From contig NZ_LT629772.1 in the NCBI RefSeq assembly GCF_900105385.1, positions 248,001-312,000 of the forward strand: 64,000 nucleotides of DNA, written 5' to 3'. The notes beneath the pieces were generated by a model, which worked only from the letters and a program-made list of their open reading frames with translations, did no database searches and was not told the origin of the DNA. Shown here piece after piece: positions 1 through 64,000 of the stretch. The translations under genes were made by a program, and so were the position numbers. The DNA comes from Microlunatus soli. Its GTDB lineage: Bacteria > Actinomycetota > Actinomycetes > Propionibacteriales > Propionibacteriaceae. Positions within the stretch are counted from its first letter, which is position 1, and each line of letters starts with the position of its first letter.

Positions 1-1
1 T

Positions 2-148
2 GTGCGTGCGGCAACGGAGAATGGCGCGGTCGCAGTTGCGGTGGCAACCGGGCACTACGGCGTCGAGGAACTCACAGCAGCCGGAGCAACCGTCGTGCTC
101 GCCGACCTGGCCGACCTGGACGCCGCGCGCAACGCGATTCTGCAGTGA
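2..148 (+). CDS. HAD-family hydrolase, C-terminal fragment
   Basis: The reading frame is open from the window edge to a TGA at 146-148, so only the last 48 residues are present. They read like the end of a phosphoglycolate-phosphatase-type HAD hydrolase: a hydrophobic strand (VAVAVATGHYGVEEL), then AGATVVLADLADL. In the family this is the strand and helix after the metal-binding GDTxxD motif, where the product tells 'ATG' from 'GAD'. The catalytic aspartates lie upstream, outside the window, so the substrate cannot be inferred. Confidence 0.7.
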   Translation: MRAATENGAVAVAVATGHYGVEELTAAGATVVLADLADLDAARNAILQ

Positions 149-333
149 TCGACGAAGACCGGTCTCCGACGCCGACCTGGTCAACGCCACGCTCCGGGGC
201 CGCCGCCACCTGCTCGGTGACGTCCGCCGGCATTCCCCGACCGGAACGGCATCGGACACCTCCGCACAGGCTCCGCATCCGCACCGCCCCACGCGCACTG
301 CCTCGAGTGCGATCAGAGGTCGGGAGTTACTGG

Positions 334-1038
334 TCAGCTTGCTGCGACTTGGGGCGCGGCGGCATGCCAGGTCGTCTGGGCGAAGGATCCAGATCCGAGA
401 TCGAAACTGCCGGCCTGATTGACCAGAATGACTCTGCCGTGAGGCGCCCGAAACACGTGTGTTCCGGGCGACGGTTGTCGACGCCGCCAGAAGCCGTGGG
501 TCGTGACGTTGTGTTCGCCGCGGCCCTTGGGACCGAGATTGTCCTCCCGGGTCTGACCTGGGAACCCCGGCACATACGGGATGCTGTGATCAAGATCAAC
601 ATACCGTCCGGTGACACCGGAGAACGGAAAGATGCTGCCCGGAAACTTCAGCAGCATCCGCTCCCGCATCGCCTTCGGGATCTCAGAGGAATCCACCGGT
701 GTCAGATCAGCCGCAAGATCAACAACCGGCTTGACCGTGACATCGCAGCCCCGGAGCCAGTCGGCAACCAGGCTGGACACGATCGGGCCGACGTCCTCGA
801 CCCGCGCCACGCCGAGACCGTTCTCCAAGGTCTCCCGGGCGATGTGCACATACAACGTGGCATTGGGCCGAAGCTTTGCGGGATCGATCTGTCCGATCGC
901 CTTGATCGCCAACTCGGCAAGTCGCCGATCCTGCTCGATGCGCGGGAACCGGGACGGCCCGACCGGCACATCATCGCCGGTGTCGTCGTAATCCGGCTCA
1001 GCAGGACGGCCTTGCCCCGGTTCCCGCACGGTGCCCAT
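334..1038 (-). pseudogene. Truncated DUF222/HNH endonuclease (13E12-type), C-terminal half
   Basis: This 234-residue frame aligns over nearly its whole length with the C-terminal half of the intact DUF222/HNH protein at 60988-62604. Shared blocks include LAELAIxAIGQIDPAKxRP, SSLVADWL, RAMRERMxLKxP and the HNH core: LDHSIPY, then TREDNL and EHNVTTHGFWRRR. The N-terminal DUF222 region is absent. Upstream DNA (1039-1298) stays open in another frame but shows no clear match to the intact copy. It is most likely a decayed or partly deleted paralogue. A short functional HNH protein starting at the ATG at 1038 cannot be excluded, since the catalytic histidines look intact. Confidence 0.65.
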
Positions 1039-1404
1039 TCCGCGGCAAGAGCCCGGCCGTCCGAGCGGGCCACTCTTGGCCCGGCGTGGCCGACCATCTT
1101 CGGCAGCCCAGCCAACTGCTGGTCAGCACGCCGATGAAGACGATGCAGATCATGGATCACGTCCCAGTCGTCGGCATTGAAGTCCACTGCCGGTTTGCGG
1201 ATCTGACGGTCGGCAGCACGCACCAGGATTCCGGCCTGCCGATCAGCCTGTGGCGGGATCCCCGCGCCGGCGGCGGAGAGTTCGCGGGGAACCCGCACCG
1301 ATGCCGCGACCTCGACCGGTCACCACGGCATTCGGTCCGCTCACGGTGATGAGTGCGCCGAACCGGTCTCGTCGTTCGTACCGCTGTCGATCATGACTCC
1401 ATGA
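1039..1404. other. Gap with no assignable gene
   Basis: This 366-base stretch lies between the truncated HNH frame and adnB. A minus-strand frame is open from about 1298 and contains a hydrophilic stretch (ADRQIRKPAVDFNADDWD), but I recognise no family in it. It may be scrambled upstream sequence of the truncated HNH gene. I see no RNA gene or strong terminator here. Confidence 0.4.
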
Positions 1405-4400
1405 TCACAGCTGCGGGACGTCGGCCAGGATGCGTTCCAGTTCGGCGCGATCGGCCAGTCGCGACGGTCGGATGATCGTGTCATCGGGCACCGAGTAGAA
1501 GATCGCGTCGACCTGTTCGGGATCGACGTCGGAGAGCTCGGCCCAGGCGACCCGATAGATCGCCAACTGCAACGGGTCGTGACTCTCGCCGCGGGCGGTC
1601 TTCCAGTCGACGATCTGGTAGCTGCCGGTACCGGTCCGATAGACGGCATCGATCCGGCCGCGGATCACCCGACCGCCGAGCACCAGGGTGAATGGAGCTT
1701 CCAGCGCCATCGGCTGGGAGTTGCCGAACTGACCGTCGGCGAATCGTTCGCACAGTTCCCGGAATTCCGCCTCGTCGCCGATGCCGAGGTCGGCCCGATC
1801 GGTGAGCTCGTCCGGATCCACCAACTGTGCGGCGGCTCCGGCCAACCGGCGTTCGATCCACTGATGGAAGCGGGTCCCGAACCGTTGCCGCCGGGACGGT
1901 CGGCGCGGCATCGGCCGGGCCAGATCGGTCGCGAACGCCTCACCGTCGGCCCGCAACTTCATCAATTCGGTCGCGGTCAACGACTCCGGCAATGCCACCA
2001 ATCCGGCGCCACGCCGCGAAGCCAGACTCTCCTCCAGCAGTCGACGGATGTCGGCGTCCCACACCGCGACGGTCTCCTCGTCGTCCAACAGCAGCGGTTC
2101 CTCGCTGCCCGCCGGCGGCTCGTACGACCCGTCGGCGGCCCGCCGTTGCTGTGCCGCGCGGACCAGTTCGGCGGCATGGCGACGACGGTCCAGGGCTTCG
2201 GGGTCCAACGGCCGCGGCCACGGTACGGCCGGAGCCTGTGCATCGTGCGGGTTGACGTCCCCGGCCGGCGGTGCCTGCGGCGCGAAACGATCTTGCCGCC
2301 CGGCCTCGGCGATGATCGTCTGCAGGTAGCTCGACGGTTGTCGTGCCTTGACCAGTTCTGGTCGCCAGTTGTGACCGGTCCCGATCAGCACCCGCCGGGA
2401 GCGCGTCGCGGCCACGTAGGCCAGCCGGTCCTCGGCCCGCAACTGCTGATCCTTCAACCGCTGCTTGTAGTCGGCGATCGCCGGGCCGGCCGCCTCGCTC
2501 AGCTGCGGGATCGACCCGGCGTCGCCGCGCAGATCGGCGGGCAGCACCCCGGCACTGATCACCCAGTTGTCGGAGACCCGGTCACTGGGGAAGGTGCCCT
2601 TCATCAGGGCCGGCAGGAACACCACATCCCACTCCAGGCCCTTGGCCTTGTGCATGGTCAGCAGCTTCACCGACTCCCGGTCGGTCGGCACCGCCTGCTC
2701 CAGACCGGTGCCGTACTCGCTCTCGGCCCGCAGATAGCTCAACAGCCCGGACAGCGACGCCTGCCCGTCGACGTCGGCGTAGTCGGCGACCGCATCGGTG
2801 AAGGCGCCGAGTTGATCACGCCGCTGGGTCCGTCCGAAGTCCGGGGTGGCCAGCAGTTCCACGTCCAGCCCGAGCACCGCGATCACCCGTCGGCACAGAT
2901 CGAGCAGCGGTTCGTCGGCGTGCCGGCGCAGGTAGCCGAGCTCGGCGGCCAGTTGGGCGAAGCGCCGCCGGGTCTCCTCGCCGAATTCCTCCCCCGGATC
3001 CTCGACCGCGTCCAGCAGGCTGATCACCTCGGTCGGATCAAGATCACCGACGGCCTGTTCCAAGGCCCCGAGCAGACCGCCGACCCCGCCGTCGGCGTCG
3101 ACATCGTCGTCGGGCTGCTCGTCCGGATCGCCGAACGGCAGCGGGTCCTGTTGCGCCAGCTCCCGGGCTCGTCGGCCGAGCTGGGCCAAGTCGCGTGGGC
3201 TGATGTTCCAGCGTGGGCCGCCGAGCAGCCTGATCAGGTCGGGGTTGGCCGTCACGTCGTCGATCAGCCGCAGCGTGGAGACCACGTCACTCACCTCGGG
3301 CAGACTGAGCAGGCCGCCGAGACCGACGATCTCGGTCGGCACGTCCCGGCCGACCAGCTCGGCGTAGAGCGGTCCGATGTCGGCGTTGCGGCGGGTCAGA
3401 ATGGCGATCTCGGACCACCGGTCCACGGTCTGGCTCTGCCGCGCTGCGACCACCTGGTCGGCGATCCAGTTCACTTCCTCGCCCCAGGTCTGGAAGGTGG
3501 CCGCGCGCACCTCACCGGGACCGGCCTCGGGCGGCGCGTGCAGCAGTCCCAGACCCTCGGCGGTCCCGTCCGCGGGCTGCAGCGAATCGTCGGCACGCAA
3601 CGACTCCGACAGGGTGTTGGCGACGTCCAGGATGGTCTGGCCGCTGCGTCGGTTGACCGTCAGCGCGAAGCGTCGGCTGTCCCGGCCGTCCACCCGCGGG
3701 AAGGACGAGGCGAATTCGAGGATGTTGCTGGCCGCGGCACCCCGCCAGCCGTAGATCGCCTGGAACGGGTCGCCGACGGCGGTCACCGGGTGGCCGCGGC
3801 CGGACTTCTCCTCCGGCCCGGAGAACAGTCCGGCCAGCATGATCGCCTGTGCTGCCGAGGTGTCCTGGTATTCGTCCAGCAGAACAACCTTGAACTCCTC
3901 CCGCAACGCCGACGACACCTCCGGCACCTCGGTCGCCAGCCGGGCCGCGACCGCCATCTGGTCGGCGAACTCGACGACCTCGAGTCGCTGTTTGAGGGCC
4001 TGATAGTCCTCCACCAGGCTGGCCAGTTCGAGGCGTTCGTCGATCGCAGCGAGTGCTCGCTTGACGTCGGCGTACACGTTGCCGCGGTTGTTCACCGGCG
4101 CCGCCTGGAAGGCCAGCCGCCAGCGTCGGGCATGCGGGTCGAGCGCGGCGGTCGGCACCAGATGCTGCTGCAGGTCGGCGTCCAGTCCGAGCACCCGCTC
4201 GGTCACCGTCTGCGGTCGGAGCCGGGACAACTGCTCGAACGGACCGGCCGCGGCTTCGACCACCCGGGACGCCAGCCGGAACCGGGCGGCCCCGCTGATC
4301 ATGGAGCTCTCCGACTCGACGCCGAGTCGCAGCCCCTGCTCGGCGACCAGCCGGGCTGCGAACGCGTCGTAGGTCATGATCAGCTGTTCGCCGGCCTCGT

Positions 4401-4728
4401 CGACGCCCTGTTCGTCGATCACCTCGGCCTTCAGCAACGCCGACCTGACCCGGGCAGACAGCTCGGCGGCCGCCTTTCGGGTGAAGGTCAGCCCGAGCAC
4501 CTCCTCGGGCCGGACGGCTCCGGTGCCGACGAGCCAGACCACCCGGGCGGCCATCACCGTCGTCTTACCGGATCCGGCACCGGCGATGATCACGCCCGGT
4601 TCGAGCGGTGCGGTGATCGCGGTCAGCTGCTGCAGCGAGAACTGGATGCCGAGGGCGTCGATCAGGTCGTCGGTGGAGGTGAGTCGACGGGCGCCGGTGG
4701 ACGAGGGCTTGGTGGACTGCTCGGTCAC
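1405..4728 (-). CDS. adnB: ATP-dependent helicase-nuclease subunit AdnB
   Basis: This is the second subunit of the AdnAB motor-nuclease that resects double-strand DNA ends in actinobacteria. An N-terminal UvrD-type motor shows Walker A GAGSGKTT near residue 50, DEYQDTSAAQ (Walker B), GDPFQAIYGWRGA and LLTMHKAKGLEWDVV. The C-terminal RecB-like nuclease shows FGTRFHQWIERR and IVDWKTARG near residue 1040, followed by QLAIYRVAW. I place the start at GTG 4728, which overlaps the adnA stop as GTGA; an in-frame ATG at 4764 would give 12 extra residues. At 1107 residues it matches the family size. It is the last gene of a NUDIX-adnA-adnB operon with translational coupling. Confidence 0.9.
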   Translation of the reverse strand: MTEQSTKPSSTGARRLTSTDDLIDALGIQFSLQQLTAITAPLEPGVIIAGAGSGKTTVMAARVVWLVGTGAVRPEEVLGLTFTRKAAAELSARVRSALLKAEVIDEQGVDEAGEQLIMTYDAFAARLVAEQGLRLGVESESSMISGAARFRLASRVVEAAAGPFEQLSRLRPQTVTERVLGLDADLQQHLVPTAALDPHARRWRLAFQAAPVNNRGNVYADVKRALAAIDERLELASLVEDYQALKQRLEVVEFADQMAVAARLATEVPEVSSALREEFKVVLLDEYQDTSAAQAIMLAGLFSGPEEKSGRGHPVTAVGDPFQAIYGWRGAAASNILEFASSFPRVDGRDSRRFALTVNRRSGQTILDVANTLSESLRADDSLQPADGTAEGLGLLHAPPEAGPGEVRAATFQTWGEEVNWIADQVVAARQSQTVDRWSEIAILTRRNADIGPLYAELVGRDVPTEIVGLGGLLSLPEVSDVVSTLRLIDDVTANPDLIRLLGGPRWNISPRDLAQLGRRARELAQQDPLPFGDPDEQPDDDVDADGGVGGLLGALEQAVGDLDPTEVISLLDAVEDPGEEFGEETRRRFAQLAAELGYLRRHADEPLLDLCRRVIAVLGLDVELLATPDFGRTQRRDQLGAFTDAVADYADVDGQASLSGLLSYLRAESEYGTGLEQAVPTDRESVKLLTMHKAKGLEWDVVFLPALMKGTFPSDRVSDNWVISAGVLPADLRGDAGSIPQLSEAAGPAIADYKQRLKDQQLRAEDRLAYVAATRSRRVLIGTGHNWRPELVKARQPSSYLQTIIAEAGRQDRFAPQAPPAGDVNPHDAQAPAVPWPRPLDPEALDRRRHAAELVRAAQQRRAADGSYEPPAGSEEPLLLDDEETVAVWDADIRRLLEESLASRRGAGLVALPESLTATELMKLRADGEAFATDLARPMPRRPSRRQRFGTRFHQWIERRLAGAAAQLVDPDELTDRADLGIGDEAEFRELCERFADGQFGNSQPMALEAPFTLVLGGRVIRGRIDAVYRTGTGSYQIVDWKTARGESHDPLQLAIYRVAWAELSDVDPEQVDAIFYSVPDDTIIRPSRLADRAELERILADVPQL

Positions 4729-7700
4729 GACACCACCTGCCGGCCGTCGGACTGGGCGGGGCAACTACTGCGGAACGGGCAGTACCGGCAGGCCGGGCCC
4801 ACCTGGGCGTGGAACTCCTCGGACCGGACGATCCGAGCCGCGTCGGCCAGCCGTTGGTGCACCCAGGTCGGATGTTCGGGCGGACCGTCACCCTCCGGGG
4901 CGACCGGATACGGGACGTCATGCAGCGAGGCCTGTTCGAACACCTTCGGCAGCGGACCCTTGCCCTCCGGCAGCCGGAGGTAGACCAGTTCGGCGCCGCC
5001 GGGCTCGGCATCCGGGCCGGTCACCTCGGCGAACGCGCCCTCGGCCACGGCCAATTGGTACACACCGAGCTGATCCTGGACGGCGATGTCGGCGGCGGTC
5101 GGTGGTCGGCGACCGGTCTTGAAGTCGACGATCCGGATCCGGCCGAGACCGTCCCGTTCGACCCGGTCGGCGGTGCCGGTGAGCCGGACCCGTTCACTGC
5201 CCAGGGTCACGGTGCAGGAGAACGGGACCTCGGTGCCCAGCAGTTCTCGGTCCGAGCGGGCCGACTGCCACAGGGCGAAGCGTTCGAGTGCCGATTCGGC
5301 CTCGATCCGTTCGGTTGCCGAGAGCCAATTGGCGTCGAAGTCGAGTTGGTCCCAGATCGAGTCCAGATGGCCGGCGATAGTGTCGGCGTCCAACTCCTGG
5401 GTGGCGCCGTACTCGGCGAGCACGTGCACCACCGAACCGAAGGAGGCGGCCGTTCCCCGCACCGATTCGCCGTGCGCCTTGCGGGACAGGAACCACTGCC
5501 GGGGACACCCCAGCAGGGAGGCCAATTGGCTGCCGGACAGCTGCACCGGCGCCTTCGCCGACTGGACGGGAACCAGTGCTTCGCTCTGCCCACGCATGCC
5601 CCACCAACGCCCCGGCCGGGCCGCGGCGGCCAGCGGTCGTTGATGATCATCTTCGGCGTCGGCCAGGATCGCCAGCCGAGCCGCGGCTGCGGACTGCAGC
5701 CGCGGCGGAGTCTGCGGATCGACCCCCACCCGGCGCAGGTCGCCGATCAACGCGGTCAGCGACAGCGGCCGCCGCGGACGGCCGGCCAGCCGGCGGACCT
5801 GGACGCCGAGCTCGGAGACGAACCGCGAGGGTTGATCATTTTCGCCGTCGGTTCCTTCCACCGCGGTCACCACCAACCGCCTCGACGCCCGGGTGCAGGC
5901 GACGTAGAACAGTCGGCGTTCCTCGGCGATCCGGGCCGCCGGCGGGGCCGAATCGGCCAGCCCGTGGCGGCTCAACCGGTCTGCTTCCAGTAGCGAGCCA
6001 CGGCGCCGGACGTCGGGCCAGCTGCCCTCCTGGACCGAGGCGACGACCACCAGCGGCCACTGCAGACCCTTGGCCCGGTGTGCGGTGAGGACCCGGACGG
6101 CGGCACCGCGGACGGCGGCCTCGTTGCGGGTGTCGGCGGGGATCTGTTGGGCCTCCACCTCGGCCAGGAATCCGGTGACGCCGCGCAGCCCGGAGATCTC
6201 CTCGGAGCGACCGGCGACGTCGAACAGCGCCAGGACGGCGTCGAGATCACGATTGGCCCGTTGGCCGGTGTCCCCGCCGACCCGGGCATCGGCCCGCAGC
6301 CGATCCGGCCAGTCGGTACCGGTCCACAGGCTCCACAGCGCCTCCTCGGCGGTGGCCCCGCCGGTGATCTCCGCGGCGACATCGGTCAACAGTCCGGCCA
6401 GCCGTCGGGCGGCATCGACCTCGGCGACCTCGGGCAGGTCGTCCAGCCGGGTCGGATCGGCGAGGGCGTCCCGGATCAACTCCGGGGACCGGCGTGGCAG
6501 CCCGGTGTCGCCGAGCTCGGCGCGTTCGGCCTGCCGCAGCATCCGGCCGAGCCGGCGGATCGCCATGCTGTCCAGACCGCCCAGCGGCGAGCTCAGCAGC
6601 AGTTGGGCCTCCTCGACCTGCAGCGGGCTCACCGCGGCGGCCACCCGCAGCGCCAGCAGCAGCGGCCGGGTGGCGAGCTCGGCGGCCAGCGGGATCTCGT
6701 CACCGGCAACTTCGACCGGCACCCCGGCAGCAGTGAGTGCCCGGGTCAGGCCGGGGATCCGCTGCCGCCCGTGTCGGACCAGGACCGCCATCTGCGACCA
6801 GTCCAGGCCGTCGTGCAGATGGGCGCGGCGCAGCAGATCGGCGATCTGCTCGGCCTCCGCGCCGGCGGTCACGCAGGTGTAGGCCTCGACGGCACCGCGG
6901 GGCAGGTCGTCGGCCGACGTCGGCCGACGAAAGGCCTGCAGCACGGTCGGGGTCAGCGCGCGTTGGATGCCGAGCCGATCGGCCAGTCCGCGGGTGGCCG
7001 CCTGCAGGGCGACACCGCTGCGGTGGTTGGTCGGCAGCGCGATCACCGGAGCCGGCTCACCGCCGACGCCGAACCGTCCGGGGAAGTCCAGGATGCCGCG
7101 AGCCTCGGCGCCCCGGAAGCCGAAGATCGACTGGTCCGGATCACCGAAGGCGATCACCTCGCGACCGTCGCCGGCCAGCGCATGCAGAAGCCGGACCTGG
7201 GCCGGATCGGTGTCTTGGAACTCGTCGATCAGCACACAGCCGATCTCCTGCCGCAGGGTGGCCAGGATGTCGGGATCGGTCAGCAGGATCCGGCAGCGGT
7301 GCACCAGCTCGGCGTAGTCGATCACCTCCTCGGCGTCCAGGACGTCCAGGTATTCGTCGAAGAACTCTCCGATGCTGATCCATTCCGGCCGGCCGGCGGC
7401 CTGCCCTGCCTCCACCAGATCCTCGGGGTCCATCCCGAGCTGGCGGGCCTTGGCCAACACCGCCCGCACCTCGGCGGCGAAGCCGCGGGTGCCGAAGGCT
7501 CGGGTCACCGACTCCGGCCATCGCACCTTGCCCGATTCGAGACTGCCCTGCAGCACCTCCCGGACCCGGAACTCCTGCTCGGGGCCGGTCAACAGCCGGA
7601 GTCCGACCCGATCGGTGGAGCCCTCCACGGCGACGAACCGGCGGATCAGCGCAAAACAGAAGGCGTGCACCGTCATCGCCCGCGGGCTGGTCACCGAGCG

Positions 7701-8027
7701 GCCGAGCCGGGAGGCGATCCGGTTGCGCAGGTCGGCGGCGGCCCGGCGGGAGAAGGTCAGCGCCAGGACTTTTTCGGCGCCCAGACCGCGCTCGGAGATC
7801 CGGTGGACGGCTGTCTCCACCAGGGTGGTGGTCTTGCCCGTGCCGGGGCCCGCCAGCACCAGCAGCGGGCCGCCGGGGTGGTCGACGACCTGCTGTTGGG
7901 CGGGATCCAGCGCGGTGAAACCGGTGGCCGCGCCGTACGCCGAGGACGCTCGGCGGACCAGCGCGTAGCTCCCGGCGGTGCTGTCGGGTCGCTGATCCTG
8001 CGGCAGGTCCGAGCGCGTCACCGTCAT
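4725..8027 (-). CDS. adnA: ATP-dependent helicase-nuclease subunit AdnA
   Basis: This is the first subunit of AdnAB: a superfamily 1 motor joined to a RecB-family nuclease, 1100 residues. Visible motifs are Walker A GPGTGKTTTLVET, the helicase block LTFSRRAAADL, VLIDEFQDTDPAQ, GDPDQSIFGFRGAE and LTAHRAKGLQWPLVV. The nuclease has VDFKTGRRPP near residue 966 and QLGVYQLAV. Four cysteines bracket the nuclease (LGCPRQWF near residue 840; CRYCPFRSSCP near residue 1084), the pattern of a 4Fe-4S cluster that staples the domain. This is known from the family, not shown here. The ATG at 8027 overlaps the upstream NUDIX stop as ATGA. Confidence 0.92.
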   Translation of the reverse strand: MTVTRSDLPQDQRPDSTAGSYALVRRASSAYGAATGFTALDPAQQQVVDHPGGPLLVLAGPGTGKTTTLVETAVHRISERGLGAEKVLALTFSRRAAADLRNRIASRLGRSVTSPRAMTVHAFCFALIRRFVAVEGSTDRVGLRLLTGPEQEFRVREVLQGSLESGKVRWPESVTRAFGTRGFAAEVRAVLAKARQLGMDPEDLVEAGQAAGRPEWISIGEFFDEYLDVLDAEEVIDYAELVHRCRILLTDPDILATLRQEIGCVLIDEFQDTDPAQVRLLHALAGDGREVIAFGDPDQSIFGFRGAEARGILDFPGRFGVGGEPAPVIALPTNHRSGVALQAATRGLADRLGIQRALTPTVLQAFRRPTSADDLPRGAVEAYTCVTAGAEAEQIADLLRRAHLHDGLDWSQMAVLVRHGRQRIPGLTRALTAAGVPVEVAGDEIPLAAELATRPLLLALRVAAAVSPLQVEEAQLLLSSPLGGLDSMAIRRLGRMLRQAERAELGDTGLPRRSPELIRDALADPTRLDDLPEVAEVDAARRLAGLLTDVAAEITGGATAEEALWSLWTGTDWPDRLRADARVGGDTGQRANRDLDAVLALFDVAGRSEEISGLRGVTGFLAEVEAQQIPADTRNEAAVRGAAVRVLTAHRAKGLQWPLVVVASVQEGSWPDVRRRGSLLEADRLSRHGLADSAPPAARIAEERRLFYVACTRASRRLVVTAVEGTDGENDQPSRFVSELGVQVRRLAGRPRRPLSLTALIGDLRRVGVDPQTPPRLQSAAAARLAILADAEDDHQRPLAAAARPGRWWGMRGQSEALVPVQSAKAPVQLSGSQLASLLGCPRQWFLSRKAHGESVRGTAASFGSVVHVLAEYGATQELDADTIAGHLDSIWDQLDFDANWLSATERIEAESALERFALWQSARSDRELLGTEVPFSCTVTLGSERVRLTGTADRVERDGLGRIRIVDFKTGRRPPTAADIAVQDQLGVYQLAVAEGAFAEVTGPDAEPGGAELVYLRLPEGKGPLPKVFEQASLHDVPYPVAPEGDGPPEHPTWVHQRLADAARIVRSEEFHAQVGPACRYCPFRSSCPAQSDGRQVVS

Positions 8028-8506
8028 GACGCTATTGGATCACCCGGGACCGACAGCTGGTGGCTCCGCCACGACGCGATGCCGATGTCGACGATGTCGG
8101 CACGGGATTCGGTGGGCACCCGATCCAGATCGATCCATGCGGCCCGGTCGGTGGTGCCGCCCACCTCGATCGTGCCGAGCTTCCCGTCGACCACTGACGC
8201 GGTGTACAGGATCCGGACCGACTTGTACGGCTTGCCGCCCGGATCGGCCGGCGAGCCGGCCTGGTCGGTGAACGAATTCGTCGTCAGGGGATCGCCGAGT
8301 CGGATCCGGTAGCCGGTCTCCTCCATCGCCTCGCGGACGATCGCCTGCTCGACCGACTCGTCGTACTCCACTCCTCCGCCGGGCAGCGACCAGCCCGGCC
8401 GGCCGTGTCCGTGCGGACCGCCGTTGTACCAACTGAGCAGGATCCGGTCGGCGTCGATGATCACCGCGTAGGCGGCCACCCTGGTGTGGAACTCGGTGAA
8501 GTGCAC
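8024..8506 (-). CDS. NUDIX hydrolase
   Basis: This NUDIX pyrophosphohydrolase has 160 residues and a clear Nudix box: GGGVEYDESVEQAIVREAME followed by ETGY, which supplies the metal-binding REUxEE glutamates. Such enzymes cleave nucleoside diphosphates linked to another group; the substrate cannot be read from the sequence. The start is taken as GTG 8506 (VHFTEFHTRVAAYAVI), where the fold's first strand begins. A longer frame reaches 8539 but adds only low-complexity residues. Its stop overlaps the adnA ATG, so it is co-transcribed with the break-repair genes. A nucleotide-pool role linked to repair is inference. Confidence 0.85.
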   Translation of the reverse strand: MHFTEFHTRVAAYAVIIDADRILLSWYNGGPHGHGRPGWSLPGGGVEYDESVEQAIVREAMEETGYRIRLGDPLTTNSFTDQAGSPADPGGKPYKSVRILYTASVVDGKLGTIEVGGTTDRAAWIDLDRVPTESRADIVDIGIASWRSHQLSVPGDPIAS

Positions 8507-8539
8507 CGGCCAGACGCTACTCCCGTGCCGGCAGAACAC

Positions 8540-8770
8540 TCAGCCGGTGTGGACGATCTTGGCCGGGGTCGCTCCGGTCCGCTGGTGGGCCAGCACCAGC
8601 CGCGCCGCGATACCGACGAACCCCACCACCGGGCGATCGTCGTCGTCGTGCACGACGAAGCCGCTGACCGGGTCGAAAACGAGTTCCCCGATCTTCTGCT
8701 CTGCACCGTCGTACAGGCCGTACCGGACGATCTCCGGTGTCTCGACTTCCTTGTGCGCAACCAGATACAC
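8540..8770 (-). CDS. Small conserved-looking hypothetical protein, start uncertain
   Basis: This 76-residue protein is predicted from GTG 8770. It is compact, acidic and lacks membrane segments (VYLVAHKEVETPEIVRYGLY ... FVVHDDDDRPVVGF). The reading frame continues upstream with protein-like sequence (DPAGSYDVGNITEHPEAIEA) to a TGA near 8852, but offers no ATG, GTG or TTG there. The real gene may therefore be longer with a disrupted start. It ends 33 bases before the NUDIX start on the same strand and may head that operon. I do not recognise the family. Confidence 0.45.
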   Translation of the reverse strand: MYLVAHKEVETPEIVRYGLYDGAEQKIGELVFDPVSGFVVHDDDDRPVVGFVGIAARLVLAHQRTGATPAKIVHTG

Positions 8771-8889
8771 GGCCTCGATCGCCTCAGGATGTTCGGTGAT
8801 GTTGCCGACATCGTAGGAGCCGGCAGGATCACATGATAAGCGCGTTACTGAAGCGGTTCACATGCAGCCCCCGAAGTCGCCGCGCCGGG

Positions 8890-9699
8890 TCAGAATCGAC
8901 GGTTGGCGATCACCGGGATCGTCTCCCGGATCGCCGGCAGCCGCTCGGTCTCGACGTCCACCACCAGCAGCTCCGGCTCCGCACCGGCGCCGATCACGGC
9001 CCCGCCGGCGGGATCGATCAGTGCGCTGTAGCCGACGCCGGTCGGCGCACTGCCCCGGGTCTTGATCCCCTGGGTCGCCGGGTCGGCCTGGCCGACCGCG
9101 GCAACGAAACAGGTGCTGTCCAGCGCACGGGCCTGGGTCAACAACTGCCACTGGGCCACCTTGCCCGGACCGGCGCCCCAGGATGCCGAGACGATGATCA
9201 ACTCCGCACCCTGATCGGCCAACCGGGTGTACAGCCCGGGGAACCGGACGTCGTAGCAGACCGTCAGGCCGACCTGTAGCCCGCCGATCGGGGTGACGAC
9301 CGGTTCGGTGCCCGGCACCACGGTGTCGGACTCGGCAAATCCGAAGGCGTCGAACAGATGGATCTTGCGATAGCTCACCAGCCCGTCCGGGCCAGTCACC
9401 ACCAGGGTGTTGCCGACCTTCGTCCGACCGTCCGGCGCACGCTGCTCCGACGGGGTGAACATGCCGGCCACCGCGGTGACACCGCTGGCGGCGGCGATCG
9501 CGGTCAGCCTGCTCACCCACGGGCCGTCCAACGGCTCGGCGACCGTGTCCAGCCGATTACCGAACGCGCACATCGTCGCCTCCGGGAAGATCACCAACTC
9601 CGCGCCGGCATCGGCTGCACGGACCACCTGGTCCTGCACGGCGTCCAGGTTGGCTCGCTTGTCGGCCGAGCTGATGATCTGCGCCAGCGCCAGTCGCAT
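8890..9699 (-). CDS. Carbon-nitrogen hydrolase (nitrilase superfamily, Nit-type)
   Basis: This cytoplasmic amidase of the nitrilase superfamily has 269 residues. The Glu-Lys-Cys catalytic triad is visible: E40 in IFPEAT, K112 in SYRKIHLFD and C148 in VCYDVRFP. The HLFD and CYDVRFP contexts resemble the Nit1/Nit2 and ω-amidase branch, whose members repair deaminated glutathione or hydrolyse α-keto amides. I would not fix a substrate. The ATG at 9699 shares a base with the serB stop (TGATG), so the two genes are translationally coupled. Confidence 0.88.
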   Translation of the reverse strand: MRLALAQIISSADKRANLDAVQDQVVRAADAGAELVIFPEATMCAFGNRLDTVAEPLDGPWVSRLTAIAAASGVTAVAGMFTPSEQRAPDGRTKVGNTLVVTGPDGLVSYRKIHLFDAFGFAESDTVVPGTEPVVTPIGGLQVGLTVCYDVRFPGLYTRLADQGAELIIVSASWGAGPGKVAQWQLLTQARALDSTCFVAAVGQADPATQGIKTRGSAPTGVGYSALIDPAGGAVIGAGAEPELLVVDVETERLPAIRETIPVIANRRF

Positions 9700-10904
9700 C
9701 AGACGTCTCCATGATCGACATCGGTGCCGCGCAGTCCGAGCATGAACAAGATCGCATCCAGGTACGGCACCGAGACCGTCACCTCGGCCTGCTCCCGGAC
9801 CGCCGGCTTGGCGTTGAACGCGATCCCCATCCCGGCCGCGGCGAGCATGTCCAGGTCGTTGGCGCCATCACCGATCGCCACTGTCTGGGACAGCGGAACC
9901 CCTTCTGCAGCAGCGATCTCGGCCAAAAGCTCCGCCTTACGGGCACGATCGACGACGGTGCCGAGGATCTCTCCGGTCAGCCGGTCGCCGGAGATCTCGA
10001 CAGTGTTTCCGTAGGCATGATCAAGATCGAGTTGATCTTGGAGCCAGTCGGTGAACAGAGTGAATCCACCACTGACGATGGCGACCGCGAAGCCGAGCCG
10101 TTTCAGCGTACGGACGAAGGTGCGGGCGCCCGGCGTGAGCCGGATCCGACCACGGACCCGGTCGATCGCGGACAGCTCGAGCCCCTTCAACAGCCGTACC
10201 CGTTCGCGCAGTGAGCCCTCGAAGTCCAGTTCGCCGCGCATCGCGCGTTCGGTGATCGCGACGACCTGTTCGGAGCAGCCCGCCTCCTCGGCCAGCAGGT
10301 CGATCATCTCGTCCCGGATCAACGTCGAGTCGACGTCCATCACCACCAAGCGCTTGGCCCGGCGTTCCAGCCCACCGGCCTGGACGGCGATGTCGATCCG
10401 GTGATCGCGAGCGATCTGCATCAGCCGGCGCCGCATCGTGTCGACATCGCCGGCGATCACCGACAGGTCGTAGGCAGTGACCGGTTCGGTGGCCAATCGG
10501 ACGATCCGGTCGATGGTGCCGTCGGTGTCGGCCACCGCCACCGACACCGCCGCCAGCGCATCGGGGCTGAGTGCCTCGCCCAGCACGGTGATCGCATGCC
10601 GGGGCAGCATCGAACGCTGCGAGGTCGCCTCGACGTGTTCGAAGTCGACCGTCAACTGCAAGGTGTGTCCCCAGTAGAGGATGTCGCGGATCAGGCTGGA
10701 GTCGGCCTCGGCGATCCGGACGAGGACGTCGAGGGTCAACCGCTCCCGGACGACGAGCTGCTCCATGTCGTCGATCTCGGCGCCGGCACCGGCGAGCAGG
10801 CCGAGCAGATCGCCGACCACCCGCGGTCGGTCCCGTCCGCTGACTCTGATCAGCAGCGGCTGACCGAACTGGTCGGCCGCCGGCTCCGCTTCACCCTGTG
10901 CCAC
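9699..10904 (-). CDS. serB: Phosphoserine phosphatase SerB with N-terminal ACT-like region
   Basis: This enzyme performs the last step of serine biosynthesis, phosphoserine to serine and phosphate. The HAD catalytic core begins with VVMDVDSTLIRDE (DxDxT nucleophile motif), followed by SGGFTLFTDWL (motif II Ser) and GDGANDLDMLAAAGMG (motif IV aspartates). About 190 N-terminal residues form two ACT-like regulatory repeats (LLIRVSGRDRPRVVGDLLG at the start), as in mycobacterial SerB2. GTG 10904 is preferred; a TTG lies three codons further upstream. The protein has 401 residues. It is followed directly by the nitrilase gene. Confidence 0.92.
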   Translation of the reverse strand: MAQGEAEPAADQFGQPLLIRVSGRDRPRVVGDLLGLLAGAGAEIDDMEQLVVRERLTLDVLVRIAEADSSLIRDILYWGHTLQLTVDFEHVEATSQRSMLPRHAITVLGEALSPDALAAVSVAVADTDGTIDRIVRLATEPVTAYDLSVIAGDVDTMRRRLMQIARDHRIDIAVQAGGLERRAKRLVVMDVDSTLIRDEMIDLLAEEAGCSEQVVAITERAMRGELDFEGSLRERVRLLKGLELSAIDRVRGRIRLTPGARTFVRTLKRLGFAVAIVSGGFTLFTDWLQDQLDLDHAYGNTVEISGDRLTGEILGTVVDRARKAELLAEIAAAEGVPLSQTVAIGDGANDLDMLAAAGMGIAFNAKPAVREQAEVTVSVPYLDAILFMLGLRGTDVDHGDV

Positions 10905-11024
10905 GGCCCTCAATCTACCGGCCCGGGCCCGCCGACCCCGATCCCGCCCGCTGCGCGGTCAGTGGACCACCGGATCGGCCGGGCCACCGGCACGGGATCG
11001 ACGGATCGGTGCCACGATGGTCCG

Positions 11025-11330
11025 GTGCAGGAGGAATTCGTCGAAGCGGTGCTGAGCGCAGTGGAACTGATCCCACCCGGCCAGGTCGCCAGCTACGGCG
11101 ACATCGCCGACTACGTCGGAAGCGGCGGGCCGCGGCAGGTCGGCAGCGTGATGTCACACTACGGCGCGGCTGTCTGCTGGTGGCGAGTGGTCCGGGCCGA
11201 CGGCCGGCCGGCCGACGGACTGACCGAACGAGCCCTGGAACACCTGGCGTCGGAGGGTGCCCCGCTGCGCGGTGACCGGGTGATCATGGCTGATGCACGG
11301 TGGACCGGACCGTCCACGTTACGGACGTGA
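11025..11330 (+). CDS. Alkyltransferase-like (ATL) MGMT-family protein
   Basis: This 101-residue DNA-binding protein is related to the C-terminal domain of O6-alkylguanine-DNA alkyltransferase. It keeps the helix-turn-helix and arginine-finger region (IPPGQVASYGDIADYVGSGGPRQVGSVM). Where the methyl-accepting PCHR motif should be it has VCWWRVVRADG, so the acceptor cysteine position is occupied by Trp. In ATL proteins this gives recognition of alkylated bases without repair, flagging damage for nucleotide excision repair. The GTG start at 11025 begins VQEEFVEAVLSAV. It is divergent from serB. Confidence 0.85.
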   Translation: MQEEFVEAVLSAVELIPPGQVASYGDIADYVGSGGPRQVGSVMSHYGAAVCWWRVVRADGRPADGLTERALEHLASEGAPLRGDRVIMADARWTGPSTLRT

Positions 11331-11529
11331 CACGGTTGAATTGTGGGGTTCCCAGGTCTGCGATCTTGTGACAGGCTAGGCGTGCTGTTGCAAGTGCTCT
11401 GTGTCGTGGTAAGTGCTACGCCCGGTGAGTTTTTGCGTGGGCCCCAAAACCCTGAGCCGGGAGTGGGCGTCCGGCAGCACTGGAGTCGTGAGGTGCGGCC
11501 CCGGATGCAAGATGCTAGGAGATGTGTTC

Positions 11530-11733
11530 ATGGCGCAGGGAACCGTCAAGTGGTTCAATGCCGAAAAGGGTTACGGCTTCATCGCCGTAGACGGCGGCGG
11601 CCCGGACGTATTCGTGCACTACAGCGCGATCGAGTCCACCGGATTCCGGACCCTCGACGAGGGGCAGCGAGTGGAGTTCGAGACCACCCAAGGCCCGAAG
11701 GGTCCGCAGGCTGATCAGGTCCACGCGATCTGA
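11530..11733 (+). CDS. Cold-shock protein (CspA family)
   Basis: This 67-residue single OB-fold RNA chaperone shows the RNP1 motif [19 protein letters not shown] and the family opening [17 protein letters not shown]. It melts mRNA secondary structure during cold or growth transitions. The ATG at 11530 has an AGGAG at 11517-11521. The 199-base region upstream, back to the ATL gene, has no other gene and is long enough for the structured 5' leader typical of csp genes. A hairpin terminator follows. Confidence 0.95.
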
Positions 11734-11749
11734 TCCACCACGACACCAG

Positions 11750-11780
11750 AGCCCCGGCAGCAGTTCCTGTTGCCGGGGTT
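11750..11780 (+). terminator. Intrinsic terminator after the cold-shock gene
   Basis: An inverted repeat with ten-base arms (AGCCCCGGCA against TGCCGGGGTT, one G-T pair) and a loop of about 11 bases starts 16 bases after the csp stop. It is followed by a short pyrimidine run. It likely ends the csp transcript before the sulfur transporter gene. Confidence 0.7.
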
Positions 11781-11922
11781 CTGTCGTCTCATCCGTCAGC
11801 GAAGTACCGAGTCGTTCCTGGACCGAGTGATCGTTCCAGATGGCGATCATCGCCGTCCGGCCGAGCAGATCATGCGGTGAACTGAGCACAGCAACCGCCA
11901 CTGCTGCCGACGAGGAACGATC

Positions 11923-13194
11923 ATGACCTCCCTGCTGGACCATCCGCTCATCTCCCGGGTCACCACACCGGGTCTGACGTCGCAGGCCCCACCGCGCCCG
12001 GCTGCTGCCGGTCCGGTGAAGCGGGTCCCGTTGATCATCGCCGCGATTCTCGGCATCGGTCTGATCATCTGGGTCGGCACCCAGCACGGCGCGAAGTACG
12101 CCGCGCTGCTGTCGGTAGGGCTGCTGCTCGGCTTCGCCCTGTTCCATTCCCGTTTCGGGTTCACCTCGGCCTGGCGCCAGTTGCTCGCGGTCGGCAACAG
12201 CGCGGGGCTGCGGGCGCACACCCTGTTGATCGGCACCGCCGCCAGCGTGGTGATGCTGATCGCTGCGTCCGGGATCGGCCTGTTCGGTTCGACACCGGTG
12301 GTGAAGGCGACACCGATCGGGCTGCCGCTCTTCGTCGGCGCCGCGCTGTTCGCGATCGGCATGCAGTTGGGCGGGGCCTGCGCGTCCGGCACCCTGTTCG
12401 CCGTCGGTTCGGGCCAGAGCGCGATCCTGATCACCCTGTTCGGGTTCATCGTCGGCTCGGTGATCTACACCGCCGTCTACCCCGCCGTGCAGAACTGGCC
12501 GGAGATCCCCGGTGTGCTGCTGTCCGATCACGTCACCTGGTTCGGGAGTTGGGCGATCACCATCGCCGCCCTGATCGCGATCGCGGTGATCGCCCGCCGG
12601 GTGCAGAACCGCCGTACGCCGCCGCCGACCGGAGCGGCACCGTCGGCGACCGGCGCCGCCCGGATCATCCGCGGCTCCTGGCCGCTGTTGGTCGGCGCCG
12701 TCGTGCTCGGTCTGCTGGCCGGCGCCGTACTACTCGTCTCCGGGTCGACCTGGGGCGTCACCTTCGCCTTCGCCTTGTGGGGTGCGAAGTTCCTGCAGCT
12801 GATCGGGTTGCATCCCGAGACCTGGGCCTTCTGGCAGGAGGCGAAGAACGCGCAGGCCCTGTCGGCGTCGGCGTGGACCGACAAGACGACGTTGACCGAC
12901 GTCGGGATCATGATCGGCGCGGCGCTGGCGTCGGCGTTGGCCGGTGCCTGGACGCTGCGGGCATCGATCCCGTGGCGGACCGTCGTCGCCGCGATCCTCG
13001 GTGGGATCTGCATGGGGTTCGGAGCCCGGCTGGCCGGCGGCTGCAACATCGGCGCCTACCTGAGCGGCATCTCCGTCGGCAATCTCAGTGGCTGGATCTG
13101 GGCGGTGTTCGCGCTCGGCGGCACCTGGGTCGGACTGAAGTTGCGGCCGCTGTTCGGGCTGGGCAATCCGGCACCGACCGACAGCATCTGCTGA
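11923..13194 (+). CDS. YeeE/YedE-family sulfur (thiosulfate-type) transporter
   Basis: This 423-residue multi-pass membrane protein has about ten hydrophobic segments. It shows the two cysteine-bearing motifs of the YeeE/YedE (TsuA-like) family: GMQLGGACASGTLFAVGSG near residue 150 and MGFGARLAGGCNIGAYLSGI near residue 370. In characterised members these cysteines relay thiosulfate across the membrane. No tusA-like sulfurtransferase is adjacent, which is unusual for this family. RBS GAGGA precedes the ATG. A small inverted repeat (GGCGAT-C-ATCGCC, 11842-11854) in the upstream region could be an operator. Confidence 0.88.
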   Translation: MTSLLDHPLISRVTTPGLTSQAPPRPAAAGPVKRVPLIIAAILGIGLIIWVGTQHGAKYAALLSVGLLLGFALFHSRFGFTSAWRQLLAVGNSAGLRAHTLLIGTAASVVMLIAASGIGLFGSTPVVKATPIGLPLFVGAALFAIGMQLGGACASGTLFAVGSGQSAILITLFGFIVGSVIYTAVYPAVQNWPEIPGVLLSDHVTWFGSWAITIAALIAIAVIARRVQNRRTPPPTGAAPSATGAARIIRGSWPLLVGAVVLGLLAGAVLLVSGSTWGVTFAFALWGAKFLQLIGLHPETWAFWQEAKNAQALSASAWTDKTTLTDVGIMIGAALASALAGAWTLRASIPWRTVVAAILGGICMGFGARLAGGCNIGAYLSGISVGNLSGWIWAVFALGGTWVGLKLRPLFGLGNPAPTDSIC

Positions 13195-13282
13195 CCGCTG
13201 ACCTCGAGCAACCGCTCGATGATGATCATGAACGAACCAGCCGGGCCCGGAACCTCGTACGGGATTTGCCGCAGCTACGGCG

Positions 13283-13942
13283 TCAACGCTCCTGATCGAG
13301 CAGCCCGGCGTCGCGGATCTGCATCGCCGCGGACACCCGGTTGTCCGAGCCGAGCTTGGTGAACACGCGGGTCAGGTTGGCCTTCACGGTTGCCAGACTG
13401 AGATAGAGCCGTTGTCCGATCTCCTGGTTGCTCAGCCCCTGAGCCATCAGCACGGCGACCTCGCGTTCGCGGTCGGTGAGCTCTGCCACCGCCCGCTGCA
13501 GCGCCGGGTCGACGGCCGGCCGGTTTGCCGCGGCGGCATCGATCACGGTCGCGGTGACCGCCGGTGACAACGCGTGCTCGCCCCGCTGGACCGAGGTGAT
13601 CGCGGAAACGATCTCGGCGGGGTCGGCGTCCTTCAACAGGAAGCCACGGGCACCCTCCCGGAGAGCCCGCAACACGTAGTCGTCGGCGTGGAAGGTGGTC
13701 AGTACGATGACCGCGGGCGGTCCGTCCCGTCCGGACAACCGTTGCAGGACACGGAGACCGTCCAGCACCGGCATCCTGATGTCCAGCAGCACGACGTCCG
13801 GACCGGTGCTGTCGATCATCTCCAGTGCCTGCACGCCGTCGCTCGCCTCGCCGACGATGTCGATCGAGCTGTCACCGCCGATGATCAACCGCAGACCGGT
13901 ACGGACCATCGGATCGTCGTCGACCAGCAACACGGTGATCAT
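13283..13942 (-). CDS. Response regulator, NarL/FixJ type
   Basis: This two-component response regulator has 219 residues. The receiver domain has the acidic pocket DDD (8-10), phospho-acceptor D54 in VVLLDIRMP, and the conserved Lys in GARGFLLKDADP. A LuxR-type helix-turn-helix follows near residue 150 (LTDREREVAVLMAQGLSNQE, then TVKANLTRVFTKLG). Its ATG overlaps the kinase stop as ATGA. It probably controls the divergent ABC exporter genes at 15.2-16.8 kb; that is inference from position. Confidence 0.93.
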   Translation of the reverse strand: MITVLLVDDDPMVRTGLRLIIGGDSSIDIVGEASDGVQALEMIDSTGPDVVLLDIRMPVLDGLRVLQRLSGRDGPPAVIVLTTFHADDYVLRALREGARGFLLKDADPAEIVSAITSVQRGEHALSPAVTATVIDAAAANRPAVDPALQRAVAELTDREREVAVLMAQGLSNQEIGQRLYLSLATVKANLTRVFTKLGSDNRVSAAMQIRDAGLLDQER

Positions 13943-15135
13943 GATGCGTCCGGCCAGGGCATCCGTACCTCCACGTCGAACCGCTCACCGACGCTGCCGT
14001 GCCGTACCGTTCCACCGGCCAGGCCCACCCGTTCGGCGATCCCGACCAACCCTAGCCCGGCGCCGTCCCGGTCGGGCAGCGCCAGTGGCGTCAGCGGATT
14101 GCTGACCGTAATCACCAGGTCGCCACCGGCCGCCCCGGACAACGTCAACAGCACCGGAGCACCGGGCGCATGCTTGCGGGCATTCGTCAACGCCTCCTGG
14201 ACGATCCGATAGGCCTGCCGGCTGGACCGCTCCGGCAGACCGGCCACCTCGGCACTCGATCGCAGCTCGACCGGCTGGTGCCGGCGTGCCTCGTTGATCA
14301 ACGAGTCCAGGTCGGTGAGCGTCGGCTGCGGCGGTTCCGGTGTCGTGCCGGCACCCCGGAGGTCGGTCAGCACCTCCCGCAACTCGGCCAACGACTTCTT
14401 GGCGTTGGTCTGGATCAGCGCCGCGGTGTCCCGCGCGGTCTGTTGATCAAGGTCGGTCCGATAGGCCAGCGCGCCGGCGTGCATCGCGACCAAGGACAAC
14501 CGATGCGCCAGCACGTCGTGCATCTCCCGGGCGATCCGCTCCCGTTCCGCCGCCCGCGCGCCGTCCAGTCGTGCCTGCTCGACCTGCCGCAGCGCGCGAT
14601 CGGCGATGGCGCGTTCCCGCAACTCGGTCTCTCGGCTGCCGCCGAGCGCGCCCACCAGCACCGCGACCATCAACCCACCGATGGTGACGGTCAGCTCGAC
14701 GGTGTGCGCGTTGCGCCAGGGTTGGGCATACGGCCCGACCAAGAAGCTGCCGAGTTTGGCGATCAGGATCCAGCTGCCGACCAGGACGACGGTGAGCACG
14801 CTGCGGCCCAGGCGTGCCAGATGGGCGACCGCGGCAAACGCCGCGCCGACCGGACTCGGTCCGATCAGCAGCAGGATGCCGAGCAGCACCGGAACCACGA
14901 CCGGGAAGCGGTGGCGCAGCGCCAGCAGCACGAACCCGCCGAGTCCGGGGAGGACGAGCAGCAGGACGATCGACAGCGGCGGCGTCCGCCCCGGGACCAG
15001 CAGCGGGGTCAGGTAGTAGAGCCAGCCGACGATGGCGACGGCCCAGGTTGCGGCCGCACCGATCGTCCGGCGCGGCCCTGGTTCGGCGGGCTCGGGCAGG
15101 GTCACCCCACTCACCCTATGCACTGGTGGCGGCAT
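13939..15135 (-). CDS. Sensor histidine kinase, DesK/NarX-like (HisKA_3)
   Basis: This membrane sensor kinase has several N-terminal hydrophobic helices and no large extracytoplasmic domain. A coiled region (ELRERAIADRALRQVEQARL) precedes the phospho-acceptor box ERIAREMHDVLAHRLSLVAM, and the ATP-binding region ends in GAGLGLVGIAERVGLAGG. The frame is open upstream to 15270, but that would overlap the start of the divergent ABC gene, so ATG 15135 (MPPPVHRVSG) or a nearby GTG is more likely. With the overlapping response regulator it forms a two-gene operon facing an ABC exporter, as is common in actinobacterial drug- or lipid-sensing modules. Confidence 0.9.
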   Translation of the reverse strand: MPPPVHRVSGVTLPEPAEPGPRRTIGAAATWAVAIVGWLYYLTPLLVPGRTPPLSIVLLLVLPGLGGFVLLALRHRFPVVVPVLLGILLLIGPSPVGAAFAAVAHLARLGRSVLTVVLVGSWILIAKLGSFLVGPYAQPWRNAHTVELTVTIGGLMVAVLVGALGGSRETELRERAIADRALRQVEQARLDGARAAERERIAREMHDVLAHRLSLVAMHAGALAYRTDLDQQTARDTAALIQTNAKKSLAELREVLTDLRGAGTTPEPPQPTLTDLDSLINEARRHQPVELRSSAEVAGLPERSSRQAYRIVQEALTNARKHAPGAPVLLTLSGAAGGDLVITVSNPLTPLALPDRDGAGLGLVGIAERVGLAGGTVRHGSVGERFDVEVRMPWPDAS

Positions 15136-15238
15136 CGGTAGCGACCTTCGGCCGGCATCGACTGGCCGAAGGGCTCGAGGTTCGGCCGTGTTGCCGGCCG
15201 TCGGTTCGATGTGCCGAACCGGTCGGCTGGGCTGGACT

Positions 15239-15958
15239 ATGACCATGATCAATTTCGACCAGCTGTGCAAGTCCTACGGCGGCCGCCGAGTTGTCGACGA
15301 GCTGACCCTGAGCGTTTCTGCCGGTACGGTCACCGGCTTCCTCGGGCCCAACGGTGCCGGGAAGTCCACCGCGCTCCGGATCCTGCTCGGCATGTCGGCT
15401 CCCGATGCCGGTACGGCAACCGTCGCTGATCGCCGCTATCAGAGCCTCGGCTCGCCGGGACTGCTGGTCGGTGCGCTGCTCGACGCCGACGCATTCCATC
15501 CCGGGCGTACCGGGCGGGAGTCGCTGCGGCTCAGTTGCCTGACGATGGGATTGCCGATGCGTCGGGTCGACGAGGTGCTGGACCTCGTCGGGCTGACCAG
15601 GGCCGAGAGCCGCCGCCGGGTCCGGAGCTACTCGCTCGGGATGCGACAGCGGCTCGGACTGGCCAACGCGCTGCTCGGCGATCCCGCAGTCCTGATCTTG
15701 GACGAGCCGGCGAACGGACTCGACCCGCAGGGTCAGCGATGGCTGGGTGAGCTGCTCCGGGAACGGGCCGGTCAGGGCTGCACGGTGCTGCTGTCCAGTC
15801 ACCAACTCGCCGAGGTCGAACGGATCGCCGACCGGCTGGCGATCATCGCCGACGGTCGCCTGGTCGCCCACGGCCGCCCCGCGGAACTCCGCGCCAGCCA
15901 CGGCGACATCACCGATTTCTACTTCGCCGTCACCAGCGGACTCGACCGTGCCGCCTGA
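15239..15958 (+). CDS. ABC transporter ATP-binding protein
   Basis: This 239-residue nucleotide-binding subunit of a two-gene ABC-2 type exporter shows Walker A GPNGAGKST, signature YSLGMRQRLGLA, Walker B AVLILDEPANGLD and the switch region LLSSHQLAEVERIAD. Starts at ATG 15239 or 15245 are both in frame. The partner membrane gene follows 70 bases downstream. It is divergent from the two-component system. The substrate is unknown; a role in efflux of a toxic or membrane-active compound would fit the neighbouring sensor and esterase. Confidence 0.92.
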   Translation: MTMINFDQLCKSYGGRRVVDELTLSVSAGTVTGFLGPNGAGKSTALRILLGMSAPDAGTATVADRRYQSLGSPGLLVGALLDADAFHPGRTGRESLRLSCLTMGLPMRRVDEVLDLVGLTRAESRRRVRSYSLGMRQRLGLANALLGDPAVLILDEPANGLDPQGQRWLGELLRERAGQGCTVLLSSHQLAEVERIADRLAIIADGRLVAHGRPAELRASHGDITDFYFAVTSGLDRAA

Positions 15959-16028
15959 CCCGCGTCGGACGTCAGCCCCGTCCGAACGATCCACCCCTGT
16001 CCGCACGACCAGGAGAGTGACCTCCACC

Positions 16029-16823
16029 ATGACAACCGAACCTGCTCCGTCGCCGGCCTCGGCACGGCGGTCGCGGAACATCGACCAGCGGCTTGCGACC
16101 TCGCCGCCGAGCATCGGGCGATTGACGATGGTGGAACTGCGCAAGATGATCGACACCAGGGCAGGTGTCGTCCTGATCGTCGTCGGCGCCGTCCTGATCG
16201 GCACCTTCGGCGGCGGCGCCGTGTTGTTCCGCGATGCGCCGTCGATCGGTCGGATCACGCTGCTCGCCGGCACTCCGGCGATGCTGCTGATTCCGGCGCT
16301 GGCGACCCTGCTGGTGACCTCCGAGCGCAGTCAGCGGACCGCGTTGATCACCGATGCCCTGGTGCCCCGACGGGCACGGACGCTGACCGCCAAACTGATT
16401 GCCGTGCTGGTCTCGGCGGTGCTGACGGCGGCGCTGTGTCTGCTGGCCGCCGTTGTGATCGGCGCGACCGGTCCGCTGCTCACCGGACGCGCGGTCAGCT
16501 GGACCGTGGACTGGACCGCGATCGGCTGGTTCGCTGCGGCGATGATCGTCGCCGCACTGGTGGGCGCCGCGGTCGGCACGGCACTACTCAATGCTCCCGC
16601 CGCCATCGTGCTCGTTCTGGCCTGGCAGGCGCTGATCTTCCCACTGCTGTCGGCGCCGATCATCGGGCCGGTGCTGTCCTGGATCGACTTCGGAGCGGTC
16701 AGCAGATTCCTGGACGGGATCACCGGCGACGAGCTCGCGCGGGCCCTGGTGGGCGTTACGGTTTGGATTTTGCTGCCGGGCGTACTGGGTTGGATCCGGC
16801 AGCTTCGCACGGAGGTGCGCTGA
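16029..16823 (+). CDS. ABC-2 type transporter permease
   Basis: This 264-residue membrane subunit paired with the preceding ATPase begins with a charged cytoplasmic tail and MVELRKMIDTRAGVVLIV, the usual opening of ABC-2 permeases. About six hydrophobic segments follow. AGGAGAG lies 11 bases before the ATG. Its stop is one base before the next ATG (TGAGATG), so the esterase-like gene is in the same transcript. Confidence 0.85.
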   Translation: MTTEPAPSPASARRSRNIDQRLATSPPSIGRLTMVELRKMIDTRAGVVLIVVGAVLIGTFGGGAVLFRDAPSIGRITLLAGTPAMLLIPALATLLVTSERSQRTALITDALVPRRARTLTAKLIAVLVSAVLTAALCLLAAVVIGATGPLLTGRAVSWTVDWTAIGWFAAAMIVAALVGAAVGTALLNAPAAIVLVLAWQALIFPLLSAPIIGPVLSWIDFGAVSRFLDGITGDELARALVGVTVWILLPGVLGWIRQLRTEVR

Positions 16824-16824
16824 G

Positions 16825-18072
16825 ATGCCGACTCCGTCGACGACACCGAGCACTGCAAGGCTCCGGACGCCGGTGAAGGTGCTGTTGATCACCGTGCTGG
16901 CAACAGTGATCGTGATCGGCGGCGCCATCGGGTGGACCTCCTGGACCCGACGACCGCAGGGCGAGCCGCAGGCAACGGAATTCGCTGGTGCCGAGATCGC
17001 TCCGCGGCTGTCGAACGCGACCGTCCTCGCTCTCGGCGAAGCCACCCACGGGAATCATGAGTTCCAGCAGCTGCGGCTGCAGTTGGTCGGCAAACTGCCG
17101 TCCTTCGGCGCCATCGTGTTGGAGGAGGACTACGGCAGCGTCGCGCGGGCCAACGCCTACCTGCAAGGCGGTCCGGGTACGGCCCAGGACGCGACACGAT
17201 CGTTCGGCTTCGTCCTCAACCACACCGAGGAAATGGCGCACCTGCTGGAGGGCATCCGCCGGATCAACGACCGGCGTACCCCGGATCGGCGGATCCGACT
17301 GGTCGGGATGGACGTCCAGCGGATCGACGCCAACAAACAACTTGCGCTGGACGGGATGCGCACCATCGATCCTGCCCTGGCCACCGAGATCGGCCGCAAG
17401 CTGCACGGATGGAACGACGTCACCACCGACCCCGGTGACCCGCGTCGGGTGGACGAAGCGCTCGACGTACTCGCCGACCGGCTGTCAACCAGCGACGACG
17501 TCGCGCGGGATGCCAGGAACGCGGCCACCGCATTGCAGCAGAATCGGCAGCTCGACCGGGCCGGCGACTACGCCGCCACCCGCGCCAGGATCATGGCGGA
17601 GAACCTACGCCGTACGGTGAGCGAGGAAGCCGCACGGGGAAATGATCACACCCTGCTGTTCGCCCACGACGGCCATCTGGACAAGACCTCCGCGGCGTAC
17701 GCTCACCCCGACCTGGGTGCGCTGGCAGCGCGCCGCTGGGGTGATCGTTATCGGGTGATCGGCACTGACCTGCATGAGTCCCGACTGCGAACGGGTGACC
17801 GGGAACGACGCTGGGAGGTCCGACTGACCAACCGCAGTCCGCTGCGCGGCATGTTCGCCGGCACCAGGATCGGATACCTCGACGTCGCGGCGGCAACGCC
17901 GGCCAATCGCCGGCTGCTGGACCGCCGGGTCCGGATGGCCAGCGCCGGTGAATCCTTCCACCAGTGGCAGGCCTGGGTGCCGTGGCTGAACTCGGTGTCG
18001 ATGATCCCGAGCCGAAGTTACGACGCGTTGATCATGGTCGACCGGGCGACGCCGGTCACTCCCCTGCGCTGA
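16825..18072 (+). CDS. Erythromycin-esterase-family protein, membrane anchored
   Basis: This 415-residue protein has an uncleaved N-terminal membrane helix (VLLITVLATVIVIGGAIGW) and a C-terminal erythromycin esterase (EreA/EreB-like) domain. Visible motifs are LALGEATHGNHEF, IVLEEDYGSVARANAYL, RLVGMDVQRID and FAHDGHLDK. These carry the His and Glu residues the family uses for hydrolysis. Many relatives are not macrolide esterases, so the substrate is open. Coupling to an ABC exporter and its sensor suggests an envelope or antibiotic-stress role. The gene ends 9 bases from the convergent lactonase gene. Confidence 0.75.
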   Translation: MPTPSTTPSTARLRTPVKVLLITVLATVIVIGGAIGWTSWTRRPQGEPQATEFAGAEIAPRLSNATVLALGEATHGNHEFQQLRLQLVGKLPSFGAIVLEEDYGSVARANAYLQGGPGTAQDATRSFGFVLNHTEEMAHLLEGIRRINDRRTPDRRIRLVGMDVQRIDANKQLALDGMRTIDPALATEIGRKLHGWNDVTTDPGDPRRVDEALDVLADRLSTSDDVARDARNAATALQQNRQLDRAGDYAATRARIMAENLRRTVSEEAARGNDHTLLFAHDGHLDKTSAAYAHPDLGALAARRWGDRYRVIGTDLHESRLRTGDRERRWEVRLTNRSPLRGMFAGTRIGYLDVAAATPANRRLLDRRVRMASAGESFHQWQAWVPWLNSVSMIPSRSYDALIMVDRATPVTPLR

Positions 18073-18081
18073 GCGGTGCGG

Positions 18082-19992
18082 TCAGCAGTCGAGGACGAGC
18101 CTGACGGTGCTCGCCGGTGGGACCGTGACCCGAACGCCGCGGGGCTCGGCCGCCAACGTGGCCTCCTCGCCGAGGCTCTGCGGTGCGCCGGTCGTGGTCG
18201 CCGAGACCTGCAGCACGGCCGCTCGGTCGCCGGGGTTGCCGATCAGCAGCTGCCGGCGGTCACCGGATCCGCCGGTCCCGAGTCGCTGGCACAGCACCCC
18301 GATCGCCGCAGCCGGCCCGTCGATGATCGTGATCGACGGCACCGGCGTGAGTGGGCCGGCGGTAGCGACCCAGTCGATCACGCGGCCGGCCGGGTGCGGC
18401 GGCGCACTCGGTGCGGCTCGCAGGCCCCGCGGTCCCCAGGCCTCGAACAGTGTCAGCGTGCTGACACCGGGCACCGCCAGTGCGGCGATACTGCTGACGG
18501 TCCAGGCCGCAACCCCCGCTGAGGTCTGCCGCGGGTCGGTGGCCTCCGGCACCTGCTGTGCACCGTATCCGTCGACGAGTCCGCCCCGAAGATGATCATT
18601 CGGGTCATGATCATCCGGGACGAACGGCGTGGTGGCGACCGCGTTGAACCGGGATCGGAGGGTGACCGGTCCGATGTGCACCGGACGTCCCCCGGCCAGC
18701 CGGACCGCCTGCTCGGCCACCGGGCGTTGCATCGGCAGCGACTCGATCACCTGGGCGCGGCTCAGGTCATGCATCTGCGGCGTGATGCTGAAGGTCAGCC
18801 CACCCCGGTGATCGGAGAACTGATCGATGGTGCGGTTGAGTTCGGTGAAATGCGCACGGGTACCGGCGACCACCTCGACGTCGGGCAGCACGGCAGCCAT
18901 CGTCCGCCGCAGCGCGGCCGTCAACGGCACTGTCGTCCGACTGCTGGCCCGGTCGTAGACGGCGATCCGGCAGATCGCGGTACCACGCAGGGCGTCCAGT
19001 ACCGCGACGACCTGGTCCGGGTCGGAGGCGATGATCCGGACGTCGAGATCGGCACCGTCGGCATCCCGACCGGCCCGGTACAGCACCGCCGGCCAGCGCT
19101 TCTCATCGGCCGGCAGCTCGACCATGATCGGCAACCGGAGCGCGGGCGATCCACCGGCGCCGGCGTCGTCGGGAGCCGTGCCGGCGCCGGTCTGCAATAT
19201 CGGCAGCGACTCCGCACTCGGCATGATCAACATCGGCTTCGGCCCCGACACCGCGGTCGCCGTTGATCGACAGCTCAGCGTGAGCGACTGCTCGATCAGG
19301 TCCCCGCGCCCGACCGACACCGGGAACGGTTCAGCCAGTGGTGTCGAGTAGGTCTTGTACGAGGCGTCGGTCCAGTTCCGCTGATCCTCCATCTCGAAGA
19401 CGTCACCGACCAGCCGCAACTCGGCAGCCAGACCGTCGGTCCGCCAGCGGTAGCCCGTGACGTCCAACGCCGGTTGATGGGCGGAGATGTCACTGGGGAA
19501 GGCGGTACTCTGCTCCGTCCCGTCCGGATGCAGGACCTCCAGATGACGGCCGGCGAGGCCAGGGGCATGCAGCACGATCAGCCCGATCCGGTTGCGCCGA
19601 AAATCACGCAGCACCCGGCCGCGGACAACGAACTCCAGCTCGGGCCCGAGTCGCAGGTCGGCGTCCCATTGGAGGACGGGCACTCCGTCCAGCAGGCTGC
19701 GTACGGCGAATCGGAGCCGGTCCGGATGCTCGTCACCGATGTCGAGGATCAGGTTCTCCGCGGTGCGCCAGTCATGATCACGGACGATGAATCGGATGCC
19801 GCGCAGCACCGGGTGGCCGCCGTGTCGGATGTCGGCGAGTTCGGCCCCGCGCAACGACAGCGTCCACCGCCCGGCGGTCACGATCCGGTCCGGCGTCTCA
19901 CCGTCGCCCCAGCTCGTACCTGCCCCGTCCACAGCCGGTCCCGCAGTCATGCCCACGACCCGGTCGCCGTCCTGATGATCATGGGCGCTCAC
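18082..19992 (-). CDS. apnL: Predicted D-apionate lactonase
   Basis: This 636-residue cytoplasmic protein has no signal peptide. The N-terminal region (LRGAELADIRHGGHPVLRGI, then FIVRDHDWRT) and overall length recall the D-apionate lactonase family, which hydrolyses D-apionolactone to D-apionate. I recognise this mainly from that opening pattern and from the neighbours: genes resembling apnO and oiaC lie in the facing operon. The GTG at 19992 overlaps the regulator stop as GTGA, so it is translated with the FadR-type regulator. It could act on another aldonolactone; no catalytic residues were assigned. Confidence 0.65.
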   Translation of the reverse strand: MSAHDHQDGDRVVGMTAGPAVDGAGTSWGDGETPDRIVTAGRWTLSLRGAELADIRHGGHPVLRGIRFIVRDHDWRTAENLILDIGDEHPDRLRFAVRSLLDGVPVLQWDADLRLGPELEFVVRGRVLRDFRRNRIGLIVLHAPGLAGRHLEVLHPDGTEQSTAFPSDISAHQPALDVTGYRWRTDGLAAELRLVGDVFEMEDQRNWTDASYKTYSTPLAEPFPVSVGRGDLIEQSLTLSCRSTATAVSGPKPMLIMPSAESLPILQTGAGTAPDDAGAGGSPALRLPIMVELPADEKRWPAVLYRAGRDADGADLDVRIIASDPDQVVAVLDALRGTAICRIAVYDRASSRTTVPLTAALRRTMAAVLPDVEVVAGTRAHFTELNRTIDQFSDHRGGLTFSITPQMHDLSRAQVIESLPMQRPVAEQAVRLAGGRPVHIGPVTLRSRFNAVATTPFVPDDHDPNDHLRGGLVDGYGAQQVPEATDPRQTSAGVAAWTVSSIAALAVPGVSTLTLFEAWGPRGLRAAPSAPPHPAGRVIDWVATAGPLTPVPSITIIDGPAAAIGVLCQRLGTGGSGDRRQLLIGNPGDRAAVLQVSATTTGAPQSLGEEATLAAEPRGVRVTVPPASTVRLVLDC

Positions 19993-20735
19993 TCCTGATG
20001 ATCGTGATCGGCCGACAGCACCCGCTCGCTGGCGGTCACCATGTGGGCTGCCATCCGTTCGGCGGCCCGCTGCGGATCATGGGCGGCGATCGCCTCGTAC
20101 ACCTCGGCGTGCTCGGCGTAGGCGTCGTCGGCCTGGGCTCGGGTGCTCAGGCCGCGCTCGGTCCAGACCTGCAACAGCGATCGGATCGTCTGCAACAGAT
20201 CGGCGAGCACCTCGTTGCCGGCAGCGTGGGCGATAGCAGTATGGAACCGGACGTCGGACTCGATGAACGCCTTGGGCCGATCCAGATTCCTCTGCATCCG
20301 GTCCAGATACTTCTTCAGATCGCGGACCTGGGCCTCGGTCGCGCGTTCCGCCGCCAGCCCGGTCGCCTGCCCTTCGAGCCCGGAGCGGATCTCCAGCAGT
20401 TCCTCGGTCCTCGAGGCAGCCAGCAGCAGCCCCCAGCTCAAGGTCCGCGGCAGCAACTCCGAGGTCCCACCGCGCAGATAGCTGCCCGAGCCGGGCCGGA
20501 CCTGCACCACGCCGAGGATCTCCAACGAGGCGATCGCCTCGCGGACCGCCGACCGTCCGACGCCGAGCCGCTCGGCCAGCGCGCGCTCCGGCGGCAGCCG
20601 CGATCCCGGCGCGAGATCGCCGGAGGTGAGCAACTGCAGCAGCTGGCGAGCGACCACGGCGGAGGGCGACCCGGCCGGCACCGCCTCGAGTTCGAGACGG
20701 ACCCCGGTCGGATCGTCGTCGCTGTAGGAGGGCAT
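19989..20735 (-). CDS. GntR-family transcriptional regulator (FadR subfamily)
   Basis: This 248-residue regulator has a winged helix-turn-helix near the N-terminus (SRLPPERALAERLGVGRSAV ... LEILGVVQVRPGSGSYL) and an all-helical FCD effector domain (RTEELLEIRSGLEGQATGLA, FHTAIAHAAGNEVLADLL). The FCD histidines and aspartate typically bind a metal and an organic acid. The start is set at ATG 20735; an in-frame ATG at 20777 would run into the promoter. It lies between the two arms of the sugar-acid cluster, next to a perfect palindrome, and very likely represses both. Confidence 0.9.
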   Translation of the reverse strand: MPSYSDDDPTGVRLELEAVPAGSPSAVVARQLLQLLTSGDLAPGSRLPPERALAERLGVGRSAVREAIASLEILGVVQVRPGSGSYLRGGTSELLPRTLSWGLLLAASRTEELLEIRSGLEGQATGLAAERATEAQVRDLKKYLDRMQRNLDRPKAFIESDVRFHTAIAHAAGNEVLADLLQTIRSLLQVWTERGLSTRAQADDAYAEHAEVYEAIAAHDPQRAAERMAAHMVTASERVLSADHDHQE

Positions 20736-20797
20736 GGGCCGAGCGTATCGAGCCGACGGCAGACCGGGTGGCGACACCCCGAATTCCGCAAATATTG

Positions 20798-20811
20798 GTC
20801 AACCGGTTGAC
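20798..20811. promoter_or_regulatory. Putative operator of the sugar-acid divergon
   Basis: The sequence GTCAACCGGTTGAC is a perfect 14-bp palindrome in the 163-base space between the FadR-type regulator and the MFS transporter. Its size and symmetry suit a GntR/FadR dimer. It lies upstream of both starts, so one bound dimer could control both transcripts. I did not see a second identical copy in the window. Confidence 0.65.
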
Positions 20812-20898
20812 AGATCGAGAGGAACTGGCGACGATGAGCGGACCGGCAGCCACGCGATGCGGCAGCGCCGGTTCGGTTGTCGATCGTCAGGAGTCACC

Positions 20899-22242
20899 GT
20901 GGACCATGCGCCCGAAGCGCGGAGCGCGATCCGCAAGATCACGATCCGGATCGTGCCGTTCGTGGCACTGATGTTCTTCATCAACTTCCTGGATCGGACC
21001 GCGATCTCCTTCGCCGCACCCGGCGGGATGGAAGACGATCTCGGCTTGTCGGCAGCGCAGTTCGGCCTGGCCTCCGGCGTCTTCTTCATCGGCTACATCC
21101 TGTTGGAGGTGCCGTCCAACCTCGCACTGCACCGCTTCGGCGCCCGCCGCTGGCTGGCCCGGATCATGATCACCTGGGGTGTGGTCTCGCTGATCTTCGT
21201 GTGGGTGCAGAACTACCCGCAGCTGGTCGGGCTGCGCTTCCTGCTCGGCGTCGCCGAGGCAGGCTTCTTCCCCGGCGCGATCCTGTTCCTGTCCAGCTGG
21301 GTGCCGGCCGCCTATCGCGGGCGCATCCTGGCGCTGTTCTATCTGGCGCAACCGTTGACCAGCGTGATCGGCGCCCCGCTGGCCGGGCTGTTGCTGCAAC
21401 AGCACGGCGCGTTCGGCCTCGCCGGTTGGCGCTTCATGTTCCTCGGCGTCTCGGTTCCGGCGATCGTGGTCGGCGTGATCTGCTGGTTCTACCTCAAGGA
21501 TCGACCGGCTGACGCCGGCTGGCTGACCGCTTCCGAGAAGGGCTGGCTGCAGCAGACGCTCGCCGAGGAGGATGCGGCCAAACCCCAAGCAGGCAAGGAG
21601 ACCGGCGGGTTGCGCGCGGCCTTCGGTTCCGGCCGGGTGTGGGCATTGTGCGGGGTCTACTTCGGCTTCATCTACGGTCTGTACGCTCTGTCCTTCTTCC
21701 TGCCGACGATCATCAGCGGCTTCTCCGAGCAGTACGGCATCACGATGACCGACCTGACCAAGGGCCTGATCACCGCCATCCCCTACGTCCCGGCCGCGAT
21801 CGCGCTGTGGCTGTGGACCCGGGACGCAACCCGGCGCGGCCTGCGGACCTGGCACATCGCCGTGCCCGCGGTGGTCGGCGGGATCAGTGTGCCGGTGGCG
21901 CTGTTCGCCGGATCACCGGCGGCGACGATCGCCGTGATCGCAGTCACCGCGATGGCGATCTTCGCCGCACTGCCCAACTTCTGGACGCTGCCGACCCGCT
22001 TCCTGTCCGGTGCCGGCGCGGCCGCCGGCGTGGCGCTGATCAACACCGTCGGCAATCTGGCCGGCTTCGCCGCGCCGTACGTCACCGGTGCCGTGCACGA
22101 CTGGACCGGCGGCTACCAGCTGCCGATGATCATCGTCGGGATCTTCATGCTGTTGTCGGCGGTGCTGATCGTCCTGCTGTCCCGCCGTGATCGGGTTCCC
22201 CGGATCGACCACGGCGCGGCTACGGATCGGGCGGCGGCATGA
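20899..22242 (+). CDS. MFS transporter, anion:cation symporter (ACS) type
   Basis: This 447-residue, 12-helix major facilitator has the ACS-family pattern: NFLDRTAISFAAPGGMEDDL, GYILLEVPSNLALHRFGARR and RFLLGVAEAGFFPGAI. Characterised members import organic acids and sugar acids (glucarate, phthalate, tartrate). The frame is open further upstream, but GTG 20899 with AGGAG at 20889-20893 is the convincing start. Its stop overlaps the next ATG (ATGA). In this cluster it is the likely importer of the aldonate substrate. Confidence 0.88.
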   Translation: MDHAPEARSAIRKITIRIVPFVALMFFINFLDRTAISFAAPGGMEDDLGLSAAQFGLASGVFFIGYILLEVPSNLALHRFGARRWLARIMITWGVVSLIFVWVQNYPQLVGLRFLLGVAEAGFFPGAILFLSSWVPAAYRGRILALFYLAQPLTSVIGAPLAGLLLQQHGAFGLAGWRFMFLGVSVPAIVVGVICWFYLKDRPADAGWLTASEKGWLQQTLAEEDAAKPQAGKETGGLRAAFGSGRVWALCGVYFGFIYGLYALSFFLPTIISGFSEQYGITMTDLTKGLITAIPYVPAAIALWLWTRDATRRGLRTWHIAVPAVVGGISVPVALFAGSPAATIAVIAVTAMAIFAALPNFWTLPTRFLSGAGAAAGVALINTVGNLAGFAAPYVTGAVHDWTGGYQLPMIIVGIFMLLSAVLIVLLSRRDRVPRIDHGAATDRAAA

Positions 22243-23039
22243 GCATCGGGACCGGGACGTACGCCTACTTCTGGCGGATGTCGGAGCGCGTCGCGTCGCC
22301 CTGGTCGTTGCAGGATGCGCTGCGCGACACGGCGGACCACGGTCTCGACCTCTTCCAGATCTGTGATCATCAGCCGCTGTCCGAAGCCGACGACGGTCGG
22401 CTCTCCGAGATCGCGGCGCTGGCCACCGATCTCGGGATCACGCTCGAGCTCGGCACCCGAGGGCTGGCCGAGGATCATCTGCTCCGCTATCTGCGGATCG
22501 CCGAACGGCTCGGCGCCCGACTGATCCGATCGATGTGGACCGCCGGCGACGACCGCCCGGGCGCGGTCGAGGCCGAGCGTCGGTTGCGGGCCGTGCTGCC
22601 CGCCTTCACCGACGCCGGCGTGACGCTCGCCCTGGAGACCTACGAACAGGTGTCCACCGTCGACCTGGTCGGACTGATCGAACGGATCGACTCCCCGCAG
22701 CTCGGTATCTGCCTGGACCCGGGCAACACGGTGGCCAATTTCGAGCAACCCGACGAGGTCACCCGACGCTGTGCGCCGTACGTGAAGAACTGGCACGTCA
22801 AGGATTTCGATTTCACCCGTTCACCGGGTTGGGTCGGCTTCTCCTACACCGGCGTGCCGATCGGCACCGGCCGACTGGACTACGACGGCATCCGCGCCGC
22901 GATCGAACCCGACCGCCGCGGCATCAACCAGATCATCGAATTCTGGCTGCCCTGGCAGGACAGCCCGCACGCCACCGTCGACACCGAAGCACGGTGGACC
23001 GCCGACACCATCGCCTATCTCAGGAGCAAACAAGCATGA
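22239..23039 (+). CDS. oiaC: Predicted 3-oxo-isoapionate decarboxylase (TIM-barrel, AP-endonuclease-2 family)
   Basis: This 266-residue sugar-phosphate isomerase/epimerase-type TIM barrel has likely metal ligands in LALETYEQ (Glu), CLDPGNTVANF (Asp), KNWHVKDF (His) and IIEFWLPW (Glu). In D-apionate clusters a protein of this family, OiaC, decarboxylates 3-oxo-isoapionate to L-erythrulose. The assignment rests on the neighbouring apnO- and apnL-like genes, because the fold alone fits many isomerases. ATGA overlaps at both ends place it firmly in the operon. Confidence 0.65.
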   Translation: MSIGTGTYAYFWRMSERVASPWSLQDALRDTADHGLDLFQICDHQPLSEADDGRLSEIAALATDLGITLELGTRGLAEDHLLRYLRIAERLGARLIRSMWTAGDDRPGAVEAERRLRAVLPAFTDAGVTLALETYEQVSTVDLVGLIERIDSPQLGICLDPGNTVANFEQPDEVTRRCAPYVKNWHVKDFDFTRSPGWVGFSYTGVPIGTGRLDYDGIRAAIEPDRRGINQIIEFWLPWQDSPHATVDTEARWTADTIAYLRSKQA

Positions 23040-23902
23040 CCGACACCGCAGCCCCGACCCTGACCGTCGCCGTGATCGGCGCCGGCGGCAAGATGGGCAC
23101 CCGCGTCTCCGACAATCTGGCCACAAGCGACTACAACGCCTTGTACAGCGAGAATTCCGCCGCCGGCCAGCAGGCGATCAAGGACCTCGGCCGCGAGGTC
23201 ACCCCGACCGATCAGGCCGTGCCACAGGCCGACGTGGTGATCCTCGCGGTCCCCGACACGGTGCTCGGCGTCGTGTCGGAGGCGGTGGTCCCGCAGCTCA
23301 AGCCCGGGGCGATCCTGCTCACCCTCGACCCGGCCGCCGCCTATGCCGGGCTGCTGGCGCAGCGCGACGACGTCCATTACGCCGTCGCGCATCCGTGTCA
23401 TCCGTCGGTCTTCTCCGAACGCACCACCCCCGAGGAATGGGCCGACACCTTCGGCGGGATCGCCGCCCCACAAGAGGTCGTGGCCGCCTTCGAGACCGAC
23501 GACGAGGATCTGCGCGCCCGGGCCGAAGCCGTGATCTCGACCATCTATGCACCCGTGATCGCGGTGCACTGGGTGACGGTCAAGCAACTGGCCGTGCTGG
23601 AGCCGACCCTGGTGGAGACCATCGCCTGCATGATCGGCGAATTCCTGCACGAGGCGCTCGAGGAGACCGTCAACACGGTCGGTGTCCCCCGCGAGGCCGC
23701 ACGCGCGATCCTCTATGGACACACCTGGATCGCGCTGACCAACGGCCTGCGTGGCTCCAACCCGTTCTCCGATGCCTGCCACATCGCGATGGGCTACGGC
23801 CGGGAGTCGATCATCAAGGAGGACTGGAAGAAGATCTTCGACGACTCCGAACTGGATGCGGTGATCGCCAAGATGCTCAAGATCGACGCGGTCCGGCGGT
23901 GA
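23036..23902 (+). CDS. apnO: Predicted D-apionate oxidoisomerase (6PGDH-like)
   Basis: This 288-residue NAD-dependent enzyme has an N-terminal Rossmann fold (VAVIGAGGKMGTRVSDNLA) and a helical C-terminal domain of the phosphogluconate-dehydrogenase-C type (YAVAHPCHPSVFSERTTPEE ... VKQLAVLEPTLVETIACMIG). Proteins with this pairing include ApnO, which oxidises and isomerises D-apionate to 3-oxo-isoapionate. The ATG overlaps the preceding stop (ATGA). Together with the lactonase and decarboxylase it completes a three-step route. The biochemical assignment is by family and context only. Confidence 0.68.
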   Translation: MTDTAAPTLTVAVIGAGGKMGTRVSDNLATSDYNALYSENSAAGQQAIKDLGREVTPTDQAVPQADVVILAVPDTVLGVVSEAVVPQLKPGAILLTLDPAAAYAGLLAQRDDVHYAVAHPCHPSVFSERTTPEEWADTFGGIAAPQEVVAAFETDDEDLRARAEAVISTIYAPVIAVHWVTVKQLAVLEPTLVETIACMIGEFLHEALEETVNTVGVPREAARAILYGHTWIALTNGLRGSNPFSDACHIAMGYGRESIIKEDWKKIFDDSELDAVIAKMLKIDAVRR

Positions 23903-23909
23903 ACCGACC

Positions 23910-24671
23910 ATGATCGACTCCCAGCGGTTGACCGACCGGACGGCGCTGGTCACCGGCGCCGGTTCGGGAATCGGCCGGGCCGTCGCAACGCGCTTCCTGG
24001 CTGAAGGCGCCCGGGTCGTCTTCGCCGACCGCGATCGTCGGGCCGCCGAAGCAGCCGCCGATGATCACGACCGCGGCCGGGCGTTGACCATGGACATCAG
24101 CATCGAGGACAGCGTGATCTCCGGCTTCGAGGAACTGATCAGCGACGGCTGGGCACCCGATGTCGTGGTGGCCAACGCCGGTGTGCAGCTCTTCGGCCGG
24201 GACGCTCCGATCGCCGATGCGGATCTGGAGACCTGGCAGCAGACCATCGACGTCAACCTGACCGGCACCTTCCTGACCCTGCGGCAGGCGGTCCGTACGA
24301 TGCTGGCGCAGGACGGCGGTTCGATCATCCTGACCGGCAGCCCGACCGGACTGAACGGCGAGGGCAAGGACTTCACCGCCTACAGCACCTCCAAGGCCGG
24401 CATCCACGGGCTGTGCCGGACGGTCGCGGCGGCCTATGCCGGCACCGGCATCCGGGTCAACACGGTCGTCCCCGGCTACACCGAAACGCCCTTGGTGACA
24501 ACCATCTCCGGCGATCCGACCGAGCGCGCCAGCATCGTGTCGCGGATCCCGCTGGGCCGTCCCGGGACGGCCGACGACGTGGTCGGGGTCATGGTCTATC
24601 TCGCCTCGGACGAGTCGTCGTTCGCGACCGGCTCGCTGTTCCGGGTCGACGGCGGGATGACGACGTTGTAG
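23910..24671 (+). CDS. Short-chain dehydrogenase/reductase in the sugar-acid operon
   Basis: This classical SDR has 253 residues: TGAGSGIG cofactor motif near residue 16, VVANAGVQ, catalytic Ser in LTGSPTG, YSTSK catalytic Tyr/Lys, and PGYTETP. It starts seven bases after the oxidoisomerase stop. The described D-apiose dehydrogenase is a GFO/IDH protein, and none is encoded nearby. This SDR could replace it (apiose to apionolactone), or could act on the tetrulose product. The sequence does not decide between them. Confidence 0.85.
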   Translation: MIDSQRLTDRTALVTGAGSGIGRAVATRFLAEGARVVFADRDRRAAEAAADDHDRGRALTMDISIEDSVISGFEELISDGWAPDVVVANAGVQLFGRDAPIADADLETWQQTIDVNLTGTFLTLRQAVRTMLAQDGGSIILTGSPTGLNGEGKDFTAYSTSKAGIHGLCRTVAAAYAGTGIRVNTVVPGYTETPLVTTISGDPTERASIVSRIPLGRPGTADDVVGVMVYLASDESSFATGSLFRVDGGMTTL

Positions 24672-24693
24672 GACGGGATCCGGTGAGCAGGGC

Positions 24694-25212
24694 TCAGGCC
24701 TTGCGGCCGAAGACATGCGACACCCACCAGCGGCCATGGCTGTCCTTGTGGGCGCCGAGACCGTAGTTGCGATACTCCTTGCGCAGGATGTTCTCCCGGT
24801 GATCCGGTGAAGCCATCCAGGCCCGGGTCACCGCCTTGCCGCTCCGGTAGCCGACCGCGATGTTCTCACCGGTGGAGCGCAGGCCGCACTGCGACAGGAT
24901 CGGACGCAGCCGCTGATGCTGCAGACTCTGCCGCTGGGCCATCCGCTTGGCCTGCGCCTCGGCGTAGCGATCGAGGCAGGCGCTCCAACGAAGCTTGACC
25001 AGACCGCGCGAGGTGCGTTCGGCATTGGTGTGCCGGGCCGCCGACTTCTCGTACTTGGCTCCGTGCGCGGCCTCGGCCGTCGCGACCGGGCCACCGATCA
25101 CCGGGAACAAGCCCAGCAGCACGATCGTTGCCGACAGCGCGATCAGCTTGCGCTGAATCCGGGAGCGTCGGCTCCTGCCGAGCGTGTTGATCCGTTCAGT
25201 GATCGCCGTCAT
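24694..25212 (-). CDS. Secreted CAP-domain (SCP/PR-1-like) protein
   Basis: This 172-residue protein has a basic N-terminus and hydrophobic segment (KLIALSATIVLLGLFPVIGG) ending in ATAEAA, a plausible signal peptide. A CAP domain follows: HTNAERTSRGLVKLRW, GENIAVGYRSGKAVTRAWMA, SPDHRENILRKEYRNYGLGA and WWVSHVFG. Bacterial CAP proteins are extracellular and of mostly unknown function. The ATG at 25212 has GGAGG nearby; the frame extends to 25290, but the extra part has no signal-like character. It is convergent with the SDR gene. Confidence 0.85.
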   Translation of the reverse strand: MTAITERINTLGRSRRSRIQRKLIALSATIVLLGLFPVIGGPVATAEAAHGAKYEKSAARHTNAERTSRGLVKLRWSACLDRYAEAQAKRMAQRQSLQHQRLRPILSQCGLRSTGENIAVGYRSGKAVTRAWMASPDHRENILRKEYRNYGLGAHKDSHGRWWVSHVFGRKA

Positions 25213-25335
25213 GGCCACCTCCACCAGAACCCGAACTGCACCGGAACCGCATCTGCTGTGTCGAAGCCAGCTCACCGGCGTCACGGACAACTGTTGTCCC
25301 CCGCCAGGTCCAGGTCAAGCATCGACGCGTCGTGG

Positions 25336-25343
25336 TAACGTTA
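25336..25343. promoter_or_regulatory. Possible LacI-type operator
   Basis: A perfect 8-bp palindrome, TAACGTTA, with the central CG typical of LacI-family sites lies 69 bases before the binding-protein start. A LacI regulator is encoded directly downstream of that gene. The site could also overlap a -10 element. The evidence is short and only suggestive. Confidence 0.4.
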
Positions 25344-25411
25344 TCCCGCCTTGCGGCCGGTGCTCGCTGACCGACGGGGCCACCGCTGCTCTTGGTCGAG
25401 GAGGACCAACC

Positions 25412-27355
25412 GTGTCCGAGCCACGCATCCGACGCACCAGCTCGTCGCAATCAGGGTCATCGCCATCCGAGTCGTTCCGAACAAAGGCATCACCATCCGG
25501 GCTGATCCGGGCGCTGGCAGCCTTCGTGATCGCACTGTCCCTCGTCCTGACCGGCTGCACCGCCGGAACCGCAGGGATGGGATCGGGAACCAATGATCCG
25601 GCCGGCACATCCGGCAGCGCCGGCGGTTCGGCTCCCTATCTCGCCTATTCCCCGTGCTGCAGTTGGGGTACGACCTGGTCGAACAACCCGTACAACGTCA
25701 ACGGTCTGAGCAACATCCTGAACAATTTCGTCCTGATGCCGCTGGCGATCCCGAAGTATCCGAGCCTGACCGAGTACGTGCCGCAGCTCGCCGAGAGTTG
25801 GCAGGCCCGCAACGGCAGCATCACGCTCAAGATCCGGCAGGCCGCGAAGTGGGAGGACGGCACCCCGGTCACCAGCAAGGACGTCTACGACACAGCGATC
25901 CTGGACGCCACCCGCGGCGACGCGTTCTGGAACGACATCACCAAGATCGACACGCCCGATCAGCACACGGTCGTCTTCACCCTGAAGAAGGGCCAGCCGG
26001 TCGCGCTGGCGCAGAGTGATCTGTTCGGCATGATCACCTACCCGTCCAGCGTGTACGGCAAGTTCGTCACCGATCAGCTGGAGTCCGACGTCGTCAGCTA
26101 TTGGACCGCGTACCAGAAGGACCCGGACAAGGCGTCGAAGATGCCGGAGTTCAAGCGGATGGGCAAGACCTTCAAGAAGGTCGCAAGCTACGAGGTCGAC
26201 AAGGTGATCGGCAACGGCCCGTTCAAGCTGAAGAACATCACCACCAAGGAAGCCAAGATGCCCAAGTCCGCCACCTTCTGGGCCGCGGACAAGATCAAGA
26301 TCGGCGGGCTGGACTACACCAACGGTGACACCACAGTGATCTATCCGCAGATGTTCAGCGGCCAGACCGACATGTCCAACGTCTACATGCCGCCGCCGAT
26401 CCTGAAGCGCTGGAAGAACACCGAGAACGCCCAACTCGCGCTGCCGTTGGCGTTCGGATTCGCGATGGGCTTCAACAACCACAAGTATCCGTTGAACATC
26501 AAGGAGGTCCGTCAGGCGCTGGCCTACGTCATCCCGCGGGAGCAGATCAGCAACGCCGCGTACGGCACCGAGGCCGGCGCCGGCGGCACCTGGAAGGAGG
26601 TCAATACCGGGATCTCGCCGTCGCTGGAGAAGCTCTACCTGCCGCAGGACAAGATCAACAAGTTGAACAAGTATCCGGTCGATCCGGCCAAGGCCACCCA
26701 GCTGCTGAAGTCGAAGGGATTCACCAAGAAGGGCGACACCTGGATCACACCCAAGGGCAAACCGTTCAAGCTCACCTTCCTGGTCAACTCGGCGACCTCC
26801 GACATCGTCACCTCCTTCAACTCCGCGGCCAAGGCGCTGACCGCGTTCGGGATCAAGGCCGATGTGAACGCCACCTCGGGTGCCCAGCAGGACGCCGATC
26901 AGCACAAGGGCGACTTCGACATCGGGATGTACTTCGTCGGTGGGAACAACCCGCTCGGCATGTACGCCGCGATGCTCGGCCCGGGCAACAACTTCAGCTC
27001 CGCGGGCAACTACGCCGACACCCGCGGGCTCGGCTTCGGTCCGACGATGAACGTCCCCGGCTTGGGCGAGGTGGACGTACCCAAGACGATCGACAAACAG
27101 ACCAGATCGGTCGCGCCCGGACCCGAGATGAACAAGCAGGTCTGGAACTGGGCGCAACTGGTCAACGACGAGGTCCCGTACATCTGGTACTCGACCAAGG
27201 TCTACCAGTTCCCCTACTCGACCAAGAACTTCACCAACTGGCCGCCCGTCGACAAGAACAACACCAGTCCGTTGTGGGACATCATCGGTGCCAACCTCAG
27301 CGGTGGTCTGTCGTTGGCCCTGCAGCAGGGCTACATCACACCCAAGGCGAAGTGA
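25412..27355 (+). CDS. ABC transporter substrate-binding lipoprotein, family 5 (peptide/nickel type)
   Basis: This 647-residue solute-binding protein has a basic N-terminus, a hydrophobic stretch and the lipobox LVLTGC near residue 50, so it is anchored outside the membrane. The family-5 fold shows in LAESWQARNGSITLKIRQAA, KWEDGTPVTSKDVYD and NIKEVRQALAYVIPREQI. Members bind oligopeptides or oligosaccharides. GTG 25412 follows GAGGAGG. No permease or ATPase gene is adjacent, so it works with distant components or the cluster is incomplete. Codon usage is Lys-rich compared with its neighbours, as is usual for these binders. Confidence 0.9.
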   Translation: MSEPRIRRTSSSQSGSSPSESFRTKASPSGLIRALAAFVIALSLVLTGCTAGTAGMGSGTNDPAGTSGSAGGSAPYLAYSPCCSWGTTWSNNPYNVNGLSNILNNFVLMPLAIPKYPSLTEYVPQLAESWQARNGSITLKIRQAAKWEDGTPVTSKDVYDTAILDATRGDAFWNDITKIDTPDQHTVVFTLKKGQPVALAQSDLFGMITYPSSVYGKFVTDQLESDVVSYWTAYQKDPDKASKMPEFKRMGKTFKKVASYEVDKVIGNGPFKLKNITTKEAKMPKSATFWAADKIKIGGLDYTNGDTTVIYPQMFSGQTDMSNVYMPPPILKRWKNTENAQLALPLAFGFAMGFNNHKYPLNIKEVRQALAYVIPREQISNAAYGTEAGAGGTWKEVNTGISPSLEKLYLPQDKINKLNKYPVDPAKATQLLKSKGFTKKGDTWITPKGKPFKLTFLVNSATSDIVTSFNSAAKALTAFGIKADVNATSGAQQDADQHKGDFDIGMYFVGGNNPLGMYAAMLGPGNNFSSAGNYADTRGLGFGPTMNVPGLGEVDVPKTIDKQTRSVAPGPEMNKQVWNWAQLVNDEVPYIWYSTKVYQFPYSTKNFTNWPPVDKNNTSPLWDIIGANLSGGLSLALQQGYITPKAK

Positions 27356-27373
27356 CGGCGCTCGGACTCGGCA

Positions 27374-28420
27374 TCAGACCCCGGCCGAGGCATCGATATC
27401 CCTGCCTCGGCCGACGAAGCTGAGGATGCGGGTCGGTAGTTCGACGGTCCGCGGCGGCTGGGTGGCGGTGCCCTCCAGCCGTTCGAGCATCATTCTGGCC
27501 GCGAGCCGGCCGAGCTCGCGGGCGTCGTGATCGATGATCGTGATCGGCAGCCCCAGCACGTCGGCCAACTCGAAGTTGTCGAAGCTGAGCAGGTGGATCG
27601 GGTCGGTCCTCGCACGCGCCGTCGATGACCGCAGCGCGCGGACCGCACCGATCGCGTTCTGGTTGTTGGCGCAGAACACCGCGGTCGGCGGGTTGCGGCG
27701 GCCGAGCAGGTCGAGCATCACCCGCTCGGCCGACTGCACATCGCTCTGGCCGGCGAACACCAGCGCCTGATCCAGCTCGATCCCGGCGTCCTCGTGCGCC
27801 ATCCGGAAACCGTCGAATCGGCGCAACCCGGTGAAGACCGAGGTAGCGGTGCCGAGGTAACCGATCCGCCGATGGCCGGCAGCCAGCAATGCGGCGGTCT
27901 GTTCGTAACTCGCGCCGATGTCATCGACCAGGACGGTGTCGGCTCGTGCCCCTTCGACCGCACGGGATGCCAGCACCAGCGGCGTACCACCCAGCGCCTG
28001 CGGCAGCAGATGGCGCCGGGCTCCGGCCGGGACGACGATCAGTCCTTCGACCTGACGGCCGATGAACTTGGAGATCAGCGTGCTCTCCCGGTCCTCGTCC
28101 TCGTTGGTACTGCCGATCAGCAGACCCCGACCGGAGGCACCGACGACCTCGTCGGCGCCGAGCAGCAGTTCGGCGTAATAGGGATTGGCGATGTTGGTGA
28201 TCGCGACCCCGATCAGCCCGGATCGTTGACCGGGCCGCAGACTGCGGGCCTGTTCGTTGCGCCGATAGCCGAGTTCGGCCACCGACGCGCGGACCCGCTC
28301 GGACAACTCAGGGCTGACGTTCTTCTGCCCGGACAGGACGCGTGACACGGTCATCGGGCTGACACCGGCATGCGCGGCGACTGTCAGGATCGTCGGCTGC
28401 CTGCCGTCCGCACCGGCCAC
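27374..28420 (-). CDS. LacI-family transcriptional regulator
   Basis: This 348-residue regulator has an N-terminal LacI helix-turn-helix (TVAAHAGVSPMTVSRVLSGQ) and hinge (YRRNEQARSL). A periplasmic-binding-protein-like sensor domain follows (IGVAITNIANPYYAELLLGA, VLVDDIGASYEQT, GHRRIGYLG, LLSFDNFELADVLGLPITII). The start is GTG 28420. It is convergent with the binding-protein gene and is the natural candidate to regulate it through the TAACGTTA site. Its own upstream region carries an array of palindromic repeats. Confidence 0.92.
   Translation of the reverse strand: MAGADGRQPTILTVAAHAGVSPMTVSRVLSGQKNVSPELSERVRASVAELGYRRNEQARSLRPGQRSGLIGVAITNIANPYYAELLLGADEVVGASGRGLLIGSTNEDEDRESTLISKFIGRQVEGLIVVPAGARRHLLPQALGGTPLVLASRAVEGARADTVLVDDIGASYEQTAALLAAGHRRIGYLGTATSVFTGLRRFDGFRMAHEDAGIELDQALVFAGQSDVQSAERVMLDLLGRRNPPTAVFCANNQNAIGAVRALRSSTARARTDPIHLLSFDNFELADVLGLPITIIDHDARELGRLAARMMLERLEGTATQPPRTVELPTRILSFVGRGRDIDASAGV
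27382..27413. terminator. Bidirectional hairpin between binding protein and LacI genes
   Basis: A perfect 11-bp inverted repeat (CGGCCGAGGCA and TGCCTCGGCCG, ten-base loop) begins 27 bases after the plus-strand stop. It lies within the last codons of the convergent LacI gene, so it could end transcription from both sides. No T-tract is obvious. Confidence 0.6.
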
Positions 28421-28559
28421 CTACCCACCTCATCTCCGTCGGTCGGACCGAGCGCGACCTGGTCCGTCGGTCCACACGGTAACCGCAGCCACAGCTCGAT
28501 GGGCACGCCACGACCGGAAAGGTCGAGATCGCGGATGCGCGGTGGAGGATGCGGCTCGC

Positions 28560-28754
28560 CGAAAACCGGACACTCGTCCACAGTTCCCTGCCGGACGCAA
28601 GGTCCGCGAGCTGCGGCTCCCCGAGGAAATTCGGCCGACTGTCCAGAAATCGCGACCTGTCGACGCCGATCAGCCCGGAAGATCGGCCGAATGTCCGGAC
28701 ATCGCGCTTCACAGCCGCTCGCAGCGAAGACCGACCGAGTGTCCGGAATTCGCG
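28560..28754. repeat. Array of four TGTCCGGA-centred repeat units
   Basis: Three direct units of 23 bases lie at 28632-28654, 28684-28706 and 28732-28754 (starts 52 and 48 bases apart, 19-20 of 23 identical between neighbours). A fourth unit lies inverted at 28560-28576. The core is TGTCCGGA; the middle unit contains the perfect 12-bp palindrome ATGTCCGGACAT. Spacing near five helical turns suggests protein binding sites upstream of the LacI gene. A decayed repetitive element is the alternative. Confidence 0.55.
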
Positions 28755-28770
28755 CGCCCGGGAATGACAA

Positions 28771-28800
28771 GATCCCGGCATCGGAAGGGATGCCGGGATC
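28771..28800 (-). terminator. Terminator downstream of moeZ
   Basis: A perfect 12-bp inverted repeat, GATCCCGGCATC and GATGCCGGGATC with a six-base loop, ends 22 bases beyond the moeZ stop on the minus strand. It is followed in that direction by TTGTCATT. Confidence 0.75.
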
Positions 28801-28822
28801 TGTCGAGGACGTACGGGGTGGG

Positions 28823-29998
28823 TCAGTAGGCGGCCTGGCTGGGGTCGATCTGGGAGACCCAGGCCGACACCCCACCGCCGACGTGGACCGCATCCTTCAG
28901 GCCGGCGCCGTGCACCAGGGCCAGCACCTCGGCCGAACGGCCACCGACCTTGCAGTACAGCACGACCTGCTTGTCCTGCGGCAGTTGCGGGAGGGCGGTG
29001 CCGTTCTGGAAGTCACCCTTCGGGATCAGCACCGAGCCGGGGATGTTGTTGATCTCCCGTTCGACCGGTTCGCGGACGTCGATCAGCTCGAAGTCCTTCT
29101 CGCCCTTGTCCCGCGCCTCCAGCCACTCCTTCAACTGCCCGACACTGATCGTGCTGCCCGAGACGGCCTCGGCCGCCTCCGGGGTCAGGTCGCCGCAGAA
29201 GGCGTCGTAGTCGATCAACTTCTCGATCGGCTCACTCTCGGGATCCTTGCGCAGCTTGAGAGTCTTGTAGCTCATCTCCAGTGCGTCGTAGACCATCAGC
29301 CGGCCGATCAGCGGATCGCCGATACCGGTGATCAACTTGATCGCCTCGGTCACCATGATCGAACCGATCGACGCGCAGAGCACGCCGAGCACGCCACCCT
29401 CGGCGCAGGACGGCACCATGCCGGGTGGCGGCGGCACCGGGTAGAGGTCGCGGTAGTTGGGTCCGTGCTTCTCCCAGAAGACCGAGACCTGGCCCTCGAA
29501 ACGGAAGATCGAACCCCACACGTACGGCTTGCCCAGCAGCACGGCCGCATCGTTGACCAGGTAGCGGGTGGCGAAGTTGTCCGTGCCGTCCAGGATCAGG
29601 TCGTACTGGGCGAAGAGCTCCAGCACGTTGTCGTTGTCCAGCCGGACGTCGTGGGTGATCACGTTGACCAGCGGGTTGACCTCGGCGATCGACTCCTTGG
29701 CCGACAGCGCCTTGGACTTGCCGATGTCGGACTGCCCGTGGATGATCTGCCGTTGCAGATTGGACTCGTCGACGGTGTCGAACTCGACGATCCCCAGGGT
29801 GCCGACGCCGGCTGCTGCGAGATAGAGCAACGCCGGGCTGCCGAGACCGCCCGCGCCGATCACCAGCACCTTGGCGTTCTTCAGCCGCTTCTGGCCGTCC
29901 ATCCCGACGTCGGGGATGATCAGGTGCCGGCTGTAACGCTGCACCTCTTCCTGGGTCAGTTCTGCGGCCGGCTCCACCAGTGGCGGTAGGGACACCAT
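28823..29998 (-). CDS. moeZ: Adenylyltransferase/sulfurtransferase MoeZ
   Basis: This 391-residue two-domain enzyme activates ubiquitin-like sulfur carriers (MoaD, CysO, ThiS types) by C-terminal adenylation and then thiocarboxylation. The E1-like ThiF domain has GAGGLGSPALLYLAAAGVG, the adenylation region QRQIIHGQSDIGKSKA and DGTDNFATRYLVNDA. The C-terminal rhodanese domain (from about residue 290) has the active-site Cys in VVLYCKVGGRSAE. A sulfur-carrier role is known for actinobacterial homologues in molybdopterin and cysteine synthesis. No carrier gene is adjacent. Confidence 0.92.
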   Translation of the reverse strand: MVSLPPLVEPAAELTQEEVQRYSRHLIIPDVGMDGQKRLKNAKVLVIGAGGLGSPALLYLAAAGVGTLGIVEFDTVDESNLQRQIIHGQSDIGKSKALSAKESIAEVNPLVNVITHDVRLDNDNVLELFAQYDLILDGTDNFATRYLVNDAAVLLGKPYVWGSIFRFEGQVSVFWEKHGPNYRDLYPVPPPPGMVPSCAEGGVLGVLCASIGSIMVTEAIKLITGIGDPLIGRLMVYDALEMSYKTLKLRKDPESEPIEKLIDYDAFCGDLTPEAAEAVSGSTISVGQLKEWLEARDKGEKDFELIDVREPVEREINNIPGSVLIPKGDFQNGTALPQLPQDKQVVLYCKVGGRSAEVLALVHGAGLKDAVHVGGGVSAWVSQIDPSQAAY

Positions 29999-30166
29999 TC
30001 CTCCTGCGGCTTGGTCCTCTGGGTGCTCCGATCCGTGGAGCCCCGTCGATCTCCAACGGTAACTGCCCCACCGGCGGTCCTATTCCGGGATCCACCTGGT
30101 GAGCACCTCATGCGCCGGGCGTTCGCCGGTGCCGTCAGCCGGCGTCCAGGGCCTCTCCGGTCGGTG

Positions 30167-33085
30167 TCAGTGCGCGCGGGCCAGTGGGATCGAGGTCAGA
30201 GGGGCCCGTCGTCGCCGGTCCAGCGGCGAATTGCGGCGGTCCAGCCGCCGGTCCAGCAGCGTGAGCGCCGCGGCGGCCTCACCGGCATTGATCAGGCAGA
30301 ACAGCAGTGCTTCCTCCACGATCTCCCGTTGGGCGGCCGAACCGCCGACCCGGACCAGGACCGGCAGCACATCGCGCAGACCTCGCGCCGCCTGCCGCCA
30401 CTGCCCGTCGAGTACGGCGCCGAAGGCCTGACAGACCGGCGCGACCACCGTCCGCAGGGTCGGGTCGGAGGACGCCAGGCAGTGCTCCTGCAGTCGGCGG
30501 AGGGCGGCCGGATCCTCGGCCGCGGTCAGCGCGACCGCCGAGTGCAGCGCCACGAACGGGGTCTGCGGACGGGAGACCAGATCCTCCCCGACAGCCTCCA
30601 GGATCGGCGCCATCGGTGGCGGCGGTCCTTCACCGACGAAGGCGGGTGTGGCACCGCAGGTCGCCGCGGCCGTGTCCCAGTCGGAGGTGGTCAGTTGCCA
30701 CCGCCACAGCAACGACGCCGAGTCGATCAACGCCCGGACCCCGGTGACCGCCGGCGGCGCCAACTGGCTGTAGTAGCGGCGCCGGACGGCCTCGGTGTCG
30801 CCGAGCGCCAGCTCGTGCAGCGCGGCATGCCAGGAGAAGTGTGCCCGATGGCTGGCCGCGCGTCCGGTCTCGGCGACCCAATGGTCCAGCCAGGTGCGAC
30901 CGTCGACATGCTGGCCGGTCTCGTACAGCACGTGCGTCTGGGCATGCACCGCATGACCCGAGGACGGTTCGCAGGACAACGCACTCTCGGCCAGCAGTCC
31001 GGCGTCGTCGAAGCGTTCCTGATCCTGCCGGGTGAAGGCCAGCAGCGAGATGTACCACCAGTGGTCGCCGTAGGCGGGCGCCAGCCCTTCGACCAGGTCC
31101 CAGGCCTCCCGTTGGACGTCGGTGACACCGGAGAAGGCGATCGTCGGCACCGCCGCCGACACCGCCAGCACATCGCGGGGATGGGCGGCGATGTGCGCCA
31201 TCAGCGCCGTGGCACCGGTGTCGCGGACGTCGTCGACCCGTCGGCCGACGACTTCGACCAAGCCGGCCTCCCGGGCGTCCCCGCGCTTGCCGATCGCTGC
31301 CCGGGCTGCTGCCAGGTTGGCCCGTACGTCGGTCCGGACGCCTGCCTCGTGGCCCAACATGGCCAGCGCTGCGTGCGCCACCGCGAAGTCGGGATCCAGT
31401 TCGGTGGCGGTCCGGATCAGTTCGTCGCCACCGGACTGCAGCCGCATCACCCGTTCGAGTCCTGCGTTGAACGCCGCCGCGGCCTCGGCCGTCGTCGACA
31501 GCGGCAGCCCCAGCGGATCGCGCGGCCGAGCGATCGGATGCCGGCCGCTCACCCACCGGCCGTCCTCCAGCCGCCGTGGCTGCGGCGCCACCTCGTCCAG
31601 GATCGCGGTCGCGATCGCGGAGGCCTGCACCCTGATCTCGGGCACCGCCGTCGATTCCCACAGCTCCCCGCGGCGCAGCGCGCCGAGTGTCCAGACCGGT
31701 GCGCCGGTCCGACCGGCGGCATCGAGCAGCCGACCGCCGTCGGTCCGCAGCCCCAGCCCCTGTGGGTCGACGGTGGCAAGCGCGCCGCCGGCCCGTGGCC
31801 GGAGCAGGTCGTCCAGCAGTGGATTGCCCAACGTCCGCAGGTCGGTCCGCGGACCGGTGCAGTTGATCACCCAGCCGACGTCGTGCCGGGTCCCGTCGCT
31901 GAACGTCACCCGGAGGCCACCGGTCGGCAGTGGCTCGGCGTCGATCACCTCGCCGGTGGACAGTGCCAACCGGTGAGAGGCGAGCAGCGAGTCGATCACG
32001 GCCCCGCTGCTCGGCGGCATCCGATGCCGCAGTGCGCCCCAGGCGCCGGCGTGTTCGGTCACGAATCGTCGTCGATCGGCGTCGTCCAGCCGTCCCCAGA
32101 GCTCGGCGATCCGATGGCGCAACCCGTCGGCTGCCGGTCGCCAGTCGCCGGTCTCGGCACGGACCTCCGACAGGTGGCGAGTGGCGCCGGCGACGATGCT
32201 GTCCAGCTCACTGCCCCAGTCGGAGATGTCGGGGATCGCGGCCAGCTTGGCCTCGGGCAGATGCCGCCTGGGCAGTCGGCCGCTGCGGCTGATACCGAGC
32301 AGCCGGCGGTCCGGGCGGTTGCCGGCGCCGGACAGGGTGAGGACGACATCGACCATGGTCAGGCCGGTGCCGACGATCAACACGTCGGACGGTCCGCTGT
32401 GGTCGCGACGTACGAGATCGAGCACGCCGGGTGCCCACGGGTCGCGGATGAAGAAGGGCGAGTCCAGCAATGACCGGCCGGCCCAGTCGTGGCCGACCTG
32501 TGGCAGTCCGGTCGCGACCACGAACGCGTCCGCCGGCATCTGCTCGCCGGTTGCGGTGACGACCGACCACTTCTCACCGGCCCGGCTACCGCCCTCGTTC
32601 GGCGACAACGGGTCCTGATTGGTCATCACCAGGCCGGTCGCCTGAGTGCGCAGGTGCCGGATGGTGACCAGATCCTCGGCCGCGCGCAGCTCGGCGGCCA
32701 ACGTGGCGTCCAGATAACGGGCCCAGGTCCGACGGGACACGAACGCCTGCGGATCGGCAACGCCGTCGAGGTCCTCGGCAGCCAGCCAGCCGACGAAATG
32801 CGCGGGATCCTCGGGCAGCGCCGACATCCCTGCCGCCGGCACGTTGAGCAGATGGTCGTCCTCGACCGTGCCGAAGGCGACGCCGCGGGCCCACCGATCG
32901 GCCGGGTCGAGCAGCACCAGATCCAGCCCCAGCGAACGGCGTCGCGCGGCCCGTACCAGAGCCAAGGCGGTCAGAGTCCCGGCAGCGCCCGCTCCCAGCA
33001 ACGTCACGGTCGGTCGTCCGCCGGCCGAACCCGAGATCTGTGGCGCACTGGTCAGTGGCGCATTGATCGGTGCCGCCTTGATCAT
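30167..33085 (-). CDS. FAD/NAD(P)-binding oxidoreductase fused to a TTC38-like helical-repeat domain
   Basis: This 972-residue protein starts at ATG 33085, preceded by GGGAGGG; the frame is open further upstream, but that part overlaps the divergent TetR gene. Residues 1 to about 510 form an FAD-NAD(P)-binding module: TVTLLGAGAAGTLTALALVR near the start, GVAFGTVEDDHLLNVPAAGM, VVATGLPQVG, VLIVGTGLTMVDVVLTL and VINCTGPRTDL. From about residue 520 the chain switches to DPLGLPLSTTAEAAAAFNAG and DPDFAVAHAALAMLGHEAG, the opening of tetratricopeptide-repeat-protein-38-type domains, running to the end with HWWYISLLAFTRQ and AHFSWHAALHELALGD. I know no characterised enzyme with this fusion. The substrate is unknown. 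Confidence 0.75.
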   Translation of the reverse strand: MIKAAPINAPLTSAPQISGSAGGRPTVTLLGAGAAGTLTALALVRAARRRSLGLDLVLLDPADRWARGVAFGTVEDDHLLNVPAAGMSALPEDPAHFVGWLAAEDLDGVADPQAFVSRRTWARYLDATLAAELRAAEDLVTIRHLRTQATGLVMTNQDPLSPNEGGSRAGEKWSVVTATGEQMPADAFVVATGLPQVGHDWAGRSLLDSPFFIRDPWAPGVLDLVRRDHSGPSDVLIVGTGLTMVDVVLTLSGAGNRPDRRLLGISRSGRLPRRHLPEAKLAAIPDISDWGSELDSIVAGATRHLSEVRAETGDWRPAADGLRHRIAELWGRLDDADRRRFVTEHAGAWGALRHRMPPSSGAVIDSLLASHRLALSTGEVIDAEPLPTGGLRVTFSDGTRHDVGWVINCTGPRTDLRTLGNPLLDDLLRPRAGGALATVDPQGLGLRTDGGRLLDAAGRTGAPVWTLGALRRGELWESTAVPEIRVQASAIATAILDEVAPQPRRLEDGRWVSGRHPIARPRDPLGLPLSTTAEAAAAFNAGLERVMRLQSGGDELIRTATELDPDFAVAHAALAMLGHEAGVRTDVRANLAAARAAIGKRGDAREAGLVEVVGRRVDDVRDTGATALMAHIAAHPRDVLAVSAAVPTIAFSGVTDVQREAWDLVEGLAPAYGDHWWYISLLAFTRQDQERFDDAGLLAESALSCEPSSGHAVHAQTHVLYETGQHVDGRTWLDHWVAETGRAASHRAHFSWHAALHELALGDTEAVRRRYYSQLAPPAVTGVRALIDSASLLWRWQLTTSDWDTAAATCGATPAFVGEGPPPPMAPILEAVGEDLVSRPQTPFVALHSAVALTAAEDPAALRRLQEHCLASSDPTLRTVVAPVCQAFGAVLDGQWRQAARGLRDVLPVLVRVGGSAAQREIVEEALLFCLINAGEAAAALTLLDRRLDRRNSPLDRRRRAPLTSIPLARAH

Positions 33086-33226
33086 CCGGAGCCCTCCCAC
33101 TGTACCCTGTATTCCCGACCAGATTAATAGGTCTTGATCCGTGAGACGAATCTGGCGCGCCGACCCTCGCGGTCCACTCGGCTCGCCTGCGCCGAGGTCC
33201 GGAGCAGATCGGTTTAAGGTGCTCCA

Positions 33227-33916
33227 ATGGCCAGCAACATGACGCGGATGCCGAGAGAGCAGCGCCGCGCCCAACTCCTCGAGGCCGCCAGCGAGGTGTT
33301 CACCGCCAACGGCTACCACGCTGCGGCGATGGACGACATCGCCGACGCCGCCGGGGTCAGCAAACCGGTGCTGTACCAGCACTTCGGTTCCAAACTCGAC
33401 CTTTACCTGGCGCTCCTCGATCTGGCCTGCGACCGGCTGGTCGACCTGGTTGATCAAGCGCTGGCATCGACCGAGGACAACGCGCAGCGGGTGGTCGCGA
33501 CGATGACGGCCTTCTACAGCATGGTTTCCAGCGAACGGGCCGAGTTCCGATTGATCTTCGAATCCGATCTGACCGGCGAGGCAGCCGTGGAGGAACGGAT
33601 CTGGCGGGTCAACAACGACATCGCCGACCGGATCGCCACGGTGATCGCCGACGACACCGGGCTCGGCCCCGACCAGTCCAAGCTACTGGCCATCTCGCTG
33701 GTGGGGATCGGCCATGTCAGCGCGCGTTACTGGGTGACAGCGGGTCGGATCGAGCTCGCCGAGGCCCAACAACTGGTCAGTGATCTGGCCTGGCGTGGGA
33801 TCAGCGGGTTCCCGCTCAGCGGCCAGGCTGAACACGCCCACCACTCCGGTCAACGATCGGAGCACCAGACAGGTCAGAATGGGCACGCAGGCCGCAATGA
33901 GCAGGAGACAGCATGA
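33227..33916 (+). CDS. TetR-family transcriptional regulator
   Basis: This 229-residue regulator has an N-terminal helix-turn-helix: QRRAQLLEAASEVFTANGYH, MDDIADAAGVSKPVLYQHFG and SKLDLYLALLD. The ligand domain continues to about residue 200, then a His/Gln-rich tail follows. It is divergent from the FAD-TTC38 gene across 141 bases, where CCAGATT and AATCTGG form an inverted pair 23 bases apart. It may regulate that gene. Its stop overlaps the FHA start (ATGA). Confidence 0.9.
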   Translation: MASNMTRMPREQRRAQLLEAASEVFTANGYHAAAMDDIADAAGVSKPVLYQHFGSKLDLYLALLDLACDRLVDLVDQALASTEDNAQRVVATMTAFYSMVSSERAEFRLIFESDLTGEAAVEERIWRVNNDIADRIATVIADDTGLGPDQSKLLAISLVGIGHVSARYWVTAGRIELAEAQQLVSDLAWRGISGFPLSGQAEHAHHSGQRSEHQTGQNGHAGRNEQETA

Positions 33917-34374
33917 CCGACAGTCCCGTCGCGCGGGCGCTGGCCGAGGCGAGCACCTGGGTCGTGGAGCTCGTCGTCGACCCCGAGTGGTACAAGGACC
34001 AGCAGAGCACCGCCGAGATGCCGGAGCCGGGTGAGCCGCAGTTGATCACGCTAGAACCGCCGTCGGCGCTGATCGGACGGCGCTCCCCCAGTCAGAATCC
34101 GACGCCGGAGATCGATTGCGGCGACGACGGGGGTGTCAGCCGTCGGCAGGCGCAGCTGTCCACCGACGGCAAGCAGTGGTGGATCGAGGACCTCGGCTCG
34201 GTCAACGGCACCTTCATCAGCCCCCTCGAAGAGCAGGACGCCGGCGCCGGCTTCCCGCAGACGCCGATCGAGATCGGCATCCGACATCCGCTGGCGCCGT
34301 ACGACCGGGTCTATCTCGGCGCCTGGACCCGGCTGACCCTGCTGCCGCCGATGGACGGCCGCACCCCCGACTGA
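33913..34374 (+). CDS. FHA-domain protein
   Basis: This 153-residue cytoplasmic protein consists mainly of one forkhead-associated domain. Phosphothreonine-binding signatures are ALIGRRSPS (Gly-Arg), GVSRRQAQL (Ser-x-x-His-like position, here Arg-Gln) and LGSVNGTFIS (Asn-Gly-Thr). FHA proteins bind phosphorylated partners of Ser/Thr kinases. Translational coupling to a TetR regulator is unusual. The usual SxxH histidine appears replaced by Gln, which may alter binding. An 18-bp tandem duplication covers the stop codon. Confidence 0.82.
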   Translation: MTDSPVARALAEASTWVVELVVDPEWYKDQQSTAEMPEPGEPQLITLEPPSALIGRRSPSQNPTPEIDCGDDGGVSRRQAQLSTDGKQWWIEDLGSVNGTFISPLEEQDAGAGFPQTPIEIGIRHPLAPYDRVYLGAWTRLTLLPPMDGRTPD

Positions 34375-34403
34375 TCGTCAACAGGCGACTGATCGTCAAC
34401 AGG
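34368..34403. repeat. Perfect 18-bp tandem duplication across a stop codon
   Basis: The unit CGACTGATCGTCAACAGG occurs twice in direct succession (34368-34385 and 34386-34403). The first copy holds the FHA stop codon. The second repeats the same TGA in frame, because 18 is divisible by three. This is likely a recent slippage event. Confidence 0.85.
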
Positions 34404-34411
34404 TCGACCGA

Positions 34412-35377
34412 TCAGGAACAATCCAGTAGAGCTTTCCCGACGATGGTGCGGTCGGCGAGCGCGCGATGCGCCGCCGCAGCGTCGGCGAGTGCGAAGCTGC
34501 CGCCGATCCAGGCGGTGACATCGCCGTCCGCGGCCAACTGCAGAATGCGGAGCTGGCGATCCCGACGACCGCCGGCCGCGAGCTGCGACAGGATCTCGCC
34601 ACCGATCACGCGGATCCCTTCCTGGGCAGCGTTCTGAGCAAGATCACCGGCGAAGTCGCCGGCGGCGTTGCCGTAGTTGAGATAGCTGCCGCCGGGCCGA
34701 AGGGTGCTGATCAGCCGTTCGGCTCCGTGCCCACCGACGCCGTCGAAGATCATCGTCGGCCGGGCGGCGGCGAGTCGGTCCAGCCAATCGACCTCGGTGT
34801 GGTCGAGCACCCGATCGGCACCGAGCCCTGCCGCGAAGTCGGCCTTCGCCGGGCCGCCGACGATCGCAACGACCGTGTGACCGCGCTGATGGGCCAGTTG
34901 GAGCAGGACGTTTCCAGCACCGCCGGCCGCCGGTGTGACCACGACGACCTGTGGCTCGGCCGGCTCCTCGATCGCGGTCTCCCAGAGCCCGATCGCGGTC
35001 CCACCGTCGTGCAACAGGGCCATCGCCGAAGCAAGATCAACATCGTCGGGCACCGGGACCAGCCGGTCGGCGGTCGCCACCATCTGCTCGGCATAGCTCC
35101 CCGGGGCGTCGACCAGGACGCGCCGGCCCAGCCACTCGACATCTGTCTCCGAACCCACCGCGGTCACGACGCCGGCACCACCGCGGCCGGGTGTCCAGGG
35201 AAAGTCGACGGTGAATCCGGGCGGCAGCGCTCCGCGGCGCATCAAGGCGTCCAACGACAGCACGCCGGACCAGGCCAGGTCGACCAGCACCTGACCGGCG
35301 GCGGGCTTCGGATCGGGGACCTGGACGGGCTGCAACACCTCGGGGCCACCGTGGGCGTCGGCTCTGATGATCAACAT
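34412..35377 (-). CDS. Zinc-binding-type alcohol dehydrogenase / quinone oxidoreductase (MDR family)
   Basis: This 321-residue medium-chain reductase has the quinone-oxidoreductase layout: GGPEVLQPVQVPDPKPAAGQ, FPWTPGRGGAGVVTAVGSET, the nucleotide-binding VVVTPAAGGAGNVLLQLAHQ, and FDGVGG. The structural zinc cysteines are absent, as in QOR-type enzymes. It reduces quinones or enones with NADPH. The neighbouring HxlR regulator is of a type that often controls quinone or electrophile defence. Confidence 0.88.
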   Translation of the reverse strand: MLIIRADAHGGPEVLQPVQVPDPKPAAGQVLVDLAWSGVLSLDALMRRGALPPGFTVDFPWTPGRGGAGVVTAVGSETDVEWLGRRVLVDAPGSYAEQMVATADRLVPVPDDVDLASAMALLHDGGTAIGLWETAIEEPAEPQVVVVTPAAGGAGNVLLQLAHQRGHTVVAIVGGPAKADFAAGLGADRVLDHTEVDWLDRLAAARPTMIFDGVGGHGAERLISTLRPGGSYLNYGNAAGDFAGDLAQNAAQEGIRVIGGEILSQLAAGGRRDRQLRILQLAADGDVTAWIGGSFALADAAAAHRALADRTIVGKALLDCS

Positions 35378-35419
35378 GCCGTGCAGGCTAGGAGCTCAAG
35401 CGTTGTTGAGGTCAAGCCT

Positions 35420-35800
35420 TCAGCGGTCGGGCGTCGCCGCGGCCACCGGCGGGTCGATCAGCGAGTCCCGGTCCCGGCTGAGTCGCTGCTTGCCCCAGAC
35501 GCCGAGCGGAACGAGGGCGTCGTTCAGGCTGCTGCCGTGTTCGGTGAGCGAGTACTCCACCCGGGGCGGGACCTCGGCATGGACCTCGCGATGCAGGAGT
35601 CCGTCCTCCTCCATCTCCCGCAGATGCTGGGTCAGCATCTTCTCGCTGACGCCCGGCAGACCACGCCGCAACTCGGCGAACCGACGTGTGCCGTAGGCCT
35701 CCAACTCCCAGAGGATCAGCCCCTTCCACTTCCCGCTGACCACATCCAGTGCAGCGTCGATGCCGCAGACGTAGGGTCCGCGGCGACCTGCCTTCCTCAT
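35420..35800 (-). CDS. HxlR-family transcriptional regulator
   Basis: This 126-residue winged-helix regulator shows the family hallmarks CGIDAALDVVSGKWKGLILW (conserved Cys and WKxxI), RFAELRRGLPGVSEKMLTQH, LREMEEDGLLHREV and VEYSLTEHG. HxlR/YodB members sense electrophiles, aldehydes or quinones, often through the N-terminal Cys. It lies just upstream of and on the same strand as the quinone oxidoreductase and is divergent from the imine-reductase-like gene. A matching operator lies in between. Confidence 0.92.
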   Translation of the reverse strand: MRKAGRRGPYVCGIDAALDVVSGKWKGLILWELEAYGTRRFAELRRGLPGVSEKMLTQHLREMEEDGLLHREVHAEVPPRVEYSLTEHGSSLNDALVPLGVWGKQRLSRDRDSLIDPPVAAATPDR

Positions 35801-35842
35801 CCGATCACCTGTCTGTTGGTAGGGCGCGGCTCACCGAAAGGT

Positions 35843-35869
35843 AAGTACCCCAGTAATTAGTGGGTACTT
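35843..35869. promoter_or_regulatory. Putative HxlR operator
   Basis: An inverted repeat AAGTACCC-N11-GGGTACTT occupies the centre of the 94-base divergent spacer, 43 bases from hxlR and 26 bases from the oxidoreductase start. The spacer core is AT-rich (AGTAATTAGT), unlike the surroundings. TACT/AGTA-type inverted repeats are typical of HxlR-family sites. Confidence 0.7.
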
Positions 35870-35894
35870 CCATGATCATAAAACCCGCCGCAGC

Positions 35895-36848
35895 ATGGCC
35901 GACATGACCGAACACTCTGCAGTCCCCACAACTCCAGCTACCCCGACTCCGGTCAGCGTGATCGGCCTCGGACCGATGGGCCGGTCGATGGTGACCATCC
36001 TGCTCACCGCCGGGCATCGAGTCACGATCTGGAATCGGACCCCGAGCCGGATGACCGATCTGATCGGACAGGGAGCCCGTGCCGCAGCCGATCCTCGCGC
36101 CGCGGTGCAGGCGAGCCCGGTGATCATTCTCAGCCTGACCGACTACCGCGCGATGGACGACATCCTCGGTCCGGTGGCCGACCGGCTCGCCGGCCGGACC
36201 ATCGTCAACCTGAGCTCGGACAATCCCGACCGGACCCGGGACGCCGCGCGCTGGGCCACCGATCACGGCGCAGCCTTCCTGACCGGCGGTGTGATGGTTC
36301 CCGCACCGATGCTCGGCACGCCGGCCGCGTACGTCTACTACAGCGGTCCGTCCGTGACCTTCGACCAGCACCGCACACTGCTGGGCGCGATCGGCGAACC
36401 GCGCTTCCTGGGCAGCGATCCCGGCCTCGCCCAGCTGATGTACCAGGCGCAGCTGGACATCTTCCTCAGCGCGTTGTCCGGGCTGATGCATGCGACCGCA
36501 CTCGCCGGCCGAGGGGGCATCTCGGCAACCGCGTTCATCCCCGAGGCGCTGCAGACCCTGACCGGCATCGGACCGATGCTCTCGGTCGGCAGGGACCTCG
36601 GCCGTCAACTGGAGGATCATGATCATCCGGGTGACCTGAGCACGGTCACCATGATGGGAGCGACTGCCGAGCACATCCTGCAGACCAGCCGATCAGCAGG
36701 CATCCAGACGGCGTTACCCGCCGCGGTGCTCGCGCACTATCGGACGGCGATCGACGACGGACACGGCGATGACAACTGGACCAGGATCATCGACGGCATC
36801 CGCCGCGGCGATGTGGATCCGATCCCGTCGGAAGCGGTGTCGGCATGA
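35895..36848 (+). CDS. NAD(P)-dependent oxidoreductase, imine-reductase-like (6PGDH/HIBADH fold)
   Basis: This 317-residue protein has an N-terminal Rossmann domain (VSVIGLGPMGRSMVTILLTA, then VTIWNRTPSRM for NADPH preference) and a helical C-terminal domain (SDPGLAQLMYQAQLDIFLSA). The motifs VNLSSDNPDRTRDAARWA and LTGGVMVPAPMLGT are of the imine reductase type, where β-hydroxyacid dehydrogenase lysines are lost. Such enzymes reduce cyclic imines. It is divergent from the HxlR regulator. Its stop overlaps the start of a decayed second copy (ATGA). Confidence 0.82.
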   Translation: MADMTEHSAVPTTPATPTPVSVIGLGPMGRSMVTILLTAGHRVTIWNRTPSRMTDLIGQGARAAADPRAAVQASPVIILSLTDYRAMDDILGPVADRLAGRTIVNLSSDNPDRTRDAARWATDHGAAFLTGGVMVPAPMLGTPAAYVYYSGPSVTFDQHRTLLGAIGEPRFLGSDPGLAQLMYQAQLDIFLSALSGLMHATALAGRGGISATAFIPEALQTLTGIGPMLSVGRDLGRQLEDHDHPGDLSTVTMMGATAEHILQTSRSAGIQTALPAAVLAHYRTAIDDGHGDDNWTRIIDGIRRGDVDPIPSEAVSA

Positions 36849-37266
36849 GTGCGGCAACCGTCCTCGGGCTCGGCCGGATGGCACCGAGCCGGGAACGGCG
36901 GCCCTGTACGACCTGGCCATGCTGTCGGCGATGTACGTCATGTTCACCGGATTCCTGCACGGTGCCGCGCTGACCGGCTCGGCCGGCATCTCGGCGAAGG
37001 ATTTCGCCGACCGCGCCATCCCGTTCCTGACAGCGATGACCGGTGGAATGGCCGCGATGGCGGAGACCGTCGACCGGGCGGACTACGCGACCGACGTGCA
37101 GCCACTGGAGTGGACCGAGCTGGACACCCTGATCCGTGCCTGCCGGGAGGCCGGCATCAGCTCGGCACCGATCGTCCTGGTCGACGAACTGGTCCGCGCG
37201 CAGATCGACCAGGGTCACGGAGCCGAAGCGTTCGCCCGGATCCACCAAGGGCTGATCCAGGACTGA
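36845..37266 (+). pseudogene. Decayed tandem copy of the imine-reductase-like gene
   Basis: The gene starts with MSAATVLGLGRM, the first strand and Gly motif of a Rossmann domain, coupled by ATGA to the intact copy. It then jumps out of frame to EPGTAALYDLAMLSAMY, the beginning of the C-terminal domain, which runs to 37266 (HGAALTGSAGISAKDFADRA). Compared with the intact neighbour, about 450-500 bases of NAD-binding domain are missing and the frame is shifted. Only the C-terminal half could be made, from an internal start. Confidence 0.8.
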
Positions 37267-37300
37267 TCCGCCAGGGGCTGATCCATCAGGGACTGATCCG
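37249..37300. repeat. Fourfold GGxCTGATCC short repeat
   Basis: The core GG(G/A)CTGATCC occurs at 37249, 37260, 37275 and 37290, alternating GGGC and GGAC forms. It straddles the end of the pseudogene and looks like a two-step slippage duplication. Confidence 0.6.
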
Positions 37301-37365
37301 CAGCCGGCCCAGCCGCCTCTCCGCCGCGGTCCGGCCTCCAGGGACGTCGACAGCTAATCAGCATT

Positions 37366-37402
37366 GCTATCTACCGGTATTCGTGATTACTATCTACTGG
37401 TA
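37366..37402 (+). promoter_or_regulatory. Paired direct repeat in the P450 promoter region
   Basis: CTATCTACCGGTA (37367-37379) and CTATCTACTGGTA (37390-37402) are 13-base copies 23 bases apart. Each contains the near-palindrome CTACYGGTAG. They lie in an unusually AT-rich patch about 105 bases before the P450 start, so they probably mark a regulated promoter bound by two dimers. The regulator is unknown. Confidence 0.6.
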
Positions 37403-37504
37403 GTTAGCGACAAAGAGTAGCTCTTCCGAGCGTTCCGCCCGGGAGACCCGAACGAGATCGGCCGGCGACGTTTCTCGCCGCTGCCCCACCTGAGGAGAGA
37501 GCTG

Positions 37505-38746
37505 ATGACCCCTTCCGAGACCACCGTCCCGTACGGCATCCCATTGGACCGTGAGACCCGGTTCGATCCGCCGGCGGCGATCATGGCCCTGCACCGCGAC
37601 GCCGAGATGCGGCGACTGCGCTATCACCCGAACGGACGACTCGGCTGGCTCGTCACCAGCCACCGGCTGGCCCGCGCCGTCCTGTCGGACAGCCGCTTCT
37701 GTTCCCGCCTCGGCGGACCGGCGCAAGCGCCGGTGGCGATGTCAGGGCTCGAAGCGTACGCCGACTTCGAGGGCGACTTCCCGACCACGCCGGGCATGTT
37801 CATCGAGATGGATCCACCGGATCACACCCGGCTGCGGCGCAAACTCACCGGTGTCTTCACCGTCCGTCGGATGCGGGTGCTGGAGCCACGGATCGAACAG
37901 TTCGTCGACCAGCGACTGGACGCCCTGGCTGCGACGGGCGCACCAGCGGACCTGATCGAGCAGTTTGCGATGCCGGTGCCGGCGCAGATGATCTGCGAGC
38001 TGCTGGGCGTGCCGTACGAGCAGCGGGATCGCTTCGAGTCCGACACCTCCGCGATCTTCACCCTGAACTCCGGTGACGATGCCAAGGAGGCAGCGTTCGG
38101 ACGACTCTTCGGCTTCATCAGCGAGCTGGCGCGGGCCAAGCGGTCCGAACCGACGGACGATCTGCTGAGCGATCTGGCCGCCGATCCGGAGCTGGACGAG
38201 TCGGAGATCGCCGGGATGGGCATGTTGCTGCTGGTCGCCGGTCACGAGACGACGGCGAAGATGATCGGGCTGGGAACCCTTGCCCTGTTGGAGAATCGCG
38301 ATCAGTGGGATCTGCTGCGGGAACAGTCCGAGCTGATGGCGACAGCCGTGGAGGAACTGTTGCGGTATCTCACGATCATCCACACCGGCATCATCCGGCA
38401 GGTCAAGACCGACTTCGAGTTCGAAGGGCATCCACTCACGGCCGGCGAATACGTCACCGTGTCGGTGCAGACGGCCAACCGGGACGAGGCCCACTTCATC
38501 GATCCGGACACACTCGACGTCACCCGGGGCGCCAAGGGCCATCTGAGCTTCGGCCACGGCGTGCATCAGTGCCTGGGTCAACAGCTCGCCCGGATCGAGA
38601 TGCGGATCGCGTTCTCACGATTGATCGACCGTTTTCCCGATCTGCGATTGGCCGTCCCGGCCGACGAGGTGCCGATGCGGACCGACCAGAGCTTCTACGG
38701 TGCGACAGAGCTCCCGGTGACCTGGTCGGACCGAGGTCAGGACTGA
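37505..38746 (+). CDS. Cytochrome P450
   Basis: This soluble bacterial-type P450 has 413 residues. The heme-binding loop is FGHGVHQCLGQQLARIEM with the axial Cys at residue 356. The I-helix oxygen-activation motif is VAGHETTAKM near residue 246, and the ExxR region includes EELLRYLTI. The ATG is preceded by GAGGAGAG. One base separates its stop from the ferredoxin start, giving a self-contained hydroxylase pair that needs only a ferredoxin reductase. The sequence resembles CYP107/CYP105-type secondary or xenobiotic metabolism enzymes. Confidence 0.95.
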   Translation: MTPSETTVPYGIPLDRETRFDPPAAIMALHRDAEMRRLRYHPNGRLGWLVTSHRLARAVLSDSRFCSRLGGPAQAPVAMSGLEAYADFEGDFPTTPGMFIEMDPPDHTRLRRKLTGVFTVRRMRVLEPRIEQFVDQRLDALAATGAPADLIEQFAMPVPAQMICELLGVPYEQRDRFESDTSAIFTLNSGDDAKEAAFGRLFGFISELARAKRSEPTDDLLSDLAADPELDESEIAGMGMLLLVAGHETTAKMIGLGTLALLENRDQWDLLREQSELMATAVEELLRYLTIIHTGIIRQVKTDFEFEGHPLTAGEYVTVSVQTANRDEAHFIDPDTLDVTRGAKGHLSFGHGVHQCLGQQLARIEMRIAFSRLIDRFPDLRLAVPADEVPMRTDQSFYGATELPVTWSDRGQD

Positions 38747-38747
38747 G

Positions 38748-38939
38748 ATGGCGACGATCATCGCCGACACCGAGATCTGTGCGAGCTCGGGTATGTGCGC
38801 TCTGACCGCCCCGGACCACTTCGACCAGGACGACCAGGACGGCCGCGTCGTACTGCTCCGGGCCGAGGACGACGACAGCGAGGAGGTGGCCGATGCCGTG
38901 CGGCTCTGCCCTTCCGGGGCATTGCGTCTGGAACGGTGA
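38748..38939 (+). CDS. Ferredoxin, 3Fe-4S type, P450 partner
   Basis: This 63-residue ferredoxin has cysteines at 11, 17 and 54 (CASSGMC and LCPSGA). The second position of the classical 4Fe-4S motif is not Cys, so a 3Fe-4S cluster is expected, as in P450-linked actinobacterial ferredoxins. It is coupled to the P450 gene and should deliver its electrons. Confidence 0.93.
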   Translation: MATIIADTEICASSGMCALTAPDHFDQDDQDGRVVLLRAEDDDSEEVADAVRLCPSGALRLER

Positions 38940-38983
38940 TCATCACTGCCGGCCCGGTCCCGGCGCGGCAGCCACCGACCGAC

Positions 38984-39021
38984 CGGCGATCCGGGACCGA
39001 GGGGCTCAGCCGGGATCGCCG
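38984..39021 (+). terminator. Possible terminator after the ferredoxin gene
   Basis: A 9-bp inverted repeat, CGGCGATCC and GGATCGCCG, with a 20-base loop lies 45 bases after the ferredoxin stop. The loop is long and there is no T-run, so this is tentative. Confidence 0.4.
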
Positions 39022-39134
39022 CCATCCACCGGTCGACTACGCTGAGGGATGCTCGACGGGTCGGCACTGACCGCCGAGCGGCACAGTGATCATGGATCCC
39101 GACCTCGAACGGTCGGGGCACAGGAGGAATGCAC

Positions 39135-39371
39135 GTGGAGATCAAAGTCGGCATCCAGCACGTCAATCGTGAGGTGGTGTTGGAGGTCACCCAGTCCGCG
39201 GCCGAGATCGAGGAGGCGGTGGCCACGGCACTCGAGGCGACCGACCCGAAGCTGGCCGTGCTGACCCTCACCGACGAACGCGGCCGCAAGGTCCTCATCC
39301 CGTCGGACAAGATCGCCTACGTCGACATCGGTGAGGAGAACGGCCGCAAGGTCGGCTTCGGAGCCGTCTGA
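39135..39371 (+). CDS. DUF3107 family protein
   Basis: This 78-residue protein of the actinobacterial DUF3107 family begins VEIKVGIQHVNREVVLEV and ends IAYVDIGEENGRKVGFGAV. The function is unknown. An ATG lies at 39129, but the perfect AGGAGG at 39122-39127 would be one base from it; GTG 39135 sits seven bases away and is preferred. It stands alone between the P450 cluster and the ABC exporter. Confidence 0.88.
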   Translation: MEIKVGIQHVNREVVLEVTQSAAEIEEAVATALEATDPKLAVLTLTDERGRKVLIPSDKIAYVDIGEENGRKVGFGAV

Positions 39372-39398
39372 CCGAGCGGCCGGACCCGTCCGGCGCGA

Positions 39399-41243
39399 TC
39401 ATCGGCGGTAGCCGGCGGCCTGGATGCCGTACAGCTCGGCATACAGGCCGTCGCCGGCGATCAACTCCTCATGTGAGCCGACCTCGACGAGCCGCGAGCC
39501 CTGCAGCACCAGGATCAGGTCGGCCATCCGCACGGTGGAGAAGCGGTGCGAGACCAGCAGCGTGATCCGTCCGGTATCGCTGCCGGTGCGACCATGATCG
39601 GCCCGGGCCTGGGCGACGAACGATTCGAACAAGGCGTGCTCGGTCTCGGCGTCCAACGCCGCGGTCGGCTCGTCCAACACCTGCAGCAGGGTGTCGCGGC
39701 GCATGAATCCGCGCGCCAGTGCGATCTTCTGCCACTGACCGAAGGACAACTCGGCACCGCCTTCCCAGGTCGGCCCGAGTTGGGTTCGGAGTCCGCGCGG
39801 GAGCCCGGCGATGACGTCGTCGGCGCCGGCACGCTGCACGGCACAGCCGACTGCCTCATGATCATCGCGCCGCGCAAGATCACCGACGCCGACCGAGTGC
39901 GTGGCCGGCAACTCGAAGTTGAAGAAGTCCTGGTACGCCCCCGCCAACCGCATCCGCCAGGCCTCGGCCGGCAACCGCTCCAGGTCGACGCCGTCCACCG
40001 TGATCCGGCCCGAGCTCGGTGTGTAGAACCGGGACAGCAGCTTCATCAGGGTCGACTTGCCGGCGCCGTTCTCCCCCACCACCGCGATCACCGCGCCGGC
40101 CGGCAGATCGACCGAGACGTCCTGTAGCGCGGGCCGATCCGCTCCCGGATAGCCGAAGCTGACCCGTTCCAGCCTGATGCCATCGGTCAGTCGCTCGGGA
40201 ACGGATCCGGCGGCGGCGTCGGCATGCCGCCCGGCATAGCTCTCCAGCCAGGCCAACCGCTGGGATGCGTCCAGCCACATCCTGACGAAGTCGGCCTCGC
40301 CGGCCGTCATCGACACGTACTGCGACAGCCGACTGCCGGCGGTGACGATCATCAGCACCTGCCCGGCGGACCCGCCGAGCACCGTCGCGGTGATCACGAT
40401 CGCCGCCACATAGGCGGCGGCGAAGACGATCCACGCAACGACCTGCCAACCGGCCGTCCCCCAACGCTGCCGCGCCTGCGGCCGATACCAGGCGTGCCAG
40501 ACCCGACGCCGGCGCTCGACCAGCGAGGGCCCGAGCCCCCAGATCCGCACCTCCTTCGCCGGCTGCTGGGTCGTCCCGAGAGCGAACAGATGCCGGTGCC
40601 GGCGCTCCTGGGGAGCGACCCGTTCCAGCACCCGTTGCGCCGAAGCCGAACGGCGCGAGGACACCCAGACCGTGGGCAGCGCGAACAGTACGAGCAGTCC
40701 GAGCAGCGGATGCACGCTCATCACCAGTCCGACGGTGATGGCCAGTCGGAGCGCAGCACCAAGCATGCTGAACAGCGCGAGGAACATGTGGTCCAGCTGC
40801 CAGACCTGGTCCTTCAGCACGCTCAGTCGGTCCAGATACTCCGGTCGTTCCTGGTGCTCGATGGTCGGCACCTTGGCCTGCAGTCCTGCGACATGGCCTT
40901 CCAGAGCGGCGCCGACCCGCAGCCGGAACGTCCGCTGCACCCGGCCCGCAAGGGTGCCGAGCAGCCAGGAGCCGACACCGGAGGCGGCAAGGCCGAAGCA
41001 GCCGATCCAGGCCAGGGTCGGATCACGGTCGGCGAACGCATCGGCGAGCAGCATCAGCCAGAGCGCGAACAGGCTGTCCGGCAAGGCTTCCAGCAACGCC
41101 AGCAGCAGCGACACGATGATCAACCGAGGTTCGGCCCGATGGGCCAACTGCAGTGAACGACGCAGCGTCGGCAGTGCGGTCGGCACCTCGTCCATCGACT
41201 CGCCGGCAGCGATCGGGTCGGTGCGTTCCGCAGCGGTCGTCAT
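39399..41243 (-). CDS. ABC exporter, fused permease-ATPase (second half-transporter)
   Basis: This 614-residue protein has an N-terminal membrane domain of about six helices and a C-terminal ATPase: Walker A GENGAGKST, signature LSFGQWQKIALA (unusual F in place of G), Walker B LLQVLDEPTAALD and switch LLVSHRFSTV. The ATG overlaps the stop of the upstream half-transporter (ATGA), so the two should form a heterodimer. The linker AKEVRIWGLG is typical of lantibiotic/lipid-type exporters. The substrate is unknown. Confidence 0.9.
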   Translation of the reverse strand: MTTAAERTDPIAAGESMDEVPTALPTLRRSLQLAHRAEPRLIIVSLLLALLEALPDSLFALWLMLLADAFADRDPTLAWIGCFGLAASGVGSWLLGTLAGRVQRTFRLRVGAALEGHVAGLQAKVPTIEHQERPEYLDRLSVLKDQVWQLDHMFLALFSMLGAALRLAITVGLVMSVHPLLGLLVLFALPTVWVSSRRSASAQRVLERVAPQERRHRHLFALGTTQQPAKEVRIWGLGPSLVERRRRVWHAWYRPQARQRWGTAGWQVVAWIVFAAAYVAAIVITATVLGGSAGQVLMIVTAGSRLSQYVSMTAGEADFVRMWLDASQRLAWLESYAGRHADAAAGSVPERLTDGIRLERVSFGYPGADRPALQDVSVDLPAGAVIAVVGENGAGKSTLMKLLSRFYTPSSGRITVDGVDLERLPAEAWRMRLAGAYQDFFNFELPATHSVGVGDLARRDDHEAVGCAVQRAGADDVIAGLPRGLRTQLGPTWEGGAELSFGQWQKIALARGFMRRDTLLQVLDEPTAALDAETEHALFESFVAQARADHGRTGSDTGRITLLVSHRFSTVRMADLILVLQGSRLVEVGSHEELIAGDGLYAELYGIQAAGYRR

Positions 41244-43054
41244 GGCGTCTGGGTGAAGCGTGATGCCTGCAGGTCGAACATTGTCCGGTAACGGCCACCA
41301 GCTCTCATCAATTCGTCATGACTGCCGAGCTCGACCGCCCGGCCGCCCTCCAGCACACAGATCCGATCCGCCTGCCGGACGGTGGAGAAGCGGTGTGAGA
41401 CCAGGATGGTGGTCAGCCCCCTGGTCGCGCGCAACACCGAGGAGAACACCTCCGCCTCACCGCGGACGTCCAGCTGCGCGGTCGGCTCGTCGAGAATGAT
41501 CAACTTGGCACCGTGGGCGACCTTGGCCAGCGCTCGGGCCAGCGCGATCCGCTGCCACTGACCGCCGGAGAGGTCGGTGCCGCCGGCATACTGCTTGGAC
41601 AGCACGGTCTGCTGATCTGCCAGCCCGGAGGCGCCGGCGGCGGACAATGCGGCATTGATCAAGTCCTTCGGTGCACCGGTCGGGGCGACGTTCTCGGCGA
41701 CCGTCAGCTGATAGCGGACGAAGTCCTGGAAGGCCGCCGACACCTGCCGACGCCAGACATCGGGTTCGAGTTCACGAAGATCGATGCCGTCCACGGTGAT
41801 CCGGCCGCCGGTCGGATCGTAGAGCCGGGCCAGCAGCTTGACCAACGTCGTCTTGCCTGCGCCGTTCTGGCCGACGATGGCCAGCGAGCCGCCGGCCGGG
41901 ATGGTCAGGTCGAGACCGTCCAGGATCGGTGGACCTCCCCGGTAGCCGAAGGACACGTTCTGCAGCCGAATCTCCCGACTGGGCAGGGATCTCGGAGACT
42001 GCGCTTGATCCGACCCGCCTGCCGTCGCTGCGGTCCGCAAGGCTCCGACCCGGCGCATCGTCGGCAACAGATCGTGCACCACCGGGACCGGTCGCGCTCC
42101 GTCGGAGAGCCACCAGTCGAATTCCATCGTGGCCAAGCTGCTGACGCCGATCGCCGTTCCGGCAAATGCCACCAGCCGGGACAGTTCCAGGTCGCCTTGG
42201 GTCGCCTGCCAGGCCAACGCGATGAAGACCACGCCGTTGCTGATGATCAACACCAGCAGCGTCAGCATGATCGAACGTTGCCGCAGCCGCAACGCTTCCA
42301 GCGTGATCGCCAGCAATCGCCGACGGCGGTCATTGAACCGGTCGGTGATCCAGTCGGCCAGTCCGAACAGCCGGATCTCTTTGGCAGCCGGCGCGTCCAC
42401 GGCCATCCGGTAGGCGTACTCGGCGTGCCGTTGATGATCTTTGATCTCCGACGATCGCCAGTCCTTCCAGACGTAGCTCTCGCGCAGCAACAGGTGCGGC
42501 GACAGCCAACCGAACAGCAGCAGGATCCCTGCCCACCAAGCAAATCCGCAGAGCACGACCGCCGACGCGATGCCGGCGCCGAAGGCCGCCAGGCCGGACC
42601 CGATGAACGGCAGACTGTCCCGCAGCCGTGGCGAGGCGATGCCCAGATCGAAGTCGCGGGCCAGACTGAAATCGGCGGCCAGTTCCGGATCCTCCAGATG
42701 GGCGATCCCTGCCGGCGAAGTCGCCGCCACCAGCAGTCGGTCCTGCAACAGGGCGGCGGTACGGTCGCCGAGATTGGCCGCGATCGCCGACTGCACCGGG
42801 CCGAGGGTCTGCATCAGGGCGAACAGCGCACCGACGGTGATCAACCCGCGCGCCGCAGAATCGTGATCGGCGATCAGTCCGATCAACCAGCCGGTGGCGA
42901 CAGCCAACGCCGGGGGCAGGGCCGCGCGGACGAGAGTGAGCAGCCACCACGCCCCGGCGAGTCGGCGATCCGCCGCCCAGATCGTGCCGAACAGCAGCCG
43001 CCACTCCGCCGAACCGGTGAGCCGGCCGATCACCTTCCGCAGCAGCCCCTTCAT
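41240..43054 (-). CDS. ABC exporter, fused permease-ATPase (first half-transporter)
   Basis: This 604-residue protein has the same layout as its partner: membrane domain, then ATPase with Walker A GQNGAGKTT, canonical signature LSGGQWQRIALA, Walker B KLIILDEPTAQLD and switch ILVSHRFSTVRQAD. The membrane domain contains AKEIRLFGLADW, the coupling region shared with the partner. It lies 35 bases after the VOC gene on the same strand and may be co-transcribed with it. Confidence 0.9.
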   Translation of the reverse strand: MKGLLRKVIGRLTGSAEWRLLFGTIWAADRRLAGAWWLLTLVRAALPPALAVATGWLIGLIADHDSAARGLITVGALFALMQTLGPVQSAIAANLGDRTAALLQDRLLVAATSPAGIAHLEDPELAADFSLARDFDLGIASPRLRDSLPFIGSGLAAFGAGIASAVVLCGFAWWAGILLLFGWLSPHLLLRESYVWKDWRSSEIKDHQRHAEYAYRMAVDAPAAKEIRLFGLADWITDRFNDRRRRLLAITLEALRLRQRSIMLTLLVLIISNGVVFIALAWQATQGDLELSRLVAFAGTAIGVSSLATMEFDWWLSDGARPVPVVHDLLPTMRRVGALRTAATAGGSDQAQSPRSLPSREIRLQNVSFGYRGGPPILDGLDLTIPAGGSLAIVGQNGAGKTTLVKLLARLYDPTGGRITVDGIDLRELEPDVWRRQVSAAFQDFVRYQLTVAENVAPTGAPKDLINAALSAAGASGLADQQTVLSKQYAGGTDLSGGQWQRIALARALAKVAHGAKLIILDEPTAQLDVRGEAEVFSSVLRATRGLTTILVSHRFSTVRQADRICVLEGGRAVELGSHDELMRAGGRYRTMFDLQASRFTQTP

Positions 43055-43089
43055 GCGATGCGCCCCGTCATCCGATCCGGCCGATCGAA

Positions 43090-43485
43090 TCAGGCCGGAT
43101 CACTCGAGGCACGCTCGGGCAGCGGAGCATTCAGAGTCAGGCCGTAGCCGTCGATGTCGGTGATCGCGGCCTCTCGGACGCCCCAGGGTGCGTCGGCCGG
43201 TCGGCTCGTCACCCGAGCACCGATCCGTTCCACCCGGTCGACCACGGCGTCCACGTCGCCGACGCCGAAGGTGCCGAGCTCGTACGGCGTGATCGTCGGC
43301 CCGGTCTGCGGATGCAGCAGCAGCCAAGCGCCGGTCGGGTTGCCGGCCGTCGGCAGGTGGAAGGCGACATGATCATCATCGGCCCAGTCCTGGACCAGTC
43401 CCAGCCCGTCGGCGTAGAACTTCGCCGAGGCCGAGATGTCGGCACAGAAGATCACCATGCCGTCGAATTTCAGTCCTGTGCTCAT
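43090..43485 (-). CDS. VOC-family (glyoxalase/bleomycin-resistance-like) protein
   Basis: This 131-residue protein has a vicinal-oxygen-chelate fold: MVIFCADISASAKFYADGLG, DHVAFHLPT, VDAVVDRVERIGARV and AAITDIDGYGLTLNAP. It could bind a metal and act on a small substrate, or sequester a drug. The start at ATG 43485 with AGGAGAGG upstream is clear; the longer open frame beyond is antisense to the ArsR-type gene. It is divergent from that regulator across a palindromic operator. Confidence 0.85.
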   Translation of the reverse strand: MSTGLKFDGMVIFCADISASAKFYADGLGLVQDWADDDHVAFHLPTAGNPTGAWLLLHPQTGPTITPYELGTFGVGDVDAVVDRVERIGARVTSRPADAPWGVREAAITDIDGYGLTLNAPLPERASSDPA

Positions 43486-43573
43486 CGGGTTCCTCTCCTG
43501 GACAGCACCAGCGTCGCGGCCGCGGGTGCCGGCGGTCTTGGATGTTTCGGCATTCCACTGTGGCGAATGCATT

Positions 43574-43588
43574 ATGCGCATTGCGCAT
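43574..43588. promoter_or_regulatory. Putative operator of the ArsR-type regulator
   Basis: The perfect inverted repeat ATGCGCA-T-TGCGCAT lies 16 bases before the regulator start and about 90 bases before the divergent VOC start. A second palindrome, AATGCATT, abuts it at 43566-43573. Size and position fit autoregulation by a dimeric winged-helix protein. Confidence 0.65.
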
Positions 43589-43604
43589 CTCGTACGATAG
43601 CGGC

Positions 43605-44735
43605 ATGTCGTCACCTTGGCCAGACCTGGCCGCCACCCGGCCACCGCAGACCCTCCGCATCGGACAGCCGACGCTCGCCGCGACGGTCCCGACCGCAATG
43701 CTGTTGGTCGACTATGCGCTGAACCAGAACTCGCTGCCCGACGCCGAGGTGACCGCGCTGGCGGAGTCACTTCCCGCCGACCTGGTCTCGGCGAGTTGGC
43801 CGATCCGCGCCTCGATGGCGCACGGCGCCGTGTTGCGCGCGGTGCTGCTGCACCAACTGCCGGTCGGCCATCCGGGCCATCGGGACTGGCCGGCCTTGCG
43901 CGGCTGGATCGCGGGCTGGACCGACGCCTTCGTGAACGGGGTGATCGACTTCGGCTGCGACTCGGTGATGCACTACCAACAACGGCGCGACCCGGAGCCG
44001 ACCGCGGCGGAGATCGCCCCCCGTAGCACCCCGTCGACGGCCGTCCGCCGGGACGGCCCGGAGGTGCTCCGCGCCTGGGCGATCCCCGACCCCGACGAAC
44101 GTGCCGCCGAGTTGCTCGATCCACGGGGCTTCCGACACACCCTGCTCGATCTGCTCGATGCGATCTGGGACGGCTGGCTCGGCGAGGCCTGGCACGCAAC
44201 GCTGCCCGATCTGCTGTCGGCCGCCGCACCGGCGCCCACACCGCCGGGCTGCAGTGCCGAGCAGTGGATCACGCTGGTGACCGGACTACGCCCCGATCCC
44301 AGCTATGCCGAGATCGCCGATCACGCTCGAGACGTGGTGGTGATGCCGACCGTCGGCCTCGGCCGCAGCCTGTCGCTGTTCGCCGACCAGCAGACGTGGG
44401 TGTTGTTCAGCCCGCAGCACCAACCCGATCGGTCCCCGAACAACGCCACCGGCCGGACCGGGATCTCGCTGGGAAACCTCGGTCAGTTGGCGCCGGCACT
44501 GACAGCACTGGGTGACAAGACCCGGCTGGCGATCGTGCTGCAGCTGCTGGATCGCGGACCACTGTCGATGCAGCAGCTGACCGATGCCCTGGAGGTCCAC
44601 CAGAGCACGATTTCCCGACAGGTCACGGTGTTGCGCCGGTCCGGGCTGGTGGAGGTCGACGGTGACCGCCGCGTCGCGGTGCAACGGCCCGCGATCCGGC
44701 ACGCAGCCGAGACCCTGCTGGCGACGCTGGACTGA
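43605..44735 (+). CDS. Long ArsR-type winged-helix regulator
   Basis: This 376-residue protein has an ArsR-like DNA-binding domain at the C-terminus: LTALGDKTRLAIVLQLLDRG, MQQLTDALEVHQSTISRQVT and LRRSGLVEVDGDRR. The first 280 residues form a helical domain resembling the DUF5937-like sensor of such regulators (LAESLPADLVSASWPIRASM, HGAVLRAVLLHQLP). No metal-binding CxC motif is visible. It probably controls itself, the divergent VOC gene and perhaps the ABC exporter. Confidence 0.8.
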   Translation: MSSPWPDLAATRPPQTLRIGQPTLAATVPTAMLLVDYALNQNSLPDAEVTALAESLPADLVSASWPIRASMAHGAVLRAVLLHQLPVGHPGHRDWPALRGWIAGWTDAFVNGVIDFGCDSVMHYQQRRDPEPTAAEIAPRSTPSTAVRRDGPEVLRAWAIPDPDERAAELLDPRGFRHTLLDLLDAIWDGWLGEAWHATLPDLLSAAAPAPTPPGCSAEQWITLVTGLRPDPSYAEIADHARDVVVMPTVGLGRSLSLFADQQTWVLFSPQHQPDRSPNNATGRTGISLGNLGQLAPALTALGDKTRLAIVLQLLDRGPLSMQQLTDALEVHQSTISRQVTVLRRSGLVEVDGDRRVAVQRPAIRHAAETLLATLD

Positions 44736-44829
44736 CCAACGCGACCGGACTGGAGGCTGGTTCCCGACACCGGGCTCACCGGCGGCGCAGCGTCGAGCCC
44801 TGCTGAGCAACTGAACTGCCACGCTCACA

Positions 44830-44910
44830 GCGACCAGAATCGCGACCGGCTCGGATCTGAGGGCCCGAATCGGACCGATCTCACGTCGAACCGGACGCGA
44901 TTCTGATCGC
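44830..44910. repeat. Large imperfect hairpin element upstream of IS30
   Basis: Arms of about 25 bases pair across 81 nt: GCGACCAGAATCGCGACCGG at 44830-44849 against CCGGACGCGATTCTGATCGC at 44891-44910, with only two non-pairing or G-T positions. The stem extends several bases further inward. The inner part contains GGGCCCGAATCGGACCGAT. It lies in the 275-base gap between the ArsR-type gene and IS30 and codes for nothing visible. It may be a REP/MITE-like element or a strong terminator for the upstream gene. Confidence 0.6.
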
Positions 44911-45010
44911 CACGCCCACCGGTCACGCGACGTTCGGACGCGTGATGATCACCACGGTCGAGCATCGACCGCGAAGAACGCAGCAGCACTGCGCCCAACC
45001 CCCGGCGGAT

Positions 45011-46399
45011 TCAAGCTGTCGATGCAACAGATTGGTCGTCGTCGTTTGAGAGTAGTCGTTGGAGTGCTTCGGCTGGGGTGGCCCACTCCAGTGTTTTGCG
45101 GGGTCGGGTGTTGAGTTCGGCGGCGACCTGGTCGAGGAGCCCGGGCCCGTAGAAGGACAGGTCGGCGCCTTTGGGGAAGTACTGCCGCAGGAGCCCGTTG
45201 GTGTTCTCGTTGGTGCCACGTTGCCAGGGTGAGTGTGGATCGCAGAAGTAGACCGGAATCCCGGTCTCGGCGGTGATCTTGGTGTGGAGGGCCATCTCGC
45301 TGCCCTGGTCCCAGGTCAAGGACCGTTTGAGCTGTTCGGGTAGTTCGGTGATCTTGGCCGTCATCGCCTTGGCCACGGTCTGGGCGGTGTGGTCGTCGGG
45401 CAGGTGTAGCAACAGTACGAATCGGGTGGTGCGCTCGACCAGGGTGCCGATTGCGGACTTGCCGTGGGCGCCGATGATCAGGTCGCCTTCCCAGTGGCCG
45501 GGCATCAGCCGATCGTCGGCCTCGGCCGGGCGGTCGTGGATCGAGGACATGTCTTTCAACTTTGGCCGCAATTGCCGCCCCTGGTGTCGGCGTTGGACGC
45601 GGCCGGTGCGTAGTGCTTTGGCCTCGCCCAACCGTTGCTCGACCTCTCGTGCCAGCTCGCCCTTGGGGCGAACGTAGAGGGCCTGGTAGATCGTCTCGTG
45701 GGACACACGCATCTCCGGGTCGGCGGGAAAGTCCAGCCGCAGCCGCTGCGAGATCTGCTCCGGACTGTGTTTGGCAACCAACCGTTCCACGACTTCGTCG
45801 AACAAGCGAGTGCCAGGCACCAGCCGGGGCCGGGCGCCGGCCCGGTGCCGGCGCTGCTCGACCTTCGATTGGCCGATGCGGGCCCGATAGGATCCATCGA
45901 CCTGGTCGGTGCCGCGGGCGATCTCACGGGTGATCGTGGACCGCGGTCTCCCCAACAGGTCAGCGATCCGGCTCGGTTTGTAGTGAAGGTTCAACAGGTC
46001 CTCGACCCGACACCGCTCGGTGAAGGTCACCATGCCATGGCCGGGCGTGATCTGGGCCTCGACCTCGGGATTCACCGTCGGTGGACGCACACCGCCAGCC
46101 TGCTGGAACCAGCGATAGCCGGTGACATCAGACACGCCCGCCGCGGCGGCTGCAGCCCGGACGCCCGCACCCTTGCGGAGCTCGGCCCAAAACAGCGGCC
46201 GCAACCGCGCTGATACCGAAGCCTCCAGACGGCCATGCCCCGGGGCCGGCAGCCCCAGGCCTGCCCAACCACCTGCGTCGGCCAGCCATCGATAACCACA
46301 CACCGGCGACACCCCGACCGCGCGGGACGCGACCAGGATCGAAGCGCCCGATCGCAACGCAGCCCAGAACTCCTCGGTCGGCATGAACCTCGCCGCCAT
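45011..46399 (-). CDS. IS30-family transposase
   Basis: This 462-residue DDE transposase has N-terminal helix-turn-helix segments (VASRAVGVSPVCGYRWLADA, RVEDLLNLHYKPSRIADLLG, RPRSTITREI). The catalytic residues fall in HWEGDLIIGAHGKSAIGTLV (D), LTWDQGSEMA (D) and HSPWQRGTNENTNGLLRQYF (E), exactly the IS30 pattern. The start at ATG 46399 has AGAGGAAGG upstream; an ATG at 46432 would add 11 residues from a hairpin sequence. The gene appears intact. Confidence 0.93.
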   Translation of the reverse strand: MAARFMPTEEFWAALRSGASILVASRAVGVSPVCGYRWLADAGGWAGLGLPAPGHGRLEASVSARLRPLFWAELRKGAGVRAAAAAAGVSDVTGYRWFQQAGGVRPPTVNPEVEAQITPGHGMVTFTERCRVEDLLNLHYKPSRIADLLGRPRSTITREIARGTDQVDGSYRARIGQSKVEQRRHRAGARPRLVPGTRLFDEVVERLVAKHSPEQISQRLRLDFPADPEMRVSHETIYQALYVRPKGELAREVEQRLGEAKALRTGRVQRRHQGRQLRPKLKDMSSIHDRPAEADDRLMPGHWEGDLIIGAHGKSAIGTLVERTTRFVLLLHLPDDHTAQTVAKAMTAKITELPEQLKRSLTWDQGSEMALHTKITAETGIPVYFCDPHSPWQRGTNENTNGLLRQYFPKGADLSFYGPGLLDQVAAELNTRPRKTLEWATPAEALQRLLSNDDDQSVASTA

Positions 46400-46432
46400 A
46401 TGCAACACCTTCCTCTGGATCAGGTGTTGCAT
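46400..46432 (-). promoter_or_regulatory. Hairpin over the transposase ribosome-binding region
   Basis: ATGCAACACC and GGTGTTGCAT form a perfect 10-bp stem directly in front of the transposase ATG. The purine-rich RBS is partly in the loop and partly in the stem. A hairpin here could limit translation of read-through transcripts, as described for several IS elements. Confidence 0.5.
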
Positions 46433-46520
46433 CTATTTCTTGAGTCTGCTCCCGGCTTTTCGCCAGGGTCGCAGCCACTCGTGGTGCGAAATCAGCGCCG
46501 CGAGCCGTCGGACAACCCTC

Positions 46521-46570
46521 TTGACATTGGATACTGCCACTCTCTAGATTGGATAGTGTCATTATCCAAT
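46521..46570 (+). promoter_or_regulatory. Promoter and operator of the DoxX gene
   Basis: A canonical -35 TTGACA (46521-46526) and TAGATT (46545-46550) are 18 bases apart. ATTGGATA occurs at 46526-46533 and 46548-46555, and its inverse TATCCAAT at 46563-46570. The last two form an 8-7-8 inverted repeat overlapping and following the -10, a typical repressor site. No regulator gene is adjacent; IS30 lies immediately upstream. Confidence 0.7.
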
Positions 46571-46586
46571 AGCTTGGGAGGTCGTC

Positions 46587-47132
46587 ATGGAACCGCTCAT
46601 CGCCCTGGTCGGTGTCACCATCGCTGTCCGCGCTGCCGGGGCACTCGGCGTGCGCCGGTTCCGGTCCTGGACCGTCGCCCTCCGTGGTGGCGTGGCCGCG
46701 ATGTTCACGCTCACCGGCGTGGCTCATTTCGTCGGGATGCGGCAGGAACTGATCGCCATGGTGCCGCCGGCACTTCCGGCGGCGGGTCTGCCGTCCGCCG
46801 CAGCATTGGTCACCATCACCGGGCTCCTCGAACTGGCCGGAGCCGCGGGGTTACTGCTGCGGCCTACCGCTCGACTGGCGGCGGGCTGCCTCGGTGTGTT
46901 GCTGATCGTGATGTTCCCGTCGAACGTGTACGCCGCGGTGCACGGCGTGGCGACCGCTCCGTGGGACGCGCTGCTCCCCCGGACCCTGTTGCAGATCGTC
47001 TTCGTCGCCGCCACCGTCGCGGTCGTCATCGGCGAGGCCCGCCGCACCCGGAAGGCCCGGGTCGGAGAGTTCAGAGAGTCTCGGATTCGGCCCGATGGAT
47101 CGTCACCGACCCCAGGCCTGCGAATGCCTTGA
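46587..47132 (+). CDS. DoxX-family membrane protein
   Basis: This 181-residue protein has four hydrophobic helices and the DoxX-like signatures GGVAAMFTLTGVAHFVGMR, ITGLLELAGAAGLLL and LLIVMFPSNVYAAVHG. Family members are linked to quinone- or thiol-dependent redox processes; the role here is unknown. A strong, apparently regulated promoter precedes it. Its C-terminal 20 codons overlap the end of the convergent DUF1707 gene by 62 bases. Confidence 0.82.
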   Translation: MEPLIALVGVTIAVRAAGALGVRRFRSWTVALRGGVAAMFTLTGVAHFVGMRQELIAMVPPALPAAGLPSAAALVTITGLLELAGAAGLLLRPTARLAAGCLGVLLIVMFPSNVYAAVHGVATAPWDALLPRTLLQIVFVAATVAVVIGEARRTRKARVGEFRESRIRPDGSSPTPGLRMP

Positions 47133-47691
47133 CCACGACCCGCGGCCCGTCGACCGGGCCCGGATCACGGGTCGGACTCAATGAGCCGACCAGCGGCAAT
47201 CCGGTCATCGTCACCCGTGCATCGGCGGGCACCGTGATGTTGACCGCACCGGCCACGGTGTTGGCCGTGACCAGGACTCCTTCGGGCCCGATCGTGGCAT
47301 GGCTGAGGTCGACCTGAACGTTGCCGAACACACTGACCGCAACCAGCCGGCCCTCGATCCGCCCGGTCGGGCGCGCCATGGTCTGGGACAGGATCGCCAG
47401 CTGGGGACGCACCCGCTCCGGCACCGCCAGCGCCCCACCCCGTTCCGGAGCACCCGCGGCAACCACCTCGCTCGAGCCGGCCGCTCCGCGGAGATCCTCG
47501 GCTCCTCCGAGATCATCGCTGACCCGCTCGAGATCACCCAACGTCCGCCCGGCGTACAACCGGTCCAGGCGTTCCTGATACTCCTCGGCTGCGAGCCGGC
47601 CATCGGCGTGAGCAGCACCCAGCAGCTGGGCCACCCGGTCGCGATCAGCATCCGAGGCCCGGAGCCGACTCGAGGAATCGCTATCCGCCAT
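47071..47691 (-). CDS. DUF1707 protein with LiaF-like C-terminal domain
   Basis: This 206-residue protein has the DUF1707 motif at its N-terminus (LRASDADRDRVAQLLGAAHA, DGRLAAEEYQERLDRLYAGR, TLGDLERVSDDL). After a linker the C-terminal half shows the β-rich cell-wall-active-antibiotic-response pattern (LVAVSVFGNVQVDLSHATIG, NITVPADARVTMTG). No membrane helix is seen. DUF1707 proteins are common in actinobacteria and associated with envelope stress. The start is placed at ATG 47691; another ATG lies at 47736. Confidence 0.82.
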   Translation of the reverse strand: MADSDSSSRLRASDADRDRVAQLLGAAHADGRLAAEEYQERLDRLYAGRTLGDLERVSDDLGGAEDLRGAAGSSEVVAAGAPERGGALAVPERVRPQLAILSQTMARPTGRIEGRLVAVSVFGNVQVDLSHATIGPEGVLVTANTVAGAVNITVPADARVTMTGLPLVGSLSPTRDPGPVDGPRVVVKAFAGLGSVTIHRAESETL

Positions 47692-47771
47692 GGCCGGAAC
47701 GATAGGGGTCTCCGGCGCCGTCGGCATCGCGGCCAACCCTGACTCCGACCCTGATCGGGCCCCGCCGCCGA

Positions 47772-48434
47772 TCAGGAGCTCAGGCCGAGACGGGCCATCC
47801 GTGCGGTGTGGTTCTGGACCAACTGGGCGGTCATCCGGCTGATCCGGACCAACGGTGACTCCGCATCCGGACCGGCGAACAACGCGGCCAGCGCAGGCCG
47901 CTCGGTGGCGACCCGTTGCGCCTGACTCATGGCCTCACCGACCAGCCGACGGCCCCACAGTGCGAGCCTGCCGCCGATGTCGGGGTCGTCCTCGATCGCC
48001 GACCGGACCCGATCGACGACGAAGTCGGCGTAGACCTCCTCGGCCAACACCTGATGGACGACCTCGCGGGTGTCGACGTCGACCATTTCGGCGACCTCGC
48101 GGTAGAAGTCGGCGGCCAACCCGTCGCCGATGTAGGCCTTGACCAGGCCCTCGTGCCAGGTCTTCGGCCGGGTCAGGCCGTGGAACTCGTCGAACGGCCG
48201 GTGGTACGGCTCCATCACGGCGAGCACGTCGCCGCCGAGTGCCCCGATCCGGTTGCTGACCAGCGAGAAGTGCTCGAACTGGGCCGCGGCCATCCCGGTC
48301 ATCTGGACCCGGTCCGGCAGATCGGGTGCCAGCCGCGCATCGTCGGCCAGGCGGTCGAAGGCGGCCAGTTCCCCGTACGCGACCGCACCCAGCAACTCCA
48401 ACGCCCCGGCGGTCCGGCTCGACTCCTCACCCAT
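47772..48434 (-). CDS. Ferritin-like (MiaE-related) protein
   Basis: This 220-residue all-helical protein has carboxylate motifs of a ferritin-like diiron fold: GAVAYGELAAFDRL, AAAQFEHFSLVSNRI and QVLAEEVYADFVVDR. In actinobacteria such proteins are often encoded beside a DEAD-box helicase, as here (divergent, 246 bases apart). Its relationship to the tRNA hydroxylase MiaE is by fold; a tRNA substrate is not shown. Confidence 0.78.
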   Translation of the reverse strand: MGEESSRTAGALELLGAVAYGELAAFDRLADDARLAPDLPDRVQMTGMAAAQFEHFSLVSNRIGALGGDVLAVMEPYHRPFDEFHGLTRPKTWHEGLVKAYIGDGLAADFYREVAEMVDVDTREVVHQVLAEEVYADFVVDRVRSAIEDDPDIGGRLALWGRRLVGEAMSQAQRVATERPALAALFAGPDAESPLVRISRMTAQLVQNHTARMARLGLSS

Positions 48435-48680
48435 GCGCGCCAGCCTAATGCGGGCCGTGTCCGGGATCCGGACGCCGAGGAGGTAGAATCCGGACGGTAC
48501 GCGTACAGGCGCGCCTTCTCAGACCGGGCGCGTCGGCCGTTCGTGTGCAGTGCGTAGGCACCGTCGGCCACCCGGCGCTCGTGCCCGGCGCGCGCCGCAA
48601 CGGCCGCCGTCAGGTCCGACGAACTGCCCGGTACGCGCCGAGAGCTTATGACCCACAGCCGAATGTGAGAAGGCAAGATC
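48435..48680 (+). other. Leader/promoter region of the DEAD-box helicase
   Basis: This 246-base region has no gene. TAGAAT at 48484-48489 is a good -10 candidate, which would give a 5' leader of roughly 185 bases. Long leaders are common for cold-induced RNA helicases. AGAAGG at 48669-48674 precedes the proposed CTG start by six bases. An in-frame TGA at 48666-48668 limits how far upstream translation can begin. Confidence 0.55.
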
Positions 48681-50201
48681 CTGACTACCGACAGCATCAA
48701 CACCGAGTCCGCCGACGTCGACACGCCGACCGAAGGCACCGAGCAGGCGCCGGCACAGCCGACCTTCGCCGATCTGGGGATCCTGCCCGACATCGCCGGC
48801 GCGCTGAGCGACGTCGGGATCGTGCATCCGTTCCCGATCCAGCAGATGGCGATCCCGGTCGCCCTGACCGGCGCCGATCTGATCGGCCAGGCGCGGACCG
48901 GCACCGGCAAAACGCTCGCCTTCGGCACCACCCTGCTGCAGCGGATCGTCGTCCCGACCGACCCGGACTACGAGTTCCTGGCCGAACAGGGTGCGCCGCA
49001 GGCGCTTGTCGTGACGCCGACCCGCGAACTGGCCAGCCAGGTCGGCAAGGACCTGCAGGTCGCCTCGACCCGGCGCAAGGCCCGGGTGCTGACGATCTAC
49101 GGCGGCACCCCGTACGAGGAGCAACTGGCCGCCCTGGAGGCCGGCATCGACGTCGTGGTGGGCACTCCGGGCCGACTCCTCGACCTGGCCGACCGTGGCA
49201 AGCTGAACCTCGCCCACATCAAGGTGCTGGTGCTGGACGAGGCCGACGAGATGCTGGACCTCGGCTTCCTGCCCGATGTCGAACGGATCCTGGCCAAGAC
49301 CCCGGAACTGCGGCAGACGATGCTGTTCTCGGCGACCATGCCGACCGCCATCGTGTCGCTGGCCCGCCGCCATCTGCGGCATCCGCTGAACATCCGCGCC
49401 GAGTCCGCCGGCGAGGAGTCGACGGTGCCGACGACGGCGCAGTTCGTCTACCAGGCGCACGATCTGGACAAGCCCGAGGTGGTGGCCCGCATCCTGCAGG
49501 CCGAGTCCCGCGACCGGGTGATGATCTTCTGCCGGACCAAGCGGTCCGCCCAGCGGGTCGCCGATGATCTTGTCGATCGCGGCTTCTCCGCCGCGGCCAT
49601 CCACGGCGACCTGTCGCAGGTGCTGCGGGAGAAGGCGCTGAAGCGGTTCCGGGAGGGCAAGGTCGACACCCTGGTCGCCACCGACGTCGCGGCCCGCGGC
49701 ATCGACGTCTCCGGCGTCACTCACGTGATCAACTACGAGTGCCCGGACGACGACAAGACCTACGTGCACCGGATCGGTCGGACCGGTCGTGCGGGCGCGT
49801 CCGGCGTTGCGATCACCTTCGTCGACTGGGCCGATCTGACCCGCTGGAAGGTGATCAACAACACTCTCGGACTGCCGTTCGAGGAGCCGCAGGAGACCTA
49901 CTCCACCTCCGAACACCTGTTCCACGACCTCGGCATCGATCATGGCGTCAAGGGACGCCTGGTCCCGGCCAAGGAACCCGATCATGGTGTCGAGCGCAAG
50001 CGGGAACGCAGCCGGCCCAAGCGCAACCGCAACCGGGTCCGGATGCGCAACGGCGTTCCGGTGACCGGTGACCAGTCCGAGGGCAGTTCGGCGCAGCCGA
50101 CCGCCGAGGCCGCAGCAGACACCTCCGCGCCGGCCGACAAGCCACGGCGTCGACGTCGCCGCCGCCGCTCCGGTGCCGGCGACACCAGCAGCCAGGACTG
50201 A
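48681..50201 (+). CDS. DEAD-box RNA helicase (RhlE-like), apparent CTG start
   Basis: This ATP-dependent RNA helicase has about 506 residues. Motifs: Q-motif region TFADLGILP ... FPIQQMAIP, Walker A ARTGTGKT, PTRELASQV, GTPGRLLDL, VLDEADEMLD, FSATMP, VATDVAARGIDV and HRIGRTGRAG. The C-terminal tail is Arg/Lys-rich (KRERSRPKRNRNRVRMRNG) and likely binds RNA. The first in-frame ATG (48822) would remove part of the Q motif. Between it and the upstream stop there is no ATG, GTG or TTG, so translation probably starts at CTG 48681 (LTTDSINTES), or less likely ATC 48678. Confidence 0.88.
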   Translation: MTTDSINTESADVDTPTEGTEQAPAQPTFADLGILPDIAGALSDVGIVHPFPIQQMAIPVALTGADLIGQARTGTGKTLAFGTTLLQRIVVPTDPDYEFLAEQGAPQALVVTPTRELASQVGKDLQVASTRRKARVLTIYGGTPYEEQLAALEAGIDVVVGTPGRLLDLADRGKLNLAHIKVLVLDEADEMLDLGFLPDVERILAKTPELRQTMLFSATMPTAIVSLARRHLRHPLNIRAESAGEESTVPTTAQFVYQAHDLDKPEVVARILQAESRDRVMIFCRTKRSAQRVADDLVDRGFSAAAIHGDLSQVLREKALKRFREGKVDTLVATDVAARGIDVSGVTHVINYECPDDDKTYVHRIGRTGRAGASGVAITFVDWADLTRWKVINNTLGLPFEEPQETYSTSEHLFHDLGIDHGVKGRLVPAKEPDHGVERKRERSRPKRNRNRVRMRNGVPVTGDQSEGSSAQPTAEAAADTSAPADKPRRRRRRRRSGAGDTSSQD

Positions 50202-50226
50202 GCTCGGCGCAATGCCGTGAATCGAA

Positions 50227-50259
50227 CGGGCCGCGAATCTGATCATGATTCGCGGCCCG
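50227..50259. terminator. Bidirectional terminator between helicase and PHP genes
   Basis: A perfect 13-bp inverted repeat (CGGGCCGCGAATC and GATTCGCGGCCCG) encloses a seven-base loop TGATCAT. It sits between two convergent genes, 26 bases after one stop and 37 bases after the other. Confidence 0.8.
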
Positions 50260-50295
50260 ATCTGCGTCTCGATGCGGCTACCGGACGCGGTTCGG

Positions 50296-51150
50296 CTACG
50301 ACTGTCGGGCAGTGATCCGGCGGAGGATCTCGGCCAGCACCTCGGGCGCGGTCGTGTTCACCCCGAGATCATGATCAACTTTGCCGGTGCCGTGGTAGTC
50401 ACTGGAACCGGTCGCCAGGATGCCCAGCCGATCGACCAACGTCCGCAGCCGCTTCCGGGTGTCGTCGTCGTGATCCTGGTGATCGACCTCCAGACCGACC
50501 AACCCGTGCTCCGACACCAGCATCTCCAGATACTCCGGCGGCAACGCGGCCTCGCGTCCGCGGGCCCACGGGTGCGCGATCACCGGCACACCTCCGGCCG
50601 CGGTGACCAGGTCGATCCCACGGGCCACGTCGATGGTGTACCGCTCGACGTGCGCCGGGCCGCCGTCGGCGAGGTAGCGGTCGAAGGCTTCCTTGCGGTC
50701 CTTGACGTGCCCGGCCTCGACCAACGCATCGGCGATGTGCGGCCGCCCGACGGACGGGCTGTCGCCGACCTTGGCCAGCACGGCCTCCTCGGTCACCGGC
50801 GCCCCCAGCTCGGCGAGCTTGGCCAGCACCGGGCTGAGCCGGTTGGTCCGACCTTCCCGGACCTTGGCCATCTCCTGGTGCAGCTCCGGGAAGGCCTCGT
50901 CGCCGCCGTACATCAACAGGTGCACGCTCATCCCGCTGTTCTGGCAGGAGAGCTCCATCCCGCGGACGACCCGGATCCCGCTGCGTTGCCCCTCCGCGGC
51001 GGCCTCGTCCAGGCCGTCGAAGGTGTCATGATCGGTCAGCGCGACGGTGCTCAGGCCGGCCGCTGCGGCATGCCTGACCAACTCCGCGGGGGTATCGGTC
51101 CCGTCGCTGACGGCAGAATGGGTGTGCAGGTCGATCGTCATGGCCGTCAT
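50296..51150 (-). CDS. PHP-domain phosphoesterase (RNase AM / YciV-like)
   Basis: This 284-residue metal-dependent phosphoesterase has the PHP motifs IDLHTHSAVSDGTDTP, ALTDHDTFDGLDEA, VVRGMELSC, GVPVIAHPWARG and GSSDYHG, which provide the trinuclear metal ligands. Relatives hydrolyse nucleoside 3',5'-bisphosphates and trim RNA 5' ends. ATG 51150 or 51141 are both plausible. It is divergent from the copper operon. Confidence 0.88.
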   Translation of the reverse strand: MTAMTIDLHTHSAVSDGTDTPAELVRHAAAAGLSTVALTDHDTFDGLDEAAAEGQRSGIRVVRGMELSCQNSGMSVHLLMYGGDEAFPELHQEMAKVREGRTNRLSPVLAKLAELGAPVTEEAVLAKVGDSPSVGRPHIADALVEAGHVKDRKEAFDRYLADGGPAHVERYTIDVARGIDLVTAAGGVPVIAHPWARGREAALPPEYLEMLVSEHGLVGLEVDHQDHDDDTRKRLRTLVDRLGILATGSSDYHGTGKVDHDLGVNTTAPEVLAEILRRITARQS

Positions 51151-51188
51151 TGTCGCCGATCGATCGGCCGGGTCGGCAACCGACCCGG

Positions 51189-51205
51189 TTCTACAATATG
51201 TAGAA
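51189..51205. promoter_or_regulatory. Palindromic operator of the copper operon
   Basis: TTCTACA-ATA-TGTAGAA is a perfect 7-3-7 inverted repeat 52 bases before the DUF5134 start. The TACA/TGTA core with flanking TTC/GAA resembles BlaI/MecI/CopY-family operators. No such regulator is encoded nearby, so it would act from elsewhere in the genome. Confidence 0.65.
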
Positions 51206-51256
51206 TCCTTTCTGGTTCGAGCAGTCCTCATCGCCAGTCCCGGGAAGGAGTCCCTG

Positions 51257-51904
51257 GTGGTCACCGGTCCCGCAGCGATCGTGATCGTCGTGGTGTTCGT
51301 GATCACCGGCGGCGTGTACGGCGTCCGGCTGCTGCTCGGGCGCACTCTTCCCGAACGCATCCTGGACACCAGTCACCTGCTGATGGCAGTGCTGATGATC
51401 TTGATGCCGTCCGGCCTGTCGATGCAGGTCCCCGCACTCCCCCAGCTGATCGTCTTCAGCGGCTTCGCGATCTGGTACGTCTATCTGGCGCTGTTCCGGC
51501 CGACCGTCGCCGACGGGCTGGGCGATCATCATGCCGGCCGTCCGCGGCTGGTCTATCACGCCCTGATGATGCTGGCGATGGCCGGGATGGCGGTGATCAT
51601 GGCACCGTTGCCGACCCCTGCCGGCGCATCCGGATCGATGCCCGGGATGTCCGACATGCCCGGAATGTCCGGGCACGAACATTCCGGGAGCGGCCCGGCC
51701 GTTCCCGGATCGCATCCCTGGGCGGATCCGTGGATGATCTTGATCGGGATGGGCTTCGGGGTCGCCGCGATCTGGTATCTCGGCCGCTTCCTGATCTTCG
51801 TACGTGATCCGGCGGCCGGACACACCGGCCGTCTCGTCCGCCATCTGACCGACGCGCTGATGGCGTTCGGGATGGCCCTGACCTTCTTGGTGGTGAAGAC
51901 ATGA
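51257..51904 (+). CDS. DUF5134 membrane protein with Met/His-rich loop
   Basis: This 215-residue protein has about six hydrophobic helices. Between helices lies a Met/His-rich loop, SMPGMSDMPGMSGHEHSGSG, of the kind that binds copper. GTG 51257 follows GGAAGGAG. The stop overlaps the ycnI start (ATGA). With YcnI and CopC-CopD downstream, a periplasmic-side copper-handling role is likely, though this family is not well characterised. Confidence 0.82.
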   Translation: MVTGPAAIVIVVVFVITGGVYGVRLLLGRTLPERILDTSHLLMAVLMILMPSGLSMQVPALPQLIVFSGFAIWYVYLALFRPTVADGLGDHHAGRPRLVYHALMMLAMAGMAVIMAPLPTPAGASGSMPGMSDMPGMSGHEHSGSGPAVPGSHPWADPWMILIGMGFGVAAIWYLGRFLIFVRDPAAGHTGRLVRHLTDALMAFGMALTFLVVKT

Positions 51905-52602
51905 TTCGTCGTTCCGCGACGGCAGTCCTGCTGGCTGCACTGCTCGGTCTGCTGATGATGCCGACCGCAGCGGCCCACGTCCGGGTGAGCAGCACCGACG
52001 CCGCGCAAGGCGGCTACGGGGTGTTGACGTTCCGGGTGCCGACCGAGTCCGACACGGCATCGACGGTCGGGCTGACGGTCACGTTGCCGGAGGACACACC
52101 GCTGGCCTCGGTGTCGGTCCAGCCGGTGCCGGGCTGGACCGCGACCAGGAAGGAACAGAAGCTGGACAAGCCGATCGAGACCGATGACGGCACCCTCACC
52201 AGCTACGTGTCCTCGGTGACCTGGAAGGCCGACTCGGACAAGAACGGTCTGAAGCCCGGTGAGTTCGGCCTGTTCAGCATCTCCGCCGGACCGCTGCCGG
52301 AGAAGGCTCAGCTCGCCTTCCCCGCCACCCAGCGCTACTCCGACGGCAGCACCGTCGCCTGGGACGAGATCACCACCGGTGGCGGCGCCGAACCCGAGCA
52401 CCCGGCGCCGGCAATCGAGCTTCCCGCCGCAGCCGCGCCGAGCCCGACCGCCAGTGCCCCGCCGCCGACCAAATCCGGCAGCCAGGACTCCGCTGCCGCC
52501 GACGGCTCCACCGGATGGCTGGCGCCCACCGGTGCCGTGCTGGCCGCGATCGCGGTGATCATCGCGGTGGCCGCACTGCTGCGCAGTCGACGCTCCGCCT
52601 GA
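51901..52602 (+). CDS. ycnI: YcnI-like copper-binding protein (DUF1775)
   Basis: This 233-residue exported protein has a signal peptide of 25 residues ending TAAA; the mature protein begins with H26 (HVRVSS). YcnI proteins bind Cu(II) through this N-terminal His and a nearby Trp/Glu (GWTATRKEQ is a candidate region). The DUF1775 domain is followed by a Pro/Ala-rich linker and a C-terminal membrane helix (TGAVLAAIAVIIAVAALL), so it is anchored outside the membrane. It lies between the DUF5134 and CopC-CopD genes. Confidence 0.9.
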   Translation: MIRRSATAVLLAALLGLLMMPTAAAHVRVSSTDAAQGGYGVLTFRVPTESDTASTVGLTVTLPEDTPLASVSVQPVPGWTATRKEQKLDKPIETDDGTLTSYVSSVTWKADSDKNGLKPGEFGLFSISAGPLPEKAQLAFPATQRYSDGSTVAWDEITTGGGAEPEHPAPAIELPAAAAPSPTASAPPPTKSGSQDSAAADGSTGWLAPTGAVLAAIAVIIAVAALLRSRRSA

Positions 52603-52611
52603 CCGCGGTCC

Positions 52612-54285
52612 ATGCTGCCGTCCTCGACCCCGCGCCCCGGTCCGTGTCGCTTGCTGCGACTGATCGGGCCGATCCTGCTGCTCGCCGCGACGCTGCTGGT
52701 CGCCGGTGCGGCCCCGGCATCGGCGCATGCGGTCCTGGTGGACAGCAGCCCGCGGGACGGCGCCCGACTGCAACGACTGCCGACCACGATCACACTGCGT
52801 TTCGACGAATCGGTCGGGGCCACCGCCGATGCCGGCCGGGTGCTCGACGCCGACGGTCGACGGGTCGACAACGGCACCGTACGCACCACTGACAACGGCC
52901 GGACCGTGATCATCGGACTGCGCGGTGGCCAGGCAGAGGCGAAGGCGCGGTATCTGGTCAGCTGGCGGGTGATCTCGGCCGACAGCCATGTGGTGACCGG
53001 GTCCCTCCGGTTCGGCGTCGGCGAACCTGCCGGCTCGAACGGTTCGGGTGCGGCGAACGCCTCCGACGGGCCGACGCGGACCGGGCCGGCGGTGATCGCC
53101 GGGATCGGATCCGGGCTCGGCTACGCCGGTCTGGTCACGGCGATCGGTGCGCTGGCGGTCGGACTGCTGATCTGGCGGACGGCGCTGCGATCGCGATGGA
53201 TGCGCATGCTGATCATCGCGGGTTCGGTGATGATCATGCTCGGCGCGGTGGTGGAGTTGGCCGGTTCCGCGGTCGAGCTCAGCGGCGGTGCAGGAGCGTC
53301 GCCGTTCGCGGCCGACGATCTGCGGACGGTCGCCGACAGTCTGCCCGGCAGGCTGCTCCAGGCCAGAATCCTGGCTAGCGCCGCATTGATCCCGTTGGGG
53401 CTCGGTCTGCTCGGATCGGTGCGGGATCACCGCCGAGCCAGGGGCCTCGCGATCGGTTGGGCGGTGCTGGCCAGTGGCCTGCTCCTCCTGGTGGCCGCTC
53501 ACGGACACGCAGCGGTGGGCACGATGCGGGTGGTGGCGCTGGCCGCTACCGTCCTGCATCTGGCCGCATTCTGCTGCTGGCTCGGTGGCATGGTGGTGCT
53601 GGTGCTCATGATCAGGCCGCGGATGACGACGCCACGGGTCGCCGGTCGCGCGCTGCAGCTCTGGTCACCGTTCGCGTTCGGCTGCGTCGCGGTGCTGGTC
53701 ATCTCCGGCGAGCTGCTGGGCTGGCGACAGGTGCAACCGATCGAAGCACTCTGGGGTACCCGCTACGGCGTGCTGTTGTTGATCAAGCTCGGTCTGGTCG
53801 CGCTGACCCTGGCCGCGGCGCTGCTGAACCGTCGCTCGGTCACATCGTCGGCCGGCCTACCACGGGCGGCCGTGACCTTCGTCATCGAGTTGTCGATCAT
53901 GATCGGAGTGCTCGGGGTCGCCACCGCCCTGAGCTCGACCGCGCCGGCGATCAGCAGCTACGGTCCGCCGATCGTCGTCAGTCGTCCGATGGCCGATGAC
54001 CGGCTGCAGGTCCGGATCGACTCGACCCGGCGTGGACCGCAGACCATCGCGGTCGGGGTCTCCGACGCCTCGGGCCGCCCTGTTCGGTTGCAGCAGTTGA
54101 CCGGCCGGCTGTCCTCCGCCGACGCCGGAGTCTCGGCGATCGACGTCCACTTCACGCGCACCCGAGACGGTTGGCGGAGCACCGACGCCGTCGCACCACT
54201 GCCCGGTGTGTGGCAGCTGCAGGTGACCGCCCGACCGCGGCACGGCCCCAGTTACGTCGTCGCGGCCGACTACCGGGTTTGGTAG
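52612..54285 (+). CDS. CopC-CopD fusion, copper acquisition/resistance protein
   Basis: This 557-residue fusion protein has a signal peptide and a CopC domain starting at H39 after ASA (HAVLVDSSPRDGARL), with TITLRFDESVG and SWRVISADSHVVTGSLRFGV. The N-terminal His plus the D/H residues form the Cu(II) site. From about residue 155 eight or so helices form the CopD membrane domain (AAHGHAAVGTMRVVALAATV). A soluble C-terminal β-domain follows. CopC hands copper to CopD for import, as known for the family. The gene follows ycnI by nine bases. Confidence 0.92.
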   Translation: MLPSSTPRPGPCRLLRLIGPILLLAATLLVAGAAPASAHAVLVDSSPRDGARLQRLPTTITLRFDESVGATADAGRVLDADGRRVDNGTVRTTDNGRTVIIGLRGGQAEAKARYLVSWRVISADSHVVTGSLRFGVGEPAGSNGSGAANASDGPTRTGPAVIAGIGSGLGYAGLVTAIGALAVGLLIWRTALRSRWMRMLIIAGSVMIMLGAVVELAGSAVELSGGAGASPFAADDLRTVADSLPGRLLQARILASAALIPLGLGLLGSVRDHRRARGLAIGWAVLASGLLLLVAAHGHAAVGTMRVVALAATVLHLAAFCCWLGGMVVLVLMIRPRMTTPRVAGRALQLWSPFAFGCVAVLVISGELLGWRQVQPIEALWGTRYGVLLLIKLGLVALTLAAALLNRRSVTSSAGLPRAAVTFVIELSIMIGVLGVATALSSTAPAISSYGPPIVVSRPMADDRLQVRIDSTRRGPQTIAVGVSDASGRPVRLQQLTGRLSSADAGVSAIDVHFTRTRDGWRSTDAVAPLPGVWQLQVTARPRHGPSYVVAADYRVW

Positions 54286-54415
54286 ACCAAGATCACGAGC
54301 ATCATCGACCACAATCGAGCCGCGTCCGGCTGACGATCCTGCCGCGCTCGCAACGCGGATCAGAGCGGGTCCACCGCTATCGTTCGAGCGTGAACACCGG
54401 CCGGAGGGAAACGAC

Positions 54416-54997
54416 ATGGGCGTCGAGTTGAACGCAGCGGGAGACGTCATCGTGTCCCGCTCGGACCAGCTGCAGGCCTTGGCCGAACCGGCAGGGCTGC
54501 GGGTCTTCGACGCACTGCAACGCACCGGACCGGTGGCAGCATCCGAGCTGGCGAGCAACGTCGAGCTCGATAACGGTCTCGTCGAGGCGACCCTGAAGCG
54601 GCTGCTGGCGGCAGGGCTCGCCGACCGGAACGGCGACCGCTGGACTGCTCCCGGGTCCGGGATGTTGATCAGTATCCCCGCCGACCTCGACGAGCCCGGA
54701 CTTCGCGCCGGCCGGTCGCTCTACCGGACCATGATCGAACAGAACCTGCAGCGCGTCATCGGCTGGGTGTCCGAGGACCTGGGCAGCATGAGCGGGGCAC
54801 AGTTGCGATCCAGTGGGGCGACATCGGCCACCGTCCGCATGACGGAGGACGAGATCGACAACTTCCAACAGCAGGTCGACCAGCTGCTGCTGCCCTACCT
54901 CGACTCGCGACGAGAGCCGGCCGACGGCACCTCCAGCCTCCGACTGTCGCTGTTCGTGATGCCACAGCCTGACCCGAGGGCCGACGACACTCCCTGA
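54416..54997 (+). CDS. Winged-helix (ArsR-like) DNA-binding protein
   Basis: This 193-residue protein has an N-terminal winged helix-turn-helix: LQALAEPAGLRVFDALQRTG, VAASELASNVELDNGLVEAT and LKRLLAAGLADRNGDRW. The C-terminal part (MIEQNLQRVIGWVSEDLG ... EIDNFQQQVDQLLLPYLDSR) is helical and resembles the sensor part of actinobacterial HTH regulators. GGAGGGAA precedes the ATG by five bases. No metal-binding cysteines are present. It stands alone and is convergent with the glutamate dehydrogenase gene. Confidence 0.75.
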   Translation: MGVELNAAGDVIVSRSDQLQALAEPAGLRVFDALQRTGPVAASELASNVELDNGLVEATLKRLLAAGLADRNGDRWTAPGSGMLISIPADLDEPGLRAGRSLYRTMIEQNLQRVIGWVSEDLGSMSGAQLRSSGATSATVRMTEDEIDNFQQQVDQLLLPYLDSRREPADGTSSLRLSLFVMPQPDPRADDTP

Positions 54998-55047
54998 TCC
55001 GACCCACCATCACCCCGGCCAACCGTCACCGGGCAGCCGGCCGATCA

Positions 55048-58000
55048 TCACCCGCTGGTGTCCAGCAACGACCTGACCGTCCGCAGACCGACCGACATCC
55101 GGGCCAGGTCCGGTTCTGCCTTGCAGATCTCGGCGATGGTGGCGATCGCGCGTTCACCGCCACCGGAGCCCAGTGAGGACTGCCAGCGTTCGACCAGATC
55201 GGCGGCCGGTGTCTGCCCGTCCCCCAGATCGAGCATCTCCGCGGTCAGCTGGGCATGCACCGTGTGCAGATCGTCCCGCAACGCCGCTCTGGCCATCGTC
55301 TGCCACCGGTCGCTGCGGGGCAGCTCGATGATCTTGTTCAGCAGGCGGTCCAGCCCCAGCAGTTGGCCGGCGGTGAAGTGCACGTCGGCCACCCGGACCG
55401 GATCGATCCCGGTCCGGGCTGCGGTCTGGACGACCGTCAGTCCGGCGTAGGCGTGTGGCAGGATCGCGACCGCCGCGGCAAGGGCGGAGTCGACGCCGTC
55501 CATCTCGAATCGGGTACGCCGCCGGTCATAGGCCTCGGCGTCCCTACCGGACAGCACCCGAGGCAACGCCGCGACCACCCGCCGGACGCCGTCGGCCAGC
55601 TGGCCGATGACGGCCGAGATGTCCAGCGGTGGGCGACGGTTGATCATCAGCCAGCGGGTCACCCGCTCGACCAGGGTCCGGACCTCCAACCGCAGCCGGG
55701 TCTGGACCGAGGCGTCGACCTGATGATCAAGCCCGCGGATCCGGGTCTCCAGATCCTCGGCACCGAAGACCGCTCGCGCGACGATCTGTGCCCGGATCAG
55801 CTCTGCCGGTGTGCCACCGGTCTCGGCGGACAGCCGATGGAAACAGGTGATCCCCGACTGGTTGACGAATTGGTTCACCGCCGCGGTGGCGATGATCTCG
55901 CGATGCAGTCGGTGCCTCGGCATCTGCGCCGCATACTGTTCACGCAGCTGATGGGGGAAGTAGTCGACCAACAGATGATGAAGATCATCGTCGTCGGGCA
56001 GATCGCTGGCCAGCACCTCCCGCTCGAGGACGATCTTGGTGTAGGCCAACAGCACCGACAGCTCCGGTGTGGTCAGACCTCCGCCGGCGCTGCGCCGCTC
56101 GGCCATCTCCGTCGAGCTGGGCAGGAACTCCAGCTCACGATCCAGCAACCGCTGCTCGGCAAGCCGCTCCATCCAGTCCTCGTGCACGCCGGCCATCGAG
56201 CCGGACTGGAACTCCGCGTTGGCCAGCGCCAGATTCTGCAGATCGTTGTTGGCCAGCACCAGTTCGGCGACCTCGTCGGTCATCGCGGCCAACAGCTCGT
56301 CACGTTGCTCCTCGGCGAGCCGGCCGTCGGCGACCTCCGGGGCGAGCAGGATCTTGATGTTCACCTCATGGTCGGAGGTGTCCACCCCGGCCGAGTTGTC
56401 GATGAAGTCGGTGTTGATCTTGCCGCCGGTCTCGGCATACTCGATCCGGCCGAGCTGGGTGAAGCCCAGATTGCCACCCTCGCCGACCGCCCGCGCGCGG
56501 AGGTCTGACCCGTTCACCCGGACGTAGTCTCCTGCCTTGTCGCCGACCTCGGCGTTGGTCTCCCGGGACGACTTGACGTAGGTGCCGACACCGCCGTTCC
56601 ACAGCAGGTCGACCGGTGCGGTCAGGATCGTGCTGATCATCTCCGCCGGGGACAGTTTGGTGACATCGGGAGCGATCCCGAGCACCTCGCGCATCTCGTC
56701 GGTGATCTTGATCGCCTTCAGATGCCGGGCGAAGATCCCGCCTCCGTCGGAGATCAAGGATTTGTCGTAGTCGGCCCAGCTGGAACGCGGTAGGTCGAAC
56801 AGCCGCTTGCGTTCGACCCAGCCGACCCCCGGGTCGGGATGGGGGTCGATGAAGACGTGGCGATGATCGAAGGCGGCAACCAGCTTGATGTGCTTGCTGA
56901 GCAGCATTCCGTTGCCGAAGACGTCACCGCTCATGTCGCCGACGCCGACCGCTGTGAAGTCTTCGGACTGGGTGTCCAGGCCGAGCTCGCGGAAGTGGCG
57001 TTTGACCGATTCCCAGGCGCCGCGGGCGGTGATCCCCATGCCCTTGTGGTCATAGCCGGCCGAGCCGCCGGAGGCGAACGCGTCGCCGAGCCAGAAGCCC
57101 CGATCGATCGCCACCTGATTGGCGATGTCGGAGAAACTCGCGGTGCCCTTGTCGGCGGCCACCACGAGATAGGCGTCCTCGTCGTCGTAGCGCAGCACCC
57201 GGTCGGGTGTCACCAGCTCGCCGCGGACGATGTTGTCGGTGATGTCCAGCAGGCTCCCGACGAACAGCTTGTAGCAGGCGATACCTTCGGCCTGCCAGCC
57301 GTCCCGGTCGGTGCTCGGATCGGGCAGCCGCTTGCAGTAGAAGCCGCCCTTGGCCCCGACCGGCACGATCACGGTGTTCTTCACCATCTGCGCCTTCACC
57401 AGGCCGAGCACCTCGGTCCGGAAGTCCTCCGACCGGTCCGACCAACGCAACCCACCACGGGCCACCGCACCGAAGCGCAGATGGACGCCTTCCACCCGCG
57501 GAGCGTAGACGTAGATCTCGTACGCCGGGCGCGGTTCGGGGAGCTCAGGCATCTTGCGGGGCAGGAGTTTCAGCGCGATCGACTGCGGATCGTCGATGTA
57601 GAAGTTGGTCCGGACGCAGGCATTGATCACGGCCAGGTAGGACCGGATGATCCGGTCATGATCAAGACTGGCGACGTCGTCCAGGGCCGATCGGACGGCG
57701 GTGACGATCTCGTCGACCCGGGCCTTGCGCGTCTCCAGGTCAAGCCCCAGATCGGGGTCGAACTTGGCGGCGAACATGGCCACCAGCTGGCGGCTGATCT
57801 CCACGTTGGCGGTCAGTGCCTGGGCGATGTAGGTCTGGCTGTAGCTCGCGCCGCCCTGACGCAGATAGTGTCCGATCGCCCGCAACAGGCTGACATCGCG
57901 CCACCCGAGGTCGGCTCCCATCACCAGGGAGTTGTACGGATCCGCCTCCGCCCGACCCGTGTAGGAGGCACGGAACGCGTCCATGAACAGCTGTCGGGCT

Positions 58001-59922
58001 TCCGGGGTCCAGCGCTTCTCGACCGCCGATCGACCGCCGTTCACCCGGAAGCCGAACTCGTAGACATGGGCCGTGCGCTCACCGGACGACAACTCGTACG
58101 GGTGTTCGTCGACCACATCCACGCCCAGCAGCGACAGATGCGGCAGCACCGTGGACAACGTCATCGGATCCGCGCCGCGGAAGATCTTCAGTCGCAGATC
58201 GGCCTGATCGTCCGGGTGATCCGGCCGATACATCGCCATCGCCATATCCGAGGCATCACGCAGCCCGGCAAAGGCTTCCAGGTCCTTGATCACCTGCTTG
58301 GGGGTGAAGTCCTCCTTGTAGCCTTCGGGGAGTTTGCGCGCCATCCGCAGCAGTTGGTCAGCGTGCTCGTGTCCGACGACCTGTTCGGCAAGATCGTCGT
58401 CCCAGGACCGGGTGGCCGCGGTCAGCTTGCTCTCGAGTTCGGGAACGTCGATCTCGGCCAGCGGCTGCCCCTCGGGCATCCGGACCACGAAGTGCAGCCG
58501 AGCCAGCACCGATTCCGAGACCTGGGTGGTGTAGTCGACCGCATCGCCACCGAGCTCGGTCAACAGCACCTGTTCCATCCGGACCCGGACCTGTGTGGTG
58601 TAGCGATCGCGAGGGAAATAGACCAGGCAGGAGAGGTAACGGCCGTAGGAGTCGCGACGAGCGAACACCCTGACCTGTCGGCGCTCCTTCAGCCGGGAGA
58701 TGCGTTCCACGACCGGCGCCAGTTCGGCGACCGAGGCCTGGAAGAGCTCGTCGCGGGGATAGCCGTTCAACACGTCCAGCATCGCCTTGGCCCCGTGGCT
58801 GCTGGCGTCATAACCGGACCAGCGCAGCACCGCGTCGGCCCGTTGCCGCAGCACCGGAATGTGGATCACCGAGTCGGTGTAGGCGGTCGAGGCGAACAGG
58901 CCGACAAACCGGCGTTCCCCGATCACCCGCCCGTCGGCGTCGAAGCTGCGGACACCGAGATAGTCCAGATAGCTCGGCCGATGAACCTTGGCCTTGACGT
59001 CGTCCTTGGTGATCACCATCATCCGTGGCGTCACCGGACCGGGCAGCGGCACCGCGGCGAAGGACTGTTCGGCGGCCTGATCCGATCGCAGGATGCCGAG
59101 CCCGGTGCCCGGTACCGGGCTCATGGTGTACGAGACGTGTTCCGGTTCATGATCATCGCGATGCTCGGTGACGGTGAACTCGCGATAGCCGAGGAAGGTG
59201 AAGTTGTCCCGGGTCAGCCATTCCAACAGATCCCGTGCGGTGTCGACGTCCTCGTCCCGCGTTGTCGGCGCGGGCCGCAGATCGGCCGCCGCAGCTCCGG
59301 CGGCCGCCCGCATCTTCTCCCAGTCGGCGACCGCTTCGGCAACACTGCCCAACACCTCCCGCAGGCCGGCGGCGAGATCCTCGTCGGCGCTGTCGGACGG
59401 GTCCGCAGGTGGCGTGATCTCCAGATGCATCCAGGACTCGCCGATGACATTGGGGGCGCCGGCCTCGGAACTGCGGACGATGGTCTGCAGATGGCCGGCC
59501 AGATCGCGACGGACCAGGAACTGAGGATGGAAGACCTCCCGGATGTTCCAGCCCTGACGGATCACCTCCATGGTGACCGAGTCGACCAGGAAGGGTTGAT
59601 CGTCGGTGACGATCTGGACCACGGTCGCGCCGTTCACACTCCACTGATCGGTGTCCCGCATCGGGGTGAAGACCGAGACCACCGCCCGGTCGGCGGGGCG
59701 TTCCTGGGCCAGCCGGAAGTGACTGACGACCAGCCCCAGCAAGTCGGATTCGGTACGGATACCGACGTCGTCGGCGTCAACGTGCCGGAAGTAATGCCCG
59801 AGAAACTCCTTGACCCGTTCGGGTTCGTGGCCGAATCGCCGGGCGATAGCTGCACCCTTGGCAGCGACCGACTTGATCTTGGCCAGCTTCTCTCGTTCGA
59901 TGTCTGCTTCGGTGGCGCGCAA
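55048..59922 (-). CDS. gdh: NAD-specific glutamate dehydrogenase, large (L-GDH) type
   Basis: This very long oxidoreductase (1624 residues from TTG 59922) interconverts glutamate and 2-oxoglutarate plus ammonia. N-terminal ACT-like and helical regions are followed by the catalytic part: RFGAVARGGLRWSDRSEDF, TEVLGLVKAQMVKNTVIVPV, GAKGGFYCKRLPDP, then the NAD-binding part (GYDHKGMGITARGAWESVKR, GVGDMSGDVFGNGMLLSKHI). The 180-kDa family is typical of mycobacteria and streptomycetes, where GarA-type FHA proteins regulate it. An in-frame ATG at 60090 would place 56 unlikely residues in the promoter, so I prefer TTG. No garA neighbour is present. Confidence 0.93.
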   Translation of the reverse strand: MRATEADIEREKLAKIKSVAAKGAAIARRFGHEPERVKEFLGHYFRHVDADDVGIRTESDLLGLVVSHFRLAQERPADRAVVSVFTPMRDTDQWSVNGATVVQIVTDDQPFLVDSVTMEVIRQGWNIREVFHPQFLVRRDLAGHLQTIVRSSEAGAPNVIGESWMHLEITPPADPSDSADEDLAAGLREVLGSVAEAVADWEKMRAAAGAAAADLRPAPTTRDEDVDTARDLLEWLTRDNFTFLGYREFTVTEHRDDHEPEHVSYTMSPVPGTGLGILRSDQAAEQSFAAVPLPGPVTPRMMVITKDDVKAKVHRPSYLDYLGVRSFDADGRVIGERRFVGLFASTAYTDSVIHIPVLRQRADAVLRWSGYDASSHGAKAMLDVLNGYPRDELFQASVAELAPVVERISRLKERRQVRVFARRDSYGRYLSCLVYFPRDRYTTQVRVRMEQVLLTELGGDAVDYTTQVSESVLARLHFVVRMPEGQPLAEIDVPELESKLTAATRSWDDDLAEQVVGHEHADQLLRMARKLPEGYKEDFTPKQVIKDLEAFAGLRDASDMAMAMYRPDHPDDQADLRLKIFRGADPMTLSTVLPHLSLLGVDVVDEHPYELSSGERTAHVYEFGFRVNGGRSAVEKRWTPEARQLFMDAFRASYTGRAEADPYNSLVMGADLGWRDVSLLRAIGHYLRQGGASYSQTYIAQALTANVEISRQLVAMFAAKFDPDLGLDLETRKARVDEIVTAVRSALDDVASLDHDRIIRSYLAVINACVRTNFYIDDPQSIALKLLPRKMPELPEPRPAYEIYVYAPRVEGVHLRFGAVARGGLRWSDRSEDFRTEVLGLVKAQMVKNTVIVPVGAKGGFYCKRLPDPSTDRDGWQAEGIACYKLFVGSLLDITDNIVRGELVTPDRVLRYDDEDAYLVVAADKGTASFSDIANQVAIDRGFWLGDAFASGGSAGYDHKGMGITARGAWESVKRHFRELGLDTQSEDFTAVGVGDMSGDVFGNGMLLSKHIKLVAAFDHRHVFIDPHPDPGVGWVERKRLFDLPRSSWADYDKSLISDGGGIFARHLKAIKITDEMREVLGIAPDVTKLSPAEMISTILTAPVDLLWNGGVGTYVKSSRETNAEVGDKAGDYVRVNGSDLRARAVGEGGNLGFTQLGRIEYAETGGKINTDFIDNSAGVDTSDHEVNIKILLAPEVADGRLAEEQRDELLAAMTDEVAELVLANNDLQNLALANAEFQSGSMAGVHEDWMERLAEQRLLDRELEFLPSSTEMAERRSAGGGLTTPELSVLLAYTKIVLEREVLASDLPDDDDLHHLLVDYFPHQLREQYAAQMPRHRLHREIIATAAVNQFVNQSGITCFHRLSAETGGTPAELIRAQIVARAVFGAEDLETRIRGLDHQVDASVQTRLRLEVRTLVERVTRWLMINRRPPLDISAVIGQLADGVRRVVAALPRVLSGRDAEAYDRRRTRFEMDGVDSALAAAVAILPHAYAGLTVVQTAARTGIDPVRVADVHFTAGQLLGLDRLLNKIIELPRSDRWQTMARAALRDDLHTVHAQLTAEMLDLGDGQTPAADLVERWQSSLGSGGGERAIATIAEICKAEPDLARMSVGLRTVRSLLDTSG

Positions 59923-60193
59923 TCTGGGAAACCATCCTTGTCGATCCCCACCCGGCCGGCATTCGTGACCGACCGGTTCGGCTGTTGCGAGGATCGCCCG
60001 CAGTGAGCCGGTGGGCTGTGTAGGCGGACGCACATCGTTGTGCGTCCTGGTCCCGACACTAGCCCCTCGCCGAAGCGTTGGCGGCAGCATCGCCGGTGTT
60101 TCTCCCCCTCGACGTTATTGTGTCGGCACGTCATGCTGTGGGCTCGTCATTGCGCGTCACCGTTCGTTGGCCTCGGTACGTCATGATGGGGGC

Positions 60194-60658
60194 ATGGATA
60201 TCGATTCCCGTGCCGAGTTCGCTGCTGCCCCCGAGCAGGTGTACGCCATGCTCACCGACAAGGACTTCCTGGAGAAGGTCTGCCAGGAGACCCACGCCAC
60301 CTCCTACGACGTGATCGTCGACGGTTCGTCGGTGAAGACCAGCCGCGACCTGCCCTCCCCCGATGCCGCCCGTCCGTTCACCGGCGAGACACTGACCGTC
60401 GTGGAGGACATCAGCTGGGCCGAGAGCGGCAGCGGCCGGACCGGCACAGTGACCATGAAGGTGCCCGGCCAGCCGGTCAACTTCAACGGCAAGTACGAGT
60501 TGATCGCCGACGGCGCGGGCAGCACGCTCACCTTGACCGGCCTGCTGAAGGTGAACGTGCCGCTGCTCGGCAAGAAGCTCGAGGAGGCCGCTGCACCGGC
60601 CGTGCTGGCCGGCTTCCGGACCCAGGAGAAGCTCGGAGCCGACTACCTCAGCGCCTGA
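60194..60658 (+). CDS. DUF2505 (SRPBCC-like) protein
   Basis: This 154-residue cytoplasmic protein belongs to the DUF2505 family with a START/SRPBCC-type helix-grip fold: DSRAEFAAAPEQVYAMLTDK at the start and LLGKKLEEAAAPAVLAGFRT at the end. The fold makes a hydrophobic ligand pocket; the ligand is unknown. It is divergent from gdh. A repeated motif, CGG(C/T)ACGTCATG(C/A)TG, occurs at 60124 and 60174, exactly 50 bases apart in the shared promoter region. Confidence 0.82.
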   Translation: MDIDSRAEFAAAPEQVYAMLTDKDFLEKVCQETHATSYDVIVDGSSVKTSRDLPSPDAARPFTGETLTVVEDISWAESGSGRTGTVTMKVPGQPVNFNGKYELIADGAGSTLTLTGLLKVNVPLLGKKLEEAAAPAVLAGFRTQEKLGADYLSA

Positions 60659-60987
60659 TTTCTCGTCTGCCCGGGCGTCCACGGCATCGTCCAGAACGCC
60701 CGGGTGGTGGGAAGCTATGCCGCCGGATCGAGGTTGTCGACAGGTTGCAGCCCGCGCGCAGGGCCCTGTTCACGATATCGAGGACCACCGGCCGCTTACC
60801 GGCTACGCAGTCGGTGTCTCGGGCCCGCCAATTCGTCGGTTCGGGTTCGCTCAAGATCCCTGAGCCAGCCGAAGGGCCGTAGTCACACCCGAGACGGACG
60901 CGCTACTGCATCAAGCGCGCCGAATCCTTTACTGGCTTGAAATCCGCAGCCCAAGAACTGTCAGTGCCCCCGTTTAATGTTGGTCAC
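60659..60987. other. Intergenic region before the DUF222/HNH gene
   Basis: This 329-base stretch holds a hairpin near its left end (annotated separately) and, at the right end, TAATGT (60975-60980), a possible -10 whose expected start point coincides with the ATG at 60988. I see no gene or RNA in between; the open frames are short and unconvincing. Confidence 0.5.
60670..60704 (+). terminator. Hairpin after the DUF2505 gene
   Basis: A 9-bp inverted repeat (CCCGGGCGT and ACGCCCGGG) with a 17-base loop begins 12 bases after the stop. There is no T-run, as is common for actinobacterial terminators. Confidence 0.6.
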
Positions 60988-62604
60988 ATGATCGATGGCA
61001 GCGGGCTGATGAACACGGCCCTCGGGGCGGCGGGTGTCGATCCGTCCTGCCTGGCCACCGACCAACTTCTCCACCAGGTGACAGCCTTCCACTGGCTGGC
61101 CCGCGCCACCTCGAACAGCAATCTCCGCCTCGCAGCCGCCTGGGCTGACCGTTTCCCTGCCGACAGCATCACGGCCTACCAACTGGCCATCCCCGGCGGC
61201 GACCGTCCCATCCGACCCGGCGGCGACGGGACGCCCGAGTTCACCCGGTTCTGCGTCACCGGCCTCGCCGCGACCATGCACAAGTCCACCGGCACAGCCG
61301 AACGGATCATCGCCGACGCCCTCGATCTGCGCCACCGCCTCCCGCACCTATGGCAGCGACTCTGCAACAACGAGGTCGACGCCCTCGACTGTCAAACCAT
61401 CGCCCGCCAGTCTCGACACCTCACACTCGAGCAAGCTCTGGAAGTCGACCGGTCGATCGCTCCGATGGTCGGACGCTGGTCCTGGAACAAACTGCTGGCC
61501 CAACTCGACGCCACGATCATCCGGGTCGATGCCGAGAATGTGAAGAAGCTCGCCGACCAAGCAGCCCACGATGTCGGCGTCTTCATGAATCAAAGCAACG
61601 AGCACGGCATCAAAGGCATCTACATCCTGACCAAGACACCCGCCGGGATCCGGTTCTACGCCCAGGTCAGCCGGATCGCCGACATCCTCGCCCGCCGCGG
61701 ACATCCAGGCAGCAAGAACGAACGAATGGCCGCCGCCATCGACGTGCTCGCCAACCCGCTCGATGCGGTCCGGATGATCGCCGAAGACACCGCACCAACC
61801 CTCTTCGACCCCGACCCGGACGACGACTCCCTGTTCCCCAAGGCGACAAGCCACGACGCCGACACCGAGACAACCGATCCGACGGCATCCGAGCCGGCGG
61901 CGCCGACCCACGACGCAAACGCCGAACAGGACCAGCCCGACGATGAGCCGGCACCGGATCCCCAGGACGGCGGCGGCCAGTCGAACCGGTTCCCGCGTGT
62001 TGATCAACACCGGCATTTGGCAGAGCTCGCGATCGCGGCGATCGGCCAGATCGACCCGGCGAAGTTCCGCCCCGACGCGACCTTGTATGTGCACATTGCA
62101 CAGGAGACGTTGCGAGCCGGCCTCGGCGTGACCAGGGTCGAAGACATCGGCCCGATGATCTCCAGCCTGGTCGCCGACTGGCTCGGCCACTGCAACATCA
62201 CCCTCAAACCCGTCATCGACCTCAACGTCGACATGACACCCTGCGATGCGTATGAGGTCCCGCGGGCGATGCGGGAACGGATGTTCCTCAAATACCCGAC
62301 CAGCAGATTCCCCTTCTCCGGAGCCGACGGACGCCATCTCGATCTTGATCACACCATCCCCTACACGCCCGGACGACCGGCACAAACGAGAGAGGACAAC
62401 CTCTGCCCCGACGGTCGGCGGGAACACAATGTGATCACCCACGGTCACTGGCGGCGGCGACAACCCGAGCCCGGAACCTTCCTGTTCCGGGCGCCGCGCG
62501 ATGGCAGAGTGTTCCTGGTCGACCAGACCGGCAGCCACGACTTCGGTTGTGGACAATTCGCCCAACACATCTGGCACGCCGCCGCGCCCACAACCCGTAC
62601 CTGA
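60988..62604 (+). CDS. DUF222/HNH endonuclease-domain protein (13E12 repeat family)
   Basis: This 538-residue protein has an N-terminal DUF222 region (QLLHQVTAFHWLARATSNSN, MIAEDTAPTLFDPDPDDD) and an acidic, Pro/Asp-rich linker near residue 300. The C-terminal HNH domain reads LDLDHTIPYTPGRP, TREDNLCPDGRREHNVITHG and HWRRR. These families expand in many copies in actinobacteria and are suspected mobile or conflict genes; no function is proven. The start is taken at ATG 60988, possibly leaderless; a TTG at 60937 is in frame. A truncated relative lies at 334-1038. Confidence 0.88.
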   Translation: MIDGSGLMNTALGAAGVDPSCLATDQLLHQVTAFHWLARATSNSNLRLAAAWADRFPADSITAYQLAIPGGDRPIRPGGDGTPEFTRFCVTGLAATMHKSTGTAERIIADALDLRHRLPHLWQRLCNNEVDALDCQTIARQSRHLTLEQALEVDRSIAPMVGRWSWNKLLAQLDATIIRVDAENVKKLADQAAHDVGVFMNQSNEHGIKGIYILTKTPAGIRFYAQVSRIADILARRGHPGSKNERMAAAIDVLANPLDAVRMIAEDTAPTLFDPDPDDDSLFPKATSHDADTETTDPTASEPAAPTHDANAEQDQPDDEPAPDPQDGGGQSNRFPRVDQHRHLAELAIAAIGQIDPAKFRPDATLYVHIAQETLRAGLGVTRVEDIGPMISSLVADWLGHCNITLKPVIDLNVDMTPCDAYEVPRAMRERMFLKYPTSRFPFSGADGRHLDLDHTIPYTPGRPAQTREDNLCPDGRREHNVITHGHWRRRQPEPGTFLFRAPRDGRVFLVDQTGSHDFGCGQFAQHIWHAAAPTTRT

Positions 62605-62631
62605 CTGTGGCTTGCCGCGTCGAGCAACTTT

Positions 62632-62791
62632 AGCCTTGATCCGCCGATGTGCCGCGTAGCGAGCGGCACCAGACGGGTGCATCGGCGAGGTGCCGCCGCG
62701 AGGGCGGTCTGGTTGACCGTTGAGCGGCGGCAACGCCGCCGCTGTGCCCGGATGGGGTCGCGCAGTAGCGGCACATCGGTGGATCGAGGCT
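62632..62791. repeat. 160-nt element bounded by 24-bp inverted repeats
   Basis: The ends 62632-62655 and 62768-62791 are inverted copies matching at 22 of 24 positions (left end begins AGCCTTGATCCGCC; right end finishes GGATCGAGGCT). Inside, GTGCCGC pairs with GCGGCAC at 62663-62669 to make a short hairpin that competes with the outer stem, and AGCGGCGGC-AAC-GCCGCCGCT forms another. There is no coding sequence. It fits a MITE/REP-like insertion or a structured RNA in the leader of the following regulator. Confidence 0.65.
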
Positions 62792-62797
62792 TAGAAT
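62792..62797 (+). promoter_or_regulatory. Candidate -10 element of the GntR gene
   Basis: TAGAAT lies directly after the right inverted repeat. It overlaps the most upstream ATG (62796), arguing that translation starts later. No convincing -35 is seen. Confidence 0.4.
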
Positions 62798-62813
62798 GAG
62801 GTCACCTGTGACG

Positions 62814-63680
62814 ATGGCGTCGAGGGATCCCGTTCGTTCTCTCAACCCCGGCGGTGATCAGATGCCTCCTTCGACCTCCGCAGGTCGACCTCGCGGTCAC
62901 GAACGCGTCCAGTCGGTCCAATGGGTCACCGACCTGCTCCGGATGGAGGTGCTCCGCACCGGCAGCCGGGACGCGATCCCGAGCGAGGACACCTTGATCA
63001 AAAAGTTCGGGGTCAGTCGCGGAGTGATCCGCGAGGTCCTGCACCTCCTGCGAGAGCAGGGACTGATCGAGCGCGTCCGCGGCGCGGGCACCTTCGTCCT
63101 CGCACCAGGTCCGATCCTTCATCCGGTGGACGAGTCTCGCGATCTGGCTCAGGACGTCAACTCCGTCGCACCCCGGATCGCGATCCGTTGTCGGGCAGTC
63201 AGCCCACAGACATGTACCGCGTTCACTGCCGACAAGCTTGCGGTGCCGGTCGACTCCTCGGTGGTGATCATGGAATCGCTGACGACACTGGACGGTTATC
63301 CGGTGAGCGTACGCACCGCGTTTCTGCCGGCCGAACCGTTCAGCGTGATCCTGGATGACCCTCACATCGATCTCCACCGGTCGCCCTACGAACTGATCAG
63401 TCAGATCATCGGTCAACCGGTCGGAGACACCGACCTGGAGATCAGCTGCTCGAATGCCGACGCGTTGACCGCCGACCTGCTGCGGGTGCCGGTCGGTTTT
63501 GCGCTGCTGGACACCAGCCGGGTGCTGCGGGCGGTGGACGGGACGCCCCTCGAATTCAGTATCAGCCACGCTCGAGCCGACCATCTCGTCTTCACCCACG
63601 TGATGAAGTCATCGGCCGCGCCGGCCCGGGCGTCCTCCCCTGCCGGCGCGACCGTGCGTTACGGCGATCCGTCGATCTGA
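62814..63680 (+). CDS. GntR-family transcriptional regulator (HutC/UTRA type)
   Basis: This regulator of about 288 residues has a GntR winged helix (SRDAIPSEDTLIKKFGVSRG, VIREVLHLLREQGLIERVRG, AGTFVLAP) and a C-terminal UTRA-like ligand domain (VVIMESLTTLDGYPVSVRTA, SPYELISQIIG, LRAVDGTPLEFSISHARADH). Starts at ATG 62796, GTG 62808, ATG 62814 and ATG 62862 are all in frame; 62814 suits the proposed -10. It is convergent with the amidase gene at the window edge. Confidence 0.88.
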   Translation: MASRDPVRSLNPGGDQMPPSTSAGRPRGHERVQSVQWVTDLLRMEVLRTGSRDAIPSEDTLIKKFGVSRGVIREVLHLLREQGLIERVRGAGTFVLAPGPILHPVDESRDLAQDVNSVAPRIAIRCRAVSPQTCTAFTADKLAVPVDSSVVIMESLTTLDGYPVSVRTAFLPAEPFSVILDDPHIDLHRSPYELISQIIGQPVGDTDLEISCSNADALTADLLRVPVGFALLDTSRVLRAVDGTPLEFSISHARADHLVFTHVMKSSAAPARASSPAGATVRYGDPSI

Positions 63681-63706
63681 TCGGCGGATCGCCGAGCGGT
63701 GGCTGC

Positions 63707-64000
63707 TCAGCCGACGAGCAACTGACCGGTCGGAGGTACCAGCAGGTGGTGATCGGTGATCTGCTGCAGAGCGTGCGCAACCCGTAGCACCGTCGCCTCG
63801 GCGAACGGCTTGCCGATCACCTGCATCGACAGCGGCAGGCCGGTCGAACTGAGCCCGACCGGCACGGCAACGGCAGGCAGGCCGGACAGGTTCCAGTGGC
63901 CGGTGTAACTCGGCTTGGCGAGCCGGCTGCTGGCGTCCATCTCGTCAGCTCGCTCGGCCGGTGTGGGCGCCGAGGGCGTGATGATCACGTCGTGATCACT
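63707..64000 (-). CDS. Amidase (amidase-signature family), C-terminal fragment
   Basis: The frame is open to the window edge, so the N-terminal part with the Ser-Ser-Lys triad lies outside. The last 97 residues are typical of the family C-terminus: DVIITPSAPTPAE, GHWNLSGLPAVAVPVGLSST and GLPLSMQVIGKPFAEATVLR. Such enzymes hydrolyse amides; GatA-like or aryl-amidase function cannot be told apart from this part. Confidence 0.85.
   Translation of the reverse strand, partial: SDHDVIITPSAPTPAERADEMDASSRLAKPSYTGHWNLSGLPAVAVPVGLSSTGLPLSMQVIGKPFAEATVLRVAHALQQITDHHLLVPPTGQLLVG

Follow-up and report, generated by a model that had tools for sequence, protein, structure and literature searches.

In the stretch of the Microlunatus soli chromosome analysed here (the window, 64,000 nucleotides, NZ_LT629772.1), six genes are arranged in two divergent arms around a palindrome:

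18082..19992, minus strand: predicted ApnL-like D-apionolactone hydrolase of a divergent group, 636 aa (NF049900 match below cut-off, homology, kept residues)
19989..20735, minus strand: FCD-type GntR regulator (PF00392 and PF07729 over cut-off; reading frame open to 20777)
20798..20811, no strand: putative operator GTCAACCGGTTGAC inside GGTCAACCGGTTGACA, a perfect palindrome in the divergent promoter region
20899..22242, plus strand: MFS transporter of sugar-acid type (PF07690; reading frame listed from 20734)
22239..23039, plus strand: predicted OiaC-like 3-oxo-isoapionate decarboxylase, a xylose-isomerase-like TIM barrel (PF01261, homology, ApnO neighbour)
23036..23902, plus strand: predicted ApnO-like D-apionate oxidoisomerase (PF16896 PGDH_C, homology)
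23910..24671, plus strand: SDR of the classical type, predicted to replace ApsD as D-apiose 1-dehydrogenase (PF13561/PF00106, synteny)

The tight coupling of both arms described in an earlier note on this DNA was borne out to the base, with the six reading frames where it had placed them. The regulator and ApnL-like genes share GTGA at 19989-19992, the plus arm has ATGA overlaps at 22239-22242 (MFS/OiaC-like) and 23036-23039 (OiaC-like/ApnO-like), and 7 bases separate the ApnO-like gene from the SDR gene. The listed starts of both divergent genes are too long; based on the sequence and the onset of homology (residue 63 of the MFS protein aligns with residue 11 of the Erwinia protein), the probable starts are GTG 20899 for the MFS gene and ATG 20735 for the regulator gene, and these revised starts leave 163 bp between the arms (20736-20898). 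Apart from the ApnL-like protein, every product exceeded Pfam cut-offs (GntR and FCD, MFS_1, AP_endonuc_2, PGDH_C and adh_short_C2, respectively).

The top NCBIfam relative of the MFS protein, a D-galactonate transporter subfamily, scored below cut-off, and the protein is 66-67% identical to the MFS protein of the OiaC-ApnO operon of Erwinia and Pantoea. The OiaC-like protein (PF01261, 85.9 bits), whose gene lies immediately 5' of the ApnO gene, is 51% and 49% identical to the Erwinia and Pantoea homologues adjoining ApnO, and gave two weak matches in a PDB sequence search. The ApnO-like protein combines NAD-binding and PGDH_C domains (PF16896, 197 bits against a cut-off of 25; KARI_N, 2-Hacid_dh_C and NAD_binding_2 also over cut-off) and is 64% identical to the Pantoea and Erwinia proteins and 42% to that of S. 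meliloti. The names ApnO and OiaC come from context and are taken here as an assumption; no curated model of either was matched in the NCBIfam search, and HMM, identity and context bear out both type assignments.

The 636-aa protein had been predicted to be ApnL. The lactonase-type assignment stood on HMM, identity and context, while the score against NF049900 (D-apionate lactonase), 177.6 bits, lies under the curated cut-off of 750, and the protein is classed here as ApnL-like, a member of a divergent group outside that equivalog. Pfam and PDB sequence searches with it returned no match. It is 30% identical over 558 aa to the S. meliloti protein, which passes NF049900 at 833.8. In an alignment of 45 of the 71 ApnL frames found, to which the window's own ApnL was added, 30 columns are invariant across several phyla, and the protein keeps FEMEDQRNW (199-207) and the other invariant residues, as a member of the wider ApnL homologous family. 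Its AlphaFold model has a pLDDT of 86 and a pTM of 0.90. The NF049900 cut-off is a strict one, since the Paroceanicella protein (622.7) and that of Paracoccus TOH (672.3), whose cluster includes ApnO and OiaX, miss it as well.

In the non-phosphorylated D-apionate route reportedly described by Carter et al. (2018), ApnL, ApnO and OiaC lead to L-erythrulose. Homologues of all three lie in one cluster here, and the genome itself has L-erythrulose-kinase-type and two isomerase-type genes; the differences are that an SDR stands where that route has a Gfo/Idh dehydrogenase, that ApnL is divergent and that the assimilation module is detached. The plasmid operon of Erwinia sp. E602 and Pantoea sp. 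At-9b (MFS-DAK-TIM-OiaC-ApnO) has the same order of MFS, OiaC and ApnO at 49-67% identity; in Erwinia it encodes a DAK-type (L-erythrulose-kinase-type) kinase and a TIM-type isomerase with rpiB divergent beside it, and the Pantoea operon is alike. Unlike the window, these stretches have no ApnL or SDR among their annotated features, the regulator is a sugar-binding one instead of FCD/GntR, and the kinase and TIM-type isomerase lie inside the operon. The clusters of Sinorhizobium and Paracoccus share the lactonase (ApnL) and the oxidoisomerase (ApnO), and in Paracoccus an FCD-type regulator annotated as NanR adjoins ApnL; they differ in an ABC transporter and a Gfo/Idh dehydrogenase gene, which we take to be ApsD, and Paracoccus adds a kinase and an OiaX branch. 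Clusters of Microbacteriaceae (e.g., Microbacterium, Curtobacterium, Plantibacter) have the GntR regulator, operator, MFS, OiaC, ApnO, SDR and ApnL, but many hold DAK-RpiB-TIM inside the operon, and ApnL usually stands behind the SDR, not the regulator.

The ApnL loci compared were the best 80 of 580 confirmed stretches, divided by record titles into 69 actinobacterial and 11 other loci, some of them cut by contig ends; SDR matches under 55% and GntR matches under 40% were ignored in the counts. Among the 69 actinobacterial loci of these best 80, ApnO was present in 54, OiaC in 53, and ApnO, OiaC, DAK, RpiB and TIM together in 44. In a draw of 296 class genomes made independently of ApnL, ApnO of at least 63% was found in 16 besides the own genome; OiaC adjoined it in 11 of these 16, ApnL was present in the genome in 5, and in 5 an ApnO of 68-70% had no adjoining OiaC. 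The draws overlap with the 80 loci, since at least G170, G249 and G515 are the source genomes of loci L058, L028 and L049. Chance does not account for the grouping, as these genes are found together again in relatives.

The regulator contains GntR and FCD domains, and a homologue of at least 40% was found in 46 of the 69 actinobacterial loci (best 80 of 580 stretches). The perfect 14-base palindrome between the regulator and MFS genes occurs only once without mismatch in the own 6.73-Mb genome. The operator core GGTCAACCGGTT lies between the same two genes, and 5' of the regulator in 40 of the 46 relatives (best 80 of 580 stretches), with 6 upstream regions left out of this count where the core was absent or too near the edge (e.g., L013). 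Across the 69 loci the core has 84 copies, 79 of them immediately 5' of cluster genes, against a mean of 0.2 copies (maximum 4, zero upstream of cluster genes) for shuffled 12-mer controls. This conserved core is a new finding of the analysis, and it lends support to the suggestion that the cluster forms a regulon; binding of the regulator to the operator and an inducer are predicted. A regulator within 1.5 kb of ApnL is the rarer placing (5 of the 69 loci, best 80 of 580 stretches), also observed in the same-genus genome G243 (L111).

For the SDR, the best NCBIfam match was another dehydrogenase, below its cut-off. A second new finding concerns its place: in 60 of the 69 actinobacterial loci a copy of at least 55% stands no more than 1.5 kb from ApnL, while 9 loci lack it, and Gfo/Idh-type ApsD of at least 30% was found in none of the 69, where one relative at 26% lies 7.9 kb from ApnL (best 80 of 580 stretches). 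ApsD was found in only 2 of the 11 loci of the other group. No ApsD (Gfo/Idh/MocA) homologue was found in the 25-kb stretch of the window searched, and the own-genome matches (27% and 30%, E up to 1e-20) lie elsewhere. Among the 25 SDR-ApnL units that do not immediately follow ApnO (best 80 of 580 stretches), 16 carry the operator core upstream and 9 do not. Since the SDR is found near ApnL where ApsD is missing, and most detached SDR-ApnL units carry the operator core, it is probably a replacement D-apiose dehydrogenase, with D-apiose as its predicted substrate.

We consider it rather unlikely that the cluster degrades D-apionate while its SDR has another role, such as that of an L-erythrulose/tetritol oxidoreductase or of an enzyme for a different aldose, with the apiose dehydrogenase encoded at another place. 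The sequence of an SDR does not reveal its substrate, and the genome G332 (L133) keeps the SDR with OiaC and ApnO and has no ApnL in the fetched stretch. A second dehydrogenase-like family, presumably an extended SDR, also occurs in 16 of the 80 loci (best 80 of 580; 15 of them, the query's own locus included, at 65% or more, and L083 at 31%) and beside a lone ApnO in four drawn genomes. Against this, the SDR tracks ApnL and not ApnO: the fetched ApnO stretches include it in 3 of 5 genomes with ApnL and in 0 of 11 that lack ApnL (Fisher p 0.018). In draws on the SDR, cluster genes adjoin it in 6 of 6 genomes besides the own one, with ApnL inside the fetched stretch in 5, and the SDR-ApnL pair can be separate from ApnO and carry an operator copy of its own. 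A lactonase, moreover, requires a lactone-forming aldose dehydrogenase, and ApsD of at least 30% was found in none of the 69 stretches.

With the SDR read as D-apiose dehydrogenase, a wider arrangement in Actinobacteria is favoured with some reserve: the classical SDR and the divergent lactonase would form a movable unit from apiose to D-apionate, joined by one FCD regulator via GGTCAACCGGTT to an ApnO-OiaC-kinase unit. The enzyme of the dehydrogenase step would have been replaced repeatedly: proteobacteria would use Gfo/Idh, the cluster described here a classical SDR, and Jiangella-type genomes an extended SDR that is encoded next to ApnO together with an SMP-30-like lactonase.

It is improbable that the whole cluster serves a different branched or ordinary sugar acid or lactone, with relatives of ApnL, ApnO and OiaC that have shifted substrate in actinobacteria. 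The identity of ApnL to the aligned non-actinobacterial members (27-32%) would fit such a shift, as would the scores of the 10 other actinobacterial ApnL proteins scanned, all of which also fell under the NF049900 cut-off (166-213 bits). Its invariant residues are kept, however, ApnO is as close to the proteobacterial enzyme as stated above, and MFS, OiaC, ApnO and the kinase/isomerase module recur in both Proteobacteria and Actinobacteria. Three genes of the genome also exceed the cut-off of the apiosidase family PF13204, but such genes were found in only 14 of the 32 genomes tested from the 80 loci (best 80 of 580), and in 11 of the 29 actinobacterial ones among them. That these are ordinary neighbour genes with no common pathway is contradicted by the recurrent synteny and the shared operator and can practically be discarded.

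The kinase and isomerase types for L-erythrulose assimilation (LerK, LerI, DerI) are present in the own genome as DAK (54%), TIM (51%) and RpiB (46%) homologues in one gene run (G000:C1, about 6,686-6,689 kb). These assimilation genes lie about 310 kb away if the chromosome is circular. The RpiB-like protein scored 142.3 bits against the DerI model NF051858 (cut-off 240) and passed the ribose-5-phosphate isomerase model TIGR02133 (201.6 bits, cut-off 168.2). The run has its own DeoR-type gene, no operator site with two or fewer mismatches was found in the 18 kb around it, and it may serve other sugars.

With gene order, homology, synteny, operator conservation and the presence of the downstream module as observed, the six genes are read with good confidence as a divergently transcribed, co-regulated D-apiose/D-apionate catabolism cluster with predicted catalytic activities, and the D-apionate route put forward in the earlier note is largely supported by HMM, identity, context and synteny. 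D-apiose would be oxidized by the SDR to D-apionolactone, which the ApnL-like enzyme would open to D-apionate; alternatively, D-apionate might enter directly via the MFS carrier. ApnO would convert D-apionate to 3-oxo-isoapionate, OiaC would decarboxylate this to L-erythrulose, and the products of genes at another place in the genome, an enzyme of the dihydroxyacetone kinase family and two isomerases, would take L-erythrulose to D-erythrose 4-phosphate. The FCD/GntR protein would act on the GGTCAACCGGTT operator between the arms, with relief by a pathway metabolite.

According to PMC6302742 and PMC11747546, D-apiose is a branched sugar that occurs in the rhamnogalacturonan II of plant cell walls, and growth of Rhodobacteraceae strain LCG007 on D-apiose and its cluster are reported in the latter. 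Carter et al. (2018) is cited in PMC6302742, PMC10103415 and PMC8139981. Beyond the Rhodobacteraceae cluster, apiose is mentioned in connection with RuBisCO-like proteins, and the available portions of the literature on apionate/apiose, apiose dehydrogenase, apiosidase with rhamnogalacturonan II, and Microbacteriaceae contained no actinobacterial cluster. The gene symbols gave, by title, only homonyms among the matches listed. Literature on erythrulose enzymes, among the matches listed, mostly concerned Yarrowia.

The cluster very probably serves the breakdown of the rare plant sugar D-apiose by the known route, with a first enzyme of another kind and a second that is a distant relative. Since NF049900 misses the window's ApnL and all 10 further actinobacterial ones scanned, and the SDR is not named by any curated model, annotation with nothing but these models would overlook apiose use in genomes of this kind. 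Two predictions follow from the operator and the SDR-ApnL unit: a pair of regulator and operator, and a new family of D-apiose dehydrogenases.

All six open reading frames claimed in the earlier note were found in the sequence at their places, and the three overlaps (one GTGA, two ATGA) as well as the 7-base gap were each seen. In HMM scans of the window proteins, GntR and FCD, MFS_1, AP_endonuc_2, PGDH_C and adh_short_C2 were each over the Pfam cut-off. Judged from the sequence and the point where homology begins, the regulator most likely starts at ATG 20735 and the MFS gene at GTG 20899, both listed starts being too long, which leaves the arms separated by 163 bp (20736-20898). An adjacent gene encoding a PF05139 erythromycin-esterase-domain protein (16825-18072), convergent with the ApnL gene, shows no visible tie to the cluster, and an ORF of transposase type with an rve integrase core is present at 45011-46432.

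The 636-aa lactonase candidate matched no Pfam family and scored 177.6 bits against the NCBIfam D-apionate lactonase model, whose equivalog cut-off is 750 bits; other actinobacterial homologues scored 166-213 bits in 10/10 scanned. The Sinorhizobium meliloti ApnL, whose cluster holds ApnO and a Gfo/Idh gene, reached 833.8 bits, and the proteins of Paroceanicella (622.7) and Paracoccus TOH (672.3) missed the cut-off. The S. meliloti protein aligned with the window protein over 558 residues at 30% identity. Thirty columns were invariant among 45 sequences from several phyla, including all nine residues of FEMEDQRNW (199-207), and eight of the nine were invariant in an eight-sequence alignment including S. 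meliloti, Paroceanicella and Paracoccus, with N206 replaced by Q in Paracoccus. The proposed assignment as ApnL, compared by HMM, therefore stands as ApnL-like and homologous to S. meliloti ApnL, in a sister group below the curated cut-off. Full membership in the curated equivalog is ruled out by the score. In the predicted fold, the product of 18082-19992 would combine a beta-rich domain with a clan GH-A-like barrel, unusual in a lactonase, and the conserved E384, N386, R387, H408 and D486 would sit in the barrel half.

Genome contigs were searched with the ApnL-like protein, giving at least 580 confirmed stretches, of which the best 80 (69 actinobacterial and 11 other according to record titles, some cut by contig ends) were analysed. 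Among the actinobacterial loci of these best 80 of at least 580, ApnO was present in 54/69, OiaC in 53/69, both together with the kinase and both isomerases in 44/69, and a close SDR (at least 55% identity) within 1.5 kb of ApnL in 60/69; a regulator within 1.5 kb, as in the window, was found in only 5/69, and the Gfo/Idh-type dehydrogenase ApsD (at least 30%) in 0/69. Among the 11 non-actinobacterial loci of the same best 80, ApsD was present in two, plus a fragment in locus L079, and the close SDR in none.

Genomes were also drawn without regard to ApnL, at least three of which are also behind the 80 loci. ApnO matches (E ≤0.001) occurred in 56/296 class genomes, with identity reaching 63% in only 17, our genome plus 16; OiaC adjoined ApnO in 11 of these 16 and ApnL was in the genome in five. 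The SDR was in the fetched ApnO stretch in 3/5 genomes with ApnL versus 0/11 without (Fisher p 0.018). Draws with the SDR gave 5/394 class and 4/97 family genomes, our own included in both, leaving six distinct others; cluster genes adjoined the SDR in 6/6, and ApnL was in the fetched stretch in 5/6, at about 2.5 kb from the SDR in two of these five. In locus L133 (G332:C1), the operator lies between an SDR-GntR arm and a divergent OiaC-ApnO arm, and ApnL is absent from the fetched stretch.

A candidate operator lies between the arms:
20798-20811: palindrome GTCAACCGGTTGAC, sole perfect copy in our genome

Four more sites with one mismatch occur in this genome, and the reversed control pattern gave one match in all. 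In the regulator upstream regions of relatives (mostly Microbacteriaceae and non-independent, with positions flanking the core nonetheless variable), the perfect 14-mer was present in 9/46, a copy with at most two mismatches in 35/46 in all, and the core GGTCAACCGGTT in 40/46. The 69 actinobacterial loci (best 80 of at least 580) contained 84 core copies, 79 of them directly 5' of cluster genes, and shuffled 12-mers gave a mean of 0.2 copies (maximum 4) and none upstream. Of 25 SDR-ApnL units not directly 3' of ApnO, 16 had the core upstream and nine did not. We infer that the FCD protein binds this operator.

The SDR accompanies ApnL, including in detached pairs, and often shares this operator; its place is taken in the Sinorhizobium and Paracoccus clusters by a Gfo/Idh dehydrogenase. 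Since a lactonase requires an aldose dehydrogenase that forms the lactone, the simplest reading is that the SDR is a D-apiose 1-dehydrogenase; its substrate is a prediction, because the two solved structures matching it at E ≤1e-40 (4ni5 and 4wec) are both SDRs without a named substrate. In 4/5 drawn ApnO loci without OiaC, the genes next to ApnO encode an extended SDR plus a lactonase of SMP-30-like type, names that reflect our reading of the proteins, which had no NCBIfam match at E ≤1e-15; this suggests that the dehydrogenase step was replaced repeatedly. These two genes take the place of OiaC/ApnL beside ApnO in L109, L112, L113 and L114, all from one genus (g41). The extended SDR was also seen in 16/80 ApnL loci (best 80 of at least 580), 15 at 65% or more, of which 12 have Microbacterium as record title, and the SMP-30-like gene in L023, L061 and L110.

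The labels ApnO, OiaC, LerK, LerI and DerI, which we take to apply here, and the reaction order reportedly go back to work by Carter et al. (2018). In Erwinia sp. E602 and Pantoea sp. At-9b, plasmids carry genes for MFS, dihydroxyacetone-kinase-family, triose-phosphate-isomerase-family, TIM-barrel and PGDH_C proteins in this order, with rpiB divergent beside the run, and the window proteins are 66-67% (MFS), 49-51% (OiaC) and 64% (ApnO) identical to theirs. Our genome (6.73 Mb, one contig) has a single homologue of the dihydroxyacetone-kinase-family kinase (54% identity), encoded together with two isomerases, one of RpiB type (46%) and one of TIM type (51%), and a regulator of DeoR type in one gene run at about 6,686-6,689 kb; assuming a circular chromosome, this is about 310 kb from the window (248-312 kb). 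The RpiB-type protein, a candidate DerI, passed the ribose-5-phosphate isomerase cut-off and missed that of DerI.

Apiosidase-family (PF13204) genes over cut-off numbered three in our genome and were present in 2/14 control genomes and in 14/32 tested genomes behind the 80 ApnL loci (actinobacterial 11/29). One of our copies (locus L135 on G000:C1, 7913-9478), preceded by an SBP_bac_5 gene, overlaps by 10 bases a gene whose RuBisCO-like product is nearest to OiaX, at 415 bits below the cut-off of 700. After this pair come genes for an RpiB-type protein and an FCD regulator, and the N-terminus of the PF13204 protein resembles, in our reading, a Tat-type signal. The genes at 7913-10737 are possibly a second, phosphorylated apiose branch. 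Directly 3' of the window cluster, a LacI-type regulator and a convergent SBP_bac_5 gene (25184-28420) could be a glycoside uptake system. In PMC6302742, RuBisCO-like enzymes are stated, citing Carter work, to act on 3-oxo-isoapionate 4-phosphate. According to PMC11747546, a Rhodobacteraceae strain grows on D-apiose; D-apionolactonase, D-apiose dehydrogenase and D-apionate oxidoisomerase appear there under their EC names.

The D-apiose/D-apionate catabolic regulon is real and coherent, with a biochemistry that we infer throughout, and it is new as an actinobacterial variant with a divergent lactonase, a conserved operator and an SDR that probably replaces the dehydrogenase.
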